The position numbers and the translations under genes were made by a program. From positions 7,318,001-7,382,000 of the forward strand of contig NZ_CP109137.1 of assembly GCF_035918095.1 (NCBI RefSeq): DNA of 64,000 nucleotides, written 5' to 3'. The stretch's first letter is position 1, and every line of letters starts with the position of its first letter. Of this stretch, positions 1 through 64,000 are shown piece by piece. The notes beneath the pieces are model-generated. The model saw only the letters and a list, made by a program, of their open reading frames with translations. It was not told where the DNA came from and ran no database searches. This stretch comes from Streptomyces sp. NBC_01750 (lineage in GTDB: Bacteria > Actinomycetota > Actinomycetes > Streptomycetales > Streptomycetaceae).

Positions 1-2
1 TG

Positions 3-1319
3 CAGCGCCGTGCCGTCGAGCGCACCGGCGACGGGGGGCTGCTCACCGTCGATGGCGCCAGCCGCGGCAATCTCTTCAGCGGCGGCGCCGACCAGGTCGC
101 CCTCGTTCTGTCGGTGGCCGTCAGGCGCGGCCGGGCCAACCGCTCCAGGGCCGGCTACTTCGCGTACTTCTCCGATCCAGCCAACGCCGTCCGCACCGCG
201 ATGTCCTTCGTCGCCGAAGTCGCCCGCGAGATCGGCCAGTCGACGCGGGCGCGGCTGCGCGGCGACCGGCCGCGGATCAAGCGGGGCGGGCTCTACCCCC
301 TCATCCGGGCGTTCGCGACCGTCGTCGAGCGCGATGTGGTGGTAGCCGCGGTGATGGGAGACATGCTCGCCGGACGCACCGCCGTCTATGCCGACCTCGT
401 CGCGTACGACGAAGTGGCACACCACTCCGGACCGCACAGCCGGGACGCTTCGATGGTGCTCGAGCGCATCGACCGTTCGCTCGCGCTGATCGCCAAGGTC
501 GCCGATCACACACCGCGCGGCTACCGCATCGTGCTGCTCTCCGACCACGGGCAGAGCCCTGGGGAGACTTTCCAGGGCGCGTACGGACTCTCGCTCAAGG
601 ACCTCGTGCGGGCCGGATGCGGGCTGCCGGTCTCGCGTCGGGCGGAACGCTCCAAGCGCGGCGCCGAGGCCCGCGACGCCGCCGGGGACGCCCTGCGCGG
701 CGCGCTCCACCGGCGGGTGGCCGAGGGAGCCGACGAACATCCGGCGCCGGGCCCGGGCCCGATCGTGCTGGCCTCGGGGAATCTCGCGCTGATTTCCTTC
801 CCCGACACTTCGGAGCGCCTCAGCCGCGAGCAGATCGAGCACCGCCATCCCGCGCTGCTCAGTACGCTCGCCAACCATCCCGGCATCGGTTTCCTGCTGG
901 TACGCAGCGAGGAGCACGGCTCGGTGGTGCTCGGCCCCGGCGGGGTGGAGGTGCCGGTCACCGAGCTGGCGGACAGCGGTCCGCTGGCCGTCTTCGGCCG
1001 GGGCGCGGCCGACGCCATACGCCGCGGCGACTCCTTCCCGCATGTCGCCGACATCATGGTCAACTCGATGCACGACCCGGAAGCGGGCACGGTGCACGCT
1101 TTCGAGGAGCAGATCGGCTCGCACGGCGGGCTCGGCGGCGAACAGGCCCAGCCCTTCCTGCTGTCGCCGGTCGATCTCTCGGCGCCCGTCGCGGACGGCG
1201 CGGAACTGGTCGGCGCGGAAGCGGTGCACCGGGTGCTGAGGCGCTGGCTGCGTGAGTGCGACGGGCCGCAGGTGCCGATCGGACCGGCTGAGGCTTCCCC
1301 GCCGGACCGGGCACCCTGA
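3..1319 (+). CDS. Alkaline-phosphatase-superfamily phosphodiesterase, C-terminal part (5' end outside window)
   Basis: The frame is open from the first bases of the window, so the true start lies upstream. Visible motifs fit the type I phosphodiesterase/nucleotide pyrophosphatase fold of the alkaline phosphatase superfamily: YDEVAHHSG near nt 405-430, LLSDHGQ near 537-557 and a late SHGG near 1115. These supply the Asp and His metal ligands of that fold. In Streptomyces this domain is often fused behind a membrane-spanning holin-like segment; that part would be upstream and cannot be seen. It ends well before the alcohol dehydrogenase, so the two are probably separate units. The substrate is unknown. 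Confidence 0.8.
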
Positions 1320-1459
1320 GCCCGGGAGCCGGGGGGCCGAATGCCGGGTACCAGGGGCCAGGCACGGGCGCCCGGAGCGCCACGGGTTTTCCTTCCGCGG
1401 GGCCAGGCATTCCGGATACGTTGAGGCGACGGAAGATCCGGCGGACCGGGGAGTGCCTG

Positions 1460-2512
1460 TTGCGTGCTGTGGTGTTCGAGGAGTTCGGCAAGCCGCTCGA
1501 GGTACGGGAGGTTTCCGACCCCGTACCGTCCCACGACGGTGCGGTCATCCGGGTCGAGGCGACAGGCCTCTGCCGCAGCGACTGGCACGGCTGGATGGGC
1601 CACGACTCCGGCATCACCCTCCCGCACGTACCCGGTCATGAACTGGCAGGCGTGATCGAGTCGGTCGGCTCGGACGTCGCCAACTGGCGGCCCGGCGACC
1701 GGGTCACGGTGCCCTTCATCTGCGCCTGCGGCCGGTGCGCCGCCTGCGCGCGAGGCGCCCAGCAGGTGTGCGAGCGCCAGGAGCAGCCCGGTTTCACCCA
1801 CTGGGGTTCCTTCGCCGAGTACGTCCCGGTGCACCACGCCGACGCCAACCTGGTGGCTCTTCCCGAGACCATGTCGTTCGCCACGGCCGCGAGCCTGGGC
1901 TGCCGCTTCGCCACCGCGTTCCGCGCCGTGGTCGGACAGGGCAGGGTGCGGCCGGGGGAGTGGGTCGCGGTGCACGGCTGCGGCGGAGTGGGCCTGTCCG
2001 CGGTGATGATCGCCGCGGCGTGCGGGGCCGGAGTCGTCGCCGTCGATGTCTCGCCCGGTGCACTGGAGCTGGCCAGGACGTTCGGCGCGACCGTGTGCGT
2101 GAACGCCGCCACGCTGACCGGCAGCGTCGCCGGGGCGGTCCGCGAGGCGACGGGCGGCGGAGCCCATCTCTCGCTCGACGCCCTGGGCGCTCCGGTGACC
2201 TGCGTGAACTCCGTACAGAGCCTGCGCCGCCAGGGCCGGCATGTGCAGGTCGGACTGCTGCCCGACGGCGTGCACCTGCCGATGGACCGGGTTGTTCCGC
2301 TGGAGCTGGAGATCCTCGGCAGCCACGGCATGGCCGCACATGCCTACCCGGAGATGATGGCGATGGTCGCCTCCGGCGCGCTGCGGCCGGATCTGCTGGT
2401 GACGACGGAGATCGGCCTCGACGACGTACCGGCGGTGCTCGCTGCTCTGGGCGGCGCGTCCGGAACGGGCGTCACGGTGATCACACCGCACCCCGCCGTG
2501 AATTCGGCGTAA
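1460..2512 (+). CDS. Zinc-dependent alcohol dehydrogenase (MDR family)
   Basis: Medium-chain zinc alcohol dehydrogenase oxidising an alcohol or reducing an aldehyde with NAD(P), cytoplasmic. Catalytic zinc ligands appear in CRSDWHG (Cys about 38) and GHELAG (His about 60, Glu about 61). The structural zinc cysteines form [17 protein letters not shown] (about 88-104). The Rossmann glycine motif is GCGGVGLS near residue 171. The TTG at 1460 is preferred over the ATG at 1421 because GGGAG lies about 7 nt upstream and the family usually begins directly with the (M)RAVVFEEFG strand. About 350 aa, normal for the family. The physiological substrate cannot be read from sequence. Confidence 0.9.
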
Positions 2513-2604
2513 TGCGCGTACTCCGGTAGAGCGGATCTCGCCCGTACCCGGGCGGAACAGGCTCGTTCCCGGGAAGTGGAGGCATGTCCAGGAGGTCGTG
2601 CCTC

Positions 2605-2952
2605 ATGCAGCAGTCCACGCCCGTTGCCCCGGCCCGTCGTGCCGCTCTGCTGCTGGTGTTGCTCCTGGCCCTGCTGGGCGCGATCCAGTCCTCCGCCGCT
2701 CAGGCCGGGGCCGGGCAGCCCCTGGCCTCGGTGCCTGCTGATCCCGCGGGGGAGAGCCACCCGGACGAGGCCGACACGGAACAGCGGGCGCCGGGCCGGA
2801 CGCGCCGTACGGCGCCGGCGGCCGCGCCGGAGGCCCGGCTCCGGCAGTGTCCGGGGACCGTCGGTCCCGCCCCGTACCGTCCCGGCCCAAGCCGGTCCAC
2901 GGAACCGCCGTCTTCGCCGCGCACAGCGCGCTGTGTGGTCCTGCGCTGCTGA
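2605..2952 (+). CDS. Small secreted hypothetical protein
   Basis: About 115 aa. The N-terminus has basic residues, then a strongly hydrophobic stretch (AALLLVLLLALLGAI) and a small-residue region that looks like a Sec signal peptide. The rest is Pro/Arg-rich and disordered and ends in the short cysteine motif RCVVLRC. The ATG at 2605 has AGGAGG 9 nt upstream; the in-frame ATG at 2584 has its purine tract too close. I recognise no family. The C-terminal Cys pair could bind metal or form a disulfide, but that is a guess. Confidence 0.6.
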   Translation: MQQSTPVAPARRAALLLVLLLALLGAIQSSAAQAGAGQPLASVPADPAGESHPDEADTEQRAPGRTRRTAPAAAPEARLRQCPGTVGPAPYRPGPSRSTEPPSSPRTARCVVLRC

Positions 2953-3007
2953 GGAGCCCGTCTCCGCCGAGCCCCCGTCAGCCACAGCAACCGTGAGGTG
3001 CACAGCC

Positions 3008-3169
3008 ATGCTCATCGACCCCTTCGCAGCACTCAATGCCATGCTCCGCGCCGAGGCCGCCCGCTCCAGCGAACCGGAGGAGCACGGTCGCCCGGCCAAG
3101 ACCGAACTCGACGACCCCGAGGCCCCCTCCGAAGCCCGCCGCGTGTCAGCCGACGACGGCGCCGCCTGA
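3008..3169 (+). CDS. Very small acidic hypothetical protein (53 aa)
   Basis: Short ORF starting MLIDPFAALNAMLRAE, preceded by GTGAGGTG about 9 nt upstream of the ATG. It is rich in Glu, Asp and Ala, lacks Cys and has no membrane segment. The first 16 residues could form an amphipathic helix and the rest looks disordered. It lies 55 nt behind the small secreted protein and may be co-transcribed with it. Codon use has the high G/C third-position bias of real genes. No family recognised. Confidence 0.5.
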   Translation: MLIDPFAALNAMLRAEAARSSEPEEHGRPAKTELDDPEAPSEARRVSADDGAA

Positions 3170-3494
3170 CGCCTCCGCCTGCGAGCCCACACGTCAGAGG
3201 CCGTTGTTCATCCGAACATGACCGGCTGGTTCTGGCTGGCATGATGCGGTCGCGGGTGAGGCAGCCGTCCGGCGTCCGGAATCGGCTCGGTCACGGTGAG
3301 GTGGGCGATGGCATCGGTGCTGGGTGCCCGGGAGCAGGCCGGCGAAGTGCCGGCGCCCTCTTCGTCGTTGGTATCCGCTGGTGAGGTGGTCGGCGACGCC
3401 TTCGTTTCGGGGGCTTTGGCTTCACAGACGCGGTCGGCTGGGTCGGCGGGGCCCGCTCGGCCGGGTTCGGTGGTGCCGTCGTGGCGTTCGGGGG

Positions 3495-3740
3495 CTGGAC
3501 GCGGGCATCCTGGCCTTCGATCACCAGCCGACCCTGGCGGTTTTGGCGGAGCATCACCGCGAGGGCGGGTCCGGGCTGATCTGTCGGCAGATCGCCGCGG
3601 CGATGGGCCTGGAGCTGACCCCGGCGAGGATCGAAGGGGTGGTGCGCTCGCGGGCCCGTCGGCCGGCCGAGCGGGGCCGGCCGGTCAAGGAGCGGTCGGG
3701 GGCCTACCGGCTCGCGCCCGGCCCGGCCGCCGCGTCATGA
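3495..3740 (+). pseudogene. Possible remnant of a transposon-associated DNA-binding protein
   Basis: From about 3495 the frame reads like real protein with a helix-turn-helix flavour (LAVLAEHHREGGSGLICRQ, then AAMGLELTPARIEGVVRSRARR) and a TGA at 3738-3740. Upstream of it the frame loses protein character, so no intact gene start is visible. It overlaps the transposase remnant on the other strand by about 55 bases, consistent with both being leftovers of mobile DNA. Identification is tentative; what is seen is a short coding-like C-terminus without a matching N-terminus. Confidence 0.3.
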
Positions 3741-3960
3741 CCATCGTCATCGACCAGGTGATCATCGCTTCGGCGGTGTCGGGGAGCGTCTCGTAGTCCC
3801 GGGACAACCGCCGGGTGCGCAACAGCCAGGCAAAGGGTCGCTCCACACGCCACCGCCTCGGCGGAACGTTGAATCCGCGGGTGTCATCGGCGCGTTTGGC
3901 GATCTGCGGCACCGGCTGCCACGACCGCCGGGCCATCTCCTCCAGGGCGCCGGAGTGGGC
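3685..3960 (-). pseudogene. IS5-family transposase, C-terminal fragment
   Basis: The minus-strand frame encodes the typical C-terminal end of an IS5-group DDE transposase: [13 protein letters not shown], then [20 protein letters not shown], with the Glu of the RWxVER motif, followed by [14 protein letters not shown]. The N-terminal and central domains with the two catalytic Asp residues are absent: upstream sequence loses similarity near 3960 and is then occupied by the MFS gene 3' end. No terminal inverted repeats were recognised. This is a dead fragment of an insertion that probably brought in or rearranged the neighbourhood. Confidence 0.7.
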
Positions 3961-4067
3961 GCCGTCGGTCGGCGGGTTGCAGCTGGGCGTAGCCGGCCGC
4001 GTAGGCATCGCAGATCTCGTGTACGCGGGGCCGGTGACGTCGCGTCGACCATCGTTCCAACCCCAGG

Positions 4068-5297
4068 TCAGGAATCCGGTTCGTCCACTGTGGACTTCGC
4101 GCGGCGGCGCGGCAGACTGAGCCGGGCGGCCAGCAGCCCGGCCGCGCCGATCAGGGTCCACAGCGCCCATGGGCCGATCGCGTACACGGCGCCGCCGATG
4201 AGCGGTCCGGCGCCCGTACCGGTCGTGTACGCGGCGCCGTGCAACCCCTGGTAGCGCCCGACCATCCGCGGCGGTGTCAGACTTCCCAGGTAGGCCATGG
4301 CGACTGAGCTGGTCATCATCTCGCCGAGCGTCCATATCAGCACCGTCGCCGCCAGCAGGACCATGCTGGCCGTGAACCCGGTCAGCGCGAGACCGACACC
4401 GGTGATCAGGTTGCCGATGGCCAGTACGTACTCCGGCCGGTACCGGGAGACCGCGCCGGTGATGGGCAGCTCAAGGGCCAACACCAGCAGACCGTTGAGC
4501 CCGATGAGGAGACCGAAGTCGCGTTCGCTCAGACCCACGTCGCTGACGTGCAGGGGCAGGCCGACTGTGGACTGGATGTAGACGAACTCGGCGACCACGG
4601 TCATCAGCAGGAATCGCACCAGGGTGCGGTCTGCGAACGCCTGCCGGTATCCCACCGCCCGGTCCGCCTTTGTGTCCGCGTGGCCGGACCGCGGCTGGGG
4701 CGCATCTCGCAGCAGCATCGCCACGACCACGCCGAAGAGCAGGCACGCGGCGGCATTGCCCAGGAAGAGCTCCGTGTAGGAGGTGCTGGCCAGCACACCG
4801 CCGATGACGCCGCCCAGGGCGGCGCCCACGTTCATCGCGAACCGGAACACCCCGAAGGCGGCCAGCCGTCGCTGGTTGGTATCCACGGCGTCGAGCAGCA
4901 CGGCGGCGGCGGCCGGCCGGTAGATCTGCGACGTCACGCCGATGAGACCGACCACCGCGACGATGAGCGGGAGCGGCCCGAGGGACGGCACGACCGCCGT
5001 CAGCCCGGCGGTGGTCACCGCGGACAGCACGATGGTCCATCGCCGGCCGATCTTGTCGGCGAGGTGGCCACCGACGGCGTTGCCGAGCACCTTGCCCACC
5101 CCGGACACACCCAGCACCAACCCCGCGGCACCGGCGGAGTAGCCGCGCTCGGTCAGGTAGAGCACGATGAACACGGGCAGGAAGTTGCCGACCTGGTTGA
5201 CCAGGATGCCGAGACTGATGATCCACACCCGGCCGGGCAGGCTGCGCAGCGCGTCGCGGAATCGCTGCTCGTCGACCTCCGGCGGCGCGGTGCTCAC
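4068..5297 (-). CDS. MFS transporter, probable exporter
   Basis: 409-aa major facilitator superfamily protein with about 12 hydrophobic segments and the loop 2-3 signature [12 protein letters not shown] (about residues 77-88). It starts with a GTG that overlaps the stop of the ATP-grasp gene by 4 nt (GTGA), so the two are translationally coupled. ATP-grasp amino acid ligases are often paired with MFS exporters that remove the dipeptide or resistance product (bacilysin-type systems are the known example), so this is likely the product exporter. The 3' end abuts a transposase remnant but the gene looks full length. Confidence 0.85.
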
Positions 5298-6601
5298 GCG
5301 ACGGGCTCGGTGCGTACGTGGATCGCCGCGGCCAGCCGCCTGCTGTGGGCGATCGCTTCGGTCGCGGTGGCGCCGCGGGCGATGACGTGACCGACCTTGT
5401 CCTCGTTCCAGGTCAGCGGTGGTACGTCGTCGCCCGGCTGTACCTCCAACTGGAGGTCGACGAACGCCGGGTCCGCGCGCACGGCGTCGACGCCGGTCAC
5501 CTCCACGACCCGTCCGGGCTGCGGCGTGAGGAACCGGACGGCCGCTCCGCCCCGAGGCTCGGGCGACATGGTCAGCGGCTCCACCACGCCGAACCCGGCG
5601 CCCAGCGCGTAGCGCTCCATGTCGACGCCGTAGGCGATCTCGGCCAGTTCGTTGATCCGGTCACCGCCGATGCGGTTGTGCGACTCGACGATCCGCGGGC
5701 CGCGCGAGGTCAGTTTGACCTCGGTATGCCCTGGACCGTTGCGCAGCCCCACCGCGTCGAGGAAGTCCGTCACCAACCGCGTGACCTCGCGCAGTGTCTC
5801 GGCCGAGCAGCCGCTGGGCTGCGAATGTCCGATCTCGACGAAACCGGGGCCGACGCACTCCTTGTCGGTCACCGCGACGACCACATGCCGGCCGTCGAAG
5901 GTCAGGGTCTCCACGCTGATCTCCGGACCGTCCAGGAACTCCTCCATGAGGAACTCGTCGAAGGAATCGGCACAGGACAGGTCCTTGGCGGCCCAATGCC
6001 CGTCGTCAAGGGATCGGAACCGTTCGGCGACTACGTCCACGTCGGCTCGGTCGCGGATGCAGAACACCCCCAGGCTGCCCGATTCGCGGATCGGCTTGAC
6101 GATGATCGGGAGCCCGTGCTCCGATACGAACTCCCGAACGTCCTGCGCGGAACGGCCGACCGCGGAGGCCACCGGGCTGATGCCCTTCGCGGCCAGGTGC
6201 CGGCGCATCCGCCACTTGTCCAGCAGCAGCTCCACGGTGGCGACGGACTCGCCGCCGAGGCCGAGCGCCTCGTTGATCCGCGCCGTCGGCAGCAGCCCGA
6301 GTTCGAACAGCGACACGGCGGCCTGGAACGGGTACGCCTCGTGCAACACCCGGACCAGCGGCAGGAGCCGGTCGGTGTCGCCGTAGTCGAGCAGCAACGC
6401 CTGATCGACGTAGGGCCAGTGGCCGCGGCCATACTCGTCCGGGTACTGGGCGTGAACCACGTCCAGGCCGAGCTCCCGGGCCTTGCGCACGTGCTCGACC
6501 TTGCCGCCGATGACCAGGACGCGAGGCCGTCCGGTGGCGACCGCCGAGGACTGTCGGCCGGTGGGTACGACATCGTCGGACAACGTGGCTCCCTCTCTCA
6601 C
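5294..6601 (-). CDS. ATP-grasp ligase (carboxylate-amine ligase type)
   Basis: About 435 aa. ATP-grasp elements in order: PIIVKPIRESGSLGV (ATP-binding lysine), EEFLDGPEISVETL, then GPGHTEVKL and IVESHNRIGGDRI (Mg-binding acidic and Asn residues). This layout fits L-amino acid ligase/biotin-carboxylase-like enzymes that activate a carboxylate as acyl phosphate and join it to an amine. The GTG at 6601 is preferred because AAGGGGGA lies 7 nt upstream; a TTG at 6583 also has a possible site and the ATG at 6637 has none. First gene of a two-gene operon with the MFS exporter. The pair suggests synthesis and export of a dipeptide-like metabolite; substrates unknown. Confidence 0.85.
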   Translation of the reverse strand: MREGATLSDDVVPTGRQSSAVATGRPRVLVIGGKVEHVRKARELGLDVVHAQYPDEYGRGHWPYVDQALLLDYGDTDRLLPLVRVLHEAYPFQAAVSLFELGLLPTARINEALGLGGESVATVELLLDKWRMRRHLAAKGISPVASAVGRSAQDVREFVSEHGLPIIVKPIRESGSLGVFCIRDRADVDVVAERFRSLDDGHWAAKDLSCADSFDEFLMEEFLDGPEISVETLTFDGRHVVVAVTDKECVGPGFVEIGHSQPSGCSAETLREVTRLVTDFLDAVGLRNGPGHTEVKLTSRGPRIVESHNRIGGDRINELAEIAYGVDMERYALGAGFGVVEPLTMSPEPRGGAAVRFLTPQPGRVVEVTGVDAVRADPAFVDLQLEVQPGDDVPPLTWNEDKVGHVIARGATATEAIAHSRRLAAAIHVRTEPVA

Positions 6602-6665
6602 GATCAGTTCCCCCTTCCGTGCGGTGGGACGGCGCATCACGCTACGACGGGTTCCGGACAATCTG

Positions 6666-6681
6666 CTTCCGGTATAGGAAG
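6666..6681. promoter_or_regulatory. Inverted repeat in divergent ATP-grasp/WYL promoter region
   Basis: CTTCC and GGAAG arms separated by 6 nt lie in the gap between the divergent ATP-grasp operon and the WYL regulator, about 20 nt upstream of the regulator start. The position fits an operator used by the WYL protein on both promoters. The arms are only 5 bp, so this is suggestive, not proven. Confidence 0.35.
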
Positions 6682-6701
6682 TGACCACCTAATCTGCTCG
6701 G

Positions 6702-7640
6702 GTGCCGACCGATCTCAGCCCCACCGCACGGGCCCTGCGCACCATGGAAATCCTCCAGACCCGCCCCGGCGCGACGGCGGACGAGCTCGCCGCGTCCCTG
6801 GGTGTCACGGAGCGGGCCGCGCGCCGGTACATCGGGATCCTCCGGGAGGCGGGCATCCCGGTCGAGTCGACCCGAGGCCCGTACGGCGGGTACCGGCTGG
6901 GACGCGGGACGAGGCTGCCGCCGGTGGTCTTCACGGAACCGGAGGCACTGGGGTTGGTCATGGCGGCGCTCGACGACGCCGACGAGCTCGTGGCAAGTGC
7001 GCTGAGCAAGGTCATCCGAGCGCTGCCGGAGAACATCGGACGGCAGGCGGCGACGCTGCGCGACCATGCGTCGGCTGCGCCCGACCCGTACTCGGCTCGG
7101 CCTGATCCGGCCACCACCAGCGCACTGGTCGCGGCGTCCGCGTTCCGACGGAGCGTGCGGGTGGCGTATCGGAGCGAGTCGGGGAAGGAGTCGGAGGGAG
7201 AGGTGGACCCCTGGGCGGTGGTCGTCCGCCACGGGCGCTGGTACCTCCTGTGCCGCTCGCATCGCGCGGACGCGATCCGCACGTACCGGGTCGACCGGAT
7301 CGGCGCGGTCCATCAGACGACCCGCGCGTTCGACCCGCCCGACGACCTCGACCCGGTGGCGGCGCTGGAGGAGAACCTGGGCACGGGCTGGGAGTACCCC
7401 ACCCGCGTGGTGTTCGACGCGCCCCTGTCCGAGGTGGCGCGGTGGGTCAGGCCCCCCATGGGACGACTGGAGGCGTCGGGCGACGGGTGCGTACTGGTCG
7501 GCAGTACGAGCACTCCGGCGATGTACGCGGAGGAGTGGCTGGCGAGGATTCCGTTCGGGTTCCGCGTCGAGGGCGGGCCGGAGCTCCGGGCCGCGGTGGC
7601 GGCGGTGGCGGCGCGCTTCACGGCGGCGGTGGAGTCCTAG
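6702..7640 (+). CDS. WYL-domain (YafY/DeoR-like) transcriptional regulator
   Basis: 312 aa from a GTG start. An N-terminal winged helix (about 1-60, GATADELAASLGVTERAARR is the helix-turn-helix) is followed by a WYL effector-binding domain with WYLLCRSHRADAIRTYRVDR (about 180-200) and a C-terminal WCX-like extension. It is divergent from the ATP-grasp/MFS operon with about 100 nt between starts, so it probably controls that operon and itself. WYL domains are known to sense small ligands or nucleic acids; the ligand here is unknown. Confidence 0.9.
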   Translation: MPTDLSPTARALRTMEILQTRPGATADELAASLGVTERAARRYIGILREAGIPVESTRGPYGGYRLGRGTRLPPVVFTEPEALGLVMAALDDADELVASALSKVIRALPENIGRQAATLRDHASAAPDPYSARPDPATTSALVAASAFRRSVRVAYRSESGKESEGEVDPWAVVVRHGRWYLLCRSHRADAIRTYRVDRIGAVHQTTRAFDPPDDLDPVAALEENLGTGWEYPTRVVFDAPLSEVARWVRPPMGRLEASGDGCVLVGSTSTPAMYAEEWLARIPFGFRVEGGPELRAAVAAVAARFTAAVES

Positions 7641-7688
7641 AGGCCGTCGTCCGCCTGTTGGCTTCGTCGAGCCGAAAATAGTAGCCAC

Positions 7689-7707
7689 GTACATAGTATC
7701 TATGTAC
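7689..7707. promoter_or_regulatory. Perfect 19-bp operator-like palindrome upstream of marR gene
   Basis: GTACATAG and CTATGTAC, 8-bp arms around TAT, are a perfect dyad and strikingly AT-rich for this genome. It ends 10 nt before the ATG of the first MarR gene. MarR dimers bind this kind of 16-20 bp palindrome, so it is very likely the autoregulatory operator. No good Shine-Dalgarno lies between it and the ATG, so the mRNA may have a very short leader or none. Confidence 0.75.
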
Positions 7708-7717
7708 TGTTTCACTC

Positions 7718-8188
7718 ATGAGTGATTCCGCATCCGAGAGCCCGACGCCCGGCTTCCTGGTCTGGCGCCTGTCGATGAAATGGCGGGCGGCTGTCGACCG
7801 GGCCGTCGGACCGCTGGGTCTGACGCACGCGCAGTACTCACTGCTGGCGTCACTGCTCGGTATGCAGCGGTCCGGACTACGGCCCAGCCAGCGCGAACTC
7901 GCCGACCACACCGGCCTCGAAGCGCTCTATGTCTCCAAGCTGGCCCGGACCCTGGAGGCCGCCGGTCTCATCGAGCGCGCCCCGGACCCCGCCGACACGC
8001 GGGCGGTCCGGCTGTCGCTCACCACCCATGGGCGCGAGGTCACGCGACGCGCCATCGCCATCGTCCACCAGCTCCTCGGCCGGCTCCTGGCGCCCCTGGG
8101 CGGGCTGGACGGCCGGCGGGCCGAAGTCTTCTCCCGCGAACTCGCGATCCTGCTCGACACACCACTCGACGTTCCGACCGAGGAGTAG
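7718..8188 (+). CDS. MarR-family transcriptional regulator
   Basis: 156 aa with the MarR winged-helix core: LTHAQYSLLASL, SQRELADHTGLEALYVSKLA (recognition helix) and the wing with the conserved DPADTRAVRLSLT. The family acts as a homodimeric repressor released by small phenolic, redox or drug-like ligands. A perfect palindrome lies immediately upstream. The gene is followed after 2 nt by a second MarR-like gene, so the two are one operon. No drug pump or enzyme is attached, so the regulated partner is probably the downstream gene or one elsewhere. Confidence 0.9.
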   Translation: MSDSASESPTPGFLVWRLSMKWRAAVDRAVGPLGLTHAQYSLLASLLGMQRSGLRPSQRELADHTGLEALYVSKLARTLEAAGLIERAPDPADTRAVRLSLTTHGREVTRRAIAIVHQLLGRLLAPLGGLDGRRAEVFSRELAILLDTPLDVPTEE

Positions 8189-8190
8189 CC

Positions 8191-8649
8191 ATGTCCACCA
8201 CCCCGCCCCTCAACGGCCAGGTCATAGGCCAGGCGCACTACGCCACCCGGGCCGTCCTGGAACGCCTGGTGGCCGGCACCGGCGCCACGTTCCATCAGGT
8301 GGTGGCACTCAACGCCACCGCGGACAGCGGTTCCGTCATGGACCGTGACCGGCTCGTCCTCCGGATGACAAGCACCTTGAAGATCGACGAATCGGTGGCG
8401 CTGGCGACGATCGCCGACCTGACGGCCTCCAAGCTGGTGGAGACGCTGCCGGGAAACGAGTCCCGTATCTGCCTCACGGACGCGGGCCGGGCACTGCAGG
8501 GCCGGATCAGCACCGCCACCGCCGGGATCACCGAGCGGCTGTACGGCGGCCTCCCGGCCGAAGACCTGGCGGCGGCAAGCCGCGTACTGACCGCGGTCAC
8601 CGCCCGGGCCAACGCCGAACTGGACTGCGCCCAGGCACCGTCGGCCTGA
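8191..8649 (+). CDS. Second MarR-like winged-helix protein
   Basis: 152 aa starting at an ATG with AGGAG 6 nt upstream, 2 nt after the stop of the first MarR gene. The fold is MarR-like (RDRLVLRMTSTLKIDESVAL, then TASKLVETLPGNESRICLTD as the wing), but the sequence is divergent and the wing Arg pattern is weak. Two adjacent MarR-like proteins could form a heterodimer, or the second may be a sensor partner. Its 3' end overlaps a truncated acetyltransferase on the opposite strand, so the region downstream has been rearranged. Confidence 0.8.
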   Translation: MSTTPPLNGQVIGQAHYATRAVLERLVAGTGATFHQVVALNATADSGSVMDRDRLVLRMTSTLKIDESVALATIADLTASKLVETLPGNESRICLTDAGRALQGRISTATAGITERLYGGLPAEDLAAASRVLTAVTARANAELDCAQAPSA

Positions 8650-8926
8650 CCAGCGGCTCCAGCATGGCACTCCACCACCCCGTATCCGCAGGTAGCCAGT
8701 AGCCGAACGAAAACCCCACAACCTCGTCGGCGTCCCGCGCCAGGATGAGCCGGAATCCGTCCCGCGTCGCCCGCCGCCGGGCACGCACGAGGAAATCGGC
8801 GACATCCTGGGGGCCTTCGCGGTACGGCGGCTCCGCATAGACCTCTTGGTAGGCAGGCACAACCACATCCAGCTGCCCTACTGCCTCTTCGGACCGGCCG
8901 ATCGGCTCGAACGTCACACCCATCAT
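8597..8926 (-). pseudogene. GNAT acetyltransferase, N-terminal fragment
   Basis: The first ~85 codons (MMGVTFEPIG to WWSAMLEPLVRP) look like the N-terminal half of a GNAT N-acetyltransferase, with the strand ILARDADEVVGFSFGYW. The acetyl-CoA loop (Q/RxxGxG/A) and the C-terminal half are missing: the frame runs into the antisense of the MarR gene and stops at 8597. A deletion joining the two genes tail to tail explains this best. Non-functional. Confidence 0.7.
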
Positions 8927-9044
8927 CCGCCCCTCCCGCCGAGCACATGCACGGGCGACTTCCGGCAGTCTTTCCGGGCAAGATCACGAGGTCAACTCAC
9001 GGGAAGGCCTGGAGAGCCGGTCCGGAGACGCATGTGCGCGGCGG

Positions 9045-9086
9045 CACAGGCAACGGCCCGGCCCGCGGGCCGGGCCGTTGCCTGTG
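9045..9086. terminator. 42-nt perfect palindrome, probable bidirectional terminator
   Basis: Every base of the left 21 nt pairs with the right 21 nt (CACAGGCAACGG... to ...CCGTTGCCTGTG, centre at 9065/9066). It would form a very stable hairpin with a minimal loop. No T-run follows, which is usual for Streptomyces terminators. It sits in the roughly 340-nt stretch between the truncated GNAT and the roadblock-like gene; I see nothing else in that stretch. Confidence 0.6.
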
Positions 9087-9265
9087 AGCGGCGGGAGCGG
9101 TCGCCGGCTGCGCATCCTAAAGGCTGATCGCCGCTTGCATCGTGGTTATGGCATGAGCCATCCGCACCTTGCACACGATCAGTAGCGTCATCGTCGCAGT
9201 CCGTCGGCAGCCGCAGGAGCGAACTGCCGTCCACCCATGCAGTCTGACGAGGAGTGAGTGCTGAC

Positions 9266-9640
9266 GTGCCGAGTGTGGAGACCTCTCTCAAGGAAGCCAT
9301 GACATCGATCGAGGGCAGTCTCGGGGCCGCCCTCGTGGACTACACCAGCGGGATGGCGCTGGGCACTCTCGGGGGCGGGAAGGACCTCGATCTGGCCGTC
9401 GCGGCGGCCGGCAACACCGATGTGATCCGGGCGAAGACGCGCACTATCGAACAACTCGGCCTCAAAGACGGGATCGAGGACGTCCTGATCACCCTGGGCA
9501 CCCAGTACCACCTCATCCGCCTGCTCAAGAGTCGTGGCGGCAACGGTCTCTTCCTTTACCTCGTACTCGACAAGGCCAAGTCGAACCTGGCCATGGCCCG
9601 TCACCAACTGAAGCGCGTAGAGGCAGAGCTCGAGATCTAG
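9266..9640 (+). CDS. Roadblock/LC7-like small protein
   Basis: About 124 aa: [35 protein letters not shown] and a central helix-strand pattern resemble the roadblock/LAMTOR fold. In Streptomyces such proteins work with small GTPases or act as orphan signalling adaptors. It ends with the helix [20 protein letters not shown]. The GTG at 9266 is chosen because AGGAG lies 11 nt upstream; the GTG at 9254 has no site. No GTPase or histidine kinase (the usual conservon partners) lies next to it, so it is an orphan here. Fold assignment by pattern only. Confidence 0.7.
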
Positions 9641-9675
9641 GCACCGTCGGTCTCTCCCGCCTTCGTCTGCCCATG

Positions 9676-9695
9676 ACTTGAAGATTTCTTCAAGT
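9676..9695. promoter_or_regulatory. 20-bp palindrome, probable ArsR/SmtB operator
   Basis: ACTTGAAGA and TCTTCAAGT flank TT: a perfect 9-2-9 dyad lying 140 nt before the arsR-type gene. The TTGAA...TTCAA core resembles known ArsR/SmtB operators. The distance to the start codon implies a longish leader or that the dyad overlaps a distal promoter. Confidence 0.65.
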
Positions 9696-9835
9696 AGCCA
9701 CATCCCGATGCGTTGAACCCCCTGGGAGTGCGGTACCGGGAGGCGGGAGGATCGACCCTGCGCTGCAACGCCCCCGGCGGCGGCAGCAGAGGCCTCGACA
9801 TACGGCAGGCCGTCGAACCCAGCAGGAGCGTTCAT

Positions 9836-10174
9836 ATGCAGGTACCGCTGTACCAGGCCAAGGCGGAGTTCTTCCGCATGCTCGGACACCCCGTCCGCAT
9901 ACGCGTGCTGGAGTTGCTGCAGAACGGCCCCGTACCAGTGCGAGACCTGCTGGCCGAGATCGAGATCGAACCGTCGAACCTGTCCCAGCAGCTCGCGGTG
10001 CTGCGCCGCTCCGGCATCGTCGTATCCATCCGCGACGGCTCCACCGTCAGCTACGCCCTGGCCGGTGGCGATGTCGCGGAGCTACTCCGTGCGGCCCGCC
10101 GAATCCTCACCGAACTCATCGTCGGTCAGGACGAGTTGCTGGCCGAGTTGCGGCAGGCCGACGTGAGTCGGTGA
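9836..10174 (+). CDS. ArsR/SmtB-family transcriptional regulator
   Basis: 112-aa winged-helix repressor: FFRMLGHPVRIRVLELL, VRDLLAEIEIEPSNLSQQLA (helix-turn-helix) and the wing VSIRDGSTVSYALAG. The ATG at 9836 has AGGAG about 7 nt upstream; an upstream in-frame start at 9713 lacks one. The typical CxC metal-binding cysteines of the alpha-3 or alpha-5 sites are absent (no Cys at all), so it likely senses something other than a thiol-bound metal, or is a nickel/redox-independent type. No transporter gene follows, which is unusual: ArsR genes of this kind normally sit beside a permease or efflux gene. Confidence 0.9.
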   Translation: MQVPLYQAKAEFFRMLGHPVRIRVLELLQNGPVPVRDLLAEIEIEPSNLSQQLAVLRRSGIVVSIRDGSTVSYALAGGDVAELLRAARRILTELIVGQDELLAELRQADVSR

Positions 10175-10224
10175 ACCGGCATGGCATCGCGAGAGCCCGG
10201 CCCGGTGGCCGCGGCAGGGCTCGG

Positions 10225-11445
10225 TCAGCGGTTGCTCGGGGCCGGGGACTGCTTGGGTTGGGTGGATGCGGGGCGGGACCAGGGGTGGTCGGGGGTGACG
10301 ATGGAGGTGACTGCGTTTCCGATCACGGTGGACAGGTTCTTGCCCTTGTAGTCGGTGTCGGTGTTGATGAGTATCACCAGGGAGGCCTGCTCGGTGGGGA
10401 GCTGGGCGGCGATGGATTCGTAGCCGGGCAGGTCCCCGTTGTGGCCGAGCCAGCCGTTGAAGTTGAGGATGCCGAGGCCGTACGAGGCTCCGGGGATGCC
10501 GATCGAGAGTGTCCGGAGTCGTTCGGCCTGTGTCTTTCTGGTCAGTAGCCGGCCGTCCGCGAGCGCAGGGACCCAGGTGTGCAGGTCGTCGAGGTCGGAG
10601 ATGATTCCCCCGGCGGCCCAGGCCCAGGAGGGGTTCCAGTTGGTGGCGTCGGCGATGGCGCCGGTCGGCGTGAAGTTGGTGTACCCATGGGCGTGCGGGT
10701 CGGGCATGGCGCTGTCGCCGGGCAGTGAGGTGTCGGTCAGTTTCAGCGGCGTGAACACGTGTTCCTGGAGGTAGTCGCCGAGGCTCTGCCCGCTGACCTT
10801 CTCGACCAGCATCCCGAGCAGGGTGGTGTTGGTGTTGCTGTATTCCCACTTGGCGCCGGGTTCGAAGGTCGGGGGATGTCTGAAGGCGATGTCCAGGAGC
10901 TGGCGCGGTGTGTAGGAGCGGTGCGGGTCGGAGCGCAGGGCCGCCAGCCACCTTTCGTCGTCGGTGTAGTTGAAGAGACCGCTGCGCATCTCGGCCAGCT
11001 GGCGCACGGTGATTACGTCCCCGCCGGGGACGCCGGAGACGTACTGAGAGATGGGGTCGTCGAGTCCGACCTTGCCCCGGTCGACGAGCTGGAGGACGCC
11101 GGTGACGGTGAAGGTCTTGGTGACGCTGCCGATCCGTGTGTAGAGGTCGGACTTCATGGGTGTGCCGGTCTGTTTGTCCGCGACGCCGAAGGACTTCTCG
11201 TACACACCGCAGCGGGGCATCCACAGGCCGATGTTGAGGCCTGGGATGCTGGTCTGCTTCATGATCTTCGTGATCGCCGCGTCCAGCTTCTGCACGGTGG
11301 CGGGATCGAAGCTCTGCCCTACCGAGGTGGTGGTGGACCGGTCGGGGCCGGTGCCTGCGCACAGGGCGGCGAGGAGGAGGGCCGCGGCGGCGGGTACGGT
11401 CGCCCGACGGGATCGACGCGCTCGGGTCGGGCGGTACCTGCCCAT
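10225..11445 (-). CDS. Secreted serine hydrolase, class C beta-lactamase / D-Ala-D-Ala carboxypeptidase type
   Basis: 406 aa with a basic N-terminus and hydrophobic signal region (about 15-31). Serine beta-lactamase-fold motifs: SVTK (nucleophile Ser107, Lys110), YSN (Tyr202) and GHNGDLPGY (about 334-342) in place of the KTG triad. The family hydrolyses D-alanyl peptides, esters or amides outside the cell; a true beta-lactamase role cannot be inferred. Arg/Pro/Ser-rich ends suggest it is released. It is convergent with the ArsR gene and its start faces the decayed NB-ARC region. Confidence 0.9.
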   Translation of the reverse strand: MGRYRPTRARRSRRATVPAAAALLLAALCAGTGPDRSTTTSVGQSFDPATVQKLDAAITKIMKQTSIPGLNIGLWMPRCGVYEKSFGVADKQTGTPMKSDLYTRIGSVTKTFTVTGVLQLVDRGKVGLDDPISQYVSGVPGGDVITVRQLAEMRSGLFNYTDDERWLAALRSDPHRSYTPRQLLDIAFRHPPTFEPGAKWEYSNTNTTLLGMLVEKVSGQSLGDYLQEHVFTPLKLTDTSLPGDSAMPDPHAHGYTNFTPTGAIADATNWNPSWAWAAGGIISDLDDLHTWVPALADGRLLTRKTQAERLRTLSIGIPGASYGLGILNFNGWLGHNGDLPGYESIAAQLPTEQASLVILINTDTDYKGKNLSTVIGNAVTSIVTPDHPWSRPASTQPKQSPAPSNR

Positions 11446-11588
11446 GGTCGGTCACCTCTGATCCCGCGTCAGACAAGCGGTCCCCGAGACCACCCCCGAT
11501 GGGTGCTCCTCCCATCGTAGGAGCGCCCGACCCGTCGCGCGACCTGCGCCGTTCCCGCCGGATGGCCCCGGGCACGCATCACGGGTGG

Positions 11589-12354
11589 TCAGCCCTTCCA
11601 GGGGTGTCGGTGCAAATTCCCCAGATCCCCGGCGAGCGCGCGGGCGTCGGCTCTCTGCCGTGGTGTGGGAGCGGTGTCCTTGAAGACGAGGCGGCACAGA
11701 AGGGTGGTGGCGTCGTCGGGGTGGAGGCTTCCGAGGATCAGGGTCATGGTGCTGTCGGGCCAGCCCGTGGTGCGGCGGCTGATGGCCAGATGATGCCCCT
11801 GGTGTAGTGCGCCGATGTAGGGGGCGAGGTGGTCGGGGTCCTCGACGTCGTCGTAGACCAGCAACCAGTCCGGATGCCAGGCCAGCCACTGCATCGCCCA
11901 CGCCACCTGCGCTGCACGCCCGTCTGTGACAGCCCAGTCGGGAACCAGGTCCCCGGTGAAGTCGGTGAACGGTGACTCGATCTCGTCGGGGGATGCAGCG
12001 TTGATCCACCAGATCAGGGTGTGTCGCCGCGGTGGCGATGGGCGTATCGCAGGGCGAGGGTGCTCTTACCAATCCCGCCCAGGCCGTGCACCGCTCCGCT
12101 CTGCGTGATCGCTCCCTCACCCCGGCCGTCCAGCACCCGTCGCAGCCGGGCCAGTTCCTCTTCACGTCCCAGACAGAGGGGGCCGGAGGCAGGTTCGAGA
12201 TGCCTGGGGCCGCAGTGACCTTGTCCGGTGCGTACAACGCCTTGGCGGGCAGCACAACATTGCCTGTGGAGGCGTTGCCGATCTGCTGGGCCGCTATCGA
12301 GCGCGCTCCGACAGCCTCAAACCGCGGCCCGGACGCGGCGTCGTCAGTGCTCAC
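11589..12354 (-). pseudogene. NB-ARC/STAND ATPase gene with frameshifts, C-terminus missing
   Basis: Pieces of one protein are found in three frames. Start: MSTDDAASGPRFEAVGARSI with QQIGNASTG (linker seen before Streptomyces NB-ARC proteins). Next frame: LCLGREEELARLRRVLDGRG, then GLGGIGKSTLALRYAH (Walker A). Third frame: TLIWWINAASPDEI, DWLLVYDDVED (Walker B) and DDATTLLCRLVF. Two frameshifts lie near 12170 and 12028. The frame stops at 11589 just after the nucleotide-binding region, so the ARC2 and repeat domains are missing. STAND ATPases of this kind serve in signalling or phage defence. Dead in this strain. Confidence 0.75.
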
Positions 12355-12771
12355 GACCGGGGCAGGGTGTGGCCGTCACCAGTGATCGCGGTACCGATGT
12401 GCTGACCGGCGATCGATCGCTCACCGAAGCGGTGATGTCCACCGTGTCCGCGGCCGGGGCGGGCAGTACGCCGGCCAGTTCCTCCCGCAACTCGGGATCG
12501 TCCTCCAATGCACCCTTGAGCAGCCTGCTCAGCACAGCCGTCGTGTAGGCGTCGTCCTGTTCGTCGGCCGCTTCCCCCACCACTCGTTCCAGCTCGTCCC
12601 GGCCCGCCTTGTCCCCACGCCGCCACACCAACTGGAGGATCCGCTGCCCGAGACCCACCGTCGCGTCCGAGGCGGCGTCCTCCGCACGGGTCAGCACCGC
12701 CACCCCGTAAGCGCCCACCGCAGCCCAGACGACACCACCCGCCCGACCTGTTTGGTGTATAGCTCAACCAT
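12344..12771 (-). pseudogene. Frameshifted small gene upstream of the NB-ARC remnant
   Basis: A plausible start MVELYTKQVGRVV at 12771 continues, after a frameshift near 12735, as AVGAYGVAVLTRAEDAASD, then LGQRILQLVWRRGD and acidic helices (RDELERVVGEAADEQDDAY). Near its end another frame reads GERSIAGQHIGTAITGDGHT, the same kind of linker seen at the start of the downstream ATPase. Streptomyces has families in which such a helical protein precedes or is fused to a STAND ATPase. Both genes are broken, so the whole module is decayed. Confidence 0.5.
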
Positions 12772-13032
12772 GCGGTCTTCGGGGAGATAGCGGCGGGTGA
12801 AGGCGATCCTTCGTCGCTCATCTCGAACGGCACGGCGGTGGTCAGTCGCTCCAACACGGCCAGGTTGGGGCAGGGGTTCGCCTCCACGGATCCCGTGCGG
12901 CCCATGGGCGGGATACCGACCGCTACAAGCCTCTGGTGTCCTGCCCGGAGGTCACTCAGGTATTGGCTTCACAGGGCCGGGCCGCACCTTTACGATGCGA
13001 CCCCGCCCCGTAGGCGTAGAGCTTGCCCGGAA

Positions 13033-13455
13033 TCAGGACTTGGTCTCGTCGCTGCAGTACCAGTCGCCGTAGCGGCTGCCACCGCTGTAGCGGGCCTCGC
13101 ACACGCGCACAGTGATGTTCTCGGTGATGTCGTAGTTGCACTGGCGGATCTCGGTGCCGTTGTCGCCGATGCTGGTGGTGTCGTAGCAACCAGTGCGCAG
13201 GTCCTGCCAGGTGTACCCGTCGCAGCCGACGTTGGCGCATACCCGCTGCTGGATCTTGCCGTACACCGCGTAGCCGTCGGCGGAGTGGTCGGTGATGTAG
13301 AGCCAGTCACCGTCCGGGTAGAACGTCGAAGTGCCCCAGCTCTTGCTGACGGACACGTTGAGCCCGCTCGCGGAGGCGGAACCTTCCATCCCGGCGACCA
13401 TGATCGCGCTCGCCGCCAGGGCCAGACCGACCTGTGCCAGTCTCTTGAGCTTCAT
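13033..13455 (-). CDS. Small secreted cysteine-containing hypothetical protein
   Basis: 140 aa from ATG 13455 (GGGAA about 8 nt upstream). A Sec signal peptide (KLKRLAQVGLALAASAIMVAG) ends near ASASG. The mature ~110-aa domain is beta-rich with many Tyr, Trp and Thr, and has Cys in CANVGCDGY, TGCYD, RQCNYD, RVCEARY and YCSDE: seven cysteines, mostly likely paired as disulfides. The composition resembles small secreted beta-sandwich proteins or enzyme inhibitors, but I recognise no family. Flanked by decayed sequence on both sides. Confidence 0.75.
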   Translation of the reverse strand: MKLKRLAQVGLALAASAIMVAGMEGSASASGLNVSVSKSWGTSTFYPDGDWLYITDHSADGYAVYGKIQQRVCANVGCDGYTWQDLRTGCYDTTSIGDNGTEIRQCNYDITENITVRVCEARYSGGSRYGDWYCSDETKS

Positions 13456-13707
13456 AAAGAGTTTCCCGTCGTGCCGGTGTTCGATTGAAGTGAGATGACA
13501 CAGCACTCATGATCGGAACGTCAACTTGTTTTGCATGGCGGCGAGTTGAGGTCCTCCGGGTGACGCCGAGCAGATCGAAGGCGGGTGGTACACAGCCCCG
13601 TACTGCCGGGTCCGGTCCGGTCCTCACTGCCATCCAGGACCTGCACGCCGACGGACGCCAGTGCATGTCCTGCCCCGCCTCCGCCGGCCATCTCCAGTGA
13701 CCTCTGA

Positions 13708-13962
13708 GAGGGTGTCCTCGCCGGTGGCACTCTGTTCGCCGCGGGCGTCGGCGCTCTCGCCTCGCGCCGGCAGCCGCCGCAGCTGCCCGTGAAGTTCGTC
13801 GTCGACGCCAATCTGCTCTGGGCCGTCCTCAGCGTCGCCGCTCTCGTGCTGTGGTTGGAGCCGAGCGCCGCAGGTGCCGTCTGGATCCCCGTGCAGGCGA
13901 TCACCGTCGCCGGTTTCGCCGTGCTGCAGTGGTCCGCGCCGCGCGCCGCCACTACGGCGTGA
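13708..13962 (+). pseudogene. 5'-truncated integral membrane protein fragment
   Basis: An 84-codon open stretch with no start codon encodes the hydrophobic segments LLWAVLSVAALVLWL and VWIPVQAITVAGFAVLQW, ending RAATTA-stop. It looks like the last two membrane helices of a small integral membrane protein. The frame is closed by a TGA just upstream, so the N-terminus has been deleted. The stop overlaps the end of the convergent XRE gene by 11 nt. Confidence 0.5.
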
Positions 13963-14761
13963 GCGACTGCAGGTACTTGACCGTCGCCGGGTCGGCCGGG
14001 AGGAACGTCTCGATCGCCAGCTCGGCGACGGTCACATCCATCGGTGTGTTGAAGGTGGAGACGGACGAGACGAAGGACAGCACCCGGCCCTCGTGCTCGA
14101 TCTGCAGCGGAAGTGCGAAGTACGGGTACGGCGCCGGGTCCGCCATGTCGCCGGGGTCGCCGCCGGTCTCCGGAAACGGATACGCGGCGACCTCGTCGTA
14201 CAGCTCGCGCAACGGCTCGGAGCGGACCAGGGCGATCTGGCGTTCCATCTGGGCCAGCAGATGACCGCGCCACTCCCGCAGATTGCGGATACGCGGGGCC
14301 AGTCCCTCGGGGTGCAGCGTGATCCGCATGGCGTTGAGAGGGGGCGTCAGCAGGCGCTCCGGCAGGCCCTCCAGCAGCATCGCGATACCGCGGTTCGCGG
14401 CGACCACGGTGTAGACGCCGTCGACGACGGTGGCCGGATATGGCTCATAGCCCTGCAGCAGCCGCTCCATTCCCTCGCGCAGTGCCCCCATCGCCGGATC
14501 ATCGAGGGGCGTCTCGGCGTACCGCGGCGCGTATCCGGCCGCCAGCAGTAGCGCGTTGCGTTCCCGAACGGGGACCTCGAGGTGCTCCGCCAGGCGCAGG
14601 ATCATGTCCTCGCTCGGGCGGGAGCGGCCCGTCTCGATGAAGCTGATGTGGCGGGCCGAGGAGTCGGCGCGCAGTGCCAGTTCCAGCTGGCTCACCCGGC
14701 GCCGCTCGCGCCAGCCGCGCAGCAGCGGCCCTACTCCCGTGCCGGACCCGACTGTTGTCAT
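13952..14761 (-). CDS. XRE-family regulator with MmyB-like ligand-binding domain
   Basis: 269 aa. The N-terminal HTH_XRE (about 9-65) reads LLRGWRERRRVSQLELALRA, then ISFIETGRSRPSEDMILRLA. The C-terminal MmyB-like PAS-type region (about 90-265) contains YPATVVDGVYTVVAANRG, a pattern typical of this actinobacterial family. Known structures of MmyB-like domains bind fatty-acid-like ligands. The start MTTVGSG at 14761 is preferred to ATG 14791 because homologues begin just before the GVGPLLRGWR segment, though neither has a clear ribosome site. These genes often regulate an adjacent oxidoreductase; none is adjacent here. Confidence 0.88.
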   Translation of the reverse strand: MTTVGSGTGVGPLLRGWRERRRVSQLELALRADSSARHISFIETGRSRPSEDMILRLAEHLEVPVRERNALLLAAGYAPRYAETPLDDPAMGALREGMERLLQGYEPYPATVVDGVYTVVAANRGIAMLLEGLPERLLTPPLNAMRITLHPEGLAPRIRNLREWRGHLLAQMERQIALVRSEPLRELYDEVAAYPFPETGGDPGDMADPAPYPYFALPLQIEHEGRVLSFVSSVSTFNTPMDVTVAELAIETFLPADPATVKYLQSLTP

Positions 14762-14844
14762 ACCCAGACCGTAGTACGGCCCTGTCCGCATGATGCGGCC
14801 TCAGCCACGCGCCTCGCGGCGGGCGCCGGTCGCGCGCATCAGAA

Positions 14845-14877
14845 GCCCCGGCCGGAGCGGGGGTCTCCGGCCGGGGC
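14845..14877. terminator. GC-rich hairpin between XRE and PI-PLC genes
   Basis: Thirteen-bp arms GCCCCGGCCGGAG / CTCCGGCCGGGGC around a 7-nt loop. It lies downstream of the PI-PLC-like gene (minus strand) and upstream of the XRE gene, so it most likely terminates the former. The remaining roughly 200 nt up to 15079 hold nothing recognisable. Confidence 0.6.
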
Positions 14878-15079
14878 AGCCCAGGGGGTGGGTGTGCATG
14901 GCGGTCGCCTCCCGGCGAATCGCTTCACAGGGGCTTCAGTCGAACGACCGTTCCTGTGAGCACATGGTGAGGTACGGGGGCGCCGTCCCCTCCACACCCA
15001 CATGTAGATGAACGGTAAACCATCGCTGGCTGTTCCGTCGCATCGCTCCCCCATCCGCTGTGATCTGCGTGACCTCCCG

Positions 15080-16141
15080 CTACTGGCCGCCGCCCCGCGG
15101 AACCACCGTGGCGAGTACCGACGGCAGCGGATACCAGTCGGCCGAGACCACGCTCGCATGGCGGCCCGCCAGCAGCCCGACGCGGTCCCGGGCCTGCGTC
15201 TCGGTCGGATTCGTGTCGTCGATCGCGGGCGCCACGCTGTGCGCGCTCGTCATCACGACCAGGTAGTGGTTCCGGTCGTACCAGGCGGTGTCGACCGAGC
15301 CGCCCGCATACGTGCCGGCGTCCCCGTCGAAGAGGACGAACCAGGGGCGGATGCGGGCGTCGGCGTACCGGGTGCGGGGGTCGCCGGCGGCCGCGCCGTG
15401 CACCGCCGGGAACGCGCCCGCCTCGCGCAGTCGGCCCGCCGCCGCGAGATCGCGCAGATGGGTGGCGTACTCGCGGTCGGTCCACAGCGAGTCGGCGGGG
15501 TTGCCCTCCTCGACCGTGCCGGGGATGAGCTCGATGACGAACTTGCCCGCGAGCGCCGAACGGGCGGGCCAGCCGTCCGTCCGTACCGCCGTGTCGAGCT
15601 CCGGGCGGCCGCCCGCCAGGTCGGCAGGACGGAACAGGGCGTCGCCGAGCCGCGCGGAGAGCAGCGCGTCGAGCGCGGCGGGGCCGCGTCCGTTGTTGGC
15701 CTGGAAGCCGTCCTTCATCTCCATCTTGATGAGTACGGGACGGTGGCCGGGGTGGGCGTCGTGCCACGCTTTCATGTCCGCGAGGCAACCGCCGAGGTCC
15801 TGGTTCCTGGACTTGGTGCGCAGCTCCGCCGCGCGCGCCGCGTTCACGCAGTTGTTGTTGTTGCCCAGGGGGTTGCTGTGCGAGACGCGCCACGATCTGC
15901 CGAACACATTGGTCCACACATCGATTTCGAGCATCCCGGCGCCGGAGTCGAGTGCATCCGCGAAGTACGGGTACTTCGCCTTCTCGTAGGCGTTGTGCAC
16001 GCCGACCCAGGTGGCGGAGGAGTAGGGCAGCTGCCCCGGGTCCGCCGACTTGGGCGTGGACGCCTCCGCCGGAGCGAGTGCGCCGGCGAGCAGCCCGGCC
16101 GCGACTGTGGTCGTCACGGCCGCGCGTGAGAGCTTCCCCAT
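15080..16141 (-). CDS. Secreted phosphatidylinositol-specific phospholipase C-like protein
   Basis: 353 aa with a Sec signal peptide (VTTTVAAGLLAGALAPAEA). The mature protein has the PI-PLC X-type TIM-barrel hallmarks: WVGVHNAYEK (first catalytic His), MLEIDVWTNVFG (acidic metal/catalytic residues) and WRVSHSNPL (second His). Later come KPVLIKMEMKDG-type and ADWYPL strands. Family members cleave phosphatidylinositol or related phosphodiesters outside the cell; several actinobacterial forms are calcium-dependent. AAGACAGGGGACCC upstream of the ATG gives a good ribosome site. Single-gene unit ended by a strong hairpin. Confidence 0.85.
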   Translation of the reverse strand: MGKLSRAAVTTTVAAGLLAGALAPAEASTPKSADPGQLPYSSATWVGVHNAYEKAKYPYFADALDSGAGMLEIDVWTNVFGRSWRVSHSNPLGNNNNCVNAARAAELRTKSRNQDLGGCLADMKAWHDAHPGHRPVLIKMEMKDGFQANNGRGPAALDALLSARLGDALFRPADLAGGRPELDTAVRTDGWPARSALAGKFVIELIPGTVEEGNPADSLWTDREYATHLRDLAAAGRLREAGAFPAVHGAAAGDPRTRYADARIRPWFVLFDGDAGTYAGGSVDTAWYDRNHYLVVMTSAHSVAPAIDDTNPTETQARDRVGLLAGRHASVVSADWYPLPSVLATVVPRGGGQ

Positions 16142-16235
16142 GGGTCCCCTGTCTTTACGTCGATTGCATCGGATCGATCAAATCGACGGAAGATTAAGGG
16201 ACTTGAGTGAACCGTGGGGAGACGGTACTCGGCCG

Positions 16236-17738
16236 TTACCGTTTTTGCAGGAACTCGTCCAGAATTCCCGGTGCCGTCGTCGCCGCGAAGGCGGGCGCCT
16301 CGTCGGCAGCCAAGTCCCTTACGTGGTAGCCGTGTTCACCTGCGGCCACCGCCGCGGTGAGTGTGACGAGGCCGGCCCGCCGGGCGAAGGGTGAGCTGGA
16401 GAAGGTCCACGCCGCGATCGCGTCACGTTCCAGCGCGAGCGTGTCGCGGCTGAACGTACCGGCCCGGACCAGGAGATGAGGGCCGTGCAGCGCATGGCCG
16501 AGACTGCGGTACGCGTCCCGGGCGAGCAGCCACACCATCGGCGCCGCGACCAGCGCGAAGATCCAGGCGCAGTGCAGGAGGACGGGCGCGAGCAGTGCCC
16601 CGAGGGCGAGCAGCGCGGCCGTCACCGGGAGTACGAGGAAAAGGAGGCCGCGCATCATCCTGCGTCGCAGAGCGGCCCGTGGATGCGCGGTCAACGGCAC
16701 GGACTCGAAAGGGTGCTGGGGCATGCGGAGCGCACCGGCGGTGACCCGCAGCGCCTCGTCGCGCGGTGCGGGCGGGAGGAGGGCGCTGCGCCTGCGGGTC
16801 TCCTCCTTGTCCCCGAGCCCGCCGGCGACCACCGAGGCAGTCGCCCCGCCGGCGGCCCGCAGGAGCAGCGGCTCACGGAGCAGTACGCCATGGAGCCTGG
16901 CCCGTTCGACGGTCACCGCCCGGGTGGTCAGCAGTCCGCGCCGTACGGTCAGTGTGCGCGCATCGGTCCATACGGCGGAGAAACCCCACCAGTTCTCGAC
17001 GTAGAGCGCGAGCGCGCCGATCGAGCCGAGGGCGATCACGGCGAACAGGGCGGCCGGGACCGTCAGCCACAGCGCGCTGCTGCCGAACTCCGCGAACGAG
17101 TCCTGGACGAGGCCCACCCGCCACAGCTCGATGCCCATGCCGTCGAAGACGCGGTACACGCTGCCGAAGGCGATGCCCACGCCGCCGATCACCCAGAACG
17201 TGAGCGGCGCGTAGCGCAGCCAGCGCAGGTCGATGCGGGCGAGCACCGGGTCCTCGGCCAGCGCGTGAACGTCGGCGCGCGCGAGCAGTGCGGTACGCAG
17301 CCGGTGCGCGTCGCGGACCGTCAACGCGTCGAGGGCGATCTCGCCGCGGCCGTCGCCCGAGGTGGTGGCGCCGGCCCTGACGACCGTGAGACCGAGCAGC
17401 CGGTGGAGCGGTGTGGCGGTCAGATCAACGCTGCGGACGCGGTGCAACGGGACGGTGCGCCGTCGCCTGTTCAGCACTCCGCTCCGTAGCGTGAAGGAGT
17501 CGGCGGTGACCTGATAGTGCGTACGGGACCAGCGGATCAGGCCGGTGGCGGTGATGACGGCGAACGAGACGGCGAGAGCGGCGAGGGTGATCCAGCCGCT
17601 CGCCGGGATGCGTCCGCCGGTGGCGAGCGCGGTGAGCGCGAGCGAGCCGAGCGGCGGGGCCAGCCAGCCGCAGTGCACGAGAAGGGTGCGCGGGTCGGGC
17701 CGGTGCCATGCGGCGGCAGCCCCGGTGAGAGTGGTCAT
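16236..17738 (-). CDS. Multi-PH-domain membrane protein (YdbT-like, DUF304/bPH2)
   Basis: 500 aa with membrane segments near the N-terminus (LAPPLGSLALTALATGG, ITLAALAVSFAVITATGLI), the middle and about 380-430, alternating with bacterial PH-like domains. The bPH2 signature is RRRTVPLHRVRSVDLTATPL with LHRLLGLTVVRAGATT; a second copy reads ALERDAIAAWTFSSSP. It overlaps the upstream YdbS-like gene by 4 nt (ATGA). The pair corresponds to the widespread YdbS/YdbT arrangement whose biochemical role is not settled; membrane-stress or bacteriocin-related roles have been proposed in Bacillus. Likely controlled by the divergent TetR gene. Confidence 0.85.
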   Translation of the reverse strand: MTTLTGAAAAWHRPDPRTLLVHCGWLAPPLGSLALTALATGGRIPASGWITLAALAVSFAVITATGLIRWSRTHYQVTADSFTLRSGVLNRRRRTVPLHRVRSVDLTATPLHRLLGLTVVRAGATTSGDGRGEIALDALTVRDAHRLRTALLARADVHALAEDPVLARIDLRWLRYAPLTFWVIGGVGIAFGSVYRVFDGMGIELWRVGLVQDSFAEFGSSALWLTVPAALFAVIALGSIGALALYVENWWGFSAVWTDARTLTVRRGLLTTRAVTVERARLHGVLLREPLLLRAAGGATASVVAGGLGDKEETRRRSALLPPAPRDEALRVTAGALRMPQHPFESVPLTAHPRAALRRRMMRGLLFLVLPVTAALLALGALLAPVLLHCAWIFALVAAPMVWLLARDAYRSLGHALHGPHLLVRAGTFSRDTLALERDAIAAWTFSSSPFARRAGLVTLTAAVAAGEHGYHVRDLAADEAPAFAATTAPGILDEFLQKR

Positions 17739-18253
17739 GCCGCGTCTCCCGGCGCTGTCCGGGCGGCTTCGCCGATGCGCCGGGACAGCTCCTCGGCATC
17801 GGCGTCGGACAGTCCCGCGATCTTGATGTTGCCCGCGGTGGAGGCGGTGGTGACGGTGAGCGTCGCGAGCCCGTACCACCGCTGGACCGGGCCGCGCAGG
17901 GTGTCCACGGTCTGCACGCGGGAGAGCGGAGCGATCCTGCGCTGCTGCCAGAACCAACCGCCGGCCGCGTAGACGGAGTGGGTGCCGAGCTCCCAGGCGT
18001 GCACGGCGTAGCGGCGGCGCGGCATGAGGACCGGATAGCCGAGCGCCGGAGCGACGAGCGTGACCAGCAGGAGGGGAGCGAGCCAGGGGAGCGCGCCGGC
18101 GAAGAAGAGGGCGGAGAGCAGCACGAGCGTGAGGGCCGTCAGCAGCATCGGCCCGCTCACCAGGAGGAGCGCCTGGACTGTCCACCAGCGCCGGGCTCGG
18201 GGGTCGACCCGGTGACGGGGCGGCCGCAGCTGCGGGGCGGGGTGGAGGGGCAT
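17735..18253 (-). CDS. PH-domain membrane protein (YdbS-like, DUF304)
   Basis: 172 aa: two adjacent transmembrane helices (about 28-75), then a bPH2 domain with RRRYAVHAWELGTHSVYAAGGWFWQQRRI and SRVQTVDTLRGPVQRWYGLATLTV. These two lines are the family signature, in which the PH fold follows the membrane hairpin. First gene of a two-gene operon, coupled by ATGA to the larger YdbT-like protein, with which it probably forms a membrane complex. The start at 18253 puts the gene 88 nt from the divergent TetR regulator. Confidence 0.85.
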   Translation of the reverse strand: MPLHPAPQLRPPRHRVDPRARRWWTVQALLLVSGPMLLTALTLVLLSALFFAGALPWLAPLLLVTLVAPALGYPVLMPRRRYAVHAWELGTHSVYAAGGWFWQQRRIAPLSRVQTVDTLRGPVQRWYGLATLTVTTASTAGNIKIAGLSDADAEELSRRIGEAARTAPGDAA

Positions 18254-18271
18254 GGAGCCGTCACCGCTTTT

Positions 18272-18322
18272 CAAGTCAACTGTATTGGACGGCGATACGT
18301 TACAACGGTACAAGTGACTTGT
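18272..18322. promoter_or_regulatory. Spaced inverted repeats in ydbS-like/tetR divergent promoter region
   Basis: CAAGTCA (18272-18278) and TGACTTG (18315-18321) are inverted copies 36 nt apart. The second overlaps a compact dyad ACAAG-TGA-CTTGT (18310-18322), 20 nt before the TetR start. A TetR dimer could use the compact dyad, with the distal half-site helping repress the divergent operon. Position is convincing; binding is inferred. Confidence 0.45.
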
Positions 18323-18341
18323 AAAAGGGAGTGAGGATGCG

Positions 18342-18953
18342 GTGCCGAAGAAGGTGGACCACGAGGCCAGACGCCTGGAGATCTCCGAGGCGCTCTGGCG
18401 CATCGCGAGCACGCGGGGGCTGGACGGGGTGAGCCTGCGGGATGTGGCGGCGGAGGCGGACATCTCGCTCGGCAGGCTGCAGCACTACTTCCGTACCAAG
18501 GACGAGATGCTGCTCTTCGCGCTCCGGCACATCAACGTGCTTGCCGACCGGCGGATCCGGGAGCGCATCGGCGCGGTCGTCGCAGACCTGGACGAGGAGC
18601 CTGCGCCGCGGACGGTGCTGCGCGAGTGCCTGGCGGGGATGCTGCCGCTGGACGAGAAGAGCCGGGTGGGAACGCTGGTGGGAGCGGCGTATTTTGCTCG
18701 TGCCGTGCACGACGAGCGCCTGCGGGCGGAGGCGCGGGAGGGTATCCCCAAGCTGGCGGAGTTCTTCGCGGGCCTGCTGCGGCGGGCGGTGGAACGGGGG
18801 GAGGTGTCGGCGGACCGTGTCCCGGACGACGAGGCGATGCTGCTGATCAGCCTGGTGGACGGGCTGACGGCGTACACGCTGCTGGAGGTGCACACGCCGG
18901 AGCGGGCACTGAGTCTGCTGGACCTGCACGTGGCCCGGCTGTTCGGGGACTAG
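18342..18953 (+). CDS. TetR-family transcriptional regulator
   Basis: 203 aa from a GTG with GGGAGTGAGG upstream. The N-terminal TetR HTH (about 8-54) reads LEISEALWRIASTRGLDGVS, LRDVAAEADISLGRLQHYFR, then TKDEMLLFAL. The C-terminal ligand-binding helices (TetR_C_6-like) include a conserved late LLISLVDGLTAYTLLE. Divergent from the PH-domain membrane operon, which is its likely target. Ligand unknown. Confidence 0.9.
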   Translation: MPKKVDHEARRLEISEALWRIASTRGLDGVSLRDVAAEADISLGRLQHYFRTKDEMLLFALRHINVLADRRIRERIGAVVADLDEEPAPRTVLRECLAGMLPLDEKSRVGTLVGAAYFARAVHDERLRAEAREGIPKLAEFFAGLLRRAVERGEVSADRVPDDEAMLLISLVDGLTAYTLLEVHTPERALSLLDLHVARLFGD

Positions 18954-18978
18954 GGGGGCACCCGGTCTTGTAGTCATC

Positions 18979-19270
18979 CGGTCATGTGGTGAGCGTGGGC
19001 CGGTGGCGCAGTCATCCGGTCATGTGGTCGAGGTGGGCCGGGGGCGTTGGTGGTTGCTGTGGGTGGGTGGTTTCCACCGGCGAACCGCTGCCCTCCCGCG
19101 GTCCGAGCGAGTCTCGTCCGGGTGGGGAGGGGCCGTGCAGGGTCATCCCCGCCAGTTGCTCGGTCATGTGGTGAGCGTGGGCCGGTGGCGCAGTCGTCCG
19201 GTCATGTGGTCGAGGTGGGCCGGGGGCGTTGGTGGTTGTTCTTCGTGGGTGGTTTCCACCGGCGAACCGC
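18979..19270. repeat. Two 110-bp direct repeats in non-coding DNA
   Basis: Copy 1 is 18979-19088 and copy 2 is 19161-19270, identical except for about five substitutions. Each contains two sub-copies of AGTCATCCGGTCATGTGGT-like sequence 38 nt apart, so that motif occurs three times with little change (18972, 19010, 19192). The whole gap from 18954 to 19570 (about 617 nt) holds only these repeats and the GC-rich tandem array after them; I see no gene. The function is unknown. Repeats this similar usually mean recent duplication or a conserved RNA/protein target. Confidence 0.8.
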
Positions 19271-19378
19271 AGGGGATTGGCGGCAAAACCCGGGTCACGC
19301 GCCAAGACCCTGTACGCCGCCGACCGCGAGGAGTCGAGCCCGGAGGGGCGCCGGAGCCCGTACCCGACAAGACCCCGC

Positions 19379-19530
19379 ACCCCGCCGCAGGCAACCCGCA
19401 CCCCGCCGGAGGCAACCCGCGCCCCGCCGGAGGCACCCGCACCCGGCCGGAGGCACCCGCACTCCGGGTCCGGGCAGCATGACCCCGCTCCCGGCCGGAG
19501 GCACCCGCTCCCCGCCGGAGGCGAACCCGT
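19379..19530. repeat. Degenerate tandem array of about 20-21 nt units
   Basis: About six to seven units of ACCCCGCCGGAGGCAACCCG (variants with GCAGG, GGCCGG, TCCCCG) run just upstream of the DNA ligase gene. The frame of the ligase is open through the array and would encode a Pro/Arg/His-rich leader, but ligase homology begins only at MLLARLADVS, so the array is probably 5' untranslated or intergenic. Strand slippage explains the variation in unit length. Confidence 0.7.
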
Positions 19531-19570
19531 CGCCGTGCGCCGCGCCGCGCCGCACGGCACCATGGGCCGC

Positions 19571-21109
19571 ATGCTGCTGGCCCGACTCGCCGATGTGTCC
19601 CAACAGGTCGCCGCCACCTCCGCGCGCTCGCGCAAGATCGGCGCGCTCGCCGAACTGTTCGCCGGTACCCGGCCGGGCGACGTCGCGCTCGTCATCTCGT
19701 ATCTCGCCGGACGCGTCCCCCAAGGCCGTATCGGCATCGGCTGGAGCGTCCTCAAGGAACCCCCGCCGCCCGCCGACACCCCGAGCCTCACCGTGTCCGA
19801 CACCGATGCCGCCCTCACCCGCCTCGCCGGCGTCACCGGTCCCGGTGCCCAAGCCGGGCGCAAACGCCTCGTGCGCGAGCTCATGGCCGCCGCCACCGCC
19901 GAGGAGCAGCAGTTCCTGATGCGGCTGCTGATGGGCGAAGTACGCCAGGGCGCGCTGGACGCGATCGCCCTGGAGGCCGTCGCCAAGGCCGCGGACGCGC
20001 CGGCCGGTGACGTACGCCGTGCCGTGATGCTGGACGGTTCCCTGCCGCGCGTCGCCCGCGCCCTGCTCGCCGACGGGCCGGCCGCGCTCGAACAGTTCCG
20101 GCTGCGGGTGGGAAGTCCCGTGCAGCCGATGCTCGCCCACACCGCGAAATCGGTGACCGATGCGGTTCAGGCACTGCAAGCCGCGTGCGTCGTCGAGGAG
20201 AAGCTCGACGGCATCCGCGTCCAGGTGCACCGCACCGGTGAGGACATCCGCATCTACACCCGGTCCCTCGATGACATCACCGACCGCCTCCCCGAAGTCA
20301 CCGCCGCGGCACGCGAAATGACGGGTGACCACTTCATCCTCGACGGTGAGGTGATCGCCCTCGACGACGCCGGGAGACCGGTCCCCTTCCAGGACATCGC
20401 GTCCCGTGTCGGCTCCCGCATCGACGTGGACGCGGCCCGCGCCACGCTGCCCTTGTCACCCGTCTTCTTCGACGTCCTCGCCGCCGACGGCGAACCGACC
20501 CTCGACCTCCCGGGCGGCGACCGGCACGCCGTCCTCGCCCGCCTCGTCCCCGAACCGATGCGGGTCCGCCGTACCGTCGTCGAAGATCCTGCATCCGCCC
20601 AACAGATCGCCACCGCCGAGGAGTTCTTCGCCGACACCCTGCGCCGGGGCCACGAGGGTGTCCTGGTCAAAGCCCTGGACGCGCCGTACGTCGCAGGCCG
20701 CCGCGGCCGGTCCTGGCTCAAGGTGAAGCCCGTGCACACTCTCGACCTCGTCGTCCTGGCCGCTGAATGGGGCCACGGCAGACGCACCGGACTCCTCTCC
20801 AACCTCCACCTCGGCGCACGCGCCGCCGACGGCACGTACGTGATGCTCGGCAAGACCTTCAAGGGACTCACCGACGAGATGCTGCGCTGGCAGACGGAGC
20901 GGCTGCGTGAACTGGCAACCGGAGACGACGGGTTCATGGTGACGGTCCGCCCCGAACTCGTCGTCGAGATCGCGTACGACGGAGTGCAGCGCTCCCCGCG
21001 CTACCCGGCCGGCGTCACGCTCCGCTTTGCACGCGTCGTGCGTCACCGTCCCGACAAGCCGGCCGGGCAGGCCGACACCATCGAACAGGTCATTGATTCG
21101 CGCAGCTGA
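19571..21109 (+). CDS. ATP-dependent DNA ligase
   Basis: 512 aa. Domains: an N-terminal helical DNA-binding domain (about 1-185), an adenylation domain with motif I EEKLDGIRV (adenylated Lys211), motif III FILDGEVIALDD, motif IV HEGVLVKALD and motif V RSWLKVKP, then an OB-fold with GTYVMLGKTFKG and RPELVVEIAYD. It seals nicks with ATP, separate from the essential NAD-dependent LigA. Length and layout match the actinobacterial LigB/LigC-like archaeal-type enzymes. ATG 19571 is chosen where homology begins; ATG 19562 three codons earlier is also possible. No Ku or polymerase gene is adjacent. Confidence 0.92.
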   Translation: MLLARLADVSQQVAATSARSRKIGALAELFAGTRPGDVALVISYLAGRVPQGRIGIGWSVLKEPPPPADTPSLTVSDTDAALTRLAGVTGPGAQAGRKRLVRELMAAATAEEQQFLMRLLMGEVRQGALDAIALEAVAKAADAPAGDVRRAVMLDGSLPRVARALLADGPAALEQFRLRVGSPVQPMLAHTAKSVTDAVQALQAACVVEEKLDGIRVQVHRTGEDIRIYTRSLDDITDRLPEVTAAAREMTGDHFILDGEVIALDDAGRPVPFQDIASRVGSRIDVDAARATLPLSPVFFDVLAADGEPTLDLPGGDRHAVLARLVPEPMRVRRTVVEDPASAQQIATAEEFFADTLRRGHEGVLVKALDAPYVAGRRGRSWLKVKPVHTLDLVVLAAEWGHGRRTGLLSNLHLGARAADGTYVMLGKTFKGLTDEMLRWQTERLRELATGDDGFMVTVRPELVVEIAYDGVQRSPRYPAGVTLRFARVVRHRPDKPAGQADTIEQVIDSRS

Positions 21110-21116
21110 ATCCAGA

Positions 21117-21623
21117 TCAGCGCAGCCCCATCACCTTGTCGGCGAAGGCCGTCAGATTATCGACCGTGCGGGTGATCCGCTCCTCGAGCGTGAGCGTCTC
21201 CTCGTGCAGCCCGCCCCGCAGTTTGGGCTGCTTCCTGCCGCGGATGTACAGCGAGCAGGCGAGGTCGGCACAGAGATACGTGCCCACGGAGTTGCCATCC
21301 CGTCCCGCCGCCCCGGCCAGCGGGGCGGCGAACAAGGTCACCCCGGACGAGGCATGCTCCGTGAAGCAGGCCTGGCACATGCTGGACTTGACAGCACTGG
21401 TCCGTCCGGTGGAAGGCGCCCGCAGGGCGACGCCGACCGGACGGCCCTCCCGCGGCAGCACGAAATACGCGCGCAGCGGCGCGCCCGGATCGGTCCAGCC
21501 CAGGAAGTCGAACTCGTCCCAGGAGAGTTCGCCGAAACCGATGGGCAGCTTCATACGCGTGGCCTCGCCCTTCGTACAGTTGACGAAGGATCCTCGGATC
21601 TGCTTTTCGGTCAGTGGTTCCAC
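21117..21623 (-). CDS. FBP-domain zinc-binding protein (FusB-like, EF-G binding)
   Basis: 168 aa: PLTEKQIRGSFVNCTKGEA at the N-terminus, ELSWDEFDFLGWTDPGAPLR in the middle, then a treble-clef zinc finger with CQACF and LCADLACSLYIRGRK supplying four cysteines. This is the FusB/FBP C-terminal-domain family; the founding members bind elongation factor G and rescue it from fusidic acid. Chromosomal actinobacterial copies probably serve a general translation role. The GTG at 21623 is used because family members begin M-E-P-L-T-E-K; the ATG at 21659 would add 12 residues. Convergent with the DNA ligase, 8 nt between stops. Confidence 0.85.
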   Translation of the reverse strand: MEPLTEKQIRGSFVNCTKGEATRMKLPIGFGELSWDEFDFLGWTDPGAPLRAYFVLPREGRPVGVALRAPSTGRTSAVKSSMCQACFTEHASSGVTLFAAPLAGAAGRDGNSVGTYLCADLACSLYIRGRKQPKLRGGLHEETLTLEERITRTVDNLTAFADKVMGLR

Positions 21624-21719
21624 CGGTGGAACGTACACAGAGCGCGTCTGAACGGGCATCCCATTTATGGTGGCCGAAGCCGCTGCCTTTTCCTGAGCCG
21701 TTCCTGAAGGGACCCCGTC

Positions 21720-22025
21720 ATGCCCACAGAGCCGCTGTCGCAGAAGGAGATCGAGGACCGCCTGCGGGAACTCCCCGGCTGGTCCCTGGAGGGCGACCGG
21801 ATCGCCCGCGCGTACCGCCTCGCCAACCACTTCGCGGCAACCGCCATGGTCGTACACATCGCACAGATCCAGGATGAGCTGAACCATCACTCGGATCTCA
21901 CCCTGGGCTACAACACGCTGTCCCTGTCGGTGAACAGCCACGACGCGGGCGGAGCGGTCACCGAGAAGGACTTCGAGCTCGCGCAGCGGGTGGAGGGGAT
22001 CGCCGCGGGGCACGGCGCGGCCTGA
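21720..22025 (+). CDS. 4a-hydroxytetrahydrobiopterin dehydratase (pterin-4a-carbinolamine dehydratase)
   Basis: 101 aa, the normal size of this family. The signature NHHSDL (His56, His57) and the later SHDAGG...DF pattern (His74) give the catalytic histidines that dehydrate the carbinolamine. GAAGGG precedes the ATG by about 7 nt. The enzyme recycles tetrahydropterin after aromatic amino acid hydroxylation; no hydroxylase is nearby, so it may act generally or as a moonlighting cofactor. Convergent with the next gene, 6 nt between stops. Confidence 0.93.
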   Translation: MPTEPLSQKEIEDRLRELPGWSLEGDRIARAYRLANHFAATAMVVHIAQIQDELNHHSDLTLGYNTLSLSVNSHDAGGAVTEKDFELAQRVEGIAAGHGAA

Positions 22026-22031
22026 CGGCCG

Positions 22032-22508
22032 TCACACGGCGAAGTGCGCGGGGCGCGACAGCTCCATCACCCAGTTCGTCATCCACGTCCGCTCCCCGTC
22101 GACCGAGAACGCCTGCTCCCAGCGGGCCGCCGATTCGCTGATTCCCGACCAGGTGAAGCGGACCCTGACGTCCTTGCCGTCGTGGGTGTCGTCTCCGTAG
22201 AACTCGCCTCGCCCGTCCGCTCCGAATCGGCCGACCACGGGCGGGAAGAGTACGCCGGTGCGGTCGTTCGACCAGTACAGAGACCACTCCTCGCGCTCGG
22301 CGTCGTACAGCCGCAGCGTCAGGCCCCTGAAGCCCCGCGTCGGGAACTCGATCTCGTCGAAGTTCGCCCGGCCGCCGAAGTGGCGGGACGCGCGGCTCAC
22401 AGCCGGGAACTCCTCCCACGCGCTCGACTCGTCGAGGAAGTCCGCAAGGCGGCGGTTGGCGACGGCCCACTCGCCGTGCAGGAAGTCGAAGTCGTGGGTG
22501 GTGCTCAT
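22032..22508 (-). CDS. Conserved hypothetical protein, lipocalin-like (DUF1579-type)
   Basis: 158 aa, beta-rich: HDFDFLHGEWAVANRRLADF, then FRGLTLRLYDAEREEWSLYW and DVRVRFTWSGISESAARWEQ. The pattern of W and Y in alternating strands resembles calycin/lipocalin-like DUF1579 proteins. No signal peptide. AGGAG lies 7 nt before the ATG, which overlaps the upstream gene's stop by 4 nt (ATGA). It is under the same divergent control region as the WYL regulator. Function unknown; such genes often accompany WYL/YafY regulators. Confidence 0.8.
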   Translation of the reverse strand: MSTTHDFDFLHGEWAVANRRLADFLDESSAWEEFPAVSRASRHFGGRANFDEIEFPTRGFRGLTLRLYDAEREEWSLYWSNDRTGVLFPPVVGRFGADGRGEFYGDDTHDGKDVRVRFTWSGISESAARWEQAFSVDGERTWMTNWVMELSRPAHFAV

Positions 22509-22984
22509 GAGCGGTCTCCTGTGGTGCCGTCGGGAAGGGAGTCGGTGAGATAGGCGTCCAGGCCGGGACGGTCCGGGGCGAGCATGTGGCGTACCCAGGC
22601 GTCCCGTTCGTGCTGGATCGGCGGCAGCTCCCACACACAGCCGATCCAGGGTCTGTCGAGCCTGACGAAATGCGTCGGATCGCTGTCCGGGCAGCCGAGG
22701 ACCGGCTGACCCGCGACCGCGGCACCGAAGTGCAGCACGTTGTCCCACACCCAGCTGTACGCGTTGAGGTACGCGCCGTCGTCCCCTCCCCTGTGGAGGA
22801 CGACGAATGTGGCCGGCGGGGTGCCGTCCGGCTCCGGGAGGAGCTCGGGAAGGATCGCGTACGCGGCCTTCTCCACCGCGGGATCGATTCCGTCCGGGTC
22901 GCCGGTGACGTGGTAGCGCTTGATGTGACGGCCGTCGGCCTCGATCGGCGGCGGCGCCCACAGCCGTTTCTCTGCGAAGGTCAT
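22505..22984 (-). CDS. Conserved hypothetical protein, first gene of a two-gene operon
   Basis: 159 aa starting MTFAEKRLWAPPPIEADGRH. The sequence is rich in aromatic residues (AYSWVWDNVLHFGAAVAG, PWIGCVWELPPIQHERDAWV) and has a conserved look, but I recognise no catalytic motif. Co-transcribed with the lipocalin-like gene through an ATGA overlap. Only 33 nt separate it from the divergent WYL regulator, and a strong inverted repeat fills that gap, so control by the regulator is likely. Confidence 0.78.
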   Translation of the reverse strand: MTFAEKRLWAPPPIEADGRHIKRYHVTGDPDGIDPAVEKAAYAILPELLPEPDGTPPATFVVLHRGGDDGAYLNAYSWVWDNVLHFGAAVAGQPVLGCPDSDPTHFVRLDRPWIGCVWELPPIQHERDAWVRHMLAPDRPGLDAYLTDSLPDGTTGDRS

Positions 22985-23002
22985 GCCAGGACGCTAAGTC
23001 CG

Positions 23003-23029
23003 CTTCACTGACATCCTGTGTCAGTGAAG
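23003..23029. promoter_or_regulatory. 11-bp inverted repeat overlapping the WYL gene start
   Basis: CTTCACTGACA and TGTCAGTGAAG around a 5-nt spacer form a perfect dyad in the 33-nt gap between the divergent operon and the WYL gene; its right arm overlaps the GTG start at 23018. A regulator bound here would block both promoters. It also suggests a leaderless transcript for the regulator, because there is no room for a ribosome site. Very likely the autoregulatory operator. Confidence 0.75.
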
Positions 23030-23992
23030 TCCAGCCGTCTTGTTTCGATCCTGCTGCTGCTCCAGACCCGGGGCCGGATGACCGCCGCCCAGCTCGCCCA
23101 GGAGCTCGAAGTGTCGGTACGCACCGTCTACCGGGACGTCGAGGCGCTGCACGCCGCGGGGGTGCCGCTGTACGGGGACGCGGGCCACGCGGGCGGCTAC
23201 CAGTTGCTCGCCGGCTACCGCACCCGGCTGACCGGACTCTCCGCCGGGGAGGCGGAGGCGCTGTTCCTCTCCGGGATCCCGGGGCCCGCCGCCGAACTCG
23301 GGCTCGGCTCGGCCCTCGCCGCCGCGCAGCTCAAGCTGCGTGCGGCAGTCCCCGCCGAGCTGCGTGACCAGGCCGACCGGATGCGCTCGCGGTTCCACCT
23401 GGACGCGCCCGGCTGGTACGCGCCCGGCGAGGAGGTTCCCTGTCTGACGGCCGTCGCGGACGCGGTGTGGCACAGCCGGGTGCTCCACATCCGTTACCGC
23501 CGGTGGAAGGAGCCGACCGATGTGAACCGGCGTCTCGAACCGTACGGACTGGTGCTCAAGGCGGGCCGCTGGTACGTCGTCGCGGGACCGGGACCACGGA
23601 CGTACCGGGTCGACCAGATCCTTGAAGTCGTCGCGGGGGAGGGGGAGCCGGCGGAGGAGTTCGAGCCTCTCGAGGACTTCGACCTGGCCGCGTACTGGCA
23701 GCGCTACCAGGCGGACTTCCACGCCCGCCTGTACGGGGGCGAGGCGCTCGTCCGGCTCTCGCCGGGCGCCGCGGCCCGTCTGAAGGGCCCGGCCGCCCGC
23801 GCCCTCGCCGACACCGGCACGGTGGAACCGGACGGCTGGACCCGCGCGTTGCTCCCGATCGAGTCCACCGACCACGCGCACGGCGACTTTCTCGCCATGG
23901 GCGCGGAGATCGAGGTCCTCGGGCCACCCGAACTCCGCGCCCGTATGGCCGCGACGGCCGAGGCGCTGGCGGCAACGTACGCCTCCGCCTGA
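23018..23992 (+). CDS. WYL-domain (YafY-like) transcriptional regulator
   Basis: 324 aa: HTH_11 winged helix (about 5-60, LLLLQTRGRMTAAQLAQELE, then VSVRTVYRDVEALHAAG), a linker, a WYL domain (RRLEPYGLVLKAGRWYVVAG, then TYRVDQI) and a WCX C-terminal domain. Starts GTG 23018 and 23024 are both possible; neither has a Shine-Dalgarno. A perfect dyad overlaps the start. It probably represses or activates the divergent two-gene operon in response to an unknown ligand. Confidence 0.9.
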   Translation: MSVKSSRLVSILLLLQTRGRMTAAQLAQELEVSVRTVYRDVEALHAAGVPLYGDAGHAGGYQLLAGYRTRLTGLSAGEAEALFLSGIPGPAAELGLGSALAAAQLKLRAAVPAELRDQADRMRSRFHLDAPGWYAPGEEVPCLTAVADAVWHSRVLHIRYRRWKEPTDVNRRLEPYGLVLKAGRWYVVAGPGPRTYRVDQILEVVAGEGEPAEEFEPLEDFDLAAYWQRYQADFHARLYGGEALVRLSPGAAARLKGPAARALADTGTVEPDGWTRALLPIESTDHAHGDFLAMGAEIEVLGPPELRARMAATAEALAATYASA

Positions 23993-24029
23993 TCCTCGGC
24001 AGCCAGTCACCGGGCCGTGCCCCCGCCGG

Positions 24030-24866
24030 TCACGCACTCCAGGCACCCGCCTGCGCCGCGTCCCGCGCGAACGCCGCGAAGGTCTTCGGCTCCCGGCCGA
24101 GCAGCTGCCGCACGCCGTTCGTCACCGACGCGTTGTGCCCGTCGAGCAGCATGGTGAACAGGTCCGCCAGCCACTGCGACTCGGGCTCCGGGATCCCGAA
24201 CCGCTGGAGCATTTCCGCGTACTGCGCACCGGACACCGGCACGTACCGCACCTCCCGGCCCGTGGCCCCTCCGATCTCCGCCGCCACTTCCCCGAAGGTG
24301 ACCGGCCGAGGACCCGTCACCTCGTGCACGAGCCCGGCATGGCCCTCCTCGGTGAGGATCTTGACCACCACGTCCGCCAGGTCGTCCGCGTCGATGAACG
24401 GCTCCGCGGTCTCACCCGCGGGGAAGGGGATCTCACCTGCCAGCACTCCCTCGTACATCGCGCCCTCGCTGAAGTTCTGCGCGAAGAAACTGGACCGCAC
24501 CACGGTCAGATCCACGCCGGACTCCCGCAGTGCGCCCTCGGCGACCACCGCCTCCGGCTCGCCGCGGCCGGAGAGCAGCACCAGCCGCCTCACCCCGCTC
24601 TCCGCCGCCACCCGCCCGAAGGCCCGCATCACCTCGGGCGCGCCAGGAGCCGCCAGATCCGGGTAGTACGCGACATACGCCGCGTCCGCGCCGTCCAGCG
24701 CCCGCGCCCAGCCGGACCCGTCCTCCCAGTCGAACCGCACCTCTCCCTTGCGGGAGCCCGCCCGCACATCCACCCCGAGCGCCGCGAGCCGCTCCGCCAC
24801 CCGGCGGCCCGTCTTGCCGGAGGCCGCCGTCACCAACACCGTCTCCTGCTTCAGGTTCTCTGCCAT
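24030..24866 (-). CDS. NmrA-like NAD(P)-binding oxidoreductase (atypical SDR)
   Basis: 278 aa. Rossmann start TVLVTAASGKTGRRVAERLA (GxxGxxG-type AASGKTG), then the SDR-a5/NmrA pattern LVLLSGRGEPEA, VRSSFFAQNFSEG, PFPAGETAEPFIDADDLADV and a C-terminal PVSGAQYAEML. Family members include quinone reductases (YtfG-like) and redox-sensing NmrA regulators; the YxxxK catalytic motif of classical SDRs is absent. Divergent from an AraC-type regulator with 81 nt between starts, the usual arrangement for a regulated detoxification gene. Confidence 0.88.
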   Translation of the reverse strand: MAENLKQETVLVTAASGKTGRRVAERLAALGVDVRAGSRKGEVRFDWEDGSGWARALDGADAAYVAYYPDLAAPGAPEVMRAFGRVAAESGVRRLVLLSGRGEPEAVVAEGALRESGVDLTVVRSSFFAQNFSEGAMYEGVLAGEIPFPAGETAEPFIDADDLADVVVKILTEEGHAGLVHEVTGPRPVTFGEVAAEIGGATGREVRYVPVSGAQYAEMLQRFGIPEPESQWLADLFTMLLDGHNASVTNGVRQLLGREPKTFAAFARDAAQAGAWSA

Positions 24867-24947
24867 GCCTCAAGGCTCGTGGCCCGCGCTTGGACCCTCC
24901 ATGCTCCAGAGGCTCAATTCCATATGCGTCCGTCTACGCTGTGAGCC

Positions 24948-25910
24948 ATGGACGCTCTCGCGGGACTTCTGGACGGACCGCGTGCCAGGGGAGCCTTTCT
25001 GCTCCGCATGGTGATGGAGCCGCCATGGTCCGTCCGTATCGAGGACCACGCCCCGCTCAGCCTGCTCTGCATGACCGCGGGCGAGGCCTGGATCATTCCC
25101 GACACCGGTGACCCGGTGCTGCTGCGCCCGGGCGACGTCGCGATCGCCCGCGGCCCGGATGCGTACACCACGGCGGACGAACTCACCCGCGAGCCAACGG
25201 CGTTGATCGGGCCCGGCGGCACCTGCCACACCCTGCAGGGCGAACCGCTCGCGGAGTCCATGCACTTGGGCGTCCGGAGCTGGGGGAACGACCCGGAAGG
25301 ATCGGCCACCATGCTGGTCGGGACGTACCAGATGAAGGGCGAGGTCAGCGGGCGGCTGCTGGACGCGCTGCCCATGCTGCTTCATCTGCCGGCCGAGGTC
25401 TGGGACTGTCCGCTGATGCCGGTGCTCGACGACGAGATCTCCCGGGACGAGCCCGGCCAGAGCGTGGTGCTCGACCGGATCCTGGACCTGGTGCTGATCG
25501 CCGTGGTGCGCTCCTGGTTCTCACGCCCGGACGCCGAGGCGCCCGCCTGGTACCTGGCCATGGGCGACCCGGTGGTCGGCCGCGCGCTGCGGCTGCTGCA
25601 GGACGATCCCGCGCACTCCTGGACCGTCGCCTCACTGGCCGCCAAGTGCGGGGTCTCCAGGGCCGGACTGGCCCGCCGTTTCCATGAGCTGGTGGGGGAG
25701 CCCCCGATGGCGTACCTCACCGACTGGCGGCTCGCGCTCGCTGCCGATCTGCTGCGGGAGTCGGACGCGACGGTGGAGGCGGTGGCGAGGAAGGTCGGCT
25801 ACAGCGGCTCGTTCGCACTGAGCGCGGCCTTCAAACGGGTACGCGGCATCAGCCCGCTGGAGCACCGTACGGGTACGGCTTTGCCGGAACGGCAACGACG
25901 CTCGCCGTGA
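24948..25910 (+). CDS. AraC-family transcriptional regulator with cupin_6 domain
   Basis: 320 aa. The N-terminal cupin_6 sensor (about 1-190) reads CMTAGEAWIIPDTGDPVLLR and PGDVAIARGPD. The C-terminal AraC DNA-binding domain (about 205-305) has two HTHs: WTVASLAAKCGVSRAGLARR, then EPPMAYLTDWRLALAADLLR and AVARKVGYSGSFALSAAFKR. It is the likely controller of the divergent NmrA-like gene. The inducer would bind the cupin; unknown. Confidence 0.92.
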   Translation: MDALAGLLDGPRARGAFLLRMVMEPPWSVRIEDHAPLSLLCMTAGEAWIIPDTGDPVLLRPGDVAIARGPDAYTTADELTREPTALIGPGGTCHTLQGEPLAESMHLGVRSWGNDPEGSATMLVGTYQMKGEVSGRLLDALPMLLHLPAEVWDCPLMPVLDDEISRDEPGQSVVLDRILDLVLIAVVRSWFSRPDAEAPAWYLAMGDPVVGRALRLLQDDPAHSWTVASLAAKCGVSRAGLARRFHELVGEPPMAYLTDWRLALAADLLRESDATVEAVARKVGYSGSFALSAAFKRVRGISPLEHRTGTALPERQRRSP

Positions 25911-26022
25911 CGGCAGCGGCAGCGACCCTGAGGGGCCGCGGCAACGCCCGGACGCGTGTCTGCTCACGGCGCGCACGGTGCACACCGCTCGCCGGGGTTG
26001 AATCAGCGGCAGGATAGCCCCC

Positions 26023-26415
26023 ATGGCCAAGCAGACCACGCAGATCACGCAGACGACGCAGACAATGCGGCCCCCGGGGTTCACGGGGTCCGGATCAACG
26101 CTGTCCCTCTGGTCGAAGGATTCCGTACTGTCGGTCGGCTCGGTGGGCTCGGTGCTCTCCATCGGTTCCGTCGGGTCGGTGCTCTCGGTCGGCTCGGTCG
26201 GCAGCACCCTGTCGGTCGGCTCGATCGGGTCCGCCCAGTCGCTGTTCTCTGCGGCCTCGTGGCTGAGCACGGGATCGCTGCTGTCCGCGCAGTCGAAGTG
26301 GTCGGTGCTCTCCTGGCGCTCCTCCCGTGGCTTCATGGCCGCGGGCGCGATCGGCACGGGCGGGGTCGGACTGGTCGCATGTGCCGTCGGGGCCGTGCTC
26401 CTGCTCAGGAAGTGA
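26023..26415 (+). CDS. Serine-triplet repeat membrane protein
   Basis: 130 aa. The N-terminus is Thr/Gln-rich (TTQITQTTQT, residues 5-14). From Ser25 to Ser100 every third residue is serine without exception: 26 xxS triplets such as VLS-VGS-VGS, with a nine-residue super-repeat in the middle. A hydrophobic helix follows (about 104-128, Gly/Ala/Val/Leu-rich) ending RK, so the protein looks tail-anchored with the repeat exposed. A strict 3-residue period suggests a threefold helix (polyproline-II-like) or a beta-solenoid-like rod with one serine face. I recognise no named family. AGGA precedes the ATG. It is convergent with a ricin-type lectin, overlapping by 11 nt. Confidence 0.8.
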   Translation: MAKQTTQITQTTQTMRPPGFTGSGSTLSLWSKDSVLSVGSVGSVLSIGSVGSVLSVGSVGSTLSVGSIGSAQSLFSAASWLSTGSLLSAQSKWSVLSWRSSRGFMAAGAIGTGGVGLVACAVGAVLLLRK

Positions 26416-26863
26416 CAGGTTCCAGCTGCCACCACTGACCGGGCGAGTCGGTGTCCTCCCACTGCTGCACATTCGCGCCGTCGTCCGTGCTGCCGTCGGC
26501 TACTTCGAGCAGCAGCGTGCTGATGAAGCTGACGATCGTGACCGTGCCCAGCGCGTCCAGGTGCTGCTCGATGATCCACTCCTGGGCGCCGAAGTTGTTG
26601 GCCTTCCACTGCTGGATGTTGGCGCCGTTCTCGGTCGAGGCGTTCGCGACGTCGAGCCGCTTGCCGCTGGCCGCGTTCACGAAGTGATAGAGCCCGCTGC
26701 CGTTGGGCACCGGGTCGATCTGCCACTGCTGGGCCGGAGACCCGGTTTCCTTGCCCTGCTGCACATTGGCGCCGCTGCCCTTGGCTCCGCCGTACACCTC
26801 GAGCAGCAGTCCGCTGCCGATATTGCGCACCAGGTAGAGACCGGGCGTCATCTCCTTAGACAT
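26405..26863 (-). CDS. Ricin-type beta-trefoil lectin (single domain)
   Basis: 152 aa consisting of one beta-trefoil of three subdomains, each with a QxW-type motif: QQWQID, QQWKANN followed by QEWIIE, and QQWEDTD followed by QWWQLE. The repeated TENGANIQQ/TDDGANVQQ blocks are the usual ricin B signature; each can bind a sugar. No signal peptide is evident from ATG 26863, so it may stay inside the cell or leave by another route. It is convergent with and overlaps the serine-triplet protein, so their transcripts are complementary at the ends. Confidence 0.88.
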   Translation of the reverse strand: MSKEMTPGLYLVRNIGSGLLLEVYGGAKGSGANVQQGKETGSPAQQWQIDPVPNGSGLYHFVNAASGKRLDVANASTENGANIQQWKANNFGAQEWIIEQHLDALGTVTIVSFISTLLLEVADGSTDDGANVQQWEDTDSPGQWWQLEPVTS

Positions 26864-27051
26864 ACGCCGATTGTATGGAGATCTCCGTGCGGGCATGCGC
26901 CGCCGAGACCACGCTGTACCGGCGCGCCGGCCCACCGAGGAGCATCTGATCGTCACCCCAACTCGTGCCCGCCCGGCCTCCGGGCTCCCGGGCCGACGAC
27001 GCCGCGCCCGAGCACCAGGCCATCACCACCGAGACCCGGGATGCCGCTCTG

Positions 27052-27816
27052 TCAGTCGCGTTCGAAGCCGTGCGCGTAGCCGATGACCGAGAAGCCGCGC
27101 CTCTCGTACCAGTGGCGTGGCCAGTCCGCCGCATCGGCGATCAGGAACCGCGTCCCGCAGTCCGCGTCGGCGGCCCGGCGCAGGGCGGTGGTCAGCACGG
27201 CGCCGGCGTAACCGCGCCCGAGGTGGGTCTCCGAGGTGATCAGGTCCTCTATCTGGGCCGTGCCGGTCGCCGGGTCGAGATAGAGGTCGGCCCATGAGGC
27301 GACCTCGCCTTCCTCCGTGCGGGCACCGATGAAGTGAACTACGTCGGCGCCACGGCGGCGCGCCTCGCGTCGGTCGACGAGGTGGCGTACGACCTCGTCG
27401 TCGTCGACGTCCGGAAGGAAGTCCTGCCAGCGCCGGGTGAGCGGGATCCTGATCGCTTCGAGGTCCACCTCTTCCGCGTGGCCGCCGGTCGGCACCGGGC
27501 CTGCGTGCAGCATGATCAGATAGGTGGAGTGGGTGTACCCGGCCCGGATCAGCGGTTCCGCACACGCCATGCCGACTTCGTCGTCGAGGACGGATATCAG
27601 TCGCTGCGGCAGATGCCCCAGAGCCTCGTCGGCGATGGCGGGCAGCGCCTCGGAGTCGACGTCCTTGTCGATGACGACCTGGTTGTTCGCGCGGGAGTGC
27701 ACAAAGGTGTCGTCATACACGGCGAATCCGCCGGGGAGGTCGACAGTGCGTGCGGCTTGGCGGCGGGCGAAGGCCGACAGGAAGGCGTAGATCCGCTGTA
27801 GTTCTGAGCTTGGCAT
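27052..27816 (-). CDS. GNAT-family N-acetyltransferase
   Basis: 254 aa. The N-terminal half is a pseudo-GNAT or substrate-recognition region. The C-terminal half has the acetyl-CoA motif: VASWADLYLDPATGTAQIED, then LITSETHLGRGYAGAVLTTA, where HLGRGYAG is the Q/RxxGxG/A loop, and YERRGFSVIGYAHGFER at the end. The layout is a two-domain GNAT common in Streptomyces; the substrate is not predictable. Single gene. Nothing recognisable lies in the 188 nt between it and the lectin. Confidence 0.88.
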   Translation of the reverse strand: MPSSELQRIYAFLSAFARRQAARTVDLPGGFAVYDDTFVHSRANNQVVIDKDVDSEALPAIADEALGHLPQRLISVLDDEVGMACAEPLIRAGYTHSTYLIMLHAGPVPTGGHAEEVDLEAIRIPLTRRWQDFLPDVDDDEVVRHLVDRREARRRGADVVHFIGARTEEGEVASWADLYLDPATGTAQIEDLITSETHLGRGYAGAVLTTALRRAADADCGTRFLIADAADWPRHWYERRGFSVIGYAHGFERD

Positions 27817-27984
27817 GGGGGAAGCCTAGGCAGTCGTGGAGCGTGGCCGCCTCCACATTGTCCTCCGCCGGGGCGCAGGCGTTTCGGGGGCGGTCAGGCC
27901 AATGCCGCTTCGGGCCCGCCGCGGAGTCACGCCGGGTGGAGTCGACGTCGGGAGCGACCGCGAGTACGTGGCGGGGCGGCGAGC

Positions 27985-28306
27985 GTGAACGAGGGGTCGG
28001 CGGGTTGTGCCCCGGAGATCGCCGCCGCCGTGGCCCGTGACGGCTCGCCGCGGCGATGCGGGCGACGCTGTCCAAGCGGTGTCCGACCGGCGTAGTGCCA
28101 TGGCCCTGTCACTGCTCGAACAGGCCCGGAAGCAGGGGGAGTTGCGTGCCGATGCCGATGCCGATGCCGATCCGGAGACGGTCCTGGGTCAGGTGGCCGG
28201 CGCTCTGTACCACCGCGTGCTGGTCACCGGCCGGCCGAGGGACGCGGTCTACGTGGACCGCCTGGTGGGCGGCGTGCTCAGGGGCGTACGAGCCTTGCGG
28301 CCCTGA
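27985..28306 (+). pseudogene. TetR regulator, C-terminal fragment with frameshifts
   Basis: Three short frames join into one TetR C-terminal domain: APEIAAAVARD (about 28010-28042), AAMRATLSKR (about 28050-28080) and SAMALSLLEQARKQGELRAD, then VLGQVAGALYHRVLVTG to RALRP-stop. Two frameshifts and the complete loss of the N-terminal HTH make it non-functional. A short CCGATG slippage tract encodes DADADADP. The 170 nt before it hold nothing I recognise. Confidence 0.6.
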
Positions 28307-28494
28307 CGGCGAGGGACAGGTGGTGCCACGACGCGAGCGGCGACACCACCTTCACGCCCGAGGTCCTTACCGCCGATCCCGGGCGTGAACTGCGTTGGCC
28401 GGGGTGGCTGGGCCGCCCCTGACCGCGGACAGGAACACCGCTTCCGGACCACCGCGCGGAGCCCGACGGCCGAGGCGGTCCGAGCGACGGCGGG

Positions 28495-28908
28495 TCAGTG
28501 CACCGTGACGGTGAAGCGGTCCGAGGCGATGCCCCCGCCGATCATCCGGAGCTCGTTCAGACCCTTGATGCCGAGAAGGACCCGCATCTTGTAGGTGGAA
28601 CCCTGCGTGGTGTTCATCGACGCGGGCAGGGTCACCCAGCGCCCGCCCTGCCGCTGCTGCAGCGTCACTTTGGTGCCCGGGGCCAGCTGCCAGCCGACGC
28701 CGTACACGCGGAACTGCTCCCACGCCCCGACGCTGCTGACCGTGGCTCTCGCCGTCAGCACTGGACGTGCCATCGGCGGCTCCGGGACCGGGACCGGCAT
28801 CGGCGCGGGAGGTGCCGGGGCGGCTACCGCCATTGCTACCCCGACCGACCCGGCCAGCACGGCGGCCGTCGCGCCGGCCGTAATCGATGCGAGCTTGAAA
28901 CGCTCCAT
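28495..28908 (-). CDS. Secreted hypothetical protein with Pro-rich linker
   Basis: 137 aa from ATG 28908 (TGGAGAG about 6 nt upstream). A Sec signal peptide (TAGATAAVLAGSVGVAMAVA) is followed by a Pro/Val linker (PMPVPVPEPP) and a ~85-residue beta-sandwich-like domain: TARATVSSVGAWEQFRVYG, KVTLQQRQGGRWVTLP and YKMRVLLGIKGLNELRMIGG. This resembles the small Ig-like domains that Streptomyces secretes, often hard to assign. No Cys. Single gene. Confidence 0.75.
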   Translation of the reverse strand: MERFKLASITAGATAAVLAGSVGVAMAVAAPAPPAPMPVPVPEPPMARPVLTARATVSSVGAWEQFRVYGVGWQLAPGTKVTLQQRQGGRWVTLPASMNTTQGSTYKMRVLLGIKGLNELRMIGGGIASDRFTVTVH

Positions 28909-29161
28909 TGAGACTCTCCAGGGTGAAGGGAACATCCGAGCGCCGACCCTAGGCATATCGACCATAAATGTGATGAATCGACACGCTCGGTATGCATCAA
29001 CCTTGAGTCGTATTGCGTATCAAGGGCGCGGGCTGCGCAGGTCGCGCCGCTGCGGCCGGCTTGTGCGCGGCGGCTGTGGTCGTGTTCCCCGCCTGGCGGT
29101 GATCGCCTCGTACCGACCGGCTTACGCCACCGTGCGCGCGTGCCTCCGGCCGTGGGAACGG
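28909..29161. other. Intergenic region with no recognisable gene
   Basis: Part of the 304-nt stretch between the secreted protein and the aldo/keto reductase; its right end is the terminator hairpin. The AT-richer part (28955-29020, ATATCGACCATAAATGTGAT) lies upstream of the secreted-protein start and probably holds its promoter. No coding potential or repeat stands out. Confidence 0.5.
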
Positions 29162-29192
29162 CATCGCCGCCCGGGGGGACCGGGCGGCGATG
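29162..29192 (-). terminator. Terminator hairpin after aldo/keto reductase
   Basis: CATCGCCGCCCGG and CCGGGCGGCGATG form a perfect 13-bp stem around GGGGA, starting 21 nt past the stop codon of the aldo/keto reductase on the minus strand. Confidence 0.7.
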
Positions 29193-29212
29193 TGGTCGTT
29201 CATGTGTCGCGG

Positions 29213-30049
29213 TCAGGCGCCGTAGTCGAACGTCGCCGGGTCGGGGCCGAGCCGCTTGCCCTCGTCCAGCGCCGCGAACGCCGCCAGATCGTCGGCGTCC
29301 AGCTCGAAGCCGAAGATGTCGAAATTCTCCCGGATCCGGGACGGGGTCGCGGACTTGGGGATCGCGACAGTGCCGATCTGCAGATGCCAGCGCAACACCA
29401 CCTGGGCCGGCGTCCGGCCGTGCTTCTGCGCGATCGCGACGACCGTCGGGACCTCGAGGAGGCCCTTGCCCTGCCCCAGTGGCGACCAGGCCTCGGTCTT
29501 GATGCCGTGCTCCGCGTGGAAGGCGCGCGACTCGGCCTGCTGCAGCTGGGGGTGCAGCTCGATCTGGTTCACGGCCGGGACGATCGAGGTCTCGCCGATG
29601 AGGCGCTCGAGGTGCTCCGGGAGGAAGTTGGAGACGCCGATGGCCTTGGCGCGGCCGTCCGCGTAGATCTTCTCGAAGGCCTTGTACGTCTCCACATGGG
29701 CACCCTTGGACGGCACCGGCCAGTGGATCAGATACAGGTCGACGTAGTCGAGGCCGAGCTTGTCCAGCGAGGCGTCGAAGGCGCGCAGGGTCGAGTCGTG
29801 CCCCTGCTCGCTGTTCCAGAGCTTCGTGGTGATGAAGAGGTCCTCGCGGGCGATGCCGGAGGCGGCGACCGCACGGCCGGTGCCCTCTTCGTTCTCGTAG
29901 ATGGCCGCGGTGTCGATGCTGCGGTAGCCGGCCTCCAGAGCCGTGCCGACCACCTTCGCCGCCTCGTCGTCGGGCACCTGCCAGACACCGAAACCGAGCT
30001 GCGGCATCGCGACGCCATTGTTGAGGGAGATGGAGGGGACCTTGCTCAC
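29213..30049 (-). CDS. Aldo/keto reductase (AKR5-type)
   Basis: 278 aa. TIM-barrel NADPH-dependent reductase with the complete catalytic tetrad: SIDTAAIYENE (Asp, Tyr), FITTKLWNSEQG (Lys) and YLIHWPVP (His). The C-terminal NADPH signature IPKSATPSRIRENFDIF is present. The family reduces aldehydes, ketones or 2,5-diketo-D-gluconate. GTG 30049 is the start, preceded by AAGGAT; it gives the usual MSKVPSISLNNG beginning. Divergent from pqqA with 272 nt between, so a functional link to the PQQ/carbohydrate operon is possible but unproven. Confidence 0.92.
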   Translation of the reverse strand: MSKVPSISLNNGVAMPQLGFGVWQVPDDEAAKVVGTALEAGYRSIDTAAIYENEEGTGRAVAASGIAREDLFITTKLWNSEQGHDSTLRAFDASLDKLGLDYVDLYLIHWPVPSKGAHVETYKAFEKIYADGRAKAIGVSNFLPEHLERLIGETSIVPAVNQIELHPQLQQAESRAFHAEHGIKTEAWSPLGQGKGLLEVPTVVAIAQKHGRTPAQVVLRWHLQIGTVAIPKSATPSRIRENFDIFGFELDADDLAAFAALDEGKRLGPDPATFDYGA

Positions 30050-30267
30050 GAGCGGTCGATCCTTACGTCGTCGGTTGGTACTCCCATGCTCAACGACCAC
30101 CCTTGTGGAGGCATTCCCGACGCCGAAGTTGGCCTGATACAGCTCCGACCTTATCGGTCCGGACCATTGACCGCGTCCCATCAAGACGCAACTCTATGGC
30201 ACATAACTGAACGCCGGACACTCATGTGAACGGATGTTCAGTCCTGCTCAACCATGCGCTACGGAGC

Positions 30268-30289
30268 AATCACTCCTGAATCACTCCTG
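30268..30289 (+). repeat. Tandem 11-nt repeat upstream of pqqA
   Basis: Two back-to-back copies of AATCACTCCTG end 32 nt before the pqqA start. Their place in the leader or promoter zone makes a regulator-binding site plausible. The rest of the 272-nt gap to the aldo/keto reductase holds a TTGACC hexamer at 30167 that could be a -35 element, with no convincing -10. Confidence 0.45.
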
Positions 30290-30321
30290 ACCCCCACGTC
30301 TCAGGAAGGCAGGTACCGCAC

Positions 30322-30432
30322 ATGAAGGACACCAAGGAAACATCGGAGGAGACGGTCGACTGGCAGACTCCCGAGTTCGTGGTCGTCGAGACCGCGCTCG
30401 AAGTCACCGCCTACGCCCTCACCGACCGGTAG
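30322..30432 (+). CDS. pqqA: PqqA, PQQ precursor peptide
   Basis: 36-aa peptide. Its conserved C-terminal half reads WQTPEFVVVETALEVTAYA, matching the PqqA pattern W-x-x-P-x-F...LEVTxY. Glu27 and Tyr31 (E-V-T-A-Y spacing) are the residues that PqqE cross-links and that become the PQQ skeleton. The N-terminal leader is acidic (KETSEETVD), as in other PqqA peptides. AAGGCAGG lies about 8 nt before the ATG. It is followed 11 nt later by pqqB and is the first gene of the long operon. Confidence 0.9.
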   Translation: MKDTKETSEETVDWQTPEFVVVETALEVTAYALTDR

Positions 30433-30443
30433 ACCCCGCCGCC

Positions 30444-31340
30444 ATGCTGCTGCAGGTGCTCGGCACCGCGGCGGGCGGCGGACTGCCCCAGTGGAACTGT
30501 GCGTGTCCCGGCTGCGCCGGGGCACGCACACACCCGCACCGGCGCCGTCGTCACGCCTCACTCGCCCTGTGCGCGGACGAGGGCCGCTGGTATCTCGTCA
30601 ACGCCACCCCCGACATCGGTGACCAGATCGAGGACAGCCACGCGCTGCGGCCGGGGCCCGGGCCGCGCGAATCCCCCGTGGCCGGAGTGATCCTCACCGA
30701 CGCCGAACTCGACCACACGCTCGGCATCGCCCGGCTGCGCGAGGCCGACGGCTTCGACGTCCTCGCCACCCGGCCGGTACGGGACGCGCTGCTCGGCCCG
30801 CTGCGTCTGGGCGAGGTACTCGCCCCGTACACCCGTATCGAATGGCGCGAGTTGAGCCGCGAAGCGGAAGTGCTCGTCAAGGGCGGCACCGTGGAAATAG
30901 ATGCCGTACCCGTCTCGGCCAAAAGACCACGCTACGCCGCGGGTACCGGTACCGATGAGCCCACCTGGGTGGTCGCATTACGGCTGCGCGAGACCAGCAC
31001 CGGCCGCAGCCTGCTCTACGCGCCGGCGCTCGCCGGGTGGACCGACGACTTCCAGGACGCGGTCGAGCAGGCCGACTGCGTCATTCTCGACGGCACCTTC
31101 TGGGACGACGACGAGCCGGTACGGACCGGAATCTCGGCCAGGACGGCAACCGGAATGGGGCATCTGCCGATCGCCGGGCCGAACGGCACCGCACGGCGGC
31201 TCGCCGGGCTCGGCGCCCGCTGCCTCTATACCCACCTCAACAACACGAACCCCCTCGTGGAGCCGGACGCCCCGCAGCACGCGCTGCTCGGCGAATGGGG
31301 ACTCGAGGTTGCCGCCGACCGGATGGTGATCGAGCTGTGA
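30444..31340 (+). CDS. pqqB: PqqB, PQQ biosynthesis hydroxylase (metallo-beta-lactamase fold)
   Basis: 298 aa, full length. The start LLQVLGTAAGGGLPQWNCAC is the PqqB signature, with the CxCxxC zinc-binding cysteines (CACPGC). Next come VAGVILTDAELDHTLGI (metal-binding region), ILDGTFWDDDE, GMGHLPI and YTHLNNTNPL. PqqB acts as an iron-dependent hydroxylase on the peptide-derived tyrosine diol intermediate. Its stop overlaps the GTG of pqqC by 4 nt. Confidence 0.95.
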   Translation: MLLQVLGTAAGGGLPQWNCACPGCAGARTHPHRRRRHASLALCADEGRWYLVNATPDIGDQIEDSHALRPGPGPRESPVAGVILTDAELDHTLGIARLREADGFDVLATRPVRDALLGPLRLGEVLAPYTRIEWRELSREAEVLVKGGTVEIDAVPVSAKRPRYAAGTGTDEPTWVVALRLRETSTGRSLLYAPALAGWTDDFQDAVEQADCVILDGTFWDDDEPVRTGISARTATGMGHLPIAGPNGTARRLAGLGARCLYTHLNNTNPLVEPDAPQHALLGEWGLEVAADRMVIEL

Positions 31341-32125
31341 GAACAGTCGCTCTGCCCCCAACGGGATCAACGCAGTCAACACAAGCAGGGGGAGCAACGG
31401 CCGTAACAGGCACAACCGGAGCAGCGGAAGCCGGTGAGCCATGGAGTCCGGACGAGTTCACGGAGCGGCTGCGCGCCGTACCCGCCGAGCGCTACCACGA
31501 CCGCCACCCTTTCAACGTGCGCATGCACGAAGGCGCGCTCACCCCGGACGAGTTGCGGCGCTGGATCCTCAACCGCTTCCACTACCAGCGCCACATCCCC
31601 GTCAAGGACGCCCTGATCCTCGCCAAGTTCGACGACTCCGCGCTGCGGCGCTCCTGGCTGCGCCGGATTCAGGACCACGACGGGACGGTGGAGGGCGAGG
31701 GCGGCATCGAGCGCTGGCTGCGGCTGGGCGAGGCCGCCGGGATCGACCGGGCGCGGCTGGTGTCGGGCGCGGAAGTACTTCCGGGCGTACGGCTCGCGGT
31801 CGACGGATACGTCAACTTCTGCCGGCTGCGCCCGCCGCTCGAAGCCGTCGCCGCCTCGCTGACCGAACTCGCCGCGCCCGGCATCATGAGCACCCGTATC
31901 GCGGCCTTCGAACGCCACTACCGGTGGATCGAGGCCGACGGACTGATCTACTTCCGCAACCGCATCGGGCAGGGCAGCCGCGACAGTGCGGAAGCCCTCG
32001 AGCTGGTCCTCGCATGGGCCGGGACGCGGCAGGAGCAGGAGGCGGCCGTGGCCGCGCTCGCCTTCAAGTGCGAGGTCCTCTGGTCGCTGCTGGACGCCGT
32101 GGAACACGCGGGGGACCGGGCATGA
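31337..32125 (+). CDS. pqqC: PqqC, pyrroloquinoline-quinone synthase
   Basis: 262 aa. PqqC catalyses the final ring closure and eight-electron oxidation without a metal. Characteristic stretches: RYHDRHPFNVRMHEGALTP, RWILNRFHYQRHIPVKDA and YFRNRIGQGSRDS, plus an all-helical heme-oxygenase-like fold. It starts with GTG in a GTGA overlap with pqqB. The first ~38 residues form a low-complexity Thr/Gly/Ala extension (STQSTQAGGATAVTGTTGAA) not found in typical PqqC; the conserved part begins near EPWSPDEFTERL. It overlaps pqqD by ATGA. Confidence 0.95.
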   Translation: MRTVALPPTGSTQSTQAGGATAVTGTTGAAEAGEPWSPDEFTERLRAVPAERYHDRHPFNVRMHEGALTPDELRRWILNRFHYQRHIPVKDALILAKFDDSALRRSWLRRIQDHDGTVEGEGGIERWLRLGEAAGIDRARLVSGAEVLPGVRLAVDGYVNFCRLRPPLEAVAASLTELAAPGIMSTRIAAFERHYRWIEADGLIYFRNRIGQGSRDSAEALELVLAWAGTRQEQEAAVAALAFKCEVLWSLLDAVEHAGDRA

Positions 32126-32382
32126 GCGAAACCTGGAAACCGGTGCTCTCACGGTCGGTCGTCTTCCGGCACGACCGGGTGCGCGGCGCCGATCTGCTCA
32201 TACTGCCCGAGCGCGTGGTCGTCCTCCAGGGCAACGCCGGATCCATCGTGCGGCTCTGTGACGGTGCGCGCGATGTCGACGCGATCGTCGCGGAACTGGC
32301 CGGGCAGCACCCAGGCGCGCCCGTGGCCGACGAAGTGCCCGCGTTTCTCGGGCGGTTGCGCAAGGAGGGCTGGCTGAAGTGA
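32122..32382 (+). CDS. pqqD: PqqD, PqqA peptide chaperone
   Basis: 86 aa, the normal size. The RRE-type fold is seen in WKPVLSRSVVFRHDRVRGAD, LLILPERVVVLQGNAGSIVR, LCDGARDVDAIV and FLGRLRKEGWLK. PqqD binds the PqqA leader and presents it to PqqE. It overlaps both neighbours by 4 nt (ATGA with pqqC, GTGA with pqqE). Confidence 0.93.
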   Translation: MSETWKPVLSRSVVFRHDRVRGADLLILPERVVVLQGNAGSIVRLCDGARDVDAIVAELAGQHPGAPVADEVPAFLGRLRKEGWLK

Positions 32383-33560
32383 CGGCCGAGACACCTACTG
32401 AAGCAACGTCTGGAACAGCCGCTGAAACAACTGCTGAGGCAACCGCGGGAACGAGGGACGAGAAATCGGCGGGGGCCGATCCGCCGTGGGCACTGCTCGC
32501 CGAGCTCAGCCATGGCTGCCCGCTGCACTGCGCCTACTGCTCAAACCCCGTCGAACTGGTCAGTCGGTCAGAGGAGTTGACCGCGGTTCAGTGGGCCGAG
32601 GTGTTCCGGCAGGCCGCTGACCTGGGCGTCGTCCAGAGCCATCTCTCGGGAGGCGAACCGCTGCTGCGCCGCGATCTCACCGAGATCGTCGCCGCGGCCG
32701 ACGGCGCGGGCATCCATACACAGCTGGTCACCAGCGGCGTCGGGCTGCACGAGAAGCGGCTGGCGGCCCTGACGGCGGCCGGGCTCCGCAGCGTGCAGCT
32801 CTCCGTCCAGCACGCCGACCCGGTCGCCTCGGAACTCATCGCGGGAGCCCGGTCCTTCGCGGCGAAGGAGCGCGCCGCCCGGCTCGTACGGGAGGCGGAC
32901 CTGCCGCTCGGCCTCAACGTCGTACTCCACCGGGCCAACCTCGCGGCCCTCGACGACCTCGTCGAACTCGGGCTGGCCTGGGGCGCGGAGCGGATCGAGC
33001 TGGCCAACACCCAGTTCTACGGATGGGCCCTGCGCAACCGTGACGCCCTGCTGCCGGACCGCGAACAGATCGCCGCGGCCCGCGAGTCCGTCGAGCGGTG
33101 GCGCACACGGCTGGCCGGCCGGATGGACCTGATCTGGGTCGTGCCGGACTACGTCGACGGTACGGCCAAGCCCTGCATGGGCGGCTGGGGAGCGGTCTCA
33201 CTCACCGTTCAGCCGGACGGCACGGTCTATCCGTGCCCGGCTGCCGCCGCACTGCCCGATCTGGACGCGCCCAACGTCAAGGACCACCCCCTGGAGCGGA
33301 TCTGGCGCGAATCCAAGACCTTCAACATCTATCGCGGTGAGGAGTGGATGCAGGACCCGTGCCGCAGCTGCGAGCTGCGCACCAAGGACTTCGGCGGCTG
33401 CCGCTGCCAGGCGTACGCCCTCACCGGCTACGCCACCCGCACCGATCCGGCCTGCCATCTCTCGCCCGATCACGCGTTCGTACGCGACCTCGTCGACCGT
33501 CCGCGCATCCCCGGCGCCGTCGACGCCCCCACGTACACCTACCGCAAGGAAGGACCATGA
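32379..33560 (+). CDS. pqqE: PqqE, radical SAM PqqA Glu-Tyr cross-linking enzyme
   Basis: 393 aa. The radical SAM cluster CPLHCAYC gives Cys47, Cys51 and Cys54, followed by SGGEPLLRRDL. C-terminal SPASM cysteines: KPCMGGWG, YPCPAA, CRSCELRTKDFGGCRCQAY and DPACHLSP. It forms the C-C bond between Glu27 and Tyr31 of PqqA. Residues 1-33 are a Thr/Ala/Glu-rich low-complexity extension before the usual PPWALLAELSHGC. The stop TGA overlaps the ATG of a secreted GH105 enzyme (ATGA), so PQQ genes and the hydrolases are translationally coupled. Confidence 0.95.
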   Translation: MTAETPTEATSGTAAETTAEATAGTRDEKSAGADPPWALLAELSHGCPLHCAYCSNPVELVSRSEELTAVQWAEVFRQAADLGVVQSHLSGGEPLLRRDLTEIVAAADGAGIHTQLVTSGVGLHEKRLAALTAAGLRSVQLSVQHADPVASELIAGARSFAAKERAARLVREADLPLGLNVVLHRANLAALDDLVELGLAWGAERIELANTQFYGWALRNRDALLPDREQIAAARESVERWRTRLAGRMDLIWVVPDYVDGTAKPCMGGWGAVSLTVQPDGTVYPCPAAAALPDLDAPNVKDHPLERIWRESKTFNIYRGEEWMQDPCRSCELRTKDFGGCRCQAYALTGYATRTDPACHLSPDHAFVRDLVDRPRIPGAVDAPTYTYRKEGP

Positions 33561-35122
33561 AGCGACTAACGATTCTGCTGCTGGCGGCCACGCTCGCGGG
33601 CAGCACACTCGCCGCCGTGCCCGTGCCCGTGCCCGCGGCCGCGAATCCCGCGGCCCCCGCGGCGGCGCCCGTTCGGTACGAGGCCGAGGACGCCGCCATC
33701 AGCCTCGGTGCCGTCGAGAGCAACCACGCCGGATTCACCGGCTCCGGATTTGTCAACTATGAGCATGCGGCCGGCTCGCAGGTCGAATTCACGGTGGACT
33801 CCGCACAGAGCGGAAATGCCACGCTGGGCCTGAGATTCGCCAACGGGACATCCGCCGACCGGCCGCTCGACATCACTGTCAACGGCCAACTGATCGCCGA
33901 TGACCTCGCTTTTCCCGCCACCGGCAGCTGGACGGGCTGGCGGACCAAGAACCTCACGGCCGAGCTGAGGGCGGGGACCAACACCGTACGAGCATCCTCC
34001 GCCACCGCGTCCGGCGGCCCGAATCTCGACTCGCTCACCGTTGGCGACGACGGCTCCGCCGTCACGGACTGGTCGGTCGCGATGGTCGAGTCCACGATGG
34101 CGCGCTACTCCCCGAGCGCCGTCGGAGGCTGGTCCTACCCGGTCGGCCTGTATCTCTACGGCCAGTACCTCGTCTATCAGCGCACCCAGGACGCCCGCTA
34201 TCTCAACTACATCAAGAGTTATGTCGACCGCTTCGTCGACGGCAGCGGAAATATCGGACAGAGCTTCAACAACCTCGACAGCATGCAGGCCGGCAGGCTG
34301 CTGAACATCCTCCACCACGAAACGGGCCAGGCGCGCTACGAAAAAGCGGCACAGAAGATCCGGAACCGCCTGAACAGCTATCCGCGCACCGCGGACGGAG
34401 GATTCTGGCATTCGACTTCGGACTCCCGGCGCAGCCAACTGTGGGCCGACGGCGTCTACATGGTGAATCCGTTTCTCGTCGAGTACGGAAAGGAATTCGG
34501 CGACTCGACGTACACGGACAACGAGGCGACCAGGCAACTCGCCGTCTACGGCGGACGTCTGCAGGTGGCGAACGGACTGCTGAAGCACGCCTTCGACGAG
34601 TCGCGCGACGCGGGCTGGTCCGATCCGAAGACCGGTCTCGCGCCCGAGCACTGGTGCCGTGCGATCGGCTGGTACTCCATGGCGATCGTCAATGTCCTGG
34701 ACGCCGTACCGGCCGGCCATCCGCGCCGCGCCGAACTCCTACGCCTGCTGCAGAAGCTCGCTGCCGGTCTCGAGAAATACCAGGACCCGGCCACCGGCCG
34801 CTGGTTCCAGGTCGTCGACAAGGGCTCGCACAGCGACAACTGGACCGAGACCTCCTGTTCCAGCATGTTCACCTTTGCCCTTTCCCGCTCCGCGCAGCAG
34901 GGATATATCGACGCGCACTACGCGCAGGTGGCGCGGCGCGGCTATGAGGGCGTGCTGGCGAAGGTCGAACTCGGCGGCGACGGCCGCACCAATCTCACCG
35001 ACATTTCCATCGGGACGAATGTCGGGAACTACAGCTACTACATCAAGCGCGACCGCAAGACCAATGACTTCCACGGTCTCGGCGCCTTTCTCATCATGAA
35101 CGAACAACTCCGGGCGAGGTGA
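33557..35122 (+). CDS. Secreted CBM35 + GH105-like unsaturated uronyl hydrolase
   Basis: 521 aa. Sec signal peptide (LTILLLAATLAGSTLAAVPVP), a CBM35-like module (about 36-158, RYEAEDAAISLGAVESNHAG to LDSLTV) and an (alpha/alpha)6-barrel of the GH88/GH105 type (about 165-520). The barrel has SFNNLDSMQAGRLLN, SQLWADGVYMVNPFLVEYGK (catalytic Asp region), LAPEHWCRAIGWYSMAIV and the C-terminal TNVGNYSYYIKRDRKTNDFH. Family members hydrate unsaturated rhamnogalacturonyl or related lyase products; this one is exported, unlike most. It couples by ATGA to pqqE and is the first of six secreted enzymes. Confidence 0.88.
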   Translation: MKRLTILLLAATLAGSTLAAVPVPVPAAANPAAPAAAPVRYEAEDAAISLGAVESNHAGFTGSGFVNYEHAAGSQVEFTVDSAQSGNATLGLRFANGTSADRPLDITVNGQLIADDLAFPATGSWTGWRTKNLTAELRAGTNTVRASSATASGGPNLDSLTVGDDGSAVTDWSVAMVESTMARYSPSAVGGWSYPVGLYLYGQYLVYQRTQDARYLNYIKSYVDRFVDGSGNIGQSFNNLDSMQAGRLLNILHHETGQARYEKAAQKIRNRLNSYPRTADGGFWHSTSDSRRSQLWADGVYMVNPFLVEYGKEFGDSTYTDNEATRQLAVYGGRLQVANGLLKHAFDESRDAGWSDPKTGLAPEHWCRAIGWYSMAIVNVLDAVPAGHPRRAELLRLLQKLAAGLEKYQDPATGRWFQVVDKGSHSDNWTETSCSSMFTFALSRSAQQGYIDAHYAQVARRGYEGVLAKVELGGDGRTNLTDISIGTNVGNYSYYIKRDRKTNDFHGLGAFLIMNEQLRAR

Positions 35123-35127
35123 GGGAA

Positions 35128-35904
35128 ATGACCGCATCCCGAAGAGCGGTACTGGGCGCGGCACTCGGCGCTGCCGCGGCCGCGGGACTGCCCGCGACAG
35201 AGGCGAGCGCCGCAAGCTGGCAGCTGCGCTGGTCGCCTTCCGCGAGCAGCGACAAGCTCAAGGCCTTCGAGACGATCGAGGACGACCGGGCGGACTCCCA
35301 TCCGGCCGGCGCGCCGCACATCTTCGCCGAGGGCGACAACTTCCGGTTCAACATGCACACGGTGGACCGGGACACCAGCACCGACCGGCAGCGCCACGAG
35401 GTGACCGGCCTCCGCAACGGCAGCTCCTTCCTCCAGTGGAAGTCCGGCCAGACCTGGCGGGTCACGTACTCGATGTACATCCCGGGCACGCTGAGGGCGA
35501 CCACCAGCTTTACGCACATCATGCAGATGAAGCAGCCCGGCACGGGCTCCTCGCCGATCGTGGTGCAGTCGCTGCGCCGCGTGAACGGTGTGCAGACCAT
35601 CGAGCTCAAGGTCATCGAGGGCGATGTCCTGGTCGGCCGTACGAACCTCGAGCCACTGCACAACAAGTGGACCGACGTCGACTTCCAGATCAAGATCGGC
35701 AACGGCTCGTCCGGCTCCGTCCGCTGGATCCTCAGGAGCGGCGGCGCCACGGTTATCGACAAGTCGACGTCCGGCGTCGACACCTTCCTGGCGGACCGGG
35801 TGCGCCCCAAGTGGGGCATCTACCGCTCCCTGGGCGACAGTTCGGGCTCACTGCAGAACTGCCACATGCTCCTCACCAATATGCGCGGCTACCAGCTCGT
35901 CTGA
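35128..35904 (+). CDS. Secreted polysaccharide-lyase-like protein (heparin lyase I / PL20-like fold)
   Basis: 258 aa. Tat-type signal (SRRAVLGAALGAAAAAGLPA). The mature domain is a jelly-roll: APHIFAEGDNFRFNMHTVDR, DRQRHEVTGLRNGSSFLQWK, WRVTYSMYIPGTLRATTSFT, MKQPGTGSSPIVVQSL, PLHNKWTDVDFQIKIGNGSS and VRPKWGIYRSLGDSSG. This line-up (R/E/H in one strand, K/Y near the end) resembles secreted heparin lyase I-like or glucuronan-lyase-like proteins, but exact specificity is unclear. ATG 35128 has GAGG 8 nt upstream; a GTG at 35119 overlapping the previous stop is also possible. Within the PQQ-hydrolase operon. Confidence 0.7.
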   Translation: MTASRRAVLGAALGAAAAAGLPATEASAASWQLRWSPSASSDKLKAFETIEDDRADSHPAGAPHIFAEGDNFRFNMHTVDRDTSTDRQRHEVTGLRNGSSFLQWKSGQTWRVTYSMYIPGTLRATTSFTHIMQMKQPGTGSSPIVVQSLRRVNGVQTIELKVIEGDVLVGRTNLEPLHNKWTDVDFQIKIGNGSSGSVRWILRSGGATVIDKSTSGVDTFLADRVRPKWGIYRSLGDSSGSLQNCHMLLTNMRGYQLV

Positions 35905-35915
35905 GGAGGACGACC

Positions 35916-37856
35916 ATGAAGAGCTTACGGAGAACCGCCGCCACCGCCTTACTGGGCTTCGCGGTCGCCCTGGGTATCGCCCAGCCACCGGCGGGAGCCC
36001 AACCCGAAACGCCGCAGCCCGCGGTCGCGGCGGCACCCGCACCCGCCGCGGCCGAGTTCGACGTCCGTGACTACGGCGCGGTCGGCAACGGCTCCACCAA
36101 CGACACGTCGGCCATCAACAAGGCCATCACCGCCGCCAACACGGCAGGTGGCGGAGTCGTCCGATTCCCCCCGGGGACGTACGAGTCGAAGAACACCATC
36201 AGGATGAAGAGCAATGTCACCCTGCAGCTGGACGCCGGGTCGACGATCAGCGGCAACGCCGCCGACACCTATGACCCGCCCGAGTCCAACCAGTGGGACG
36301 ACTACCAGGACTACGGCCACAGCCACTTCCACAACGCCATGATCTACGGCGACAACCTCACCAACATCGGCTTCACCGGCTCCGGCGTCATCGACGGCGA
36401 CGGCGCGCTGATCACCGGCAACCCGAAGTCCGGCGAAGCCGACAAGATCATCTCGCTGACCCGTTGCAAGAACCTCACCCTCAGCGGGATCACGCTGCGC
36501 GAAGGCGGCCACTTCGCGGCGCTCCTCAACCACTGCGACAACGTCGTCTCCGACCGCCTCACCATCGACACGGCGATGGACCGCGACGGCTGGAACGTCA
36601 TCTCCACCACCAACGTCGAGATCACCAATGCCCAAATCGAGGCCAACGACGACGCGCTCGCCTTCAAGAGCGACTACGCGCTCGGCGCCAAGCTCAACAA
36701 CGGGCATGTCACCGTCACCGACTCCTATCTTTCCGCCGGCTGCTGCAACGCGCTGATGTTCGGCTCCGAGACCTGCGGCGACTTCACCGACTACAACTTC
36801 GAGCGGATCACCATCAAGGGGTCCGACAAGTCCGGCCTCGGCCTGGTCTCCATGGACGGCGCGAAGATATCCGACGTCCACTACAAGGACATCACCATGA
36901 CCGATGTCCGCTCGCCGATCCTGCAGAAGGTCGGTACGAGAAGACGGTGCGGGAACAACCCCGGCGTCGGCTCCATCAGCAACGTCACGTACACGAACAT
37001 CAGGGCGACAGGCACCACGCCGTCCTTCTCGCCGACCCTGTGGGGCGAGTCCGGCAGCGGCCGTATCCACGACATCACCTTCAGCGACGTCGACATCACC
37101 GTGCCCGGCGGCAGCGGCACCATGTCCGCCGAGCCGCCGAGCAACGACCCGAAGGACTACAACCCCAAGGCCATCGGTACCCGCCCGGCCTACGGCTGGT
37201 ACATCCGTAACGCCGACAACATCCGCTTCACCGACAGCGAGGTGCGGTTCGCCTCCAACGACGGCCGTCCCGCCGTCATCGCCAACAGCAGCACCGGCAT
37301 CCGCTTCGACCGCTTCACCGCCCAGCGCGGCAGCAGCAGCCCATCCGACCTGCTGTTCCAGACGGTCAACGGCTACTGCGTCGTGGGCGGCGCCAACACC
37401 GGCGGCGGTGCGCTGCGCGTGAGCCAGACCGGCTCCAGCCAGAACTGCGACGGCGGCGGCCCCGCGCCCACCGCCCGCTACGAGGCCGAGAACGCCACGT
37501 ACTCCGCGGGGTCGAGTGTCGACTCCGACCACACCGGCTACAGCGGCACAGGCTTCGTCAACACACCCAACGCGGCAGGCCCATATGTGGAGTGGACGGT
37601 GAACGCCACCACGGCGGGCACCACCGATCTCGCCCTCGCCTACGCCAACGGCACCACCACCGCCCGCCCGATGGACATCTCCGTCAACGGCGTCACCGTC
37701 GCGGCCGCATCGCCCTTCTCAGGCACCGGCGCCTGGACCACCTGGCGCACTCTCACCCTGCCCGTCGCGCTCAAGGCGGGCACCAACACCGTCCGCGCCA
37801 CCGCCACCAGCGCCAACGGCGCACCCAACATCGACTATCTGGACGGCCCGGCATGA
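35916..37856 (+). CDS. Secreted GH28-like beta-helix pectinase with C-terminal CBM35
   Basis: 646 aa. Signal peptide (TALLGFAVALGIAQPPAGA), then a right-handed beta-helix (about 48-510): EFDVRDYGAVGNGSTNDTSA, AGSTISGNAADTY, GSGVIDGDGALI, the catalytic region EANDDALAFKSDYALG (adjacent Asp pair), CCNALMFGSETCGDF and ISDVHYKDITM. These match GH28 polygalacturonase/rhamnogalacturonase-type enzymes. The last ~125 residues are a CBM35-like module (RYEAENATYSAGSSVDSDHT to NIDYLDG). A strong GAGGAGG site precedes the ATG. The stop overlaps the next gene's start (ATGA). Confidence 0.88.
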   Translation: MKSLRRTAATALLGFAVALGIAQPPAGAQPETPQPAVAAAPAPAAAEFDVRDYGAVGNGSTNDTSAINKAITAANTAGGGVVRFPPGTYESKNTIRMKSNVTLQLDAGSTISGNAADTYDPPESNQWDDYQDYGHSHFHNAMIYGDNLTNIGFTGSGVIDGDGALITGNPKSGEADKIISLTRCKNLTLSGITLREGGHFAALLNHCDNVVSDRLTIDTAMDRDGWNVISTTNVEITNAQIEANDDALAFKSDYALGAKLNNGHVTVTDSYLSAGCCNALMFGSETCGDFTDYNFERITIKGSDKSGLGLVSMDGAKISDVHYKDITMTDVRSPILQKVGTRRRCGNNPGVGSISNVTYTNIRATGTTPSFSPTLWGESGSGRIHDITFSDVDITVPGGSGTMSAEPPSNDPKDYNPKAIGTRPAYGWYIRNADNIRFTDSEVRFASNDGRPAVIANSSTGIRFDRFTAQRGSSSPSDLLFQTVNGYCVVGGANTGGGALRVSQTGSSQNCDGGGPAPTARYEAENATYSAGSSVDSDHTGYSGTGFVNTPNAAGPYVEWTVNATTAGTTDLALAYANGTTTARPMDISVNGVTVAAASPFSGTGAWTTWRTLTLPVALKAGTNTVRATATSANGAPNIDYLDGPA

Positions 37857-40030
37857 CCGGACGCCTCTGGGCGCGGCTGGTGCTGGTGGGCGCGCTGCTG
37901 CTCGGCGCGCTCACCCTGCCGGGACCCGCCAGCGCCGATCTCCAACACCCGCGCCAGGACTTCCTGCGCTCTTCCGTCGGCGGACTCTTCCTGCACTGGG
38001 GCCAGCGGACCGCCCCGTCACACAACAGCTGCAGCCAGTGGGAGACCGATGTCACGGGCGGCGGCTGGACACCTGACTACTGGGTCCAGGAAGCGCAGAA
38101 GCTGCACACCCAGTATCTGGTGCTCGCCACCTTCCACAGCCGCCTCGGCTACGCCCGCCCCTGGCCGTCCAAGATCCCCGGAAGCTGCAGCACCAAGCGG
38201 GATTTCCTCGGCGAGCTGATCACCGCTGCCAAGGCCAAGGGCCTCAAGACGATCCTGTACATGACCGACGACCCGCAGTGGCACAACGAGGGCGGCCATG
38301 AGTGGCTCGACTCGGCGGCGTACTCGAAATACAAGGGCAAGTCCGTCGATCTGACCGGCCGGGACGGCTTCGGGGAGTTCAGCTACGACAACTTCTTCGA
38401 GGTCATGGACCGCTATCCCGAGCTCGGCGGCTTCTGGATCGACAACGACAACGCGTACTGGGAGAGCCACAACCTCTACGCGCAGGTGTACCAGAAACGC
38501 CCGGGCTACACGATCAGCAACAACAACGAAGACACGACGATCATGGACATGATCAGCAATGAGCAGAAGACCGGGATGAGCCCGTCCTACGACTACCCGC
38601 AGGCCGTCTACACCGCGGCGCCACGGCTCACCGAGGCCGACTTCAAGCTCCCCTCCACCGGCTCCTGGTGGTACACCGGCTCCGATCCGGCGGTCGACCG
38701 CAAACTCACTCTCGGCCGGCTCATCACCAACGCCGGATCGTCGGTGAAGGCGCTGATGGCCGAGACCGCCATGGTCAACGGCAAACTCCCCGCCAACCAG
38801 GTCGCGTTCAACACCTTCGCCAAGGGCTATCTCGACGCCATCGGTGAATCGGTGCACGGCACCGAGGGCGGCGGGTACATGTACGGCGGCCTCGCGCCCG
38901 GGTTCTGGAACGACGGCGCGCACGGCGTCACCACCGTCAGCAGGACCGACCCCGACAGGCATTACATCCATGTCCTGACCCCGCCGACCTCCTCGACCCT
39001 GCGGCTGCGGGACAACGGCTACCGGGTGACCGGGGTGACCAACCTCCGTACCGGCGCGCCCATCGCGTACAGCCAGAGCGGCGGCACGCTCAGCCTCACC
39101 GGGCTCGGCGGCTGGGACGCGTACGACACCGTCCTCAAGGTCACCACCGGCGGCCGCGAAGGGATCATCCCCGCCTCCTCGTACACGATGAGCGCGGGCG
39201 CATCGGTGAGTGGGCACGGCGCCGCAGCCGCGGCGGACGGCGACTACCGCACCTACTGGGACAGCGACAAGACCACCCCCGTCTCGCTGAGCTTCGACCT
39301 CGGCGCGGCGAAGCGGGTGCAGTACCTCGGCGTCAACCAGCGTGAGGACTCGGTGAGTTACGTACGCTCCAGCACCGAACAGTCCGCGCGGATCAGGGAC
39401 TACCGGGTGTATGTCAGCAGCGACCGCACCAACTGGGGGAGCCCGGTGAAGACCGGAACCCTGCCCAGCCGGCGCGGCGTCGCCGTCATCGACATTCCCG
39501 CGACATCCACCCGCCATGTCCGGCTCGAAGTCGTCAACACCCATGCGGCATCGAGCGATTCGGCTCGCTTCAAGCGGCTGCGGATCGACGAGGCATGGAT
39601 CGGAAGTACTTACGCCGCCGGTGGCGGCACCACTCCGACCCCGAACCGCTACGAGGCCGAGGACGCGACCCGCTCCGCGGGCTCGACGGTCGACTCGGAT
39701 CACACCGGCTACACCGGAACCGGCTTCGTCAACACACCCAACGCGGTCGGCGCCTTTGTGGAGTGGACGGTCGAATCGGCGACGGCACACACCGCGTCGA
39801 TCGCGATCCGCCACGCCAACGGCTCCACCGCGGGACGCCCGATGGACGTCGCCGTGAACGGCACGGTCGTCTCCGCGAACCGGGCCTTCAACGGCACGGG
39901 CGCCTGGACCACCTGGGCCGATTCGACCCTCACCGTCCCGCTGACCGCCGGAGCCAACTCCGTACGCGTCACCGCCACCACCGCGAACGGCGCACCCAAC
40001 CTCGACCACCTCGATGTGGAGGCGCCATGA
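37853..40030 (+). CDS. Secreted GH29-like alpha-L-fucosidase with F5/8C and CBM35 modules
   Basis: 725 aa. Signal peptide (LVLVGALLLGALTLPGPASA), then a GH29-like TIM barrel (about 40-385): SVGGLFLHWGQRTAPSHNSC, EAQKLHTQYLVLATFHSRLG, KAKGLKTILYMTDDPQWHNE and YPELGGFWIDNDNAYWES (nucleophile Asp region). A discoidin/CBM32-like domain follows (about 440-580, ADGDYRTYWDSDKTTPVSLS, HVRLEVVNTH), then CBM35 (about 600-723). Expected to release L-fucose or a related 6-deoxy sugar from polysaccharide; the barrel is divergent, so specificity is uncertain. Coupled by ATGA on both sides. Confidence 0.85.
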   Translation: MTGRLWARLVLVGALLLGALTLPGPASADLQHPRQDFLRSSVGGLFLHWGQRTAPSHNSCSQWETDVTGGGWTPDYWVQEAQKLHTQYLVLATFHSRLGYARPWPSKIPGSCSTKRDFLGELITAAKAKGLKTILYMTDDPQWHNEGGHEWLDSAAYSKYKGKSVDLTGRDGFGEFSYDNFFEVMDRYPELGGFWIDNDNAYWESHNLYAQVYQKRPGYTISNNNEDTTIMDMISNEQKTGMSPSYDYPQAVYTAAPRLTEADFKLPSTGSWWYTGSDPAVDRKLTLGRLITNAGSSVKALMAETAMVNGKLPANQVAFNTFAKGYLDAIGESVHGTEGGGYMYGGLAPGFWNDGAHGVTTVSRTDPDRHYIHVLTPPTSSTLRLRDNGYRVTGVTNLRTGAPIAYSQSGGTLSLTGLGGWDAYDTVLKVTTGGREGIIPASSYTMSAGASVSGHGAAAAADGDYRTYWDSDKTTPVSLSFDLGAAKRVQYLGVNQREDSVSYVRSSTEQSARIRDYRVYVSSDRTNWGSPVKTGTLPSRRGVAVIDIPATSTRHVRLEVVNTHAASSDSARFKRLRIDEAWIGSTYAAGGGTTPTPNRYEAEDATRSAGSTVDSDHTGYTGTGFVNTPNAVGAFVEWTVESATAHTASIAIRHANGSTAGRPMDVAVNGTVVSANRAFNGTGAWTTWADSTLTVPLTAGANSVRVTATTANGAPNLDHLDVEAP

Positions 40031-41754
40031 GTCGTCCGAGAACCATCCTCCTCGCGGCGCTCGCGCTGCTCCTCGCGGCGGCCGGACCGACCGCGGTCCC
40101 GTCACCCGCCGCCGCATCCGACAACGGTCTCTCCCTGCGGCCCGCCATGGGCTGGTCCAGCTGGAGCTTCGTACGCCGTCAGCCCACCGAGGCCAAACTG
40201 AAGGCCCAGGCCGACGCCCTGGTCAGCAGCGGTCTCCAGGACCACGGCTACGTCTACATCAACCTCGACGACTTCTACCAGAAGTGCGACGCAGGCGGCT
40301 TCACGGTCGACCAGTACGGGCGCTGGGCCGTCGACGAGGCGAAATTCCCCTCCGGCATCAAGGCCCTGGCCGACTTCATCCACTCCAAGGGGCTGAAGTT
40401 CGGCTTCTACGTCACCCCCGGCATCGCCAAGAACGCCGTCACCAGGAACACGCCGATCGAAGGGACCTCGTACCACGCCAAGGACATCGCCGACACGTCC
40501 AAGCAGGAGAAGAACTACAACTGCAAGAACATGTACTACATCGACTACAGCAAGCCAGGCTCCCAGGAATTCGTGAATTCATGGGCCCGCCAGTTCGCTT
40601 CCTGGGGAGTCGACTACCTCAAGATCGACGGCGTGGGCAGCCATGACATCCCCGACGTCCGCGCCTGGGACAAGGCATTGCGCGCCTCCGGCCGTTCCAT
40701 CAACTACGCCCTCTCCAACAACCTCGCCATCGCCGACGCACCCACCTGGCGACAGCTCGCCAACAGCTGGCGCACCCAGGGCGACGTCGAGTGCTACTGC
40801 GGTCCCGGGCCCAACGGCAGCGGCTTCCCGCTCACCACCTGGGACAAGGTGGCCACTCGCTTCAACTCCGCCGCGAGCTGGCAGCAGTACGCGGGACCCG
40901 GCGGCTGGAACGACCTCGACTCGCTGGAGATAGGCAACGGCGACCAGGTCGGGCTCAACGCGGACCAGCGGCGCTCGCAGATGACCCTGTGGGCGATGGC
41001 CGCGTCCCCGCTGCTGCTCGGAACCGACCTCACCGCGCTCACCGCCACCGACAAGGCGATGCTGACGAACGACCGGCTGATTGCGGTCGACCAGGACGGC
41101 GTCGCGGCCAGACGGATCGTCAACTCCGGTTCCCAGCAGGTCTGGAGCAAGCGGGAGGCAGTCGGCGACTACATCGTCGCCCTCTTCAACACCGGGACGT
41201 CGGGCAACCAGACCGTCAGCGTGAACTGGTCGCAGGTCGGCTTCCCCGGAGCCGCCGCCGTCACCGACCTCTGGTCGGGCGGGAGCGGCCCAGTGGTGAG
41301 CGGCTCCTACAGCGCGACGCTGCGGCCGGGGGAGACCCGGCTGATCCGGGCCACCCCGCAATCGAGCACCGCTGTGCGGTACGAGGCCGAGAACGCCTCG
41401 TACAGCGCGGGGTCGACCGTCGACAGCGATCACGGCGGCTTCAGCGGCAGCGGATTCGTGAACACGCCGAATGCGGCCGGGGCGTACGTGGAGTGGACGG
41501 TCGAATCGGCGACCGCCGAAGACACCTCGATCGCGATCAGGTACGCCAACGGCACCGCCGCGGGACGCCCGATGGACGTCGCCGTCAACGGCGCTGTCGT
41601 CTCGGCCGGCCGCGCCTTCAACGGCACCGGCTCCTGGACCACCTGGGCCGACGCCACCCTCACCGTCCCGCTCAAGGCGGGTTCGAACACCGTACGCGTC
41701 ACCGCCACGACGGCCAACGGCGCACCCAATCTCGACTACCTCGACAGGGGATGA
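40027..41754 (+). CDS. Secreted GH27 alpha-galactosidase with C-terminal CBM35
   Basis: 575 aa. Signal peptide (ILLAALALLLAAAGPTAVPS) and a GH27 catalytic barrel: RPAMGWSSWSFV, YVYINLDDFYQK, FGFYVTPGIAKN, DYLKIDGVGSHD (nucleophile Asp about 201) and GGWNDLDSLEIGNG (acid/base Asp about 297), then the antiparallel C-domain ending PGETRLIRATP. CBM35 at about 451-573. Family GH27 removes terminal alpha-galactosyl (or beta-L-arabinopyranosyl) residues. Coupled by ATGA to both neighbours. Confidence 0.92.
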   Translation: MSRPRTILLAALALLLAAAGPTAVPSPAAASDNGLSLRPAMGWSSWSFVRRQPTEAKLKAQADALVSSGLQDHGYVYINLDDFYQKCDAGGFTVDQYGRWAVDEAKFPSGIKALADFIHSKGLKFGFYVTPGIAKNAVTRNTPIEGTSYHAKDIADTSKQEKNYNCKNMYYIDYSKPGSQEFVNSWARQFASWGVDYLKIDGVGSHDIPDVRAWDKALRASGRSINYALSNNLAIADAPTWRQLANSWRTQGDVECYCGPGPNGSGFPLTTWDKVATRFNSAASWQQYAGPGGWNDLDSLEIGNGDQVGLNADQRRSQMTLWAMAASPLLLGTDLTALTATDKAMLTNDRLIAVDQDGVAARRIVNSGSQQVWSKREAVGDYIVALFNTGTSGNQTVSVNWSQVGFPGAAAVTDLWSGGSGPVVSGSYSATLRPGETRLIRATPQSSTAVRYEAENASYSAGSTVDSDHGGFSGSGFVNTPNAAGAYVEWTVESATAEDTSIAIRYANGTAAGRPMDVAVNGAVVSAGRAFNGTGSWTTWADATLTVPLKAGSNTVRVTATTANGAPNLDYLDRG

Positions 41755-42818
41755 CAACCGTGCGACCCCCCACCACACCGCTCCGTAAGTCCGCGCTCGG
41801 CGCGGGGCTCTTCGGGCTGCTCTGCTCACCGCTGCTCGCGGCCCTCCCGGCCGCCGGCGCGGCCCCGGAAGCGCCCGACGCGACAGCGGCCCCCAAGGCA
41901 CCGGGCGCGATGGCCGCGGCCCCGTACGAATACCTCGGCTGGGGCAGTCCCCAGAAGCCCACCGACGTCATGGCCGCCACCGGCGTGAAGTGGTTCACGC
42001 TCGCCTTCATCCTCTCCGACGGCGGCTGCAACCCGAAGTGGGACGGCAGCCGCGCCCTCAAGGGCGGCTCCGACGAGTCGGCCATCAAGTCCATCCGCGC
42101 CGCAGGCGGCGACATCGTCGTCTCCGTCGGCGGCTGGAGCGGCGCGAAGCTCGGCGAGAAGTGCTCCAGTGCCTCGGCGCTTGCCGGCGCCTACCAGAAG
42201 GTGATCGACGCCTACAAGCTCAAGGCCTTCGACATCGACATCGAGAACACCGAGTTCGGCAACGCGACCGTCCGGCAGCGGGTGGTCGACGCGCTGAAGA
42301 TCGTCGAGCAGAAGAACCCGGGCATCGTCACCTATATCACCATGGGCACCACCCCCAACGGCCCGGACGCCACCGGCAAGGACCTGATCAAGCGCGGGGC
42401 CAATGCGGGTCTGGCCGCCGACGCCTGGGTGGTCATGCCCTTCGACTTCGGCGGGCACAGCGGCACCATGGGCCAGGCTTCGGTCGGCGCCCTGGAAGGC
42501 CTCAAGAACTCGGTCAAGAGCGCCTACGGCTACGGCGACTCCGTCGCCAGCGCCTACGGCTACGGCGACTCCGTCGCTTACCAGCACATCGGCGTCTCGT
42601 CGATGAACGGCAGGACCGATGAGGCCGGCGAGACCGTCACCCAGGGCGACTTCAAGACGATCCTCAACTACGCCAAGCAGCACCACATCGCGCGTTATGC
42701 CTTCTGGTCGGTCAACCGCGACCGCAGCTGCGGCTCCGGCGGCGACGCGGACGCCTGCAGCGGCGTCTCCCAGTCCCCTTACGCCTACACCAAGATCGTG
42801 GCCCAGTACGGCGGCTGA
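41751..42818 (+). CDS. Secreted GH18 chitinase-like protein
   Basis: 355 aa. Signal peptide, then a GH18 TIM barrel: YEYLGWGSPQKPTDVMAATG, IVVSVGGWSGAKLGEKCSS (SxGG motif) and the catalytic DxDxE as FDIDIENTEFG (Glu about 164). It ends KQHHIARYAFWSVNRDR with a Cys pair. No carbohydrate-binding module is attached, unlike its neighbours. A 10-residue tandem duplication (SAYGYGDSVA twice) lies between barrel strands. Last enzyme of the PQQ-hydrolase operon; a single-domain form like this could act on chitin, peptidoglycan-like or other GlcNAc polymers. Confidence 0.9.
   Translation: MTTVRPPTTPLRKSALGAGLFGLLCSPLLAALPAAGAAPEAPDATAAPKAPGAMAAAPYEYLGWGSPQKPTDVMAATGVKWFTLAFILSDGGCNPKWDGSRALKGGSDESAIKSIRAAGGDIVVSVGGWSGAKLGEKCSSASALAGAYQKVIDAYKLKAFDIDIENTEFGNATVRQRVVDALKIVEQKNPGIVTYITMGTTPNGPDATGKDLIKRGANAGLAADAWVVMPFDFGGHSGTMGQASVGALEGLKNSVKSAYGYGDSVASAYGYGDSVAYQHIGVSSMNGRTDEAGETVTQGDFKTILNYAKQHHIARYAFWSVNRDRSCGSGGDADACSGVSQSPYAYTKIVAQYGG
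42519..42578 (+). repeat. 30-bp exact tandem duplication inside the GH18 gene
   Basis: Two consecutive 30-nt copies (42519-42548 and 42549-42578) differ only at the last base and encode SAYGYGDSVA twice. The insertion keeps the frame. Near-identity indicates a very recent slippage event (or an assembly artefact). Confidence 0.9.
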
Positions 42819-42861
42819 CCCCCGCACAACAGCACCCCCCCAACCCCCCACGGAGGAACAC

Positions 42862-43089
42862 ATGCGACGCAGGCCCTCAGTCAGCACGGCGGCGGTGGCG
42901 GGCGCGGCGGCGCTCGTCGCCGGTCTCGTCCAGCCGGCCAACGCAGGTGAGCCGAAGGACGCCGGCGCGGCGGGCGCGCCGACCGCCATCACAACCATCT
43001 CCAACGGCTGGACGATCCCGTGGGGCACCTCCTGGCTGCCCGACGGCTCCACCGCCCTGGTCACCGTCTTCCGGGTGACGATCGGCTAG
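42862..43089 (+). pseudogene. PQQ-dependent sugar dehydrogenase (sorbosone/sGDH type), internally deleted remnant
   Basis: 75 codons with a strong ribosome site (GGAGGA). The signal peptide (STAAVAGAAALVAGLVQPAN) and the opening of a GSDH-type beta-propeller (ISNGWTIPWGTSWLPDGSTA, compare the family pattern GLxxPWGxxFLPDG) are present. After ALVT the sequence jumps to VFRVTIG and a stop, which looks like the family's own C-terminal strand. A large in-frame deletion of the catalytic propeller, including the PQQ and calcium ligands, fits best. It lies 43 nt after the GH18 gene in the pqq operon, where the PQQ-using enzyme would be expected. Family recognition is by pattern only. Confidence 0.6.
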
Positions 43090-43108
43090 CCGGCCCTTCG
43101 GGAGGCGG

Positions 43109-43144
43109 CTGCCCGGCGCGGGACTCATGCCCTGCGCCGGGCAG
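43109..43144. terminator. Hairpin ending the pqq-glycosidase operon
   Basis: CTGCCCGGCGC and GCGCCGGGCAG (11-bp stem, 14-nt loop) begin 19 nt after the last stop codon of the plus-strand operon. It probably also serves the convergent minus-strand molybdenum hydroxylase operon. Confidence 0.65.
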
Positions 43145-43184
43145 ACATCGCGGCGAGGTCAGAGGCCGCTGCTCGTCGGGGTTC

Positions 43185-43701
43185 GGGGCTGTACGCGACA
43201 CGCCGGCCTCGAACACGCTGACCCGTGAACTGCCGGGCTGGCAGCCGACCCACCCCGGGCTCCTCGACGACCTCGACAACGGCCACCACTCATGGCTCAT
43301 GCGGCGCTGCCAGTCGAGAAAGTCGTCGACGTGGTTCGGGTGGACTCGGTGGGTGACCACAACGGTCACCAGCGGATCCGTTGATTGCGTGCCGCCGCTG
43401 ACAACCTGCTGGGTTGCGGGGCCGTCAAAATACTTGCTCCCCACATCGAGAAACCTCTGCTGGTTGCGCTGTTGATCCACACTTGCAGATGGGCTATCGA
43501 GTCGAACCGGTACACGACGACCCAGTCGGGTTGCCGGGGTGTCGGCGGGGAGATCTCGGCGCCGAGGTACCCGGCGTAGTCGGCGGCAGCGGCGTTGACG
43601 TCCTCCTGCCACGTTTCGTACTCCCGCTCCAGCCCGGGCAGAACCTTCCGTCCGATGATTGCCGTTGCCGCGGCGTCTTCGCGCTCTTCGGTGGTGGTCA
43701 T
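43185..43701 (-). pseudogene. ABM-domain (antibiotic biosynthesis monooxygenase-like) gene, frameshifted
   Basis: It starts at ATG 43701, overlapping the stop of the molybdenum hydroxylase gene (ATGA). The first frame reads ATAIIGRKVLPGLEREYETWQ to HLQVWINSAT, an ABM ferredoxin-like fold. Similarity then moves to another frame: QQRFLDVGSKYFDGPATQQ, then VTVVVTHRVHPNHVDDFLDW, the second ABM repeat of a tandem-ABM protein. The shift lies near 43462 and the end past 43290 is also degraded. Two-ABM proteins of this type accompany oxidoreductases in degradation or secondary-metabolism operons. Probably inactive. Confidence 0.65.
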
Positions 43702-46424
43702 GTGCTCAACCCGTCGGCGCCGACCGGTTTTCGGTTGAGTCGGCTGTAAATCCTTTCCGGAGTCAGAGGCAGCGCCCGGTAGCGGACGCCCGTGGCGTCG
43801 TGGAGCGCATTCGCCAACGCGGGGGCCACCGGGTTGATACAGCATTCCGCCATCCCCTTCGACCGCATGGGCCCAACGGAATCCGCCGAGCTCACCAGGA
43901 GCACGTCGGTGCGGGGGACATCTGCGTAGGTGGGGATGCGATAGTTGCGGAGGTTCGGGTTGACCATGACACCGTTCGCGTCGACCTGGTAATTCTCGGT
44001 CAGCGTGAAGCCGATGCCCTGGGCGACACCGCCTTCTACCTGTCCCCGGACTTGCGCGGGGTTGATGACTACGGCAGCGTCGGTCGCCTGGACGCTGTAG
44101 AGGATACGGATCTCACCCGTCACCCGATGGACGGCGATTCGGAACCCCTGCGTATTGGAGACGACGCTTCGCGGTGAGCCGTAGCCCTTGCGGGCGGCGG
44201 TGAATCGAATGCCGCGCGCTCGGGCCGATGCGACGATTTCGGCCAACGACACGCGCTGGTCGCCGCAGACGACGCCCTCGTCGTCCATCGAGCACATCAC
44301 GAGATGGACGCCCGTGTAAGCGGCGGCGAATTCGAGGATGCGGTCACGCACGGCGTTGGCCGCTCGAAGTACCGCGTTACCCGAGACGAAAAGGCCTGCA
44401 CTCGCAAAGGCGCCGGTGTCGAACCCCGTGCGGTCGGTGTCGGATTGCACCAGTCGAATCCGCGACGGCGTCGTGCCCAGCTGGTTGGCGGCGATCTGGA
44501 CATGGGCGGTCGAGGTGCCCTCGCCGAATTCGACTGTTCCGACGGCCACCTCGTAGATGAGGTCGTCGCCAAGCGTGACCCAGGCCTCCGAGATGTGTTC
44601 GGTCGGGGGTGCGGTCTCGTGCAGTGAACTCGCGACGCCGGCTCCGACGAGCCACTCGGGGCCGGGGGGCGGCTCATCGGCTGTACGGGCCATGGCGTCA
44701 TCCACCAGATCGATGCACTTCGCGAGTCCGTCCTCGGTCCACAGCACGTCGTCGGGGCCGTCGTGCATGGCGACGAGCGGATCGCCCGGTCGCACGATAT
44801 TGCGTCGTCGCAGTTCGAGCGGATCGATGTGCAAGGCGAGTGCCAGCTCGTGCATCGCCGATTCCACGGCGAACGCCGGTTGCGTCATCCCGTAACCGCG
44901 CAGCGCCCCGCTGGGAACGGTGTTCGTATAGACGGAGAACGCGTCGTACTTCTTGTTGGGGCAGCGGTAGATCATGACGGCAGCGCCGCCTGCGTACAGC
45001 GTTTCGCCGCCGTGGTTGCCGTAGGCGCCCGTGTTCGACACATTGCGGACCTGGAACGCCGTGAGCGTTCCGTCTGCCTTCGCGCCGAGCTTGACCGTCA
45101 ACGTCATCGGATGCCGTGGCGAAGCCGTGGTGAACTCCTCCTCGCGGGTGTACTCGAAGCAGACAGGTCGCCCGGTGTCCAGGGTGGCGAGCGCGACCAG
45201 ATCCTCCGAGATCACTTCCTGTTTGCCGCCGAAGCCGCCGCCAACACGTTTGCAGAACACGCGGAGCTGGTCCGGGCGCAGCGCGAAAAGGTGTGCGAGC
45301 TTGACCTTGGCGATCGACGGCGACTGAGAACTGGTGCGGACGTTCAGACGCCCGTTCTCCATCCAGGCAATCGAGCCGTGGGTCTCGAGATGCGCGTGTT
45401 GCACTCGCGGTGAGGAGTACGTGCCTTCGTGGATCACGTCTGCATCGGCGAACCCTGCGTCGACATCGCCGATGTGCGAATGGATCTCGAGCAGGATGTT
45501 GTGGACGGGATCACGGGCGAATGGATCGTCCGTGCCGTGCAGCTGTGGCGCCCCCTCGGCCATTGCCTCTTCGGGGTCGAATACCGCCGGCATCACCTCG
45601 TATTCGACGACAACCCTCCGGCACCCCTCTTCTGCCGCCCCGGCCGTGTCGGCCAGGACCGCAACGACGCGTTGGCCGACGAAGCGCACCGTGTCGTCGA
45701 GGATGAAGGTGTCGTCCGGATCGACAAGATGGTCGTTGTGGATCGCCGTAGTAAAACGCCTGCGTGGCACGTCGTTCCAGGTGTAGACCCGGTGCACGCC
45801 GGGAACCGCGAGTGCGGCGGTCTTGTCGATCGAGACGATCCGGGCGTGCGCGTGTGGCGCGTGCAGCACCTTGAGATGCAGCATGCCTTCGATGTGGGTG
45901 TCCATGGTGAACTCGGCGCGACCGGTTACCACGTCGTTGGCCGCCGGCGCACTGACGCTCGTCCCGACAGCCTTTCCCGGCGCGGCTGTCTCGATGCCGA
46001 CGACGCCCTTCACGGCATCCTCGATCCCTCGATAGCCGGTGCAGCGGCAGAGGTTGCCCTTCAGCGCCCGCGGCAAGTCCTCTTTCTGGGCCTCGGTGAA
46101 CATTGCCGACGTCATGATCATCCCTGCGGTGCAGAAACTGCATTGGAACCCCGGGGCGTCGCGGAACTGCCGCTGCATGGGATGCAGGTTGCCGGGTGAT
46201 CCGAGACCCTCGATCGTCGTCACCTTACGACCGTCTGCGCGGAACGCGGGGGTGATGCAGCTGTGTACCGGTCTGCCGTCCAACCACACCGTGCATGCGC
46301 CGCAATCGCCTGCGTCGCACCCCTTTTTGACGCCATAGTGGCCGAGTGAGCGGAGGAACGTGCGCAGGCACTGGCCGGGGTCCGGTTCTTCGTCGAAGCT
46401 TTTGCCGTTCACGATGTAGGTCAT
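43698..46424 (-). CDS. Molybdenum hydroxylase, fused [2Fe-2S] and molybdopterin subunits
   Basis: 908 aa, similar in size and order to Desulfovibrio-type aldehyde oxidoreductase. The N-terminal [2Fe-2S] domain has Cys36, 41, 44 and 56; the helical second cluster domain has Cys95, 98, 126 and 128 (CSFC, CRC). The molybdopterin domains include KRVGGGFGGKQEVISED, NVSNTGAYGNHGGET, GALRGYGMTQPAFAVES, TVEFGEGTSTAHVQIAANQ and the catalytic Glu in SKGMAECCINP. It hydroxylates an aldehyde or heteroaromatic substrate using water. The FAD subunit is encoded separately just upstream (ATGA overlap). A/T is more frequent at third codon positions than in neighbours, suggesting recent acquisition. Confidence 0.9.
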   Translation of the reverse strand: MTYIVNGKSFDEEPDPGQCLRTFLRSLGHYGVKKGCDAGDCGACTVWLDGRPVHSCITPAFRADGRKVTTIEGLGSPGNLHPMQRQFRDAPGFQCSFCTAGMIMTSAMFTEAQKEDLPRALKGNLCRCTGYRGIEDAVKGVVGIETAAPGKAVGTSVSAPAANDVVTGRAEFTMDTHIEGMLHLKVLHAPHAHARIVSIDKTAALAVPGVHRVYTWNDVPRRRFTTAIHNDHLVDPDDTFILDDTVRFVGQRVVAVLADTAGAAEEGCRRVVVEYEVMPAVFDPEEAMAEGAPQLHGTDDPFARDPVHNILLEIHSHIGDVDAGFADADVIHEGTYSSPRVQHAHLETHGSIAWMENGRLNVRTSSQSPSIAKVKLAHLFALRPDQLRVFCKRVGGGFGGKQEVISEDLVALATLDTGRPVCFEYTREEEFTTASPRHPMTLTVKLGAKADGTLTAFQVRNVSNTGAYGNHGGETLYAGGAAVMIYRCPNKKYDAFSVYTNTVPSGALRGYGMTQPAFAVESAMHELALALHIDPLELRRRNIVRPGDPLVAMHDGPDDVLWTEDGLAKCIDLVDDAMARTADEPPPGPEWLVGAGVASSLHETAPPTEHISEAWVTLGDDLIYEVAVGTVEFGEGTSTAHVQIAANQLGTTPSRIRLVQSDTDRTGFDTGAFASAGLFVSGNAVLRAANAVRDRILEFAAAYTGVHLVMCSMDDEGVVCGDQRVSLAEIVASARARGIRFTAARKGYGSPRSVVSNTQGFRIAVHRVTGEIRILYSVQATDAAVVINPAQVRGQVEGGVAQGIGFTLTENYQVDANGVMVNPNLRNYRIPTYADVPRTDVLLVSSADSVGPMRSKGMAECCINPVAPALANALHDATGVRYRALPLTPERIYSRLNRKPVGADGLST

Positions 46425-47248
46425 GCCGGGCCCCCAGCCACCAGGTCGCGGCGAATCTCTTCGGCGAAGTACTTTGTCAGGTGGCGGCGGTGATCGGGGG
46501 TCCCATTGGGATCTGCGAACCAGACATCGGCGGGGATGACGTCGATGCTCTCCTGCAGAGTCCGGGCATCGGGCATGGTGTCGAAAGCAATGCGCAGAGG
46601 CCGTGTAGTGCCGGCTGTGACGGTGAGCAACAGGTCGCTCAGTCCTGGCGTTTGAGTACCGATGAGGAATACCGTCGAACGGCCGAGGCGGGTCAGCGTG
46701 TAGCGGCGGTGCGCGGTGCGTTTTCTCAGGGCGTGCGCCGGAACCTCGATGCGCCGCAGGATTTCCCCGGGAGCAAGAATGTTCTGATTGTTGCCGGTCA
46801 CGAAGTCGAGGGCGTCGACGATGCGCACGGACCCGTCAGGGGCCCACAGTTCGTACTGCGCCTCGATTGCGATCGTCAGCGTGATCATTGGGCCGGCAGG
46901 CAAAGACATACAGATATTGCCACCGACGGTCGCCGCGTTCCAGACTTTGAACGATGACAGGAACGCCTCGCAGCTTTTCGCGAAAAGGGTGCCGGCGATC
47001 CAATCAGCCGGCAACGCAAAGGCACACAGGTCACGGATGGTGCACGTAGCGCCGATTTGGAGGCCCGCGTCGCTCGGGACGAGGGGATCCCACCGCAACG
47101 CTGTCAGGTCGATCAGGCGGCGCAGATCTGGTTGCTCCGCAGAAAACAGCCACGTTCCGCCCGCGAGCCAGGCGTCGCCTTCGCGCCAGTCCGCGCCTGG
47201 CCGGTCCGGCGGTCGCCGGATGACTTCCGTGATGGTGTTGAGATCCAT
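46421..47248 (-). CDS. Molybdenum hydroxylase FAD-binding subunit
   Basis: 275 aa of the xanthine dehydrogenase medium-subunit family (CO dehydrogenase FAD-binding fold). WLAGGTWLFSAEQPDLRRLI is the first FAD loop, VWNAATVGGNICMSLPAGPM the second (TVGGN motif). The C-terminal CO_deh_flav_C region contains RRYTLTRLGRSTVFLIG. It passes electrons from the iron-sulfur clusters to NAD or another acceptor. First gene of the operon; AGGGAG-type purines precede the ATG. Substrate specificity must come from the large subunit. Confidence 0.9.
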   Translation of the reverse strand: MDLNTITEVIRRPPDRPGADWREGDAWLAGGTWLFSAEQPDLRRLIDLTALRWDPLVPSDAGLQIGATCTIRDLCAFALPADWIAGTLFAKSCEAFLSSFKVWNAATVGGNICMSLPAGPMITLTIAIEAQYELWAPDGSVRIVDALDFVTGNNQNILAPGEILRRIEVPAHALRKRTAHRRYTLTRLGRSTVFLIGTQTPGLSDLLLTVTAGTTRPLRIAFDTMPDARTLQESIDVIPADVWFADPNGTPDHRRHLTKYFAEEIRRDLVAGGPA

Positions 47249-47732
47249 GGGAAATGATCTCCCTCACGACGACAATCGTGCGACGGACCGTCTACCGCAC
47301 TCGATCAATCAGCGAGTGGCGTCGCTCGCGTTCGTGTCGACGCCGGATCTCCCCGATCCTGTTATTACGGGCAGGGCGCGAACATGCTTTGAGATCGCGG
47401 ACATTCGGCTCGGTGCACTCGCCGAATATCGACGGGTCACGATACGCGCTGGGAGCGGCACAACCTCGAGCGACAGAATTCGCAGCGACGGAATTCAACA
47501 GGCCGCTGCGGTCGAACTGCTCGAGGAAGGACCGGCGGGCGCAAAGATTCCTGGCAAGTATATCGCGGAACGGGCCGGCCTCGCCAAGTCAGGGCTTCGG
47601 CGTGAAGTCGTGAGTCCGGCTCGTGGCCATGTTTCGCGATACCGAATACGGGACCGGGCTGCGCCTGTACTCGCGTTGATGGGGTGCTGGTCGCCGGACG
47701 GCCTGGAACGCGGGGTGAGCCGGGGCATCGCG
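47249..47732. other. Intergenic region upstream of the molybdenum hydroxylase operon
   Basis: No convincing gene in 484 nt. Two small dyads lie near the operon start: CACGA/TCGTG (47265-47280) and CACTCG/CGAGTG (47298-47318); either may be an operator. The stretch is less GC-rich than its surroundings and has a few short open frames without ribosome sites. The plus-strand words IPGKYIAERAGLAKSGLRRE near 47545 have a faint helix-turn-helix look, which might be a regulator remnant. I do not assign it. Confidence 0.4.
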
Positions 47733-49556
47733 TCAGCGGTAGAGCGCGTCCACCTCGACCGCGTACGCCGCCTCGATCGCCTTCCGTTTGAGCTTCAGCG
47801 AAGGGGTGAGCAGCCCGTGCTCCTCGCTGAAGGGATGCGCCAGGATCCGGAACGTACGTATCGATTCGGCCTTGGACACCAGGGTGTTGGCGGCCACCAC
47901 GGCCCGCCGGATCTCCATCTCCAGTTCCGGGTTCCGCACCAGCTCGGCCGCCGGGAGCGGCGGCTTGCCCTGCATCGCCAGCCAGTGGTCGACGGCCTCC
48001 TGGTCGACGGTGACCAGTGCCGCGATGTACGGCCGGTCATTGCCGACGACTATGCACTGCGACACCAGCGGATGGTTGCGTACCCGCTCCTCCAGGCCCG
48101 CGGGCGAGACGCTCTTGCCGCCCGAGGTCACCAGGATCTCCTTCTTCCGCCCGGTGATCGTGAGATAGCCGTCCTCGTCGAGCGCTCCGAGGTCCCCGGT
48201 GGCCAGCCAGCCGTCGTGCAGGACGGCGTCGGTGGACTTCGGGTCGCCGAGATACCCGGAGAAGACATGGGCGCCGTGCAGCCACACCTCGCCATCCTCC
48301 GCGATATGCACGGTGGTGCCGGGGACCGGCTGGCCGACGGTGCCGTACCGGGCGCGCTCGGGCGGGTTGGCCGTCGCCGCGGCGGTCGACTCGGTGAGTC
48401 CGTATCCCTCGAAGACAGTGACGCCCGCGCCCTCGAAGAAGAGGCCGAGCCGCCGGTCCATGCCCGAGCCGCCGGACATCGCGTGCCGTACACGGCCGCC
48501 CATCGCGTCGCGGACCTTCCCGTACACGACCTTCTCGAAGAACTGGTGCTGCAGCCGCAGCCCGGCGGAGGGCCCGGGACCGACTCCGAAGGCCCGGTGC
48601 TCCATGGCTTCCGCGTACCTCACCGCCACCTCGACGGCCTTGTCGAAGGGGCCCGACTTGCCGTCGGCCTCGGCCTTGCGGCGCGCCGCGTTGAAGACCT
48701 TCTCGAAGATGTACGGCACGGCCAGGATGAATGTCGGCCGGAACGCCGCCAGGTCGGGAATGAGCGCGCTCGCCTGCATCACCGGCTGATGGCCGAGTTT
48801 GACCCGGCCGCGGAGGGCCGCGACCTCGACCATCCGCCCGAAGACGTGGGAGAGGGGGAGGAAGAGCAGTGTGGAGGCCTCGTCGCCCGGCCGGGAGTGG
48901 AAGACCGGCTCCCAGCGGGCCATCACGGTGTCGGTCTCGAACATGAAGTTGGAGTGGGTGAGCACGCAGCCCTTGGGACGGCCGGTGGTGCCCGAGGTGT
49001 AGATGATGGTGGCAGTGGAGTCGGGGGTCACCGCCCGCCGGTGCCGGTGCACCACCTCGTCATCGATGTGTGCGCCCGCCTGGACCAGTTCGGCCACCGC
49101 GCCGACGTCCAGCTGCCACAGCCGCTTCAGCTGCGGCAGCCGGTCTATCACCGAGCCGATGGTCATGGCATGGTCCTCGTGCTCCACCATGCACGCCGAG
49201 ACCCCGGAGTCGTGCAGCATCCAGAAGACCTGCTCGGCGGAGGAGGTGGGGTAGACCGGCACGGAATGGGCGCCGACCGTCCACAGCGCGAAGTCGAAGA
49301 GCGTCCACTCGTAGCGCGTACGGCACATCAGCGCGACGCGGTCCCCGAACCGCACTCCGTGCGCGAGCAGCCCCTTGGACAGCGCCAGCACCTCGTCACG
49401 GAACTCGGCGGAGGTGACGTCCTGCCATTGGCCGGCATCGTCCTTGCGGCCGAGAGCGACCCGGTCCGGGTCGTCCAGGGCATGGTCGAAGACCGCATCC
49501 GCCAGCCCGCCGACCTGAGGCGCCGCGGCCATGGGTGGGACAGTGAACTCGCGCAA
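47733..49556 (-). CDS. Long-chain fatty-acid-CoA ligase (AMP-binding, FadD15-like)
   Basis: 607 aa. Adenylate-forming enzyme: AMP/ATP motif TATIIYTSGTTGRPKG (about 180), FEGYGLTESTAAAT (A5 motif), WLATGDLGALDEDGYLTITG (A7/A8 Asp and Arg region) and SLKLKRKAIE (A10 Lys). Inserted segments and length match FadD15-type long-chain acyl-CoA synthetases. TTG 49556 is chosen: AAGGAG lies 7 nt upstream, and the resulting (M)REFTVPP start is common in Streptomyces homologues. It activates fatty acids for degradation or lipid synthesis. Monocistronic by spacing. Confidence 0.93.
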   Translation of the reverse strand: MREFTVPPMAAAPQVGGLADAVFDHALDDPDRVALGRKDDAGQWQDVTSAEFRDEVLALSKGLLAHGVRFGDRVALMCRTRYEWTLFDFALWTVGAHSVPVYPTSSAEQVFWMLHDSGVSACMVEHEDHAMTIGSVIDRLPQLKRLWQLDVGAVAELVQAGAHIDDEVVHRHRRAVTPDSTATIIYTSGTTGRPKGCVLTHSNFMFETDTVMARWEPVFHSRPGDEASTLLFLPLSHVFGRMVEVAALRGRVKLGHQPVMQASALIPDLAAFRPTFILAVPYIFEKVFNAARRKAEADGKSGPFDKAVEVAVRYAEAMEHRAFGVGPGPSAGLRLQHQFFEKVVYGKVRDAMGGRVRHAMSGGSGMDRRLGLFFEGAGVTVFEGYGLTESTAAATANPPERARYGTVGQPVPGTTVHIAEDGEVWLHGAHVFSGYLGDPKSTDAVLHDGWLATGDLGALDEDGYLTITGRKKEILVTSGGKSVSPAGLEERVRNHPLVSQCIVVGNDRPYIAALVTVDQEAVDHWLAMQGKPPLPAAELVRNPELEMEIRRAVVAANTLVSKAESIRTFRILAHPFSEEHGLLTPSLKLKRKAIEAAYAVEVDALYR

Positions 49557-49762
49557 TGGCCTGCTCCTTGTGGCGCTCCGCACAGCGCCGTGACGCTACC
49601 CCACGCCGCCGCCGGGCGGGAGAGCCTCGTGGAAGTGTGGACGAATGGCATCACCACAGGTCAGCCACAGATATCCAGCCACAACAGGGAAGGCCCGGGC
49701 GCGGTTCTGACCTCGGAGTCAGATGCCCGCGCCCGAATCTCCACCGAATCTGTACGGTGCGC

Positions 49763-50931
49763 TCACCTGCGCTCTACGGGTACCGGCGTATTGGTCTGGA
49801 CCAGACCCGCCGGAGCGGTGGATGCCCGCACCCACACCAGCACCGCGATGCCTGCCAGCAGCCCGGCGATCCCCGCGGCGGCCGCCGCGGTGTTCAGCCC
49901 CGAGGCGAAGGCCGCGCGCAGCACCTCACCCGTCGCCGTGCCGCGCAGTGCGCCGGCGCCGCCGCCCGCGAGCGTGTGCGCCGCGTCCGCGGCCCCGTCG
50001 ACGCCGGCTGCGTCCAGCGACCGGGTCATCCGGGCGGCGGCGATCGTACCGAAGATCGCGACGCCGAACGCGAAGCCGAGCTGCCGGAAGGTATTGACCG
50101 CGCCGCCCGCCATGCCGGCGTTCTGCCGCGGTACGGAGGCGAGCGCCGCGCCCGCGAGTCCGGGCGAGACCAGGCCCACGCCGACGCCCGACACGGCGAG
50201 CCCGGCCGTCAGGGCGGCCCAGCCCGAGTCCGCGTCCAGCACGGCCTGCGCCAGCGTGCCGCCGCCGATGAGCAGCAGCCCGCCGCCGATCACCCACCGG
50301 TGCGGGGTGCCGTGCAACAGCCGGCCGGACGCCGCGGCCACCACGAACGCCGTGGCGGCGAGCGGCAGCAGCGCGAGACCGGCCCGGACCGGGCTCATGC
50401 CGAGCACCGTCTGCAGCCAGATCGAGATGTACGGCATGACCCCGAAGGCGGCCGCGTTGTACGCCAGACCCGCCGCCATCACGGCCATGAACGAGGGCCG
50501 CCCGAACAGCGACAGATCGATCAGCGGATCGGCTACGCGGCGCTCCACCGCGATGAAGGCGGCAAGCCCGACAGCCGCCACGGCAAACGTCGCAACGGTC
50601 CGCGCCGACGCCCAGCCCTCCTCGCCGGCCCGCACCACCGCGTATGTCGTCGCCGCGGCGAACAGCGCGAAGGCCGCCGTGCCCGCCCAGTCGAGGCGCC
50701 GCGCGCTCCGCTCGGAGGGCCGTATCGCCCGGAGCGTCAGCCAGATCGCCACCACGCTCACCGGCAGATTGATGAAGAAGATCCACCGCCAGTCCAGGCT
50801 CTGGGTGAGCACCCCGCCGAGGACGGGCCCAACCGCAGCGGCCGCCCCGCTCAACCGCGCCCCACACCCCGAGCCCCATGGACCGGTCCCGCCCCTCGTA
50901 CGCCGCGCCTCGGCGAACGATGTGCGCGACC
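49763..50931 (-). pseudogene. DHA2-type MFS drug transporter, N-terminally truncated and frameshifted
   Basis: The C-terminal ~360 codons are intact: AAAVGPVLGGVLTQSLDWRW and IFFINLPVSVVAIW, typical of the 14-TM DHA2 family, down to VRASTAPAG. The preceding part continues in another frame (YEGRDRSMGLGVWGAV near 50850-50910, matching the usual ...RxxALGxWGAxxG segment). Upstream of that, the first ~130 residues are missing and replaced by the end of a LysR gene. A deletion plus one frameshift have inactivated it. Confidence 0.75.
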
Positions 50932-50967
50932 GACGTGCGGCTGACGGGGCGGCGCCCGGCGGCGCGG

Positions 50968-51843
50968 TCAGGCCGGACGGTACAGCCGGTCGCCGCCCGC
51001 GAGAATCGACGTCGCCAGAGCGTCCGCCGCCTCCTGAGCCCCGCGGCCCCCGCCCGCGCGGTGGCCGTGCAGCAGGACGAAGTCCACATCGCCCAGCTCG
51101 GGCAGTCCCGCGCGGGCCGGGACAGGGACCAGGCCGGGCGGGATCAGCCCGCGGGTGTGGGCCATCACGCCGAGCCCGGCCTGCGCGGCGGCGATCAGAC
51201 CGCTCAGGCTGGTACTCGTGCACGCGATACGCCAGGGACGGCCGTGGAGCTCCAGGACCTCCAGTGCCCGGGCGCGTGTGATGCCCGGAGGCGGGAAGAC
51301 GATCAGCGGCACCGGACGGTCCGGATCCAGCCGCAGCCGAGGCGCGCCGATCCAGGTCAGGGTGTCCTGCCAGACCAGCTTGCCGTGGGTGTCACCCGCC
51401 CGGCGCTTGGCGAGCACCAGATCGAGCCGGCCCGCCTCCAGGCGCTCGTGCAGGGTCCCCGACAGCTCCACCGTGAGCTCCAGATCGACCTCGGGGTGAT
51501 CGCGGCGGAAGGATTCCAGGATCTCGGGGAGCCGGGTCAGTACGAAGTCCTCGGAGGCCCCGAAGCGGAGCCGTCCGCGCAGCCGGGTGCCCGCGAAGAA
51601 CGCGGACGCGCGCTCGTGCGCCTGAAGGATCGTGCGGGCGAAGCCGAGCATTGCCTCGCCGTCCTCGGTGAGCTCCACGCTGTGGGTGTCCCGGCTGAAC
51701 AGCCGGCGCCCGGTCGCGTCCTCCAGGCGGCGCACATGCTGGCTGACCGTCGACTGCCGCAGACCGAGCCGGTGGGCGGCCTGGGTGAAGCTCAGTGTCT
51801 GGGCCACCGCCAGGAAGGTACGGAGCTGGGCCGGGTCGTACAT
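50968..51843 (-). CDS. LysR-family transcriptional regulator
   Basis: 291 aa. The N-terminal LysR HTH (about 4-62) reads QLRTFLAVAQTLSFTQAAHR and LRQSTVSQHVRRLEDATGRR. The C-terminal periplasmic-binding-like effector domain follows (RFGASEDFVLTRLPEILESF). Divergent from a bile-acid:sodium-symporter-family transporter with about 115 nt between, the classical LysR-target arrangement. Its 3' end faces the truncated MFS gene, whose N-terminus was lost at this junction. Confidence 0.92.
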   Translation of the reverse strand: MYDPAQLRTFLAVAQTLSFTQAAHRLGLRQSTVSQHVRRLEDATGRRLFSRDTHSVELTEDGEAMLGFARTILQAHERASAFFAGTRLRGRLRFGASEDFVLTRLPEILESFRRDHPEVDLELTVELSGTLHERLEAGRLDLVLAKRRAGDTHGKLVWQDTLTWIGAPRLRLDPDRPVPLIVFPPPGITRARALEVLELHGRPWRIACTSTSLSGLIAAAQAGLGVMAHTRGLIPPGLVPVPARAGLPELGDVDFVLLHGHRAGGGRGAQEAADALATSILAGGDRLYRPA

Positions 51844-51861
51844 ACCTCGAGGCTAGCGCGC

Positions 51862-51871
51862 TATCGCGATA
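51862..51871. promoter_or_regulatory. TATCGCGATA dyad, possible LysR site
   Basis: A perfect 10-bp palindrome 19 nt upstream of the LysR start and about 90 nt upstream of the transporter, where a LysR recognition site is expected. Short, so only suggestive. Confidence 0.45.
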
Positions 51872-51958
51872 CGTGATGACTGTCAGAGTGGTGTACGGGA
51901 TTCCCGATCGTCCGGATCGGGAGGACCATGGTGCGGGCACGTCCTGAACCGAGAGCAA

Positions 51959-53005
51959 GTGGAGCACATGAGCCGCCGCACGTTGCAGTTGCCGTCCTGG
52001 CTGCCGGATCCGTACATCCTGGCGCTGCTCGGGACGGTCGTTCTCGCGGCACTGCTTCCGGCGTCGGGGCCGGCGGCCGGCGTGGCCGGCGGGGCCTCGA
52101 CCGGTGCCGTGGCCCTGCTCTTCTTCCTGTACGGGGCGCGGCTGTCAACGCGCGAGGCGCTCGACGGACTCAAGCACTGGCGGCTCCACCTGACGGTGCT
52201 GGCCTCGACATTCCTCCTCTTCCCGCTGCTGGGCCTCGCCGCGAAGGGCCTCGAACCGCTGGTGCTGCCACCGCAGCTCTACAGCGGCCTGCTGTTCCTC
52301 TGCCTGGTGCCGTCGACGATCCAGTCGTCGATCGCCTTCACCTCCATCGCCCGCGGCAATGTTCCGGCGGCGATGTGCGCGGGGTCCTTCTCCAGCCTCG
52401 CCGGCATTTTCATGACGCCGCTGCTGGCGGCGCTGTTGCTGGGCGGCAGCGCGGGCGGCTTCTCGGCGGACTCGCTGCTGAGGATCGTGCTGCAGCTGCT
52501 GGTGCCGTTCCTCGCGGGGCAGTTGCTGCGGAGGTGGATCGGCGGGTTCCTGACGCGTCACAAGCAGGCGCTCGGGTATGTCGACCGTGGGTCGATCCTG
52601 CTGGTGGTCTACACGGCCTTCAGCGAGGGCATGGTCGCGGGCGTCTGGCACCAGGTGACACCCGGCCGCCTCGGCGCGCTGCTGCTCGTCGAGGCGCTGC
52701 TGCTCGCGGCGATGCTGGCGCTGACGTGGTACGGGTCGAAGCGGCTCGGCTTCGTCCGTGAGGACCGGATCGCGATCCAGTTCGCGGGGTCGAAGAAGAG
52801 CCTGGCGGCTGGGCTGCCGATGGCGAGTGTGCTGTTCGGCGCCCATGCGGGCCTGGCGGTGCTGCCGCTGATGCTGTTCCATCAGATGCAGCTGATGGTC
52901 TGCGCGGTGCTGGCCAAGCGGCGGGCGCGGGATGGGCGAGTGGGCGCGGCGGCGCCGGGCGAGGCGCCGGTGGCGCAGCCGGAAAAGGCGGGGGTACGCG
53001 GCTGA
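51959..53005 (+). CDS. Bile acid:sodium symporter-family transporter (YfeH/SLC10A7-like)
   Basis: 348 aa with about ten hydrophobic helices. The SBF family shows as TGAVALLFFLYGARLSTREA, LCLVPSTIQSSIAFTSIARG and VDRGSILLVVYTAFSEGMVA, plus the late GSKKSLAAGLPMASVLFG crossover motif. Members carry organic anions coupled to sodium. The GTG at 51959 and ATG at 51968 are both possible; purines sit close to each. It is the likely target of the divergent LysR. The C-terminal ~25 residues are a charged disordered tail. Confidence 0.88.
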   Translation: MEHMSRRTLQLPSWLPDPYILALLGTVVLAALLPASGPAAGVAGGASTGAVALLFFLYGARLSTREALDGLKHWRLHLTVLASTFLLFPLLGLAAKGLEPLVLPPQLYSGLLFLCLVPSTIQSSIAFTSIARGNVPAAMCAGSFSSLAGIFMTPLLAALLLGGSAGGFSADSLLRIVLQLLVPFLAGQLLRRWIGGFLTRHKQALGYVDRGSILLVVYTAFSEGMVAGVWHQVTPGRLGALLLVEALLLAAMLALTWYGSKRLGFVREDRIAIQFAGSKKSLAAGLPMASVLFGAHAGLAVLPLMLFHQMQLMVCAVLAKRRARDGRVGAAAPGEAPVAQPEKAGVRG

Positions 53006-53104
53006 GGGGGCCGGGGGGCCGGGAATCCCGGTCGCGTTCGTGGGCCCGTGCGGCATGGTCCGGGATGCGAGAGGTCATCGACTCGTGGAGCACGGCAAGT
53101 TCGG

Positions 53105-53134
53105 CGTATCCGTTTCCGTTTCCGTATCCGTACG
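53105..53134. repeat. Hexanucleotide tandem repeat CGTWTC x4-5
   Basis: CGTATC-CGTTTC-CGTTTC-CGTATC-CGTACG in the gap between the transporter and the ferredoxin-like gene. It lies outside any recognised gene; a small slippage locus. Confidence 0.6.
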
Positions 53135-53159
53135 CGAACGCCATCTCCGCCGGACGCCG

Positions 53160-53290
53160 TAAGCCCGGCGCCGCGAGACCGTCGCAGATCGCGCCAACAA
53201 CGCACTGCTCGCGGCGCTGACGACCGCCGAACGTGACCAATTCCTCGCGCTGCCGAGGCCGATCGCGGACCCCGCCGCGCCCTGCGACTG
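53160..53290 (+). pseudogene. Possible MarR C-terminal remnant
   Basis: A short frame reads ETVADRANNALLAALTTAER then DQFLAL, which is like the last helices of a MarR protein (VADxxN...LLAALTxAERxxFLxLL). No start or DNA-binding part is present. Weak evidence; the rest of the 298-nt gap (53006-53303) holds only the hexamer repeat. Confidence 0.3.
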
Positions 53291-53303
53291 GCAAGATCGC
53301 CGA

Positions 53304-53720
53304 GTGACGACGACGTACGCGATACGCCCTTACGGCGCCCGCCCCTGCACCCTGGTCGTCTGCCGTGGGTGCTGCTGCGGTGATGCCCGGAAGCATCCCG
53401 GTACCGACCACGAGGGCCAGTTGGCCAGGCTGCGGGAGGCGGCCGCAGCCTCCGACGGTCGGCTCGCGGTCCGTACGACCGACTGCCTCGGCCCCTGCGG
53501 TCAGGCGAATGTGATCGTGGTCCAGCCTTCCACGGAGGGCCGCCGCCGAGGAGCTCGCGCGGCCTGGATCGGCTGGGCGCTGGACGACGACTGCACGGAC
53601 GACATCCTGGCCTGGGTACGCGCGGGCGGCCCCGGCCTCGCGGAACTCCCGGCCACCCTCGAACTCCAGACGATCCCGGCCCCGGCACAGACCCGCCGCC
53701 GCGCCCGCAATGCGCCGTAG
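53304..53720 (+). CDS. Thioredoxin-like [2Fe-2S] ferredoxin-domain protein
   Basis: 138 aa. Cys20 and the CRGCCCGD cluster near the N-terminus, plus RTTDCLGPCGQANVIVV (Cys61, Cys65), give the four-cysteine arrangement of thioredoxin-fold [2Fe-2S] ferredoxins (related to NuoE). In actinobacteria these are often single-gene electron carriers or cobalt/cobalamin-pathway associated proteins. Start GTG 53304. The C-terminal tail is Pro/Arg-rich. A redox partner is not evident nearby. Confidence 0.85.
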   Translation: MTTTYAIRPYGARPCTLVVCRGCCCGDARKHPGTDHEGQLARLREAAAASDGRLAVRTTDCLGPCGQANVIVVQPSTEGRRRGARAAWIGWALDDDCTDDILAWVRAGGPGLAELPATLELQTIPAPAQTRRRARNAP

Positions 53721-53792
53721 TGGCTCGACTCGCACCGTGGGCCGGGGGTTCGGCCGCTTCCCGCGGCCGGCTGCGGAGTAGAGTCGGTACTC

Positions 53793-54167
53793 ATGTCGAA
53801 GCCTGATGATCTGCTTGTTGACATCGCCGCCGCGGTGGAGTCGGAGCACACCAATCAGATGTCCCTCACCGTGGTTGTCCCCGGGGCTGTCATCACCGGA
53901 CGGCTGGCTCCTGAGGCCATTTGGAGGGAGCGGGTGGCTGAGGTCCTCAAGGACTCGGACCGGCTCGGCCCGTTTTCCACCATCTTCATGACCGCCGTAG
54001 CGGGTGCCTCCGGCGGTCAGCGCGACCACCCCTCATATCTGCACTTTCATGTCGCGAGGATTCTCCAGGGCAGTCTCGGAATCCCCGAGACCGGCGGGAT
54101 GTACCGCATCGCCATCAAGGACGTGAGTGCCTGGACCGTAGGGGACTTCAGCTATTCCGACCACTGA
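53793..54167 (+). CDS. Conserved hypothetical protein, possibly GvpU-like
   Basis: 124 aa: MSLTVVVPGAVITGRLAPEA, YLHFHVARILQGSLGIPETG, then GGMYRIAIKDVSAWTVGDFS. The beta-rich layout and the late GG-x-x-R-x-x-x-x-x-V-x-x-W pattern recall gas vesicle accessory GvpU-like proteins and similar small Streptomyces proteins of unknown function. No gas vesicle genes are nearby, so the name is only a resemblance. Single gene. Confidence 0.7.
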   Translation: MSKPDDLLVDIAAAVESEHTNQMSLTVVVPGAVITGRLAPEAIWRERVAEVLKDSDRLGPFSTIFMTAVAGASGGQRDHPSYLHFHVARILQGSLGIPETGGMYRIAIKDVSAWTVGDFSYSDH

Positions 54168-54392
54168 GCGGCTCGCCCTCGACTGCACCGTGCCGTACGC
54201 CCACTGATATCCGGCGACGCTTCCGCGCCCGGACCCCTGTCCGGTCGGTGAGTGGGCGTCGAGCCCGGGCGGTCGGGATGTCGCCACCGGTCGTGTGCCC
54301 GACTGGGCGGCAGCATGGAGTCAGGCCCCCGGTCGCGCGACGGGGTTGCGTTTCACGGCGGCGGACGGCAGACGCGGAAGAGGTGCAGGCGC

Positions 54393-55757
54393 ATGGATTC
54401 GAGGTCCCCGGGCCATGACCAGCCGACCGAGGACATCCATGAGGTGGACCGGGCAGTGCAGAATGCCCTGGACCGGCTGACGCTGCTGACCAACGCCTCC
54501 GAGGCGCTGGCCGGCACCCTCGACATCGACGAAGGTCTGCGACGCCTGTGCCGCACGCTGGTGCCGGGTCTCGCGGACTGGTGCGCGGTGGATCTGCTCG
54601 ACGATGACGGCCGCCTGCGCCGACAGGTGGTCGAGCACCGTGAGCCGGATCTGCTGTCACCGGGCCTGTACGAGGGTGAGCTGCCACCCGTGTCCGAGAA
54701 CTCGGCTGCCGCGGTGGCCCGCGCGCTGCGGGGCGCCGGACCACTGCTCGTCACGGCCTTCCCCGCACCCGACAGCGCGGCCGATCCTCTGCACGCCAGG
54801 GAGCTGGAACTGTTCGATCACCTGGGAGCCGGCACGGTGGTGATCGCGCCGCTGCGAGCCCGCCGCCAGGTGCTGGGCGTCCTGACCCTGGCACGCACAG
54901 CGAGTACCGGCGCTCTGGACGAGGACAGTCTTCCGCTGGCGGAGGACCTCGCACACCGCGTCGCGCTCGCCGTCGAGAACGCACGTCTGCACTCCGAGGT
55001 CCAGCACACGGGCGAGCGCATCCAGCGCTCCCTGCTGCCCGATCTGCCCGCGCACGGCCCCCTCGAGATGGCCGCCCGCTACCAGCCCGCCCTGGCCGTC
55101 TCCCAGGTCGGCGGGGACTGGTACGACGCGTTCGTGCTGCCCGGCGGTGCCATGGCCTTCATCATCGGAGACGTCGCAGGCCACGACCTGCAGGCCACCG
55201 TCACCATGAGCCACATGCGCAATATGCTGCGAGGCATCGCCTGCGACCGCAAGGAGCCGCCGGGCAAGATCCTGGGCCGGCTGGACGCGGCGATCAACAT
55301 TCTCTACCCGCACCAGACGCTGACCTGCATCTACGCACTGGTCGAGAAGCCTGGCCCGCATCAGCAGTGGAGGGTGCATTACGCCGTCGCCGGACATCCC
55401 GCTCCACTGTTGATCACCGCGAAAGGCGACACGCGGTTCCTGACCGATGGCCGCAGCATTCTGCTGGGAGTGGAGTCCACCCAACTGCGTCCTGACGCCA
55501 CCGAGGTCCTGCCGTGGGATTCCACCCTCCTGTTCTATACCGATGGCCTCATCGAACGGCGCAACGAGAACCTCGACCGCGGCGGCGCCCGGCTGCGCCA
55601 GCACGCGGCCGCCCTCGCTCAGGAACCCCTGGAGTCCTTCTGCGACGAGCTGCTCGCCGGCCTCGCACAGGCGAGCGACGACGATGTGGCACTCATCGCC
55701 GTCCGCATCCCTCCGCCCCATGCCCGTCCCGTGGCGGCTACCGCCACCGCCGACTGA
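54393..55757 (+). CDS. GAF-SpoIIE (PP2C-type) protein phosphatase
   Basis: 454 aa. A GAF sensor domain (about 30-185: DRLTLLTNASEALAGTLDID, LADWCAVDLLDDDGRLRR, VVIAPLRARRQVLGVLTLAR) is followed by a SpoIIE/RsbU-type phosphatase (about 205-440: IQRSLLPDLPAHGPLEMAAR, SQVGGDWYDAF, IIGDVAGHDLQATVTMSHMR, TLLFYTDGLIERRNEN, ASDDDVALIAVR). The Asp residues in GGDWYD, GDVAGH and SDDD bind Mn/Mg. It dephosphorylates an anti-anti-sigma factor in a partner-switching cascade. ATG 54393 is chosen for the upstream AGAGG; longer starts at 54252/54312 are possible. Confidence 0.92.
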   Translation: MDSRSPGHDQPTEDIHEVDRAVQNALDRLTLLTNASEALAGTLDIDEGLRRLCRTLVPGLADWCAVDLLDDDGRLRRQVVEHREPDLLSPGLYEGELPPVSENSAAAVARALRGAGPLLVTAFPAPDSAADPLHARELELFDHLGAGTVVIAPLRARRQVLGVLTLARTASTGALDEDSLPLAEDLAHRVALAVENARLHSEVQHTGERIQRSLLPDLPAHGPLEMAARYQPALAVSQVGGDWYDAFVLPGGAMAFIIGDVAGHDLQATVTMSHMRNMLRGIACDRKEPPGKILGRLDAAINILYPHQTLTCIYALVEKPGPHQQWRVHYAVAGHPAPLLITAKGDTRFLTDGRSILLGVESTQLRPDATEVLPWDSTLLFYTDGLIERRNENLDRGGARLRQHAAALAQEPLESFCDELLAGLAQASDDDVALIAVRIPPPHARPVAATATAD

Positions 55758-56105
55758 GGTCGGGAAGCCGCGCCGCGCGCCGCCTGAGCAGAAGGTCGAC
55801 CGGTTCCTGACGCCGGATCAGCGGCATGCCGGCTCACCGCCGGGGGTACGGGAGCGGCTCCCGGCAGGCCTGCAGGAGCACAGCCCGACGGCCACGCGCT
55901 GATCCGGAACGGGACCCGAGTGGCGCGCCCGTCACGAACGTTGCCCGTTACGGCCCCGGCGGGGCCGCCCGGCCCGGCCGACCGAATCCAGCCACCCGCA
56001 TTCACTGATTCTTCGTTCAGTAGTCGCCAACTCTGCCCCGCCCCGCCCGACACTCCCCGCTACCGTGCACTCGGTCCCCCCGACGATCGTCCCGCGGAGA
56101 AGTCC
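55758..56105. other. Intergenic region between phosphatase and metallophosphoesterase
   Basis: 348 nt. A short hairpin CGGCCCC-GGC-GGGGCCG (55951-55967) may terminate the phosphatase transcript. ACTGA/TCAGT arms 8 nt apart (56004-56021) lie in a locally AT-richer part that may be the metallophosphoesterase promoter. No gene seen. Confidence 0.45.
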
Positions 56106-58007
56106 ATGTGCAGTCCGCTCCACCGGCCCGCCGGCCCGTTCCTCGCCGCCGGCCGTCGTACGTTTCTGCGTGCCACCGGACTCGCGGGCGCCGCCACCGC
56201 GGCCGCCGCCACGGGACTCGCGGGCGCCGCCTCGCCCGCCGCGGCGTTTCCCCACCAGAAGACCCGTGACAACGTTGCCAGTTGGCGCCCGGACCCCGAT
56301 AGCCCCAGATTCACGCTCGTCGTCATGCCGGACACCCAGTACCTCTTCGACGGCGCGAGCATCCGGACCGCGCCCGTCAAGGCCTCGTTGCGCTATATCC
56401 TCGATCACGGGCGCGACGAGAACATCGTCTTCCTGTCCCATCTGGGCGATCTCACCGAGAACGGTCAGCCGGGCGAATTCGGGCCGCTGAGCGAGGCCTT
56501 CGAGCTCTTGGACCGGCGGCGTATCGGCTACAGCGTCGTCGCCGGCAACCACGACGTCACGTCCTCGACCGACGACCGGCGCGGCCGCACGCCCTACCTG
56601 GACGCCTTCGGCCCGCAGCGGCTGCGCCGGCTGCCGACCTTCGGCGGGGCCACCGCGGACGGCTACAACACGTACCACCTCTTCCGCGCCGCCGGCCGCG
56701 AATGGCTGGTGCTCGCGCTCGACTGGCGACCGTCGGCAGCCGGTCTCGCCTGGGCCGAGGACGTCATTGCCAAGCATCCGAGTACGCCGGTCATCCTCAC
56801 CACGCACGAGCTCGTGTACGCGGACCAGTACGGCGACGAGGCTGACTTCTCCCCGCACGGCAAGCACCTCTGGGAGGAGCTGATAGCCGGCCACGACCAG
56901 ATATTCCTCACGCTCAACGGCCACTACTGGCCCGCCGCCCGCACCACCCGTAAGAACAACGCGGGCCGCGACGTACATCTGCACATCACGAACTACCAGA
57001 ACCGCTACTACGGCGGCAGCGCGATGATCCGTCTGTACCGCTTCGACCTCGCCAGGAACACCATCGACGTCGAGACGATCTCCCCGTGGATCCTGGGCCG
57101 TGCGGGCGAGGACCTCAACGACCTGGAACGCCGGGAGATCGAACTGACCGGCCCCGAAGACCTCTTCTCCGTCCCCATCGACTTCGGGAAGCGCTTCGCG
57201 GGCTTCGCGCCCGTCCCCGCGCGCGGCCCCCGCCCCGCCGCCAGGATGCTCGTCCCCGGCACCGTTGCGTACTGGCGCTTCGACGGCTCGCACCAGGACG
57301 GCTCGCCGGCCGACGCCACCCTCCGGGTGCCCGACCTGTCCGGGCACCGCAACGACCTCACGCGGGAGCCCGTCCCCGGCTCCCCGGCCGACGCCCTGCG
57401 CTGGTCCGACAGCCACCACCCCGACCAGCCCGGACACGGCAGCCTGTACTTCGACGGCGGCAAGCCACCGCTGCACGGCGCGTATCTGCGTACGGCCAAG
57501 GACGCCCTGCTCAATGCCAAGACCTTCCGTTCCGGCTACACCATCGAGGCCTTCCTCAAGCTCCCCGCCGACTGGGACGCCGGACGCCACGCCTGGGGGT
57601 CGGTCCTCAGCCGCCGTGGCACGCTCGGCTCCGCCGGCAAGACCGGGGGCGACCCGGAAGAACCCGTCGCCACCCTCTCCCTCTCCGACGGACCCGGCCT
57701 CCAGTGGGCCGCCGCCCCGCTCGACCAGCCCGGCCTGATCACCAACTGGAGCCATGAGCTGGAGCGTGACAGGTGGTGGCATGTCGCCGTCGTCAACGAC
57801 GCAAAGCACACGACGATGTACGTCGACGGCTGTCAGGTCGCCCGCAATCCCGCCACCCGCACCACAGGACTCGTCACCCTCGGCCTGCCCTGGCTGCTGG
57901 GCGCCTATGAGTACGGCGGCACCCTCGACCAGCTGATGCACGGCTGGCTCGGCGACATCAGGATCGTCGAACGCCCGCTGGCCGTACGCGACTTCATGAA
58001 CGCCTGA
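56106..58007 (+). CDS. Exported metallophosphoesterase with C-terminal LamG-like domain
   Basis: 633 aa. A Tat-type signal (RRTFLRATGLAGAATAAAAT) is followed by a calcineurin-like phosphoesterase (about 60-370): VVMPDTQYLF (Asp), LSHLGDLTENG, VVAGNHDV (GNHD), LTTHELVY and LTLNGHYWPA, i.e. the full dinuclear metal site. The C-terminal LamG/concanavalin-like domain (about 385-630) has VAYWRFDGSHQDGS and WWHVAVVNDAKHTTMYVDG. It probably cleaves a phosphoester outside the cell while the LamG domain binds sugar or surface polymer. It lies 47 nt upstream of an exported PHP protein; likely one operon. Confidence 0.9.
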   Translation: MCSPLHRPAGPFLAAGRRTFLRATGLAGAATAAAATGLAGAASPAAAFPHQKTRDNVASWRPDPDSPRFTLVVMPDTQYLFDGASIRTAPVKASLRYILDHGRDENIVFLSHLGDLTENGQPGEFGPLSEAFELLDRRRIGYSVVAGNHDVTSSTDDRRGRTPYLDAFGPQRLRRLPTFGGATADGYNTYHLFRAAGREWLVLALDWRPSAAGLAWAEDVIAKHPSTPVILTTHELVYADQYGDEADFSPHGKHLWEELIAGHDQIFLTLNGHYWPAARTTRKNNAGRDVHLHITNYQNRYYGGSAMIRLYRFDLARNTIDVETISPWILGRAGEDLNDLERREIELTGPEDLFSVPIDFGKRFAGFAPVPARGPRPAARMLVPGTVAYWRFDGSHQDGSPADATLRVPDLSGHRNDLTREPVPGSPADALRWSDSHHPDQPGHGSLYFDGGKPPLHGAYLRTAKDALLNAKTFRSGYTIEAFLKLPADWDAGRHAWGSVLSRRGTLGSAGKTGGDPEEPVATLSLSDGPGLQWAAAPLDQPGLITNWSHELERDRWWHVAVVNDAKHTTMYVDGCQVARNPATRTTGLVTLGLPWLLGAYEYGGTLDQLMHGWLGDIRIVERPLAVRDFMNA

Positions 58008-58054
58008 CCCGCTGCCACCGTCCCGACAGCACCATGCCTCAAGGAGAAGACAGC

Positions 58055-59761
58055 ATGCCGAGACCGGTACAGCCCCTGCCGCGCTGGGCGGACCCCGGCG
58101 TACCGGCGGGCTCGCTCGACCCGCAGGGACTCTCGCGGCGCGGACTGCTCCGCAGCGCGGGCCTGTTCGGCGCCGCCTTCGCGGGTGGCACCGCCCTCTC
58201 CGGCACCGCCCTCTCCGGCACCGCCCCGTTCGCGCCCACCGCGGCCGAGGCGCACACCCCGGCCTTCGGCGACCCCAACCTCGTCTACCTTGTCGGCGAC
58301 CACCATGTGCACTCGGTCTACAGCCATGACGCGAAGTACACCTTCTCCCAGCTGGCCGGCGCCGCATCGCGGTACGGCCTGGACTGGATGGTCCTCACCG
58401 AGCACAGCAACATCGGCCACGCCCGGGCCGGTGGCGCCGAGGCCGAGCACGGCGAGATCCTCAAGGCCCGCGCCGACAACAAGCGCATGCTGATCTTCCA
58501 GGGCCTGGAGTGGTACATCCCCGGTGCCGAGCACTGCACGGTCTTCTCGCCGCCCGGACGCCACGAGGTCGAGCTGCTCACCCGCTTCGAGCAGGCCTAC
58601 GACGGCAAACTCCTCGGCTACACCGCGGGCGGACCCCACCACCCCGACACCCCGCGCAACGAGGCCCACGCCGTCAAGGCGCTCCAATGGCTCGACCAGC
58701 AGCGCCGTTGCGGATACGTCGACGACGTGCTGGTCCTCGCCAACCACCCGCTGCGCCTCGGCATCGACTCTCCCCACGAAATGCGTGCCTGGCGGGACGC
58801 GGCCCCCGGCATCATGATCGGCATGGAGGGCGCGCCAGGCGCCCAGGCAGGCGCGTTCCCCGGCTGGGCAGGACCGGACAGCATCCGTGGCGAGTACGTC
58901 AACAAGCCTTCGGAGAACTCCTGGCCCGGCTACCCGGCCGCGGCCTATGTGACGTACGGCGGCTTCGACTGGGCGACCGCGACCGTCGGCGGCCTGTGGG
59001 ACGCGATGCTCGCCGAGGGTCGGCTGTTCTCCATCACCACCAATTCGGACGTGCACCGCGTCGCGTACGACACCTGGAAGAACGGCGACTGGCTGCCCGG
59101 CCGGAACTTCGACAACACCGGCCGGCTGCCCGACCCCGTCAACACCGCGGAGCCGCAGCCCGGCGGCGACTTCTGGCCCGGCCAGTTCAGCCGTACGCAT
59201 GTCGGTGTGACCCGCTACGGCTACCGGCACGTGATGGCGGGCCTCAGGGCCGGCCGCGTCTGGGTCGACCACGGACAGCTCATCGACGGCATCGACGTAC
59301 GGGTCGACAGGGAGCACGGCGGCGGGCGAGGCGTCACTCTCGGCGGACGGCTGCGCGTGCGCCGCGGCGAGAAGATCGTCCTGAATGTCACCGTCACCAC
59401 CGCGTCCCGCCCCAACCACCACGGTGAGGTGCCGCGCCTGGCACACCTCGACGTGATCCGTGGCGCCGTACGCGGCCCGGTCGCCGACCGCGACGAATGG
59501 CGCGCACCGGACACCCGTGTCGTCCACACCGCCGATGTCGATGGCCGCACCGGCCGCTACACGCTGCGCATTCCGGTGGGGAAGGCCGAGGAGTCCTTCT
59601 ACCTGCGGCTGCGCGGCAGCGACGGCAAGCGCAACGGTCCCGGCTTCCTGGGCGCGGCGATCGACCCGCACGGGCCCGTCCCGCACGAGCCCGGCAACGG
59701 CGACCCGTGGCTGGACACCTGGTGCTACACCAACCCGGTCTTCGTGGACGTCGTGCACTGA
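58055..59761 (+). CDS. Exported PHP-domain phosphoesterase-like protein
   Basis: 568 aa. A twin-arginine signal (SRRGLLRSAGLFGAAFAG) contains a short repeat (TALSGTALSGTA). The PHP metal-binding domain has GDHHVHSVYSHDAKYTF (HxH), DWMVLTEHSNIGHARAG, VLANHPLRLG and FSITTNSDVHRVAYDT. The later part is beta-rich and probably carbohydrate- or surface-interacting. AAGGAGAAG is 6-7 nt upstream of ATG 58055, which is preferred over ATG 58034. Probably co-transcribed with the upstream metallophosphoesterase, so the pair may process an extracellular phosphorylated polymer. A strong hairpin follows. Confidence 0.88.
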   Translation: MPRPVQPLPRWADPGVPAGSLDPQGLSRRGLLRSAGLFGAAFAGGTALSGTALSGTAPFAPTAAEAHTPAFGDPNLVYLVGDHHVHSVYSHDAKYTFSQLAGAASRYGLDWMVLTEHSNIGHARAGGAEAEHGEILKARADNKRMLIFQGLEWYIPGAEHCTVFSPPGRHEVELLTRFEQAYDGKLLGYTAGGPHHPDTPRNEAHAVKALQWLDQQRRCGYVDDVLVLANHPLRLGIDSPHEMRAWRDAAPGIMIGMEGAPGAQAGAFPGWAGPDSIRGEYVNKPSENSWPGYPAAAYVTYGGFDWATATVGGLWDAMLAEGRLFSITTNSDVHRVAYDTWKNGDWLPGRNFDNTGRLPDPVNTAEPQPGGDFWPGQFSRTHVGVTRYGYRHVMAGLRAGRVWVDHGQLIDGIDVRVDREHGGGRGVTLGGRLRVRRGEKIVLNVTVTTASRPNHHGEVPRLAHLDVIRGAVRGPVADRDEWRAPDTRVVHTADVDGRTGRYTLRIPVGKAEESFYLRLRGSDGKRNGPGFLGAAIDPHGPVPHEPGNGDPWLDTWCYTNPVFVDVVH

Positions 59762-59775
59762 GCTGTCACGGAAGG

Positions 59776-59812
59776 ACCCGGCCGGCGCTGGGGGGCTCCC
59801 GGCCGGCCGGGT
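59776..59812. terminator. Bidirectional terminator between PHP gene and fdhD
   Basis: ACCCGGCCGGC and GCCGGCCGGGT form an 11-bp stem with a 15-nt loop, 14 nt past the PHP stop and 26 nt past the convergent fdhD stop. Confidence 0.7.
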
Positions 59813-59838
59813 GCGTATCCCGTGCGGCGGGGGGGGCT

Positions 59839-60702
59839 TCAGACTCCGGTGTTCAGCGCTATCCGCTCGTCGCCCGCGTATACGTTCATATTGGCGCCGC
59901 GCAGAAATCCGACCAGGGTCAGACCCGTCTCGGCGGCCAGATCGACGGCGAGCGAGGAGGGCGCGGAGACCGCGGCCAGGACCGGGATACCGGCCATCAC
60001 CGCCTTCTGCGCCAGCTCGAACGACGCCCGTCCCGACACCAGCAGGATCGCCCGGGACAGCGGCAGCCTGCCGTCCCGCAGCGCCCGGCCGACGAGCTTG
60101 TCGACCGCGTTGTGCCGGCCGACGTCCTCCCGTACGTCGAGCAGTCCGCCGTCCTCCGAGAAGAGCGCGGCCGCGTGCAGACCCCCGGTCCTGTCGAAGA
60201 CCCGCTGGGCCGCCCGCAGCCGGTCGGGGAGGCCGGCGAGCAGAGCGGGCTTGACGCGGACGGGGGGAGTGTCGGCGATCGGGAAGCGGGCGGTGGTCCG
60301 TACGGCGTCGAGGCTGGCCTTGCCGCACAGTCCGCAGGACGAGGTGGTGTAGACGTTGCGCTCGAGGGTGATGTCCGGGACCTGCACTCCCGGCGCGAGC
60401 CGGACGTCGACCACGTTGTAGGTGTTGGATCCTCCGCCGGCTACCGCTGGGGGGACCCCCACCGGGGCCCCGGCGCAGTACACGATCGACTGCAGCTCGT
60501 CCGCGGAACCGAGCACACCCTCGCTGACCAGGAAGCCCGCCGCGAGCGCGAAGTCGTCGCCCGGTGTGCGCATGGTGATGGCGAGCGGCTTGCCGTTGAG
60601 ACGGATCTCCATCGGCTCCTCGGCCACGAGAGTGTCGGGGCGGGTCGATACCGCGCCGTCCCTGATGCGGATGGTGCGGCGGCGCTCGGTGACCCGTCCC
60701 AT
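59839..60702 (-). CDS. fdhD: FdhD, formate dehydrogenase sulfurtransferase/accessory protein
   Basis: 287 aa. Signature SSCGLCGKASLD (the CxxC that relays sulfur from a cysteine desulfurase to the bis-MGD cofactor) plus NGKPLAITMRTPGDDFALAA, GFLVSEGV, DVREDVGRHNAVDKLVG and LVSGRASFELAQKAVMAGIP. It is required for sulfuration of molybdenum in formate dehydrogenase-type enzymes. The neighbour immediately upstream on the same strand, which should be such an iron-sulfur or molybdenum partner, is only a decayed fragment. It may now serve another bis-MGD enzyme elsewhere. Confidence 0.95.
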   Translation of the reverse strand: MGRVTERRRTIRIRDGAVSTRPDTLVAEEPMEIRLNGKPLAITMRTPGDDFALAAGFLVSEGVLGSADELQSIVYCAGAPVGVPPAVAGGGSNTYNVVDVRLAPGVQVPDITLERNVYTTSSCGLCGKASLDAVRTTARFPIADTPPVRVKPALLAGLPDRLRAAQRVFDRTGGLHAAALFSEDGGLLDVREDVGRHNAVDKLVGRALRDGRLPLSRAILLVSGRASFELAQKAVMAGIPVLAAVSAPSSLAVDLAAETGLTLVGFLRGANMNVYAGDERIALNTGV

Positions 60703-60707
60703 GGCGA

Positions 60708-61018
60708 TCACATCCGATTCTGTACGTGCTGGAAGCCGAAGCGGCCCTTGACGCGGAGGGTGTCGTTGGTCACCCGGTCGGTGCGGCGAAGTGACCTTGA
60801 CGATCTCATTCTCCTGCACAGGGAGAGTGCGATTGCAGGCGCCGCCGCAGTGGGCGCGGACGGCAATCGTCCCGGTCTGGGCGGAATCGTCCCAGGTCCG
60901 GGCCTCGCGCACAGTTATTCCCTCGTGAAGGAGAGCGCGAGCCGGTCGGGCGGAACGGGAGGTCAAGGATCGTCGCACCCTTGGGAAGCTCCAAAGTCCG
61001 GGCCCCGAAGCTGTGGGA
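60708..61018 (-). pseudogene. NuoG/FdhA-like iron-sulfur protein, internally deleted and frameshifted
   Basis: Three pieces of one protein: GARTLELPKGATILDL (start of a 2Fe-2S ferredoxin domain), then in another frame VREARTWDDSAQTGTIAVRA, HCGGACNRTL and PVQENEIVKVTSPHR (the 4Fe-4S Mo/W-bisPGD N-terminal domain, with a CGxxC-type motif), then in a third frame VTNDTLRVKGRFGFQHVQNR with the stop at 60708. The middle part, where two 4Fe-4S clusters would be, has been deleted. The intact form would be a ~290-aa iron-sulfur protein ending six bases before fdhD. Assignment by pattern. Confidence 0.55.
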
Positions 61019-61093
61019 TCACATGCCGCCGTACCGGGTGGTAGCAGCTAAGACTGGGTAGCTCCTGACTTCTGTACAAGGAGAACGCCATCC

Positions 61094-62041
61094 ATGACCG
61101 GTTCACGGATCGTCGCGCTCGGGCACTACCAGCCCGCCAAGGTGCTCACCAACGCGGACCTGGCGGCCATGGTCGACACCAGCGACGAGTGGATCCGCAG
61201 CCGCGTCGGGATCGAGACCCGGCATGTGGCGGGTCCCGACGAGCCGGTCGACGAGCTGGCCGCGCACGCCGGCGCCAAGGCGCTGGCCTCGGCGGGTCTG
61301 ACACCCGCCGACATCGACCTCGTGCTGGTCGCCACCTCCACGGCGATCGACCGCTCCCCGAACACGGCGGCCCGTGTCGCGGCACGCCTCGGCATGGGCT
61401 CGCCCGCCGTCATGGACCTCAATGTCGTCTGCGCGGGCTTCACGCACGCGCTCGCCACGGCCGACCACACCGTACGGGCCGGTGCCGCGAGCCGCGCCCT
61501 GGTCATCGGCGCCGACAAGATGGCCGACATCACCGACTGGACCGACCGCACCACCTGTGTGCTCGTCGGCGACGGCGCGGGCGCCGCGGTCATCGAGGCG
61601 ACCGGGCCGGGTGAGGAACCCGGGATCGGTCCGGTCCTGTGGGGCTCGGTCCCGGAGATGGGCCATGCCGTACGTATCGAAGGCACCCCGCCCCGCTTCG
61701 CGCAGGAGGGTCAGTCCGTGTACCGCTGGGCCACCACCCAGCTCCCTCCCATCGCCCGCAAGGTCTGCGAGCGGGCGGGCGTCACCCCCGAGGAGCTCGC
61801 CGCGGTCGTCCTGCACCAGGCGAATCTGCGGATCATCGAGCCCGTCGCCCAGAAGATCGGCGCCGTCAACGCCGTGATCGCCCGCGATGTGGTGGAGTCC
61901 GGCAACACCTCGGCGGCCTCGATCCCGATGGCGCTCTCCAAGCTTGTCGAACGCGGCGAGATCGAGTCGGGCGATCCGGTACTGCTCTTCGGCTTCGGCG
62001 GGAATCTCTCCTACGCGGGTCAGGTCATTCGCTGCCCCTGA
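61094..62041 (+). CDS. Beta-ketoacyl-ACP synthase III (KAS III, FabH-like)
   Basis: 315 aa. Thiolase-fold condensing enzyme with the full Cys-His-Asn triad: DLNVVCAGFTHAL (Cys113), VLHQANLRI (His241) and SGNTSAASIP (Asn271). The C-terminal GFGGNLSYAGQVIR is typical. It condenses an acyl-CoA starter with malonyl-ACP. No other fatty acid or polyketide genes surround it, so it is a solitary paralogue, possibly for branched starters or a specialised product. AAGGAG lies about 9 nt before the ATG. Confidence 0.93.
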   Translation: MTGSRIVALGHYQPAKVLTNADLAAMVDTSDEWIRSRVGIETRHVAGPDEPVDELAAHAGAKALASAGLTPADIDLVLVATSTAIDRSPNTAARVAARLGMGSPAVMDLNVVCAGFTHALATADHTVRAGAASRALVIGADKMADITDWTDRTTCVLVGDGAGAAVIEATGPGEEPGIGPVLWGSVPEMGHAVRIEGTPPRFAQEGQSVYRWATTQLPPIARKVCERAGVTPEELAAVVLHQANLRIIEPVAQKIGAVNAVIARDVVESGNTSAASIPMALSKLVERGEIESGDPVLLFGFGGNLSYAGQVIRCP

Positions 62042-62166
62042 TCAGGGGGTGCGGCTTCCTGACGACAGTGGTTGTGGCCGTGCATGACGTCCGGCTCCGG
62101 CGGCGCGCATAGCTGTGGCCGAAGAGGGCGCGCCGACGGTAGCCGGAGCGGGGCACACTGAACCGC

Positions 62167-62643
62167 ATGACGGCGAAGCGAAGCGCGGGCCTGCTGCTGT
62201 TCCGCGAGCGGGGTACGGACGTCGAGGTCCTCATCGGTCATATGGGAGGACCGTTCTGGCGGGGCCGGGACGATGGCGCCTGGTCCGTGCCGAAGGGCGA
62301 GTACAACCCGGACGAGGAGCCGATGGCCGCCGCGCGGCGTGAGTTCGAGGAGGAGCTCGGTCTGGCGCCTCCCGACGGCAGCTGGCTGCCGCTGGGCGAA
62401 GCCCGCCAGCCGAGTGGCAAGATCGTCACCGTCTGGGCGCTCGAGGGCGACCTCGACACGGACCTCGTCGTGCCGGGCACCTTCACCATGGAGTGGCCGC
62501 GAGGATCGGGCCGTGTACAGGAGTTCCCGGAGATCGACCGAGCCGAGTGGTTCGGCCTCGAAGAGGCGGGGGAGAAGCTGGTCACCGGTCAGCGGGTCTT
62601 CGTCGACCGGCTGGCTGAGCTCCTGGACTCCGGCCGGAGGTGA
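62167..62643 (+). CDS. Nudix hydrolase
   Basis: 158 aa. The Nudix box spans residues 44-66 with all key residues (Gly44, Glu50, Arg58-Glu59, Glu62, Glu63, Gly65; RREFEEELGL). The N-terminal SAGLLLFRERGTDVEVLIGH and GAWSVPKGEY match the NADH/ADP-ribose or diadenosine polyphosphate hydrolase-like subgroup. It hydrolyses a nucleoside diphosphate linked to X with divalent metal. No visible operon partner. Confidence 0.93.
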   Translation: MTAKRSAGLLLFRERGTDVEVLIGHMGGPFWRGRDDGAWSVPKGEYNPDEEPMAAARREFEEELGLAPPDGSWLPLGEARQPSGKIVTVWALEGDLDTDLVVPGTFTMEWPRGSGRVQEFPEIDRAEWFGLEEAGEKLVTGQRVFVDRLAELLDSGRR

Positions 62644-62734
62644 CCCGGGCTCCGGCGCAGGAGGGGCGACCGGCCCCGGCCAGAAGGGACGGTGCTCCTC
62701 CTGGCCGAGCCGGCCGGACAGGTGCACCGCCGGT

Positions 62735-62757
62735 GCGCCGGTACGTACCACCGGCGC
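62735..62757. terminator. Hairpin between Nudix and DUF4157 genes
   Basis: GCGCCGGT and ACCGGCGC arms with a 7-nt loop, between two convergent genes. No T-run. The surrounding 209-nt gap shows nothing else. Confidence 0.5.
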
Positions 62758-62852
62758 GGCGAGTCCTGAGAGTTCAGCCGCCCCCTGTGCCCGGCGGGAG
62801 ACGGCCCGGTCGGAACGCCTGCGACGTCGTGGGTGAGGCCTCGCCGTGGACG

Positions 62853-64000
62853 TCAACTCTCCTGTACGTCGCTGTGCCTGTCCTCTGCCGAGCTGTCCCA
62901 GGTCACGTTCGTCCTGTACCGGATCGGTGTGCCGGACGCGACAAGCCCGTTCGCGCTGATGGCCGCAGCCGGATCGGTCAGGGTGCTGAAAAGGCCGCCG
63001 GCGGGAGCCGCCGCGTAACGGGCAAAGCCGAGCTGGTCCGGCGTCACGGTCGTGGGATAGAAAACCGCGTCACCGGTCATCGTGAAGGAGCCGCGCGTCG
63101 TGTTCTTTCGTTTCCTGCCAGGTATCACGGAACAGAGCGAAAAGGTGTCGTCGCCCTGATCGGCGACATTGCCCTCGGCATCCACCTGCCACAGCTCCCA
63201 GTACTGAGTAACAGTGGCGAACGCGTTGGACCCTTTGGACGTGATGTAGGAGTCGATGGCCCCGCCCTGCAGGGGGGTCCAGGCGTCGGCCTCAAAATTC
63301 TCCACGGCGAAGCGCCTGGTGATTTTCTGGATGATCAATCCCTGTTGGGGGTTGTTGACGTTCCACTTCCGCCTCCTTTCGAAGAACCCGCATTCACCCT
63401 CGAGATCGTCTGCGGCCAAGTGGGAGGCACTCAGCACCGGAGCCGCGCCGGAGGCGGGCGCACGCTGCACGGTCGCGTTCCCGTCGTGGGCCGTCATCGT
63501 GCTGCTGACCGGCGTTCGATCCTTTTCCGGCCGGCTGTTCGTCGTGCCGGGCAACGGCCGGCTCAGCACTTCGGTGGCGTTGGCCTCTGCCGCGCGTTCG
63601 AACCGGTCCGACGGATCGGAAACCCTGAGCCCGCTGCCGTTGTCGGTTCCCGCGACAGCGCCCTGGCGCTGCTGGATCACGTGGGTCAGCTCATGGGCAA
63701 GGGTGTGTTTGTCGGCCCCGCCGTCACCGATGACGACATGGCTTCCTGAGGTGTAGGCGCGGGCACCGACCTCGGCCGCGGAAGCACGGGCCGCGCCGTC
63801 GGTGTGCAGGCGCACGTCGGAGAAGTCGGCGCCGAGACGGGCCTCCATCTCCTGACGCACCGGCTCCTCCAGCGGACTCCCGGAGGTGCGCAGCACGCCG
63901 TGGACGGCGGAACGCTGCACCGGGGCCGGTTCGTTGTGCTGGTGGCCGCAGTCGGCACCGTGCTGATGCCGTGCCTCCTCGATCAGGCGGGCCACCGTCG
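62853..64000 (-). CDS. DUF4157-type (eCIS-core domain) protein with novel C-terminal module, 5' end outside window
   Basis: At least 380 aa; the frame stays open at the right edge (the residues before ARLIEEARHQHG continue as T-V), so the start is beyond the window. DUF4157 domain: PLEEPVRQEMEARLGADFSD, VRLHTDGAARASAAEVGARA and the zinc motif HTLAHELTHVIQQRQG (HExxH-like HELTH). It then has a linker with Ser/Pro/Arg and a second domain of about 180 residues (FFERRRKWNVNNPQQGLIIQ, NAFATVTQYWELWQVDAEG, FTMTGDAVFYPTTV) that I do not recognise. DUF4157 proteins often travel with extracellular contractile injection systems as cargo or processing factors; the C-terminal half may be the effector. 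Confidence 0.85.
   Translation of the reverse strand, partial: TVARLIEEARHQHGADCGHQHNEPAPVQRSAVHGVLRTSGSPLEEPVRQEMEARLGADFSDVRLHTDGAARASAAEVGARAYTSGSHVVIGDGGADKHTLAHELTHVIQQRQGAVAGTDNGSGLRVSDPSDRFERAAEANATEVLSRPLPGTTNSRPEKDRTPVSSTMTAHDGNATVQRAPASGAAPVLSASHLAADDLEGECGFFERRRKWNVNNPQQGLIIQKITRRFAVENFEADAWTPLQGGAIDSYITSKGSNAFATVTQYWELWQVDAEGNVADQGDDTFSLCSVIPGRKRKNTTRGSFTMTGDAVFYPTTVTPDQLGFARYAAAPAGGLFSTLTDPAAAISANGLVASGTPIRYRTNVTWDSSAEDRHSDVQES

Follow-up and report, generated by a model that had tools for sequence, protein, structure and literature searches.

The pqqABCDE genes of the window, which is the whole 64,000-nucleotide stretch of Streptomyces sp. NBC_01750 DNA that was analysed, are directly followed by six genes for glycan-degrading proteins of exported type and by the remnant of a GSDH sugar-dehydrogenase gene. 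We consider it probable (about 0.6) that these genes form an operon for hydrolytic-plus-oxidative glycan degradation by secreted enzymes, one that also provides the redox cofactor PQQ for a GSDH-type dehydrogenase. No published description of the pqq-hydrolase association, or of pqq genes, exported glycosidases and a GSDH in one operon, was found in the titles and abstracts searched with the terms used. The features are as follows.

29213..30049, - strand: divergent aldo-keto reductase, 2,5-diketogluconate-reductase-like, the left border of the chromosomal slot (PF00248, 2.1e-53; PDB 3wbw, 1mzr)
30156..30198, + strand: promoter-like element upstream of pqqA, GGTCCGGACCATTGACC - 17 nt - AACTCTATG (exact copy at 30156)
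30322..30432, + strand: pqqA, 36 aa with E-V-T-A-Y (TIGR02107, 25.8 bits, cut-off 20)
30444..31340, + strand: pqqB (TIGR02108, 356 bits, cut-off 245)
31337..32125, + strand: pqqC, GTG start, later starts possible (TIGR02111, 286.8 bits, cut-off 240)
32122..32382, + strand: pqqD (TIGR03859, 65.1 bits, cut-off 46)
32379..33560, + strand: pqqE (TIGR02109, 480.6 bits, cut-off 381.35)
33557..35122, + strand: CBM35 and GH88/GH105 unsaturated-uronyl-hydrolase-like protein (PF07470, 9.3e-88; PF16990; PDB YteR 1nc5, 2.2e-77)
35119..35904, + strand: putative PF14099 polysaccharide lyase (29.9 bits, right at the cut-off), start possibly ATG 35128
35916..37856, + strand: GH28 and CBM35 (PF00295, 9.6e-26; PF16990)
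37853..40030, + strand: GH29, F5/8 type C and CBM35 (PF01120, 1e-10; PF00754; PF16990; PDB alpha-L-fucosidase 9eu4, 5e-6)
40027..41754, + strand: GH27 and CBM35 (PF16499, 1.3e-41; PDB matches to alpha-galactosidases and beta-L-arabinopyranosidases)
41751..42818, + strand: GH18 chitinase-like protein (PDB exochitinase 9buf, 4.8e-43; PF00704 sub-threshold, 20.9 against 29.6 bits)
42862..43089, + strand: GSDH remnant, 75 aa, with an internal deletion (aligned to the intact 367-aa gene of the genome G285)
47733..49583, - strand: acyl-CoA-synthetase-like gene, which in relatives borders the slot on the right (PF00501, 4.8e-71); it comes after the GSDH gene in G285

The first-pass annotation had described pqqA to pqqE as complete, and all five exceeded their NCBIfam equivalog cut-offs within one cluster, from which PQQ production is predicted. 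The PqqA translation contains EVTAY, an instance of the E-x3-Y motif known for its role in this peptide. The six reading frames 3' of pqqE are all open and matched CAZyme families, in keeping with the earlier description of six exported glycan-degrading proteins, and their secretion is likewise predicted; the first belongs by sequence match (PF07470, YteR) to the GH105/GH88 unsaturated uronyl hydrolases. None of the operon's twelve genes was recognised as a transporter or regulator gene, so the operon falls outside the strict definition of a polysaccharide utilisation locus. No LPMO partner was recognised in the operon, while three AA10 genes lie elsewhere in the genome. RNA families and tRNAs were not found in the window. 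Most of the series aligned to the independent genome G285 with 87% DNA identity over 10.4 kb, and the arrangement was found in many Streptomyces. It is therefore neither unique to this genome nor a misassembly, the two possibilities that had been raised against it.

Nearly all junctions were said to be 4-nt overlaps. ATGA or GTGA overlaps of this length occur at 8 of 11 junctions, pqqE/GH105, pqqB/C, pqqC/D and pqqD/E among them, if the lyase starts at GTG 35119; the gene caller picks ATG 35128, with which one overlap would become a short gap. The other three junctions are spaced by +11 nt (pqqA/B), +11 nt (lyase/GH28) and +43 nt (GH18/remnant). The 4-nt pqqE/GH88 overlap was also found in 15 of the 24 loci with GH88 directly after pqqE. 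With up to four substitutions, the promoter-like element lies upstream of 31 of 32 pqq-bearing and 15 of 15 pqq-less loci, compared to a mean of 0.55 of 47 in shuffled controls. A separate promoter or a terminator at 33557 had been named as evidence that would break the series; generic scans of 30000-43300 found no promoter-like site and no terminator-like site on the + strand. The pqq and hydrolase genes are probably read as a single transcript.

In the proposed mechanism, a promoter upstream of pqqA would drive PQQ synthesis and the export of the lyase and several CBM35-bearing glycosidases, and in the intact form of the operon a GSDH-type sugar dehydrogenase would be exported too. The lyase and hydrolases would open a uronic-acid-containing heteroglycan, and, outside the cell, the PQQ-loaded dehydrogenase would convert the freed sugars, or the ends of chains, into lactones or aldonic acids by oxidation. 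We infer the substrate, product and benefit of this system from the sequence.

The lyase gave no match in a PDB sequence search, and its fold was therefore predicted (pLDDT 77.7). Among the 50 VIA-align matches listed, the model was closest to a fungal glucuronan lyase (Trichoderma reesei 2zzj, PL20); pectate and rhamnogalacturonan lyases were absent from those 50, which excludes nothing. This resemblance hints at Mucoromycota walls rather than pectin. A tentative extension of the main reading is that Streptomyces directs an oxidative-plus-hydrolytic attack at fungal glycans rich in uronic acids (Mucoromycota glucuronan containing fucose and galactose, along with chitin and chitosan). PQQ would then be a shareable extracellular cofactor, made at the head of the operon in some species and, in the repeated losers of pqq, taken from neighbours for a CBM35-bearing dehydrogenase.

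The same mechanism could possibly act on plant pectin (rhamnogalacturonan), with GH105, GH28 and GH27 working on the fragments and the PQQ enzyme oxidising the freed sugars. The GH105 protein resembles YteR, a rhamnogalacturonan enzyme, GH28 is a pectinase family, and GH27 is present. However, the modelled lyase resembles a glucuronan lyase, the GH18 here and the GH8 in relatives' loci would be odd for pectin, and the GH28 active-site words are DRDGWN and NDDA in place of the usual NTDG and DD. The pectin/galactan-type specificity proposed in the first-pass annotation is thus one option, not an established property. CBM35 was rejected as proof of a substrate because the CsxA CBM35 is reported to bind its producer's own wall polysaccharide (Montanier 2009, as cited in a passage of PMC11002231).

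The last gene had been read as a PQQ-dehydrogenase-like remnant. It is a remnant, but its identity was corrected to an internally deleted PF07995 GSDH: the first ~72 residues of the sugar dehydrogenase are followed by its apparent last ~7. The central part is deleted, and the ORF at 42862-43089 has no Pfam match and no complete beta-propeller with the catalytic His and Arg. A GSDH gene is held by 26 of the 31 pqq-bearing copies of the window's slot and lies near pqq in 65 of 100 loci, with L124, L128, L131 and L134 scored as lacking one that sits just beyond the fetched stretches. Intact operonic forms have about 360 aa or a CBM35-fn3-fn3-GSDH architecture of about 680 aa, and intact relatives matched PF07995 at 3.4e-70, 3das at 2.4e-90 and 1c9u at 5.3e-33. 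The longer architecture was confirmed in both long GSDHs scanned; long forms were assigned CBM35 by length and tree position, with Pfam checks of L119, L130 and this genome's own copy. CBM35 is thus common to the hydrolases and to some relatives' GSDH. A dehydrogenase working outside the cell beside the hydrolases, as had been proposed, fits these relatives but not the operon of this genome.

The GSDH tree comprised 65 rows (those at at least 59% and two own-genome copies). The sGDH-equivalent His144 was found in 46/46 close pqq-linked copies, and Arg228 and Asn229 in 45/46 (one gap); all three were kept in 17/17 pqq-less copies, and His144 in 24/26 distant copies. Intact relatives thus combine PF07995 with the three residues of a GSDH-type PQQ sugar dehydrogenase. 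In a universal Streptomyces GSDH type, which is also found without pqq, the copy of this genome has these three residues too, and the residues alone are therefore no proof of PQQ use. PQQ dependence of the GSDH-type dehydrogenases is a prediction from these matches.

With no intact dehydrogenase in its operon, this genome most likely employs its PQQ in a distant 980-aa CBM35x2-fn3x2-GSDH at about 4.977 Mb, the likeliest client. Distant CBM35-GSDH genes were found in 8 of 392 Streptomyces, all 8 with pqqE; in one of them (G030) the pqq locus also lacks a GSDH. The genome has further GSDH matches. The match at 6257613 is of the near-universal Streptomyces type (382/392 genomes), and that at 7390336 is a ThuA/3-keto-disaccharide-hydrolase protein with a GSDH domain. 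The match at 7499048 is a putative GSDH; the protein scanned there, an adjoining one of 734 aa, has no GSDH domain. For a PQQ alcohol dehydrogenase as the client, this genome has five PF01011 matches, all short and weak (best E 1.3e-8). AA12 membership was rejected: the TrAA12 model PF22807 had 0 matches in this genome and did not match the GSDHs of L115, L116, L119 and L012 (E up to 0.01).

A close GSDH without pqq was found in 21 genomes, so PQQ synthesis is not required to keep the GSDH. Loci were fetched from 17 of these (all except G120, G294, G353 and G357). The pqq block is cleanly absent from its place between GH88 and the upstream region in common, and 6 of 15 pqq-less loci retain a pqqA scar (control: two-base blocks permuted, 40 shuffles). 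L203 and L204 (G344, G354), with partial pqqE matches, were treated as pqq-bearing on the tree. The shared upstream element and the scars indicate repeated loss of pqq from loci that kept their hydrolases and GSDH. This favours a single transcription unit and suggests that PQQ can be supplied from outside the cell.

These losses also speak for the rather unlikely explanation that the PQQ branch is being lost in this genome as well, with no dedicated client and pqq persisting only by preceding useful hydrolases. The GSDH remnant and decay elsewhere in the slot (a fragmentary GH18 in G285, short ORFs in L005) are consistent with it, as is a pqqA dN/dS of 0.86 against the sister, over only 36 codons. 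Against it, pqqA to pqqE are open and above their cut-offs, dN/dS of pqqB-E against G285 is 0.11-0.24, although most of that history is older than the GSDH deletion, and the genome carries a distant CBM35-GSDH, a type seen only in pqqE-bearing genomes.

The neighbourhood of pqq was surveyed in 108 distinct loci (3 duplicates removed), 100 of them with pqqE of at least 60% and 90 of those with enough flank; the gene caller, a simple one based on codon bias and trained with the window, merged or split some genes. The aldo-keto reductase was in the same position at 30 of the 90. Within 10 genes of pqq, at least two hydrolases were found in 35 of the 100 loci, one in 8 and none in 57. The association recurs at S. 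violaceusniger-type loci, where the genes have a second arrangement, and in Amycolatopsis, alongside pqq genes of a distant lineage; a proposed search of other actinomycetes was meant to reveal such cases. Across 392 genomes, a close GSDH was present in 50 of 72 with window-type pqqE and 22 of 320 without (odds ratio 31); 10 of the 22 pqqE genomes without a close GSDH lack even a distant non-universal one. The statement that PQQ clusters go with dehydrogenases and not hydrolases is misleading, since the window-type cluster is accompanied by both. That pqq and the hydrolases merely share a promoter region in an operon-collecting slot, with no functional link, would suit the 57 loci and the hydrolase-GSDH operons without pqq, but is improbable given the second arrangement, the Amycolatopsis lineage, the 4-nt overlaps, the shared CBM35 and the GSDH co-occurrence.

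The main reading, a hydrolytic-plus-oxidative operon with its own cofactor, would link the breakdown of extracellular glycans by Streptomyces to the synthesis of a redox cofactor, and is proposed as a functional counterpart, in bacteria, of the AA12 strategy of fungi. The sister loci that lack pqq, with their shared upstream element and their pqqA scars, amount to deletion experiments made by nature. Whether PQQ synthesis serves a CBM-targeted secreted dehydrogenase, and whether PQQ is a public good among soil bacteria, become testable questions. Enzymes that could be assayed are the operonic GSDH in its intact form, the distant CBM35-GSDH and the lyase.

Known pqqABCDE operons with quinoprotein dehydrogenases share the five pqq genes and, in most relatives, a nearby PQQ-type dehydrogenase gene, but here pqqE is separated from the dehydrogenase by exported glycosidases and a lyase, all in a single series of overlapping genes. 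Soluble GSDH-family aldose/glucose dehydrogenases (PDB 3das, 3a9g, 2ism, 1c9u) share PF07995 and the His144/Arg228 equivalents with the intact relatives, whereas the window-type GSDH is operon-borne with glycosidases and, in some relatives, carries CBM35 and fn3 as fused domains. The PL20 lyase of T. reesei is the nearest listed match of the window lyase model, for which glucuronan beta-elimination is only predicted. The fungal AA12 PQQ pyranose dehydrogenases (CcPDH, TrAA12) offer a secreted PQQ sugar dehydrogenase beside glycosidases, as predicted here; CcPDH is reported to carry a CBM1 (PMC5960967), and an AA12 enzyme to be retained where the organism itself makes no PQQ (PMC6881810). In contrast to these, the present system is bacterial, has CBM35 and not CBM1, is tied to PQQ synthesis genes and gave no PF22807 match in its own genome or the four GSDHs scanned.

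The first-pass annotation described pqq genes followed by six glycan-degrading proteins, joined mostly by 4-nt overlaps, and this was confirmed at 8 of the 11 junctions of the series. The window spans C1:7318001-7382000 of an 8.98-Mb genome, assigned to Streptomyces from its nearest named relatives, and the operon opens with the following feature.

30322-33560, + strand: pqqABCDE, all five genes above NCBIfam cut-offs

After pqqE, on the same strand, come CBM35+GH88/GH105, a PF14099 lyase, GH28+CBM35, GH29+F5/8C+CBM35, GH27+CBM35 and GH18; CBM35 is thus present in four of the six hydrolytic proteins. Generic scans of 30000-43300 turned up neither a promoter-like site nor a + strand terminator-like site. 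The GH18 gene carries a 30-bp unit in tandem duplicate (42519-42578), or 10 extra residues, and this unit is single in the three relatives whose sequence was inspected.

The last ORF, annotated as a PQQ-dehydrogenase-like remnant, is indeed what is left of a sugar dehydrogenase (GSDH, PF07995), with an internal stretch missing compared to the intact gene of G285. This genome, the closest by pqqE among 392 (89% identity; locus L115), has the same operon but with a 367-aa PF07995 GSDH where the window has the remnant. Aligned with that copy, the remnant keeps the first ~72 residues and apparently the last ~7 and, therefore, the equivalents of His144 and Arg228 of soluble glucose dehydrogenase (sGDH) are gone. 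Its protein cluster has two members on two contigs, one of which belongs to this genome. The GH18 of G285 is a 52-codon fragment, a different loss from the window's. Between the two genomes, dN/dS was 0.11-0.24 for pqqB-E, 0.17-0.28 for five hydrolytic genes and 0.86 for pqqA, on 36 codons. A molybdopterin dehydrogenase gene pair (43698-47248, - strand; 2Fe-2S plus MoCo, 908 aa, and FAD, 275 aa) lies between the remnant and the acyl-CoA synthetase, and G285 lacks it at that place. A three-gene set near pqq in Amycolatopsis locus L082 resembles this pair by eye.

Genes were called in 108 distinct pqqE loci, of which 100 had pqqE at ≥60% and 90 of these had enough flank to be counted for the chromosomal slot. 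The arrangement could have been unique to one genome; instead, the slot arrangement recurs in relatives, at 30 of the 90 loci. Its order is a divergent aldo-keto reductase, the pqq operon, hydrolases with GSDH and, usually, an acyl-CoA synthetase as the end. GSDH was present in 25 of the 30, plus L125 after its stretch was extended, and was not seen in slot loci L005, L014, L120 and L032, the last of which ends early; counting the window's remnant copy among 31 slot copies, 26 have a GSDH gene. Among the 100 loci, 65 had GSDH within 10 genes of pqqE and seven had a PQQ alcohol dehydrogenase in its place. At least two of seven tallied hydrolase/lyase families occurred in 35, one in eight and none in 57. 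The pqqE/GH88 4-nt overlap was found in 15 of the 24 loci where both adjoin. GSDH follows pqqE, without a hydrolase, in L008, L116 and L122. In S. violaceusniger-type loci, members of the same families lie ahead of pqqA in a different order, and GH28 and GH88 relatives adjoin pqqCDEB in Amycolatopsis saalfeldensis (L082, pqqE 53%). The pqq and glycan-degrading operon is, therefore, real and recurrent.

Several loci vary in other ways. By gene calls, pqqB is apparently missing from L118, L119, L125, L135, L140 and L153, where a single pqqB/C-group gene of pqqC size lies between pqqA and pqqD. L119:8611-14094 encodes one 1827-aa protein joining the GH28, GH29, F5/8C and GH27 domains, which are in separate genes in the window, and L140 has a protein of similar length. 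In L136, L143, L144, L160 and L161, GSDH lies upstream of the pqq operon; the genes just after the operon are presumably ribosomal protein genes, and L136 and L143 also have, upstream, a gene that we take to be EF-Tu-like.

Across the 392 Streptomyces genomes, pqqE was found in 89, a close GSDH (≥59%) in 72 and both in 51. Window-type pqqE occurred in 72 genomes, 50 with and 22 without a close GSDH (odds ratio 31). A close GSDH without pqqE was found in 21 genomes, and pqqC was detected in 0 of these 21, while both positive controls were found. Of the 17 pqq-less loci fetched, 16 carry a hydrolase-GSDH operon lacking pqq; the aldo-keto reductase is visible in 15 of these, and the remaining locus, L202, has only GSDH. 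Pqq-less L187 matches L135 at 88% over 11.7 kb, and the pqq block is absent right before GH88. Allowing ≤4 substitutions, the promoter-like element GGTCCGGACCATTGACC, ahead of pqqA in the window (30156), is present in the upstream regions of 31 of 32 pqq-bearing loci and of all 15 pqq-less ones (shuffled regions: mean 0.55 of 47, maximum 2). Pieces of pqqA scored above 40 shuffles in six of the 15 pqq-less regions (L195, L196, L197, L198, L201 and, by a narrow margin of 34 vs 28, L199) and were not found above shuffles in the other nine. The GSDH tree shows eight changes of pqq status (7-9 in bootstraps, at least four forced), and all 17 pqq-less rows belong to one clade of 32 long GSDHs. The common element, the pqqA pieces, the L187/L135 gap and the tree show repeated loss of pqq, after which the hydrolases and GSDH stayed in place behind the shared upstream region. 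Six pairwise comparisons of pqq-less GSDHs gave dN/dS values of 0.12-0.29. L203 and L204 (in G344 and G354), where GSDH lies beside partial pqqE matches only, look like ongoing pqq decay.

Both long operonic GSDHs scanned (L119, L130) have a CBM35-fn3-fn3-GSDH architecture, sharing the CBM type of the window's four tagged hydrolytic proteins. A protein with a related domain series is encoded elsewhere in the window's own genome.

L175:8631-11573: CBM35x2-fn3x2-GSDH-PBP protein, 980 aa

This distant protein is the likeliest candidate for a PQQ client in that genome, judging from sequence. Its C-terminal domain is a phosphatidylethanolamine-binding protein (PF01161, 2.2e-20), an unusual domain to find fused to a sugar dehydrogenase. 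For the GSDH+PBP part, eight of the 392 genomes have a match (E ≤1e-170; in G030 and G213 it covers the GSDH part alone), and all eight have pqqE (p = 5e-6 ignoring relatedness, several being close kin). One of them, G030, has a pqq locus (L014) without GSDH.

According to PMC6881810, His144, Arg228 and Asn229 have roles in sGDH. Of 46 close pqq-linked GSDHs, all keep the His144 equivalent and 45 keep those of Arg228 and Asn229, with one gap; among the 26 more distant GSDHs, 24 keep the His144 equivalent. All three are kept in 17 of 17 GSDHs of pqq-less genomes. The own-genome copy of a near-universal Streptomyces GSDH type also keeps them and, thus, residue conservation is no proof of PQQ use. 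PQQ scavenging has a precedent in fungi and E. coli: PMC6881810 describes PQQ enzymes in these non-makers of PQQ, and PMC5960967 reports a Kd of 1.1 nM for the fungal PQQ enzyme.

None of the papers listed by literature searches, judged on title and abstract, describes the pqq-hydrolase association. With function predicted throughout, the operon would act as a bacterial counterpart of the strategy of AA12, the fungal secreted PQQ pyranose dehydrogenases (CcPDH, TrAA12); the strategy would be alike, but the window-type system is not AA12 by family.
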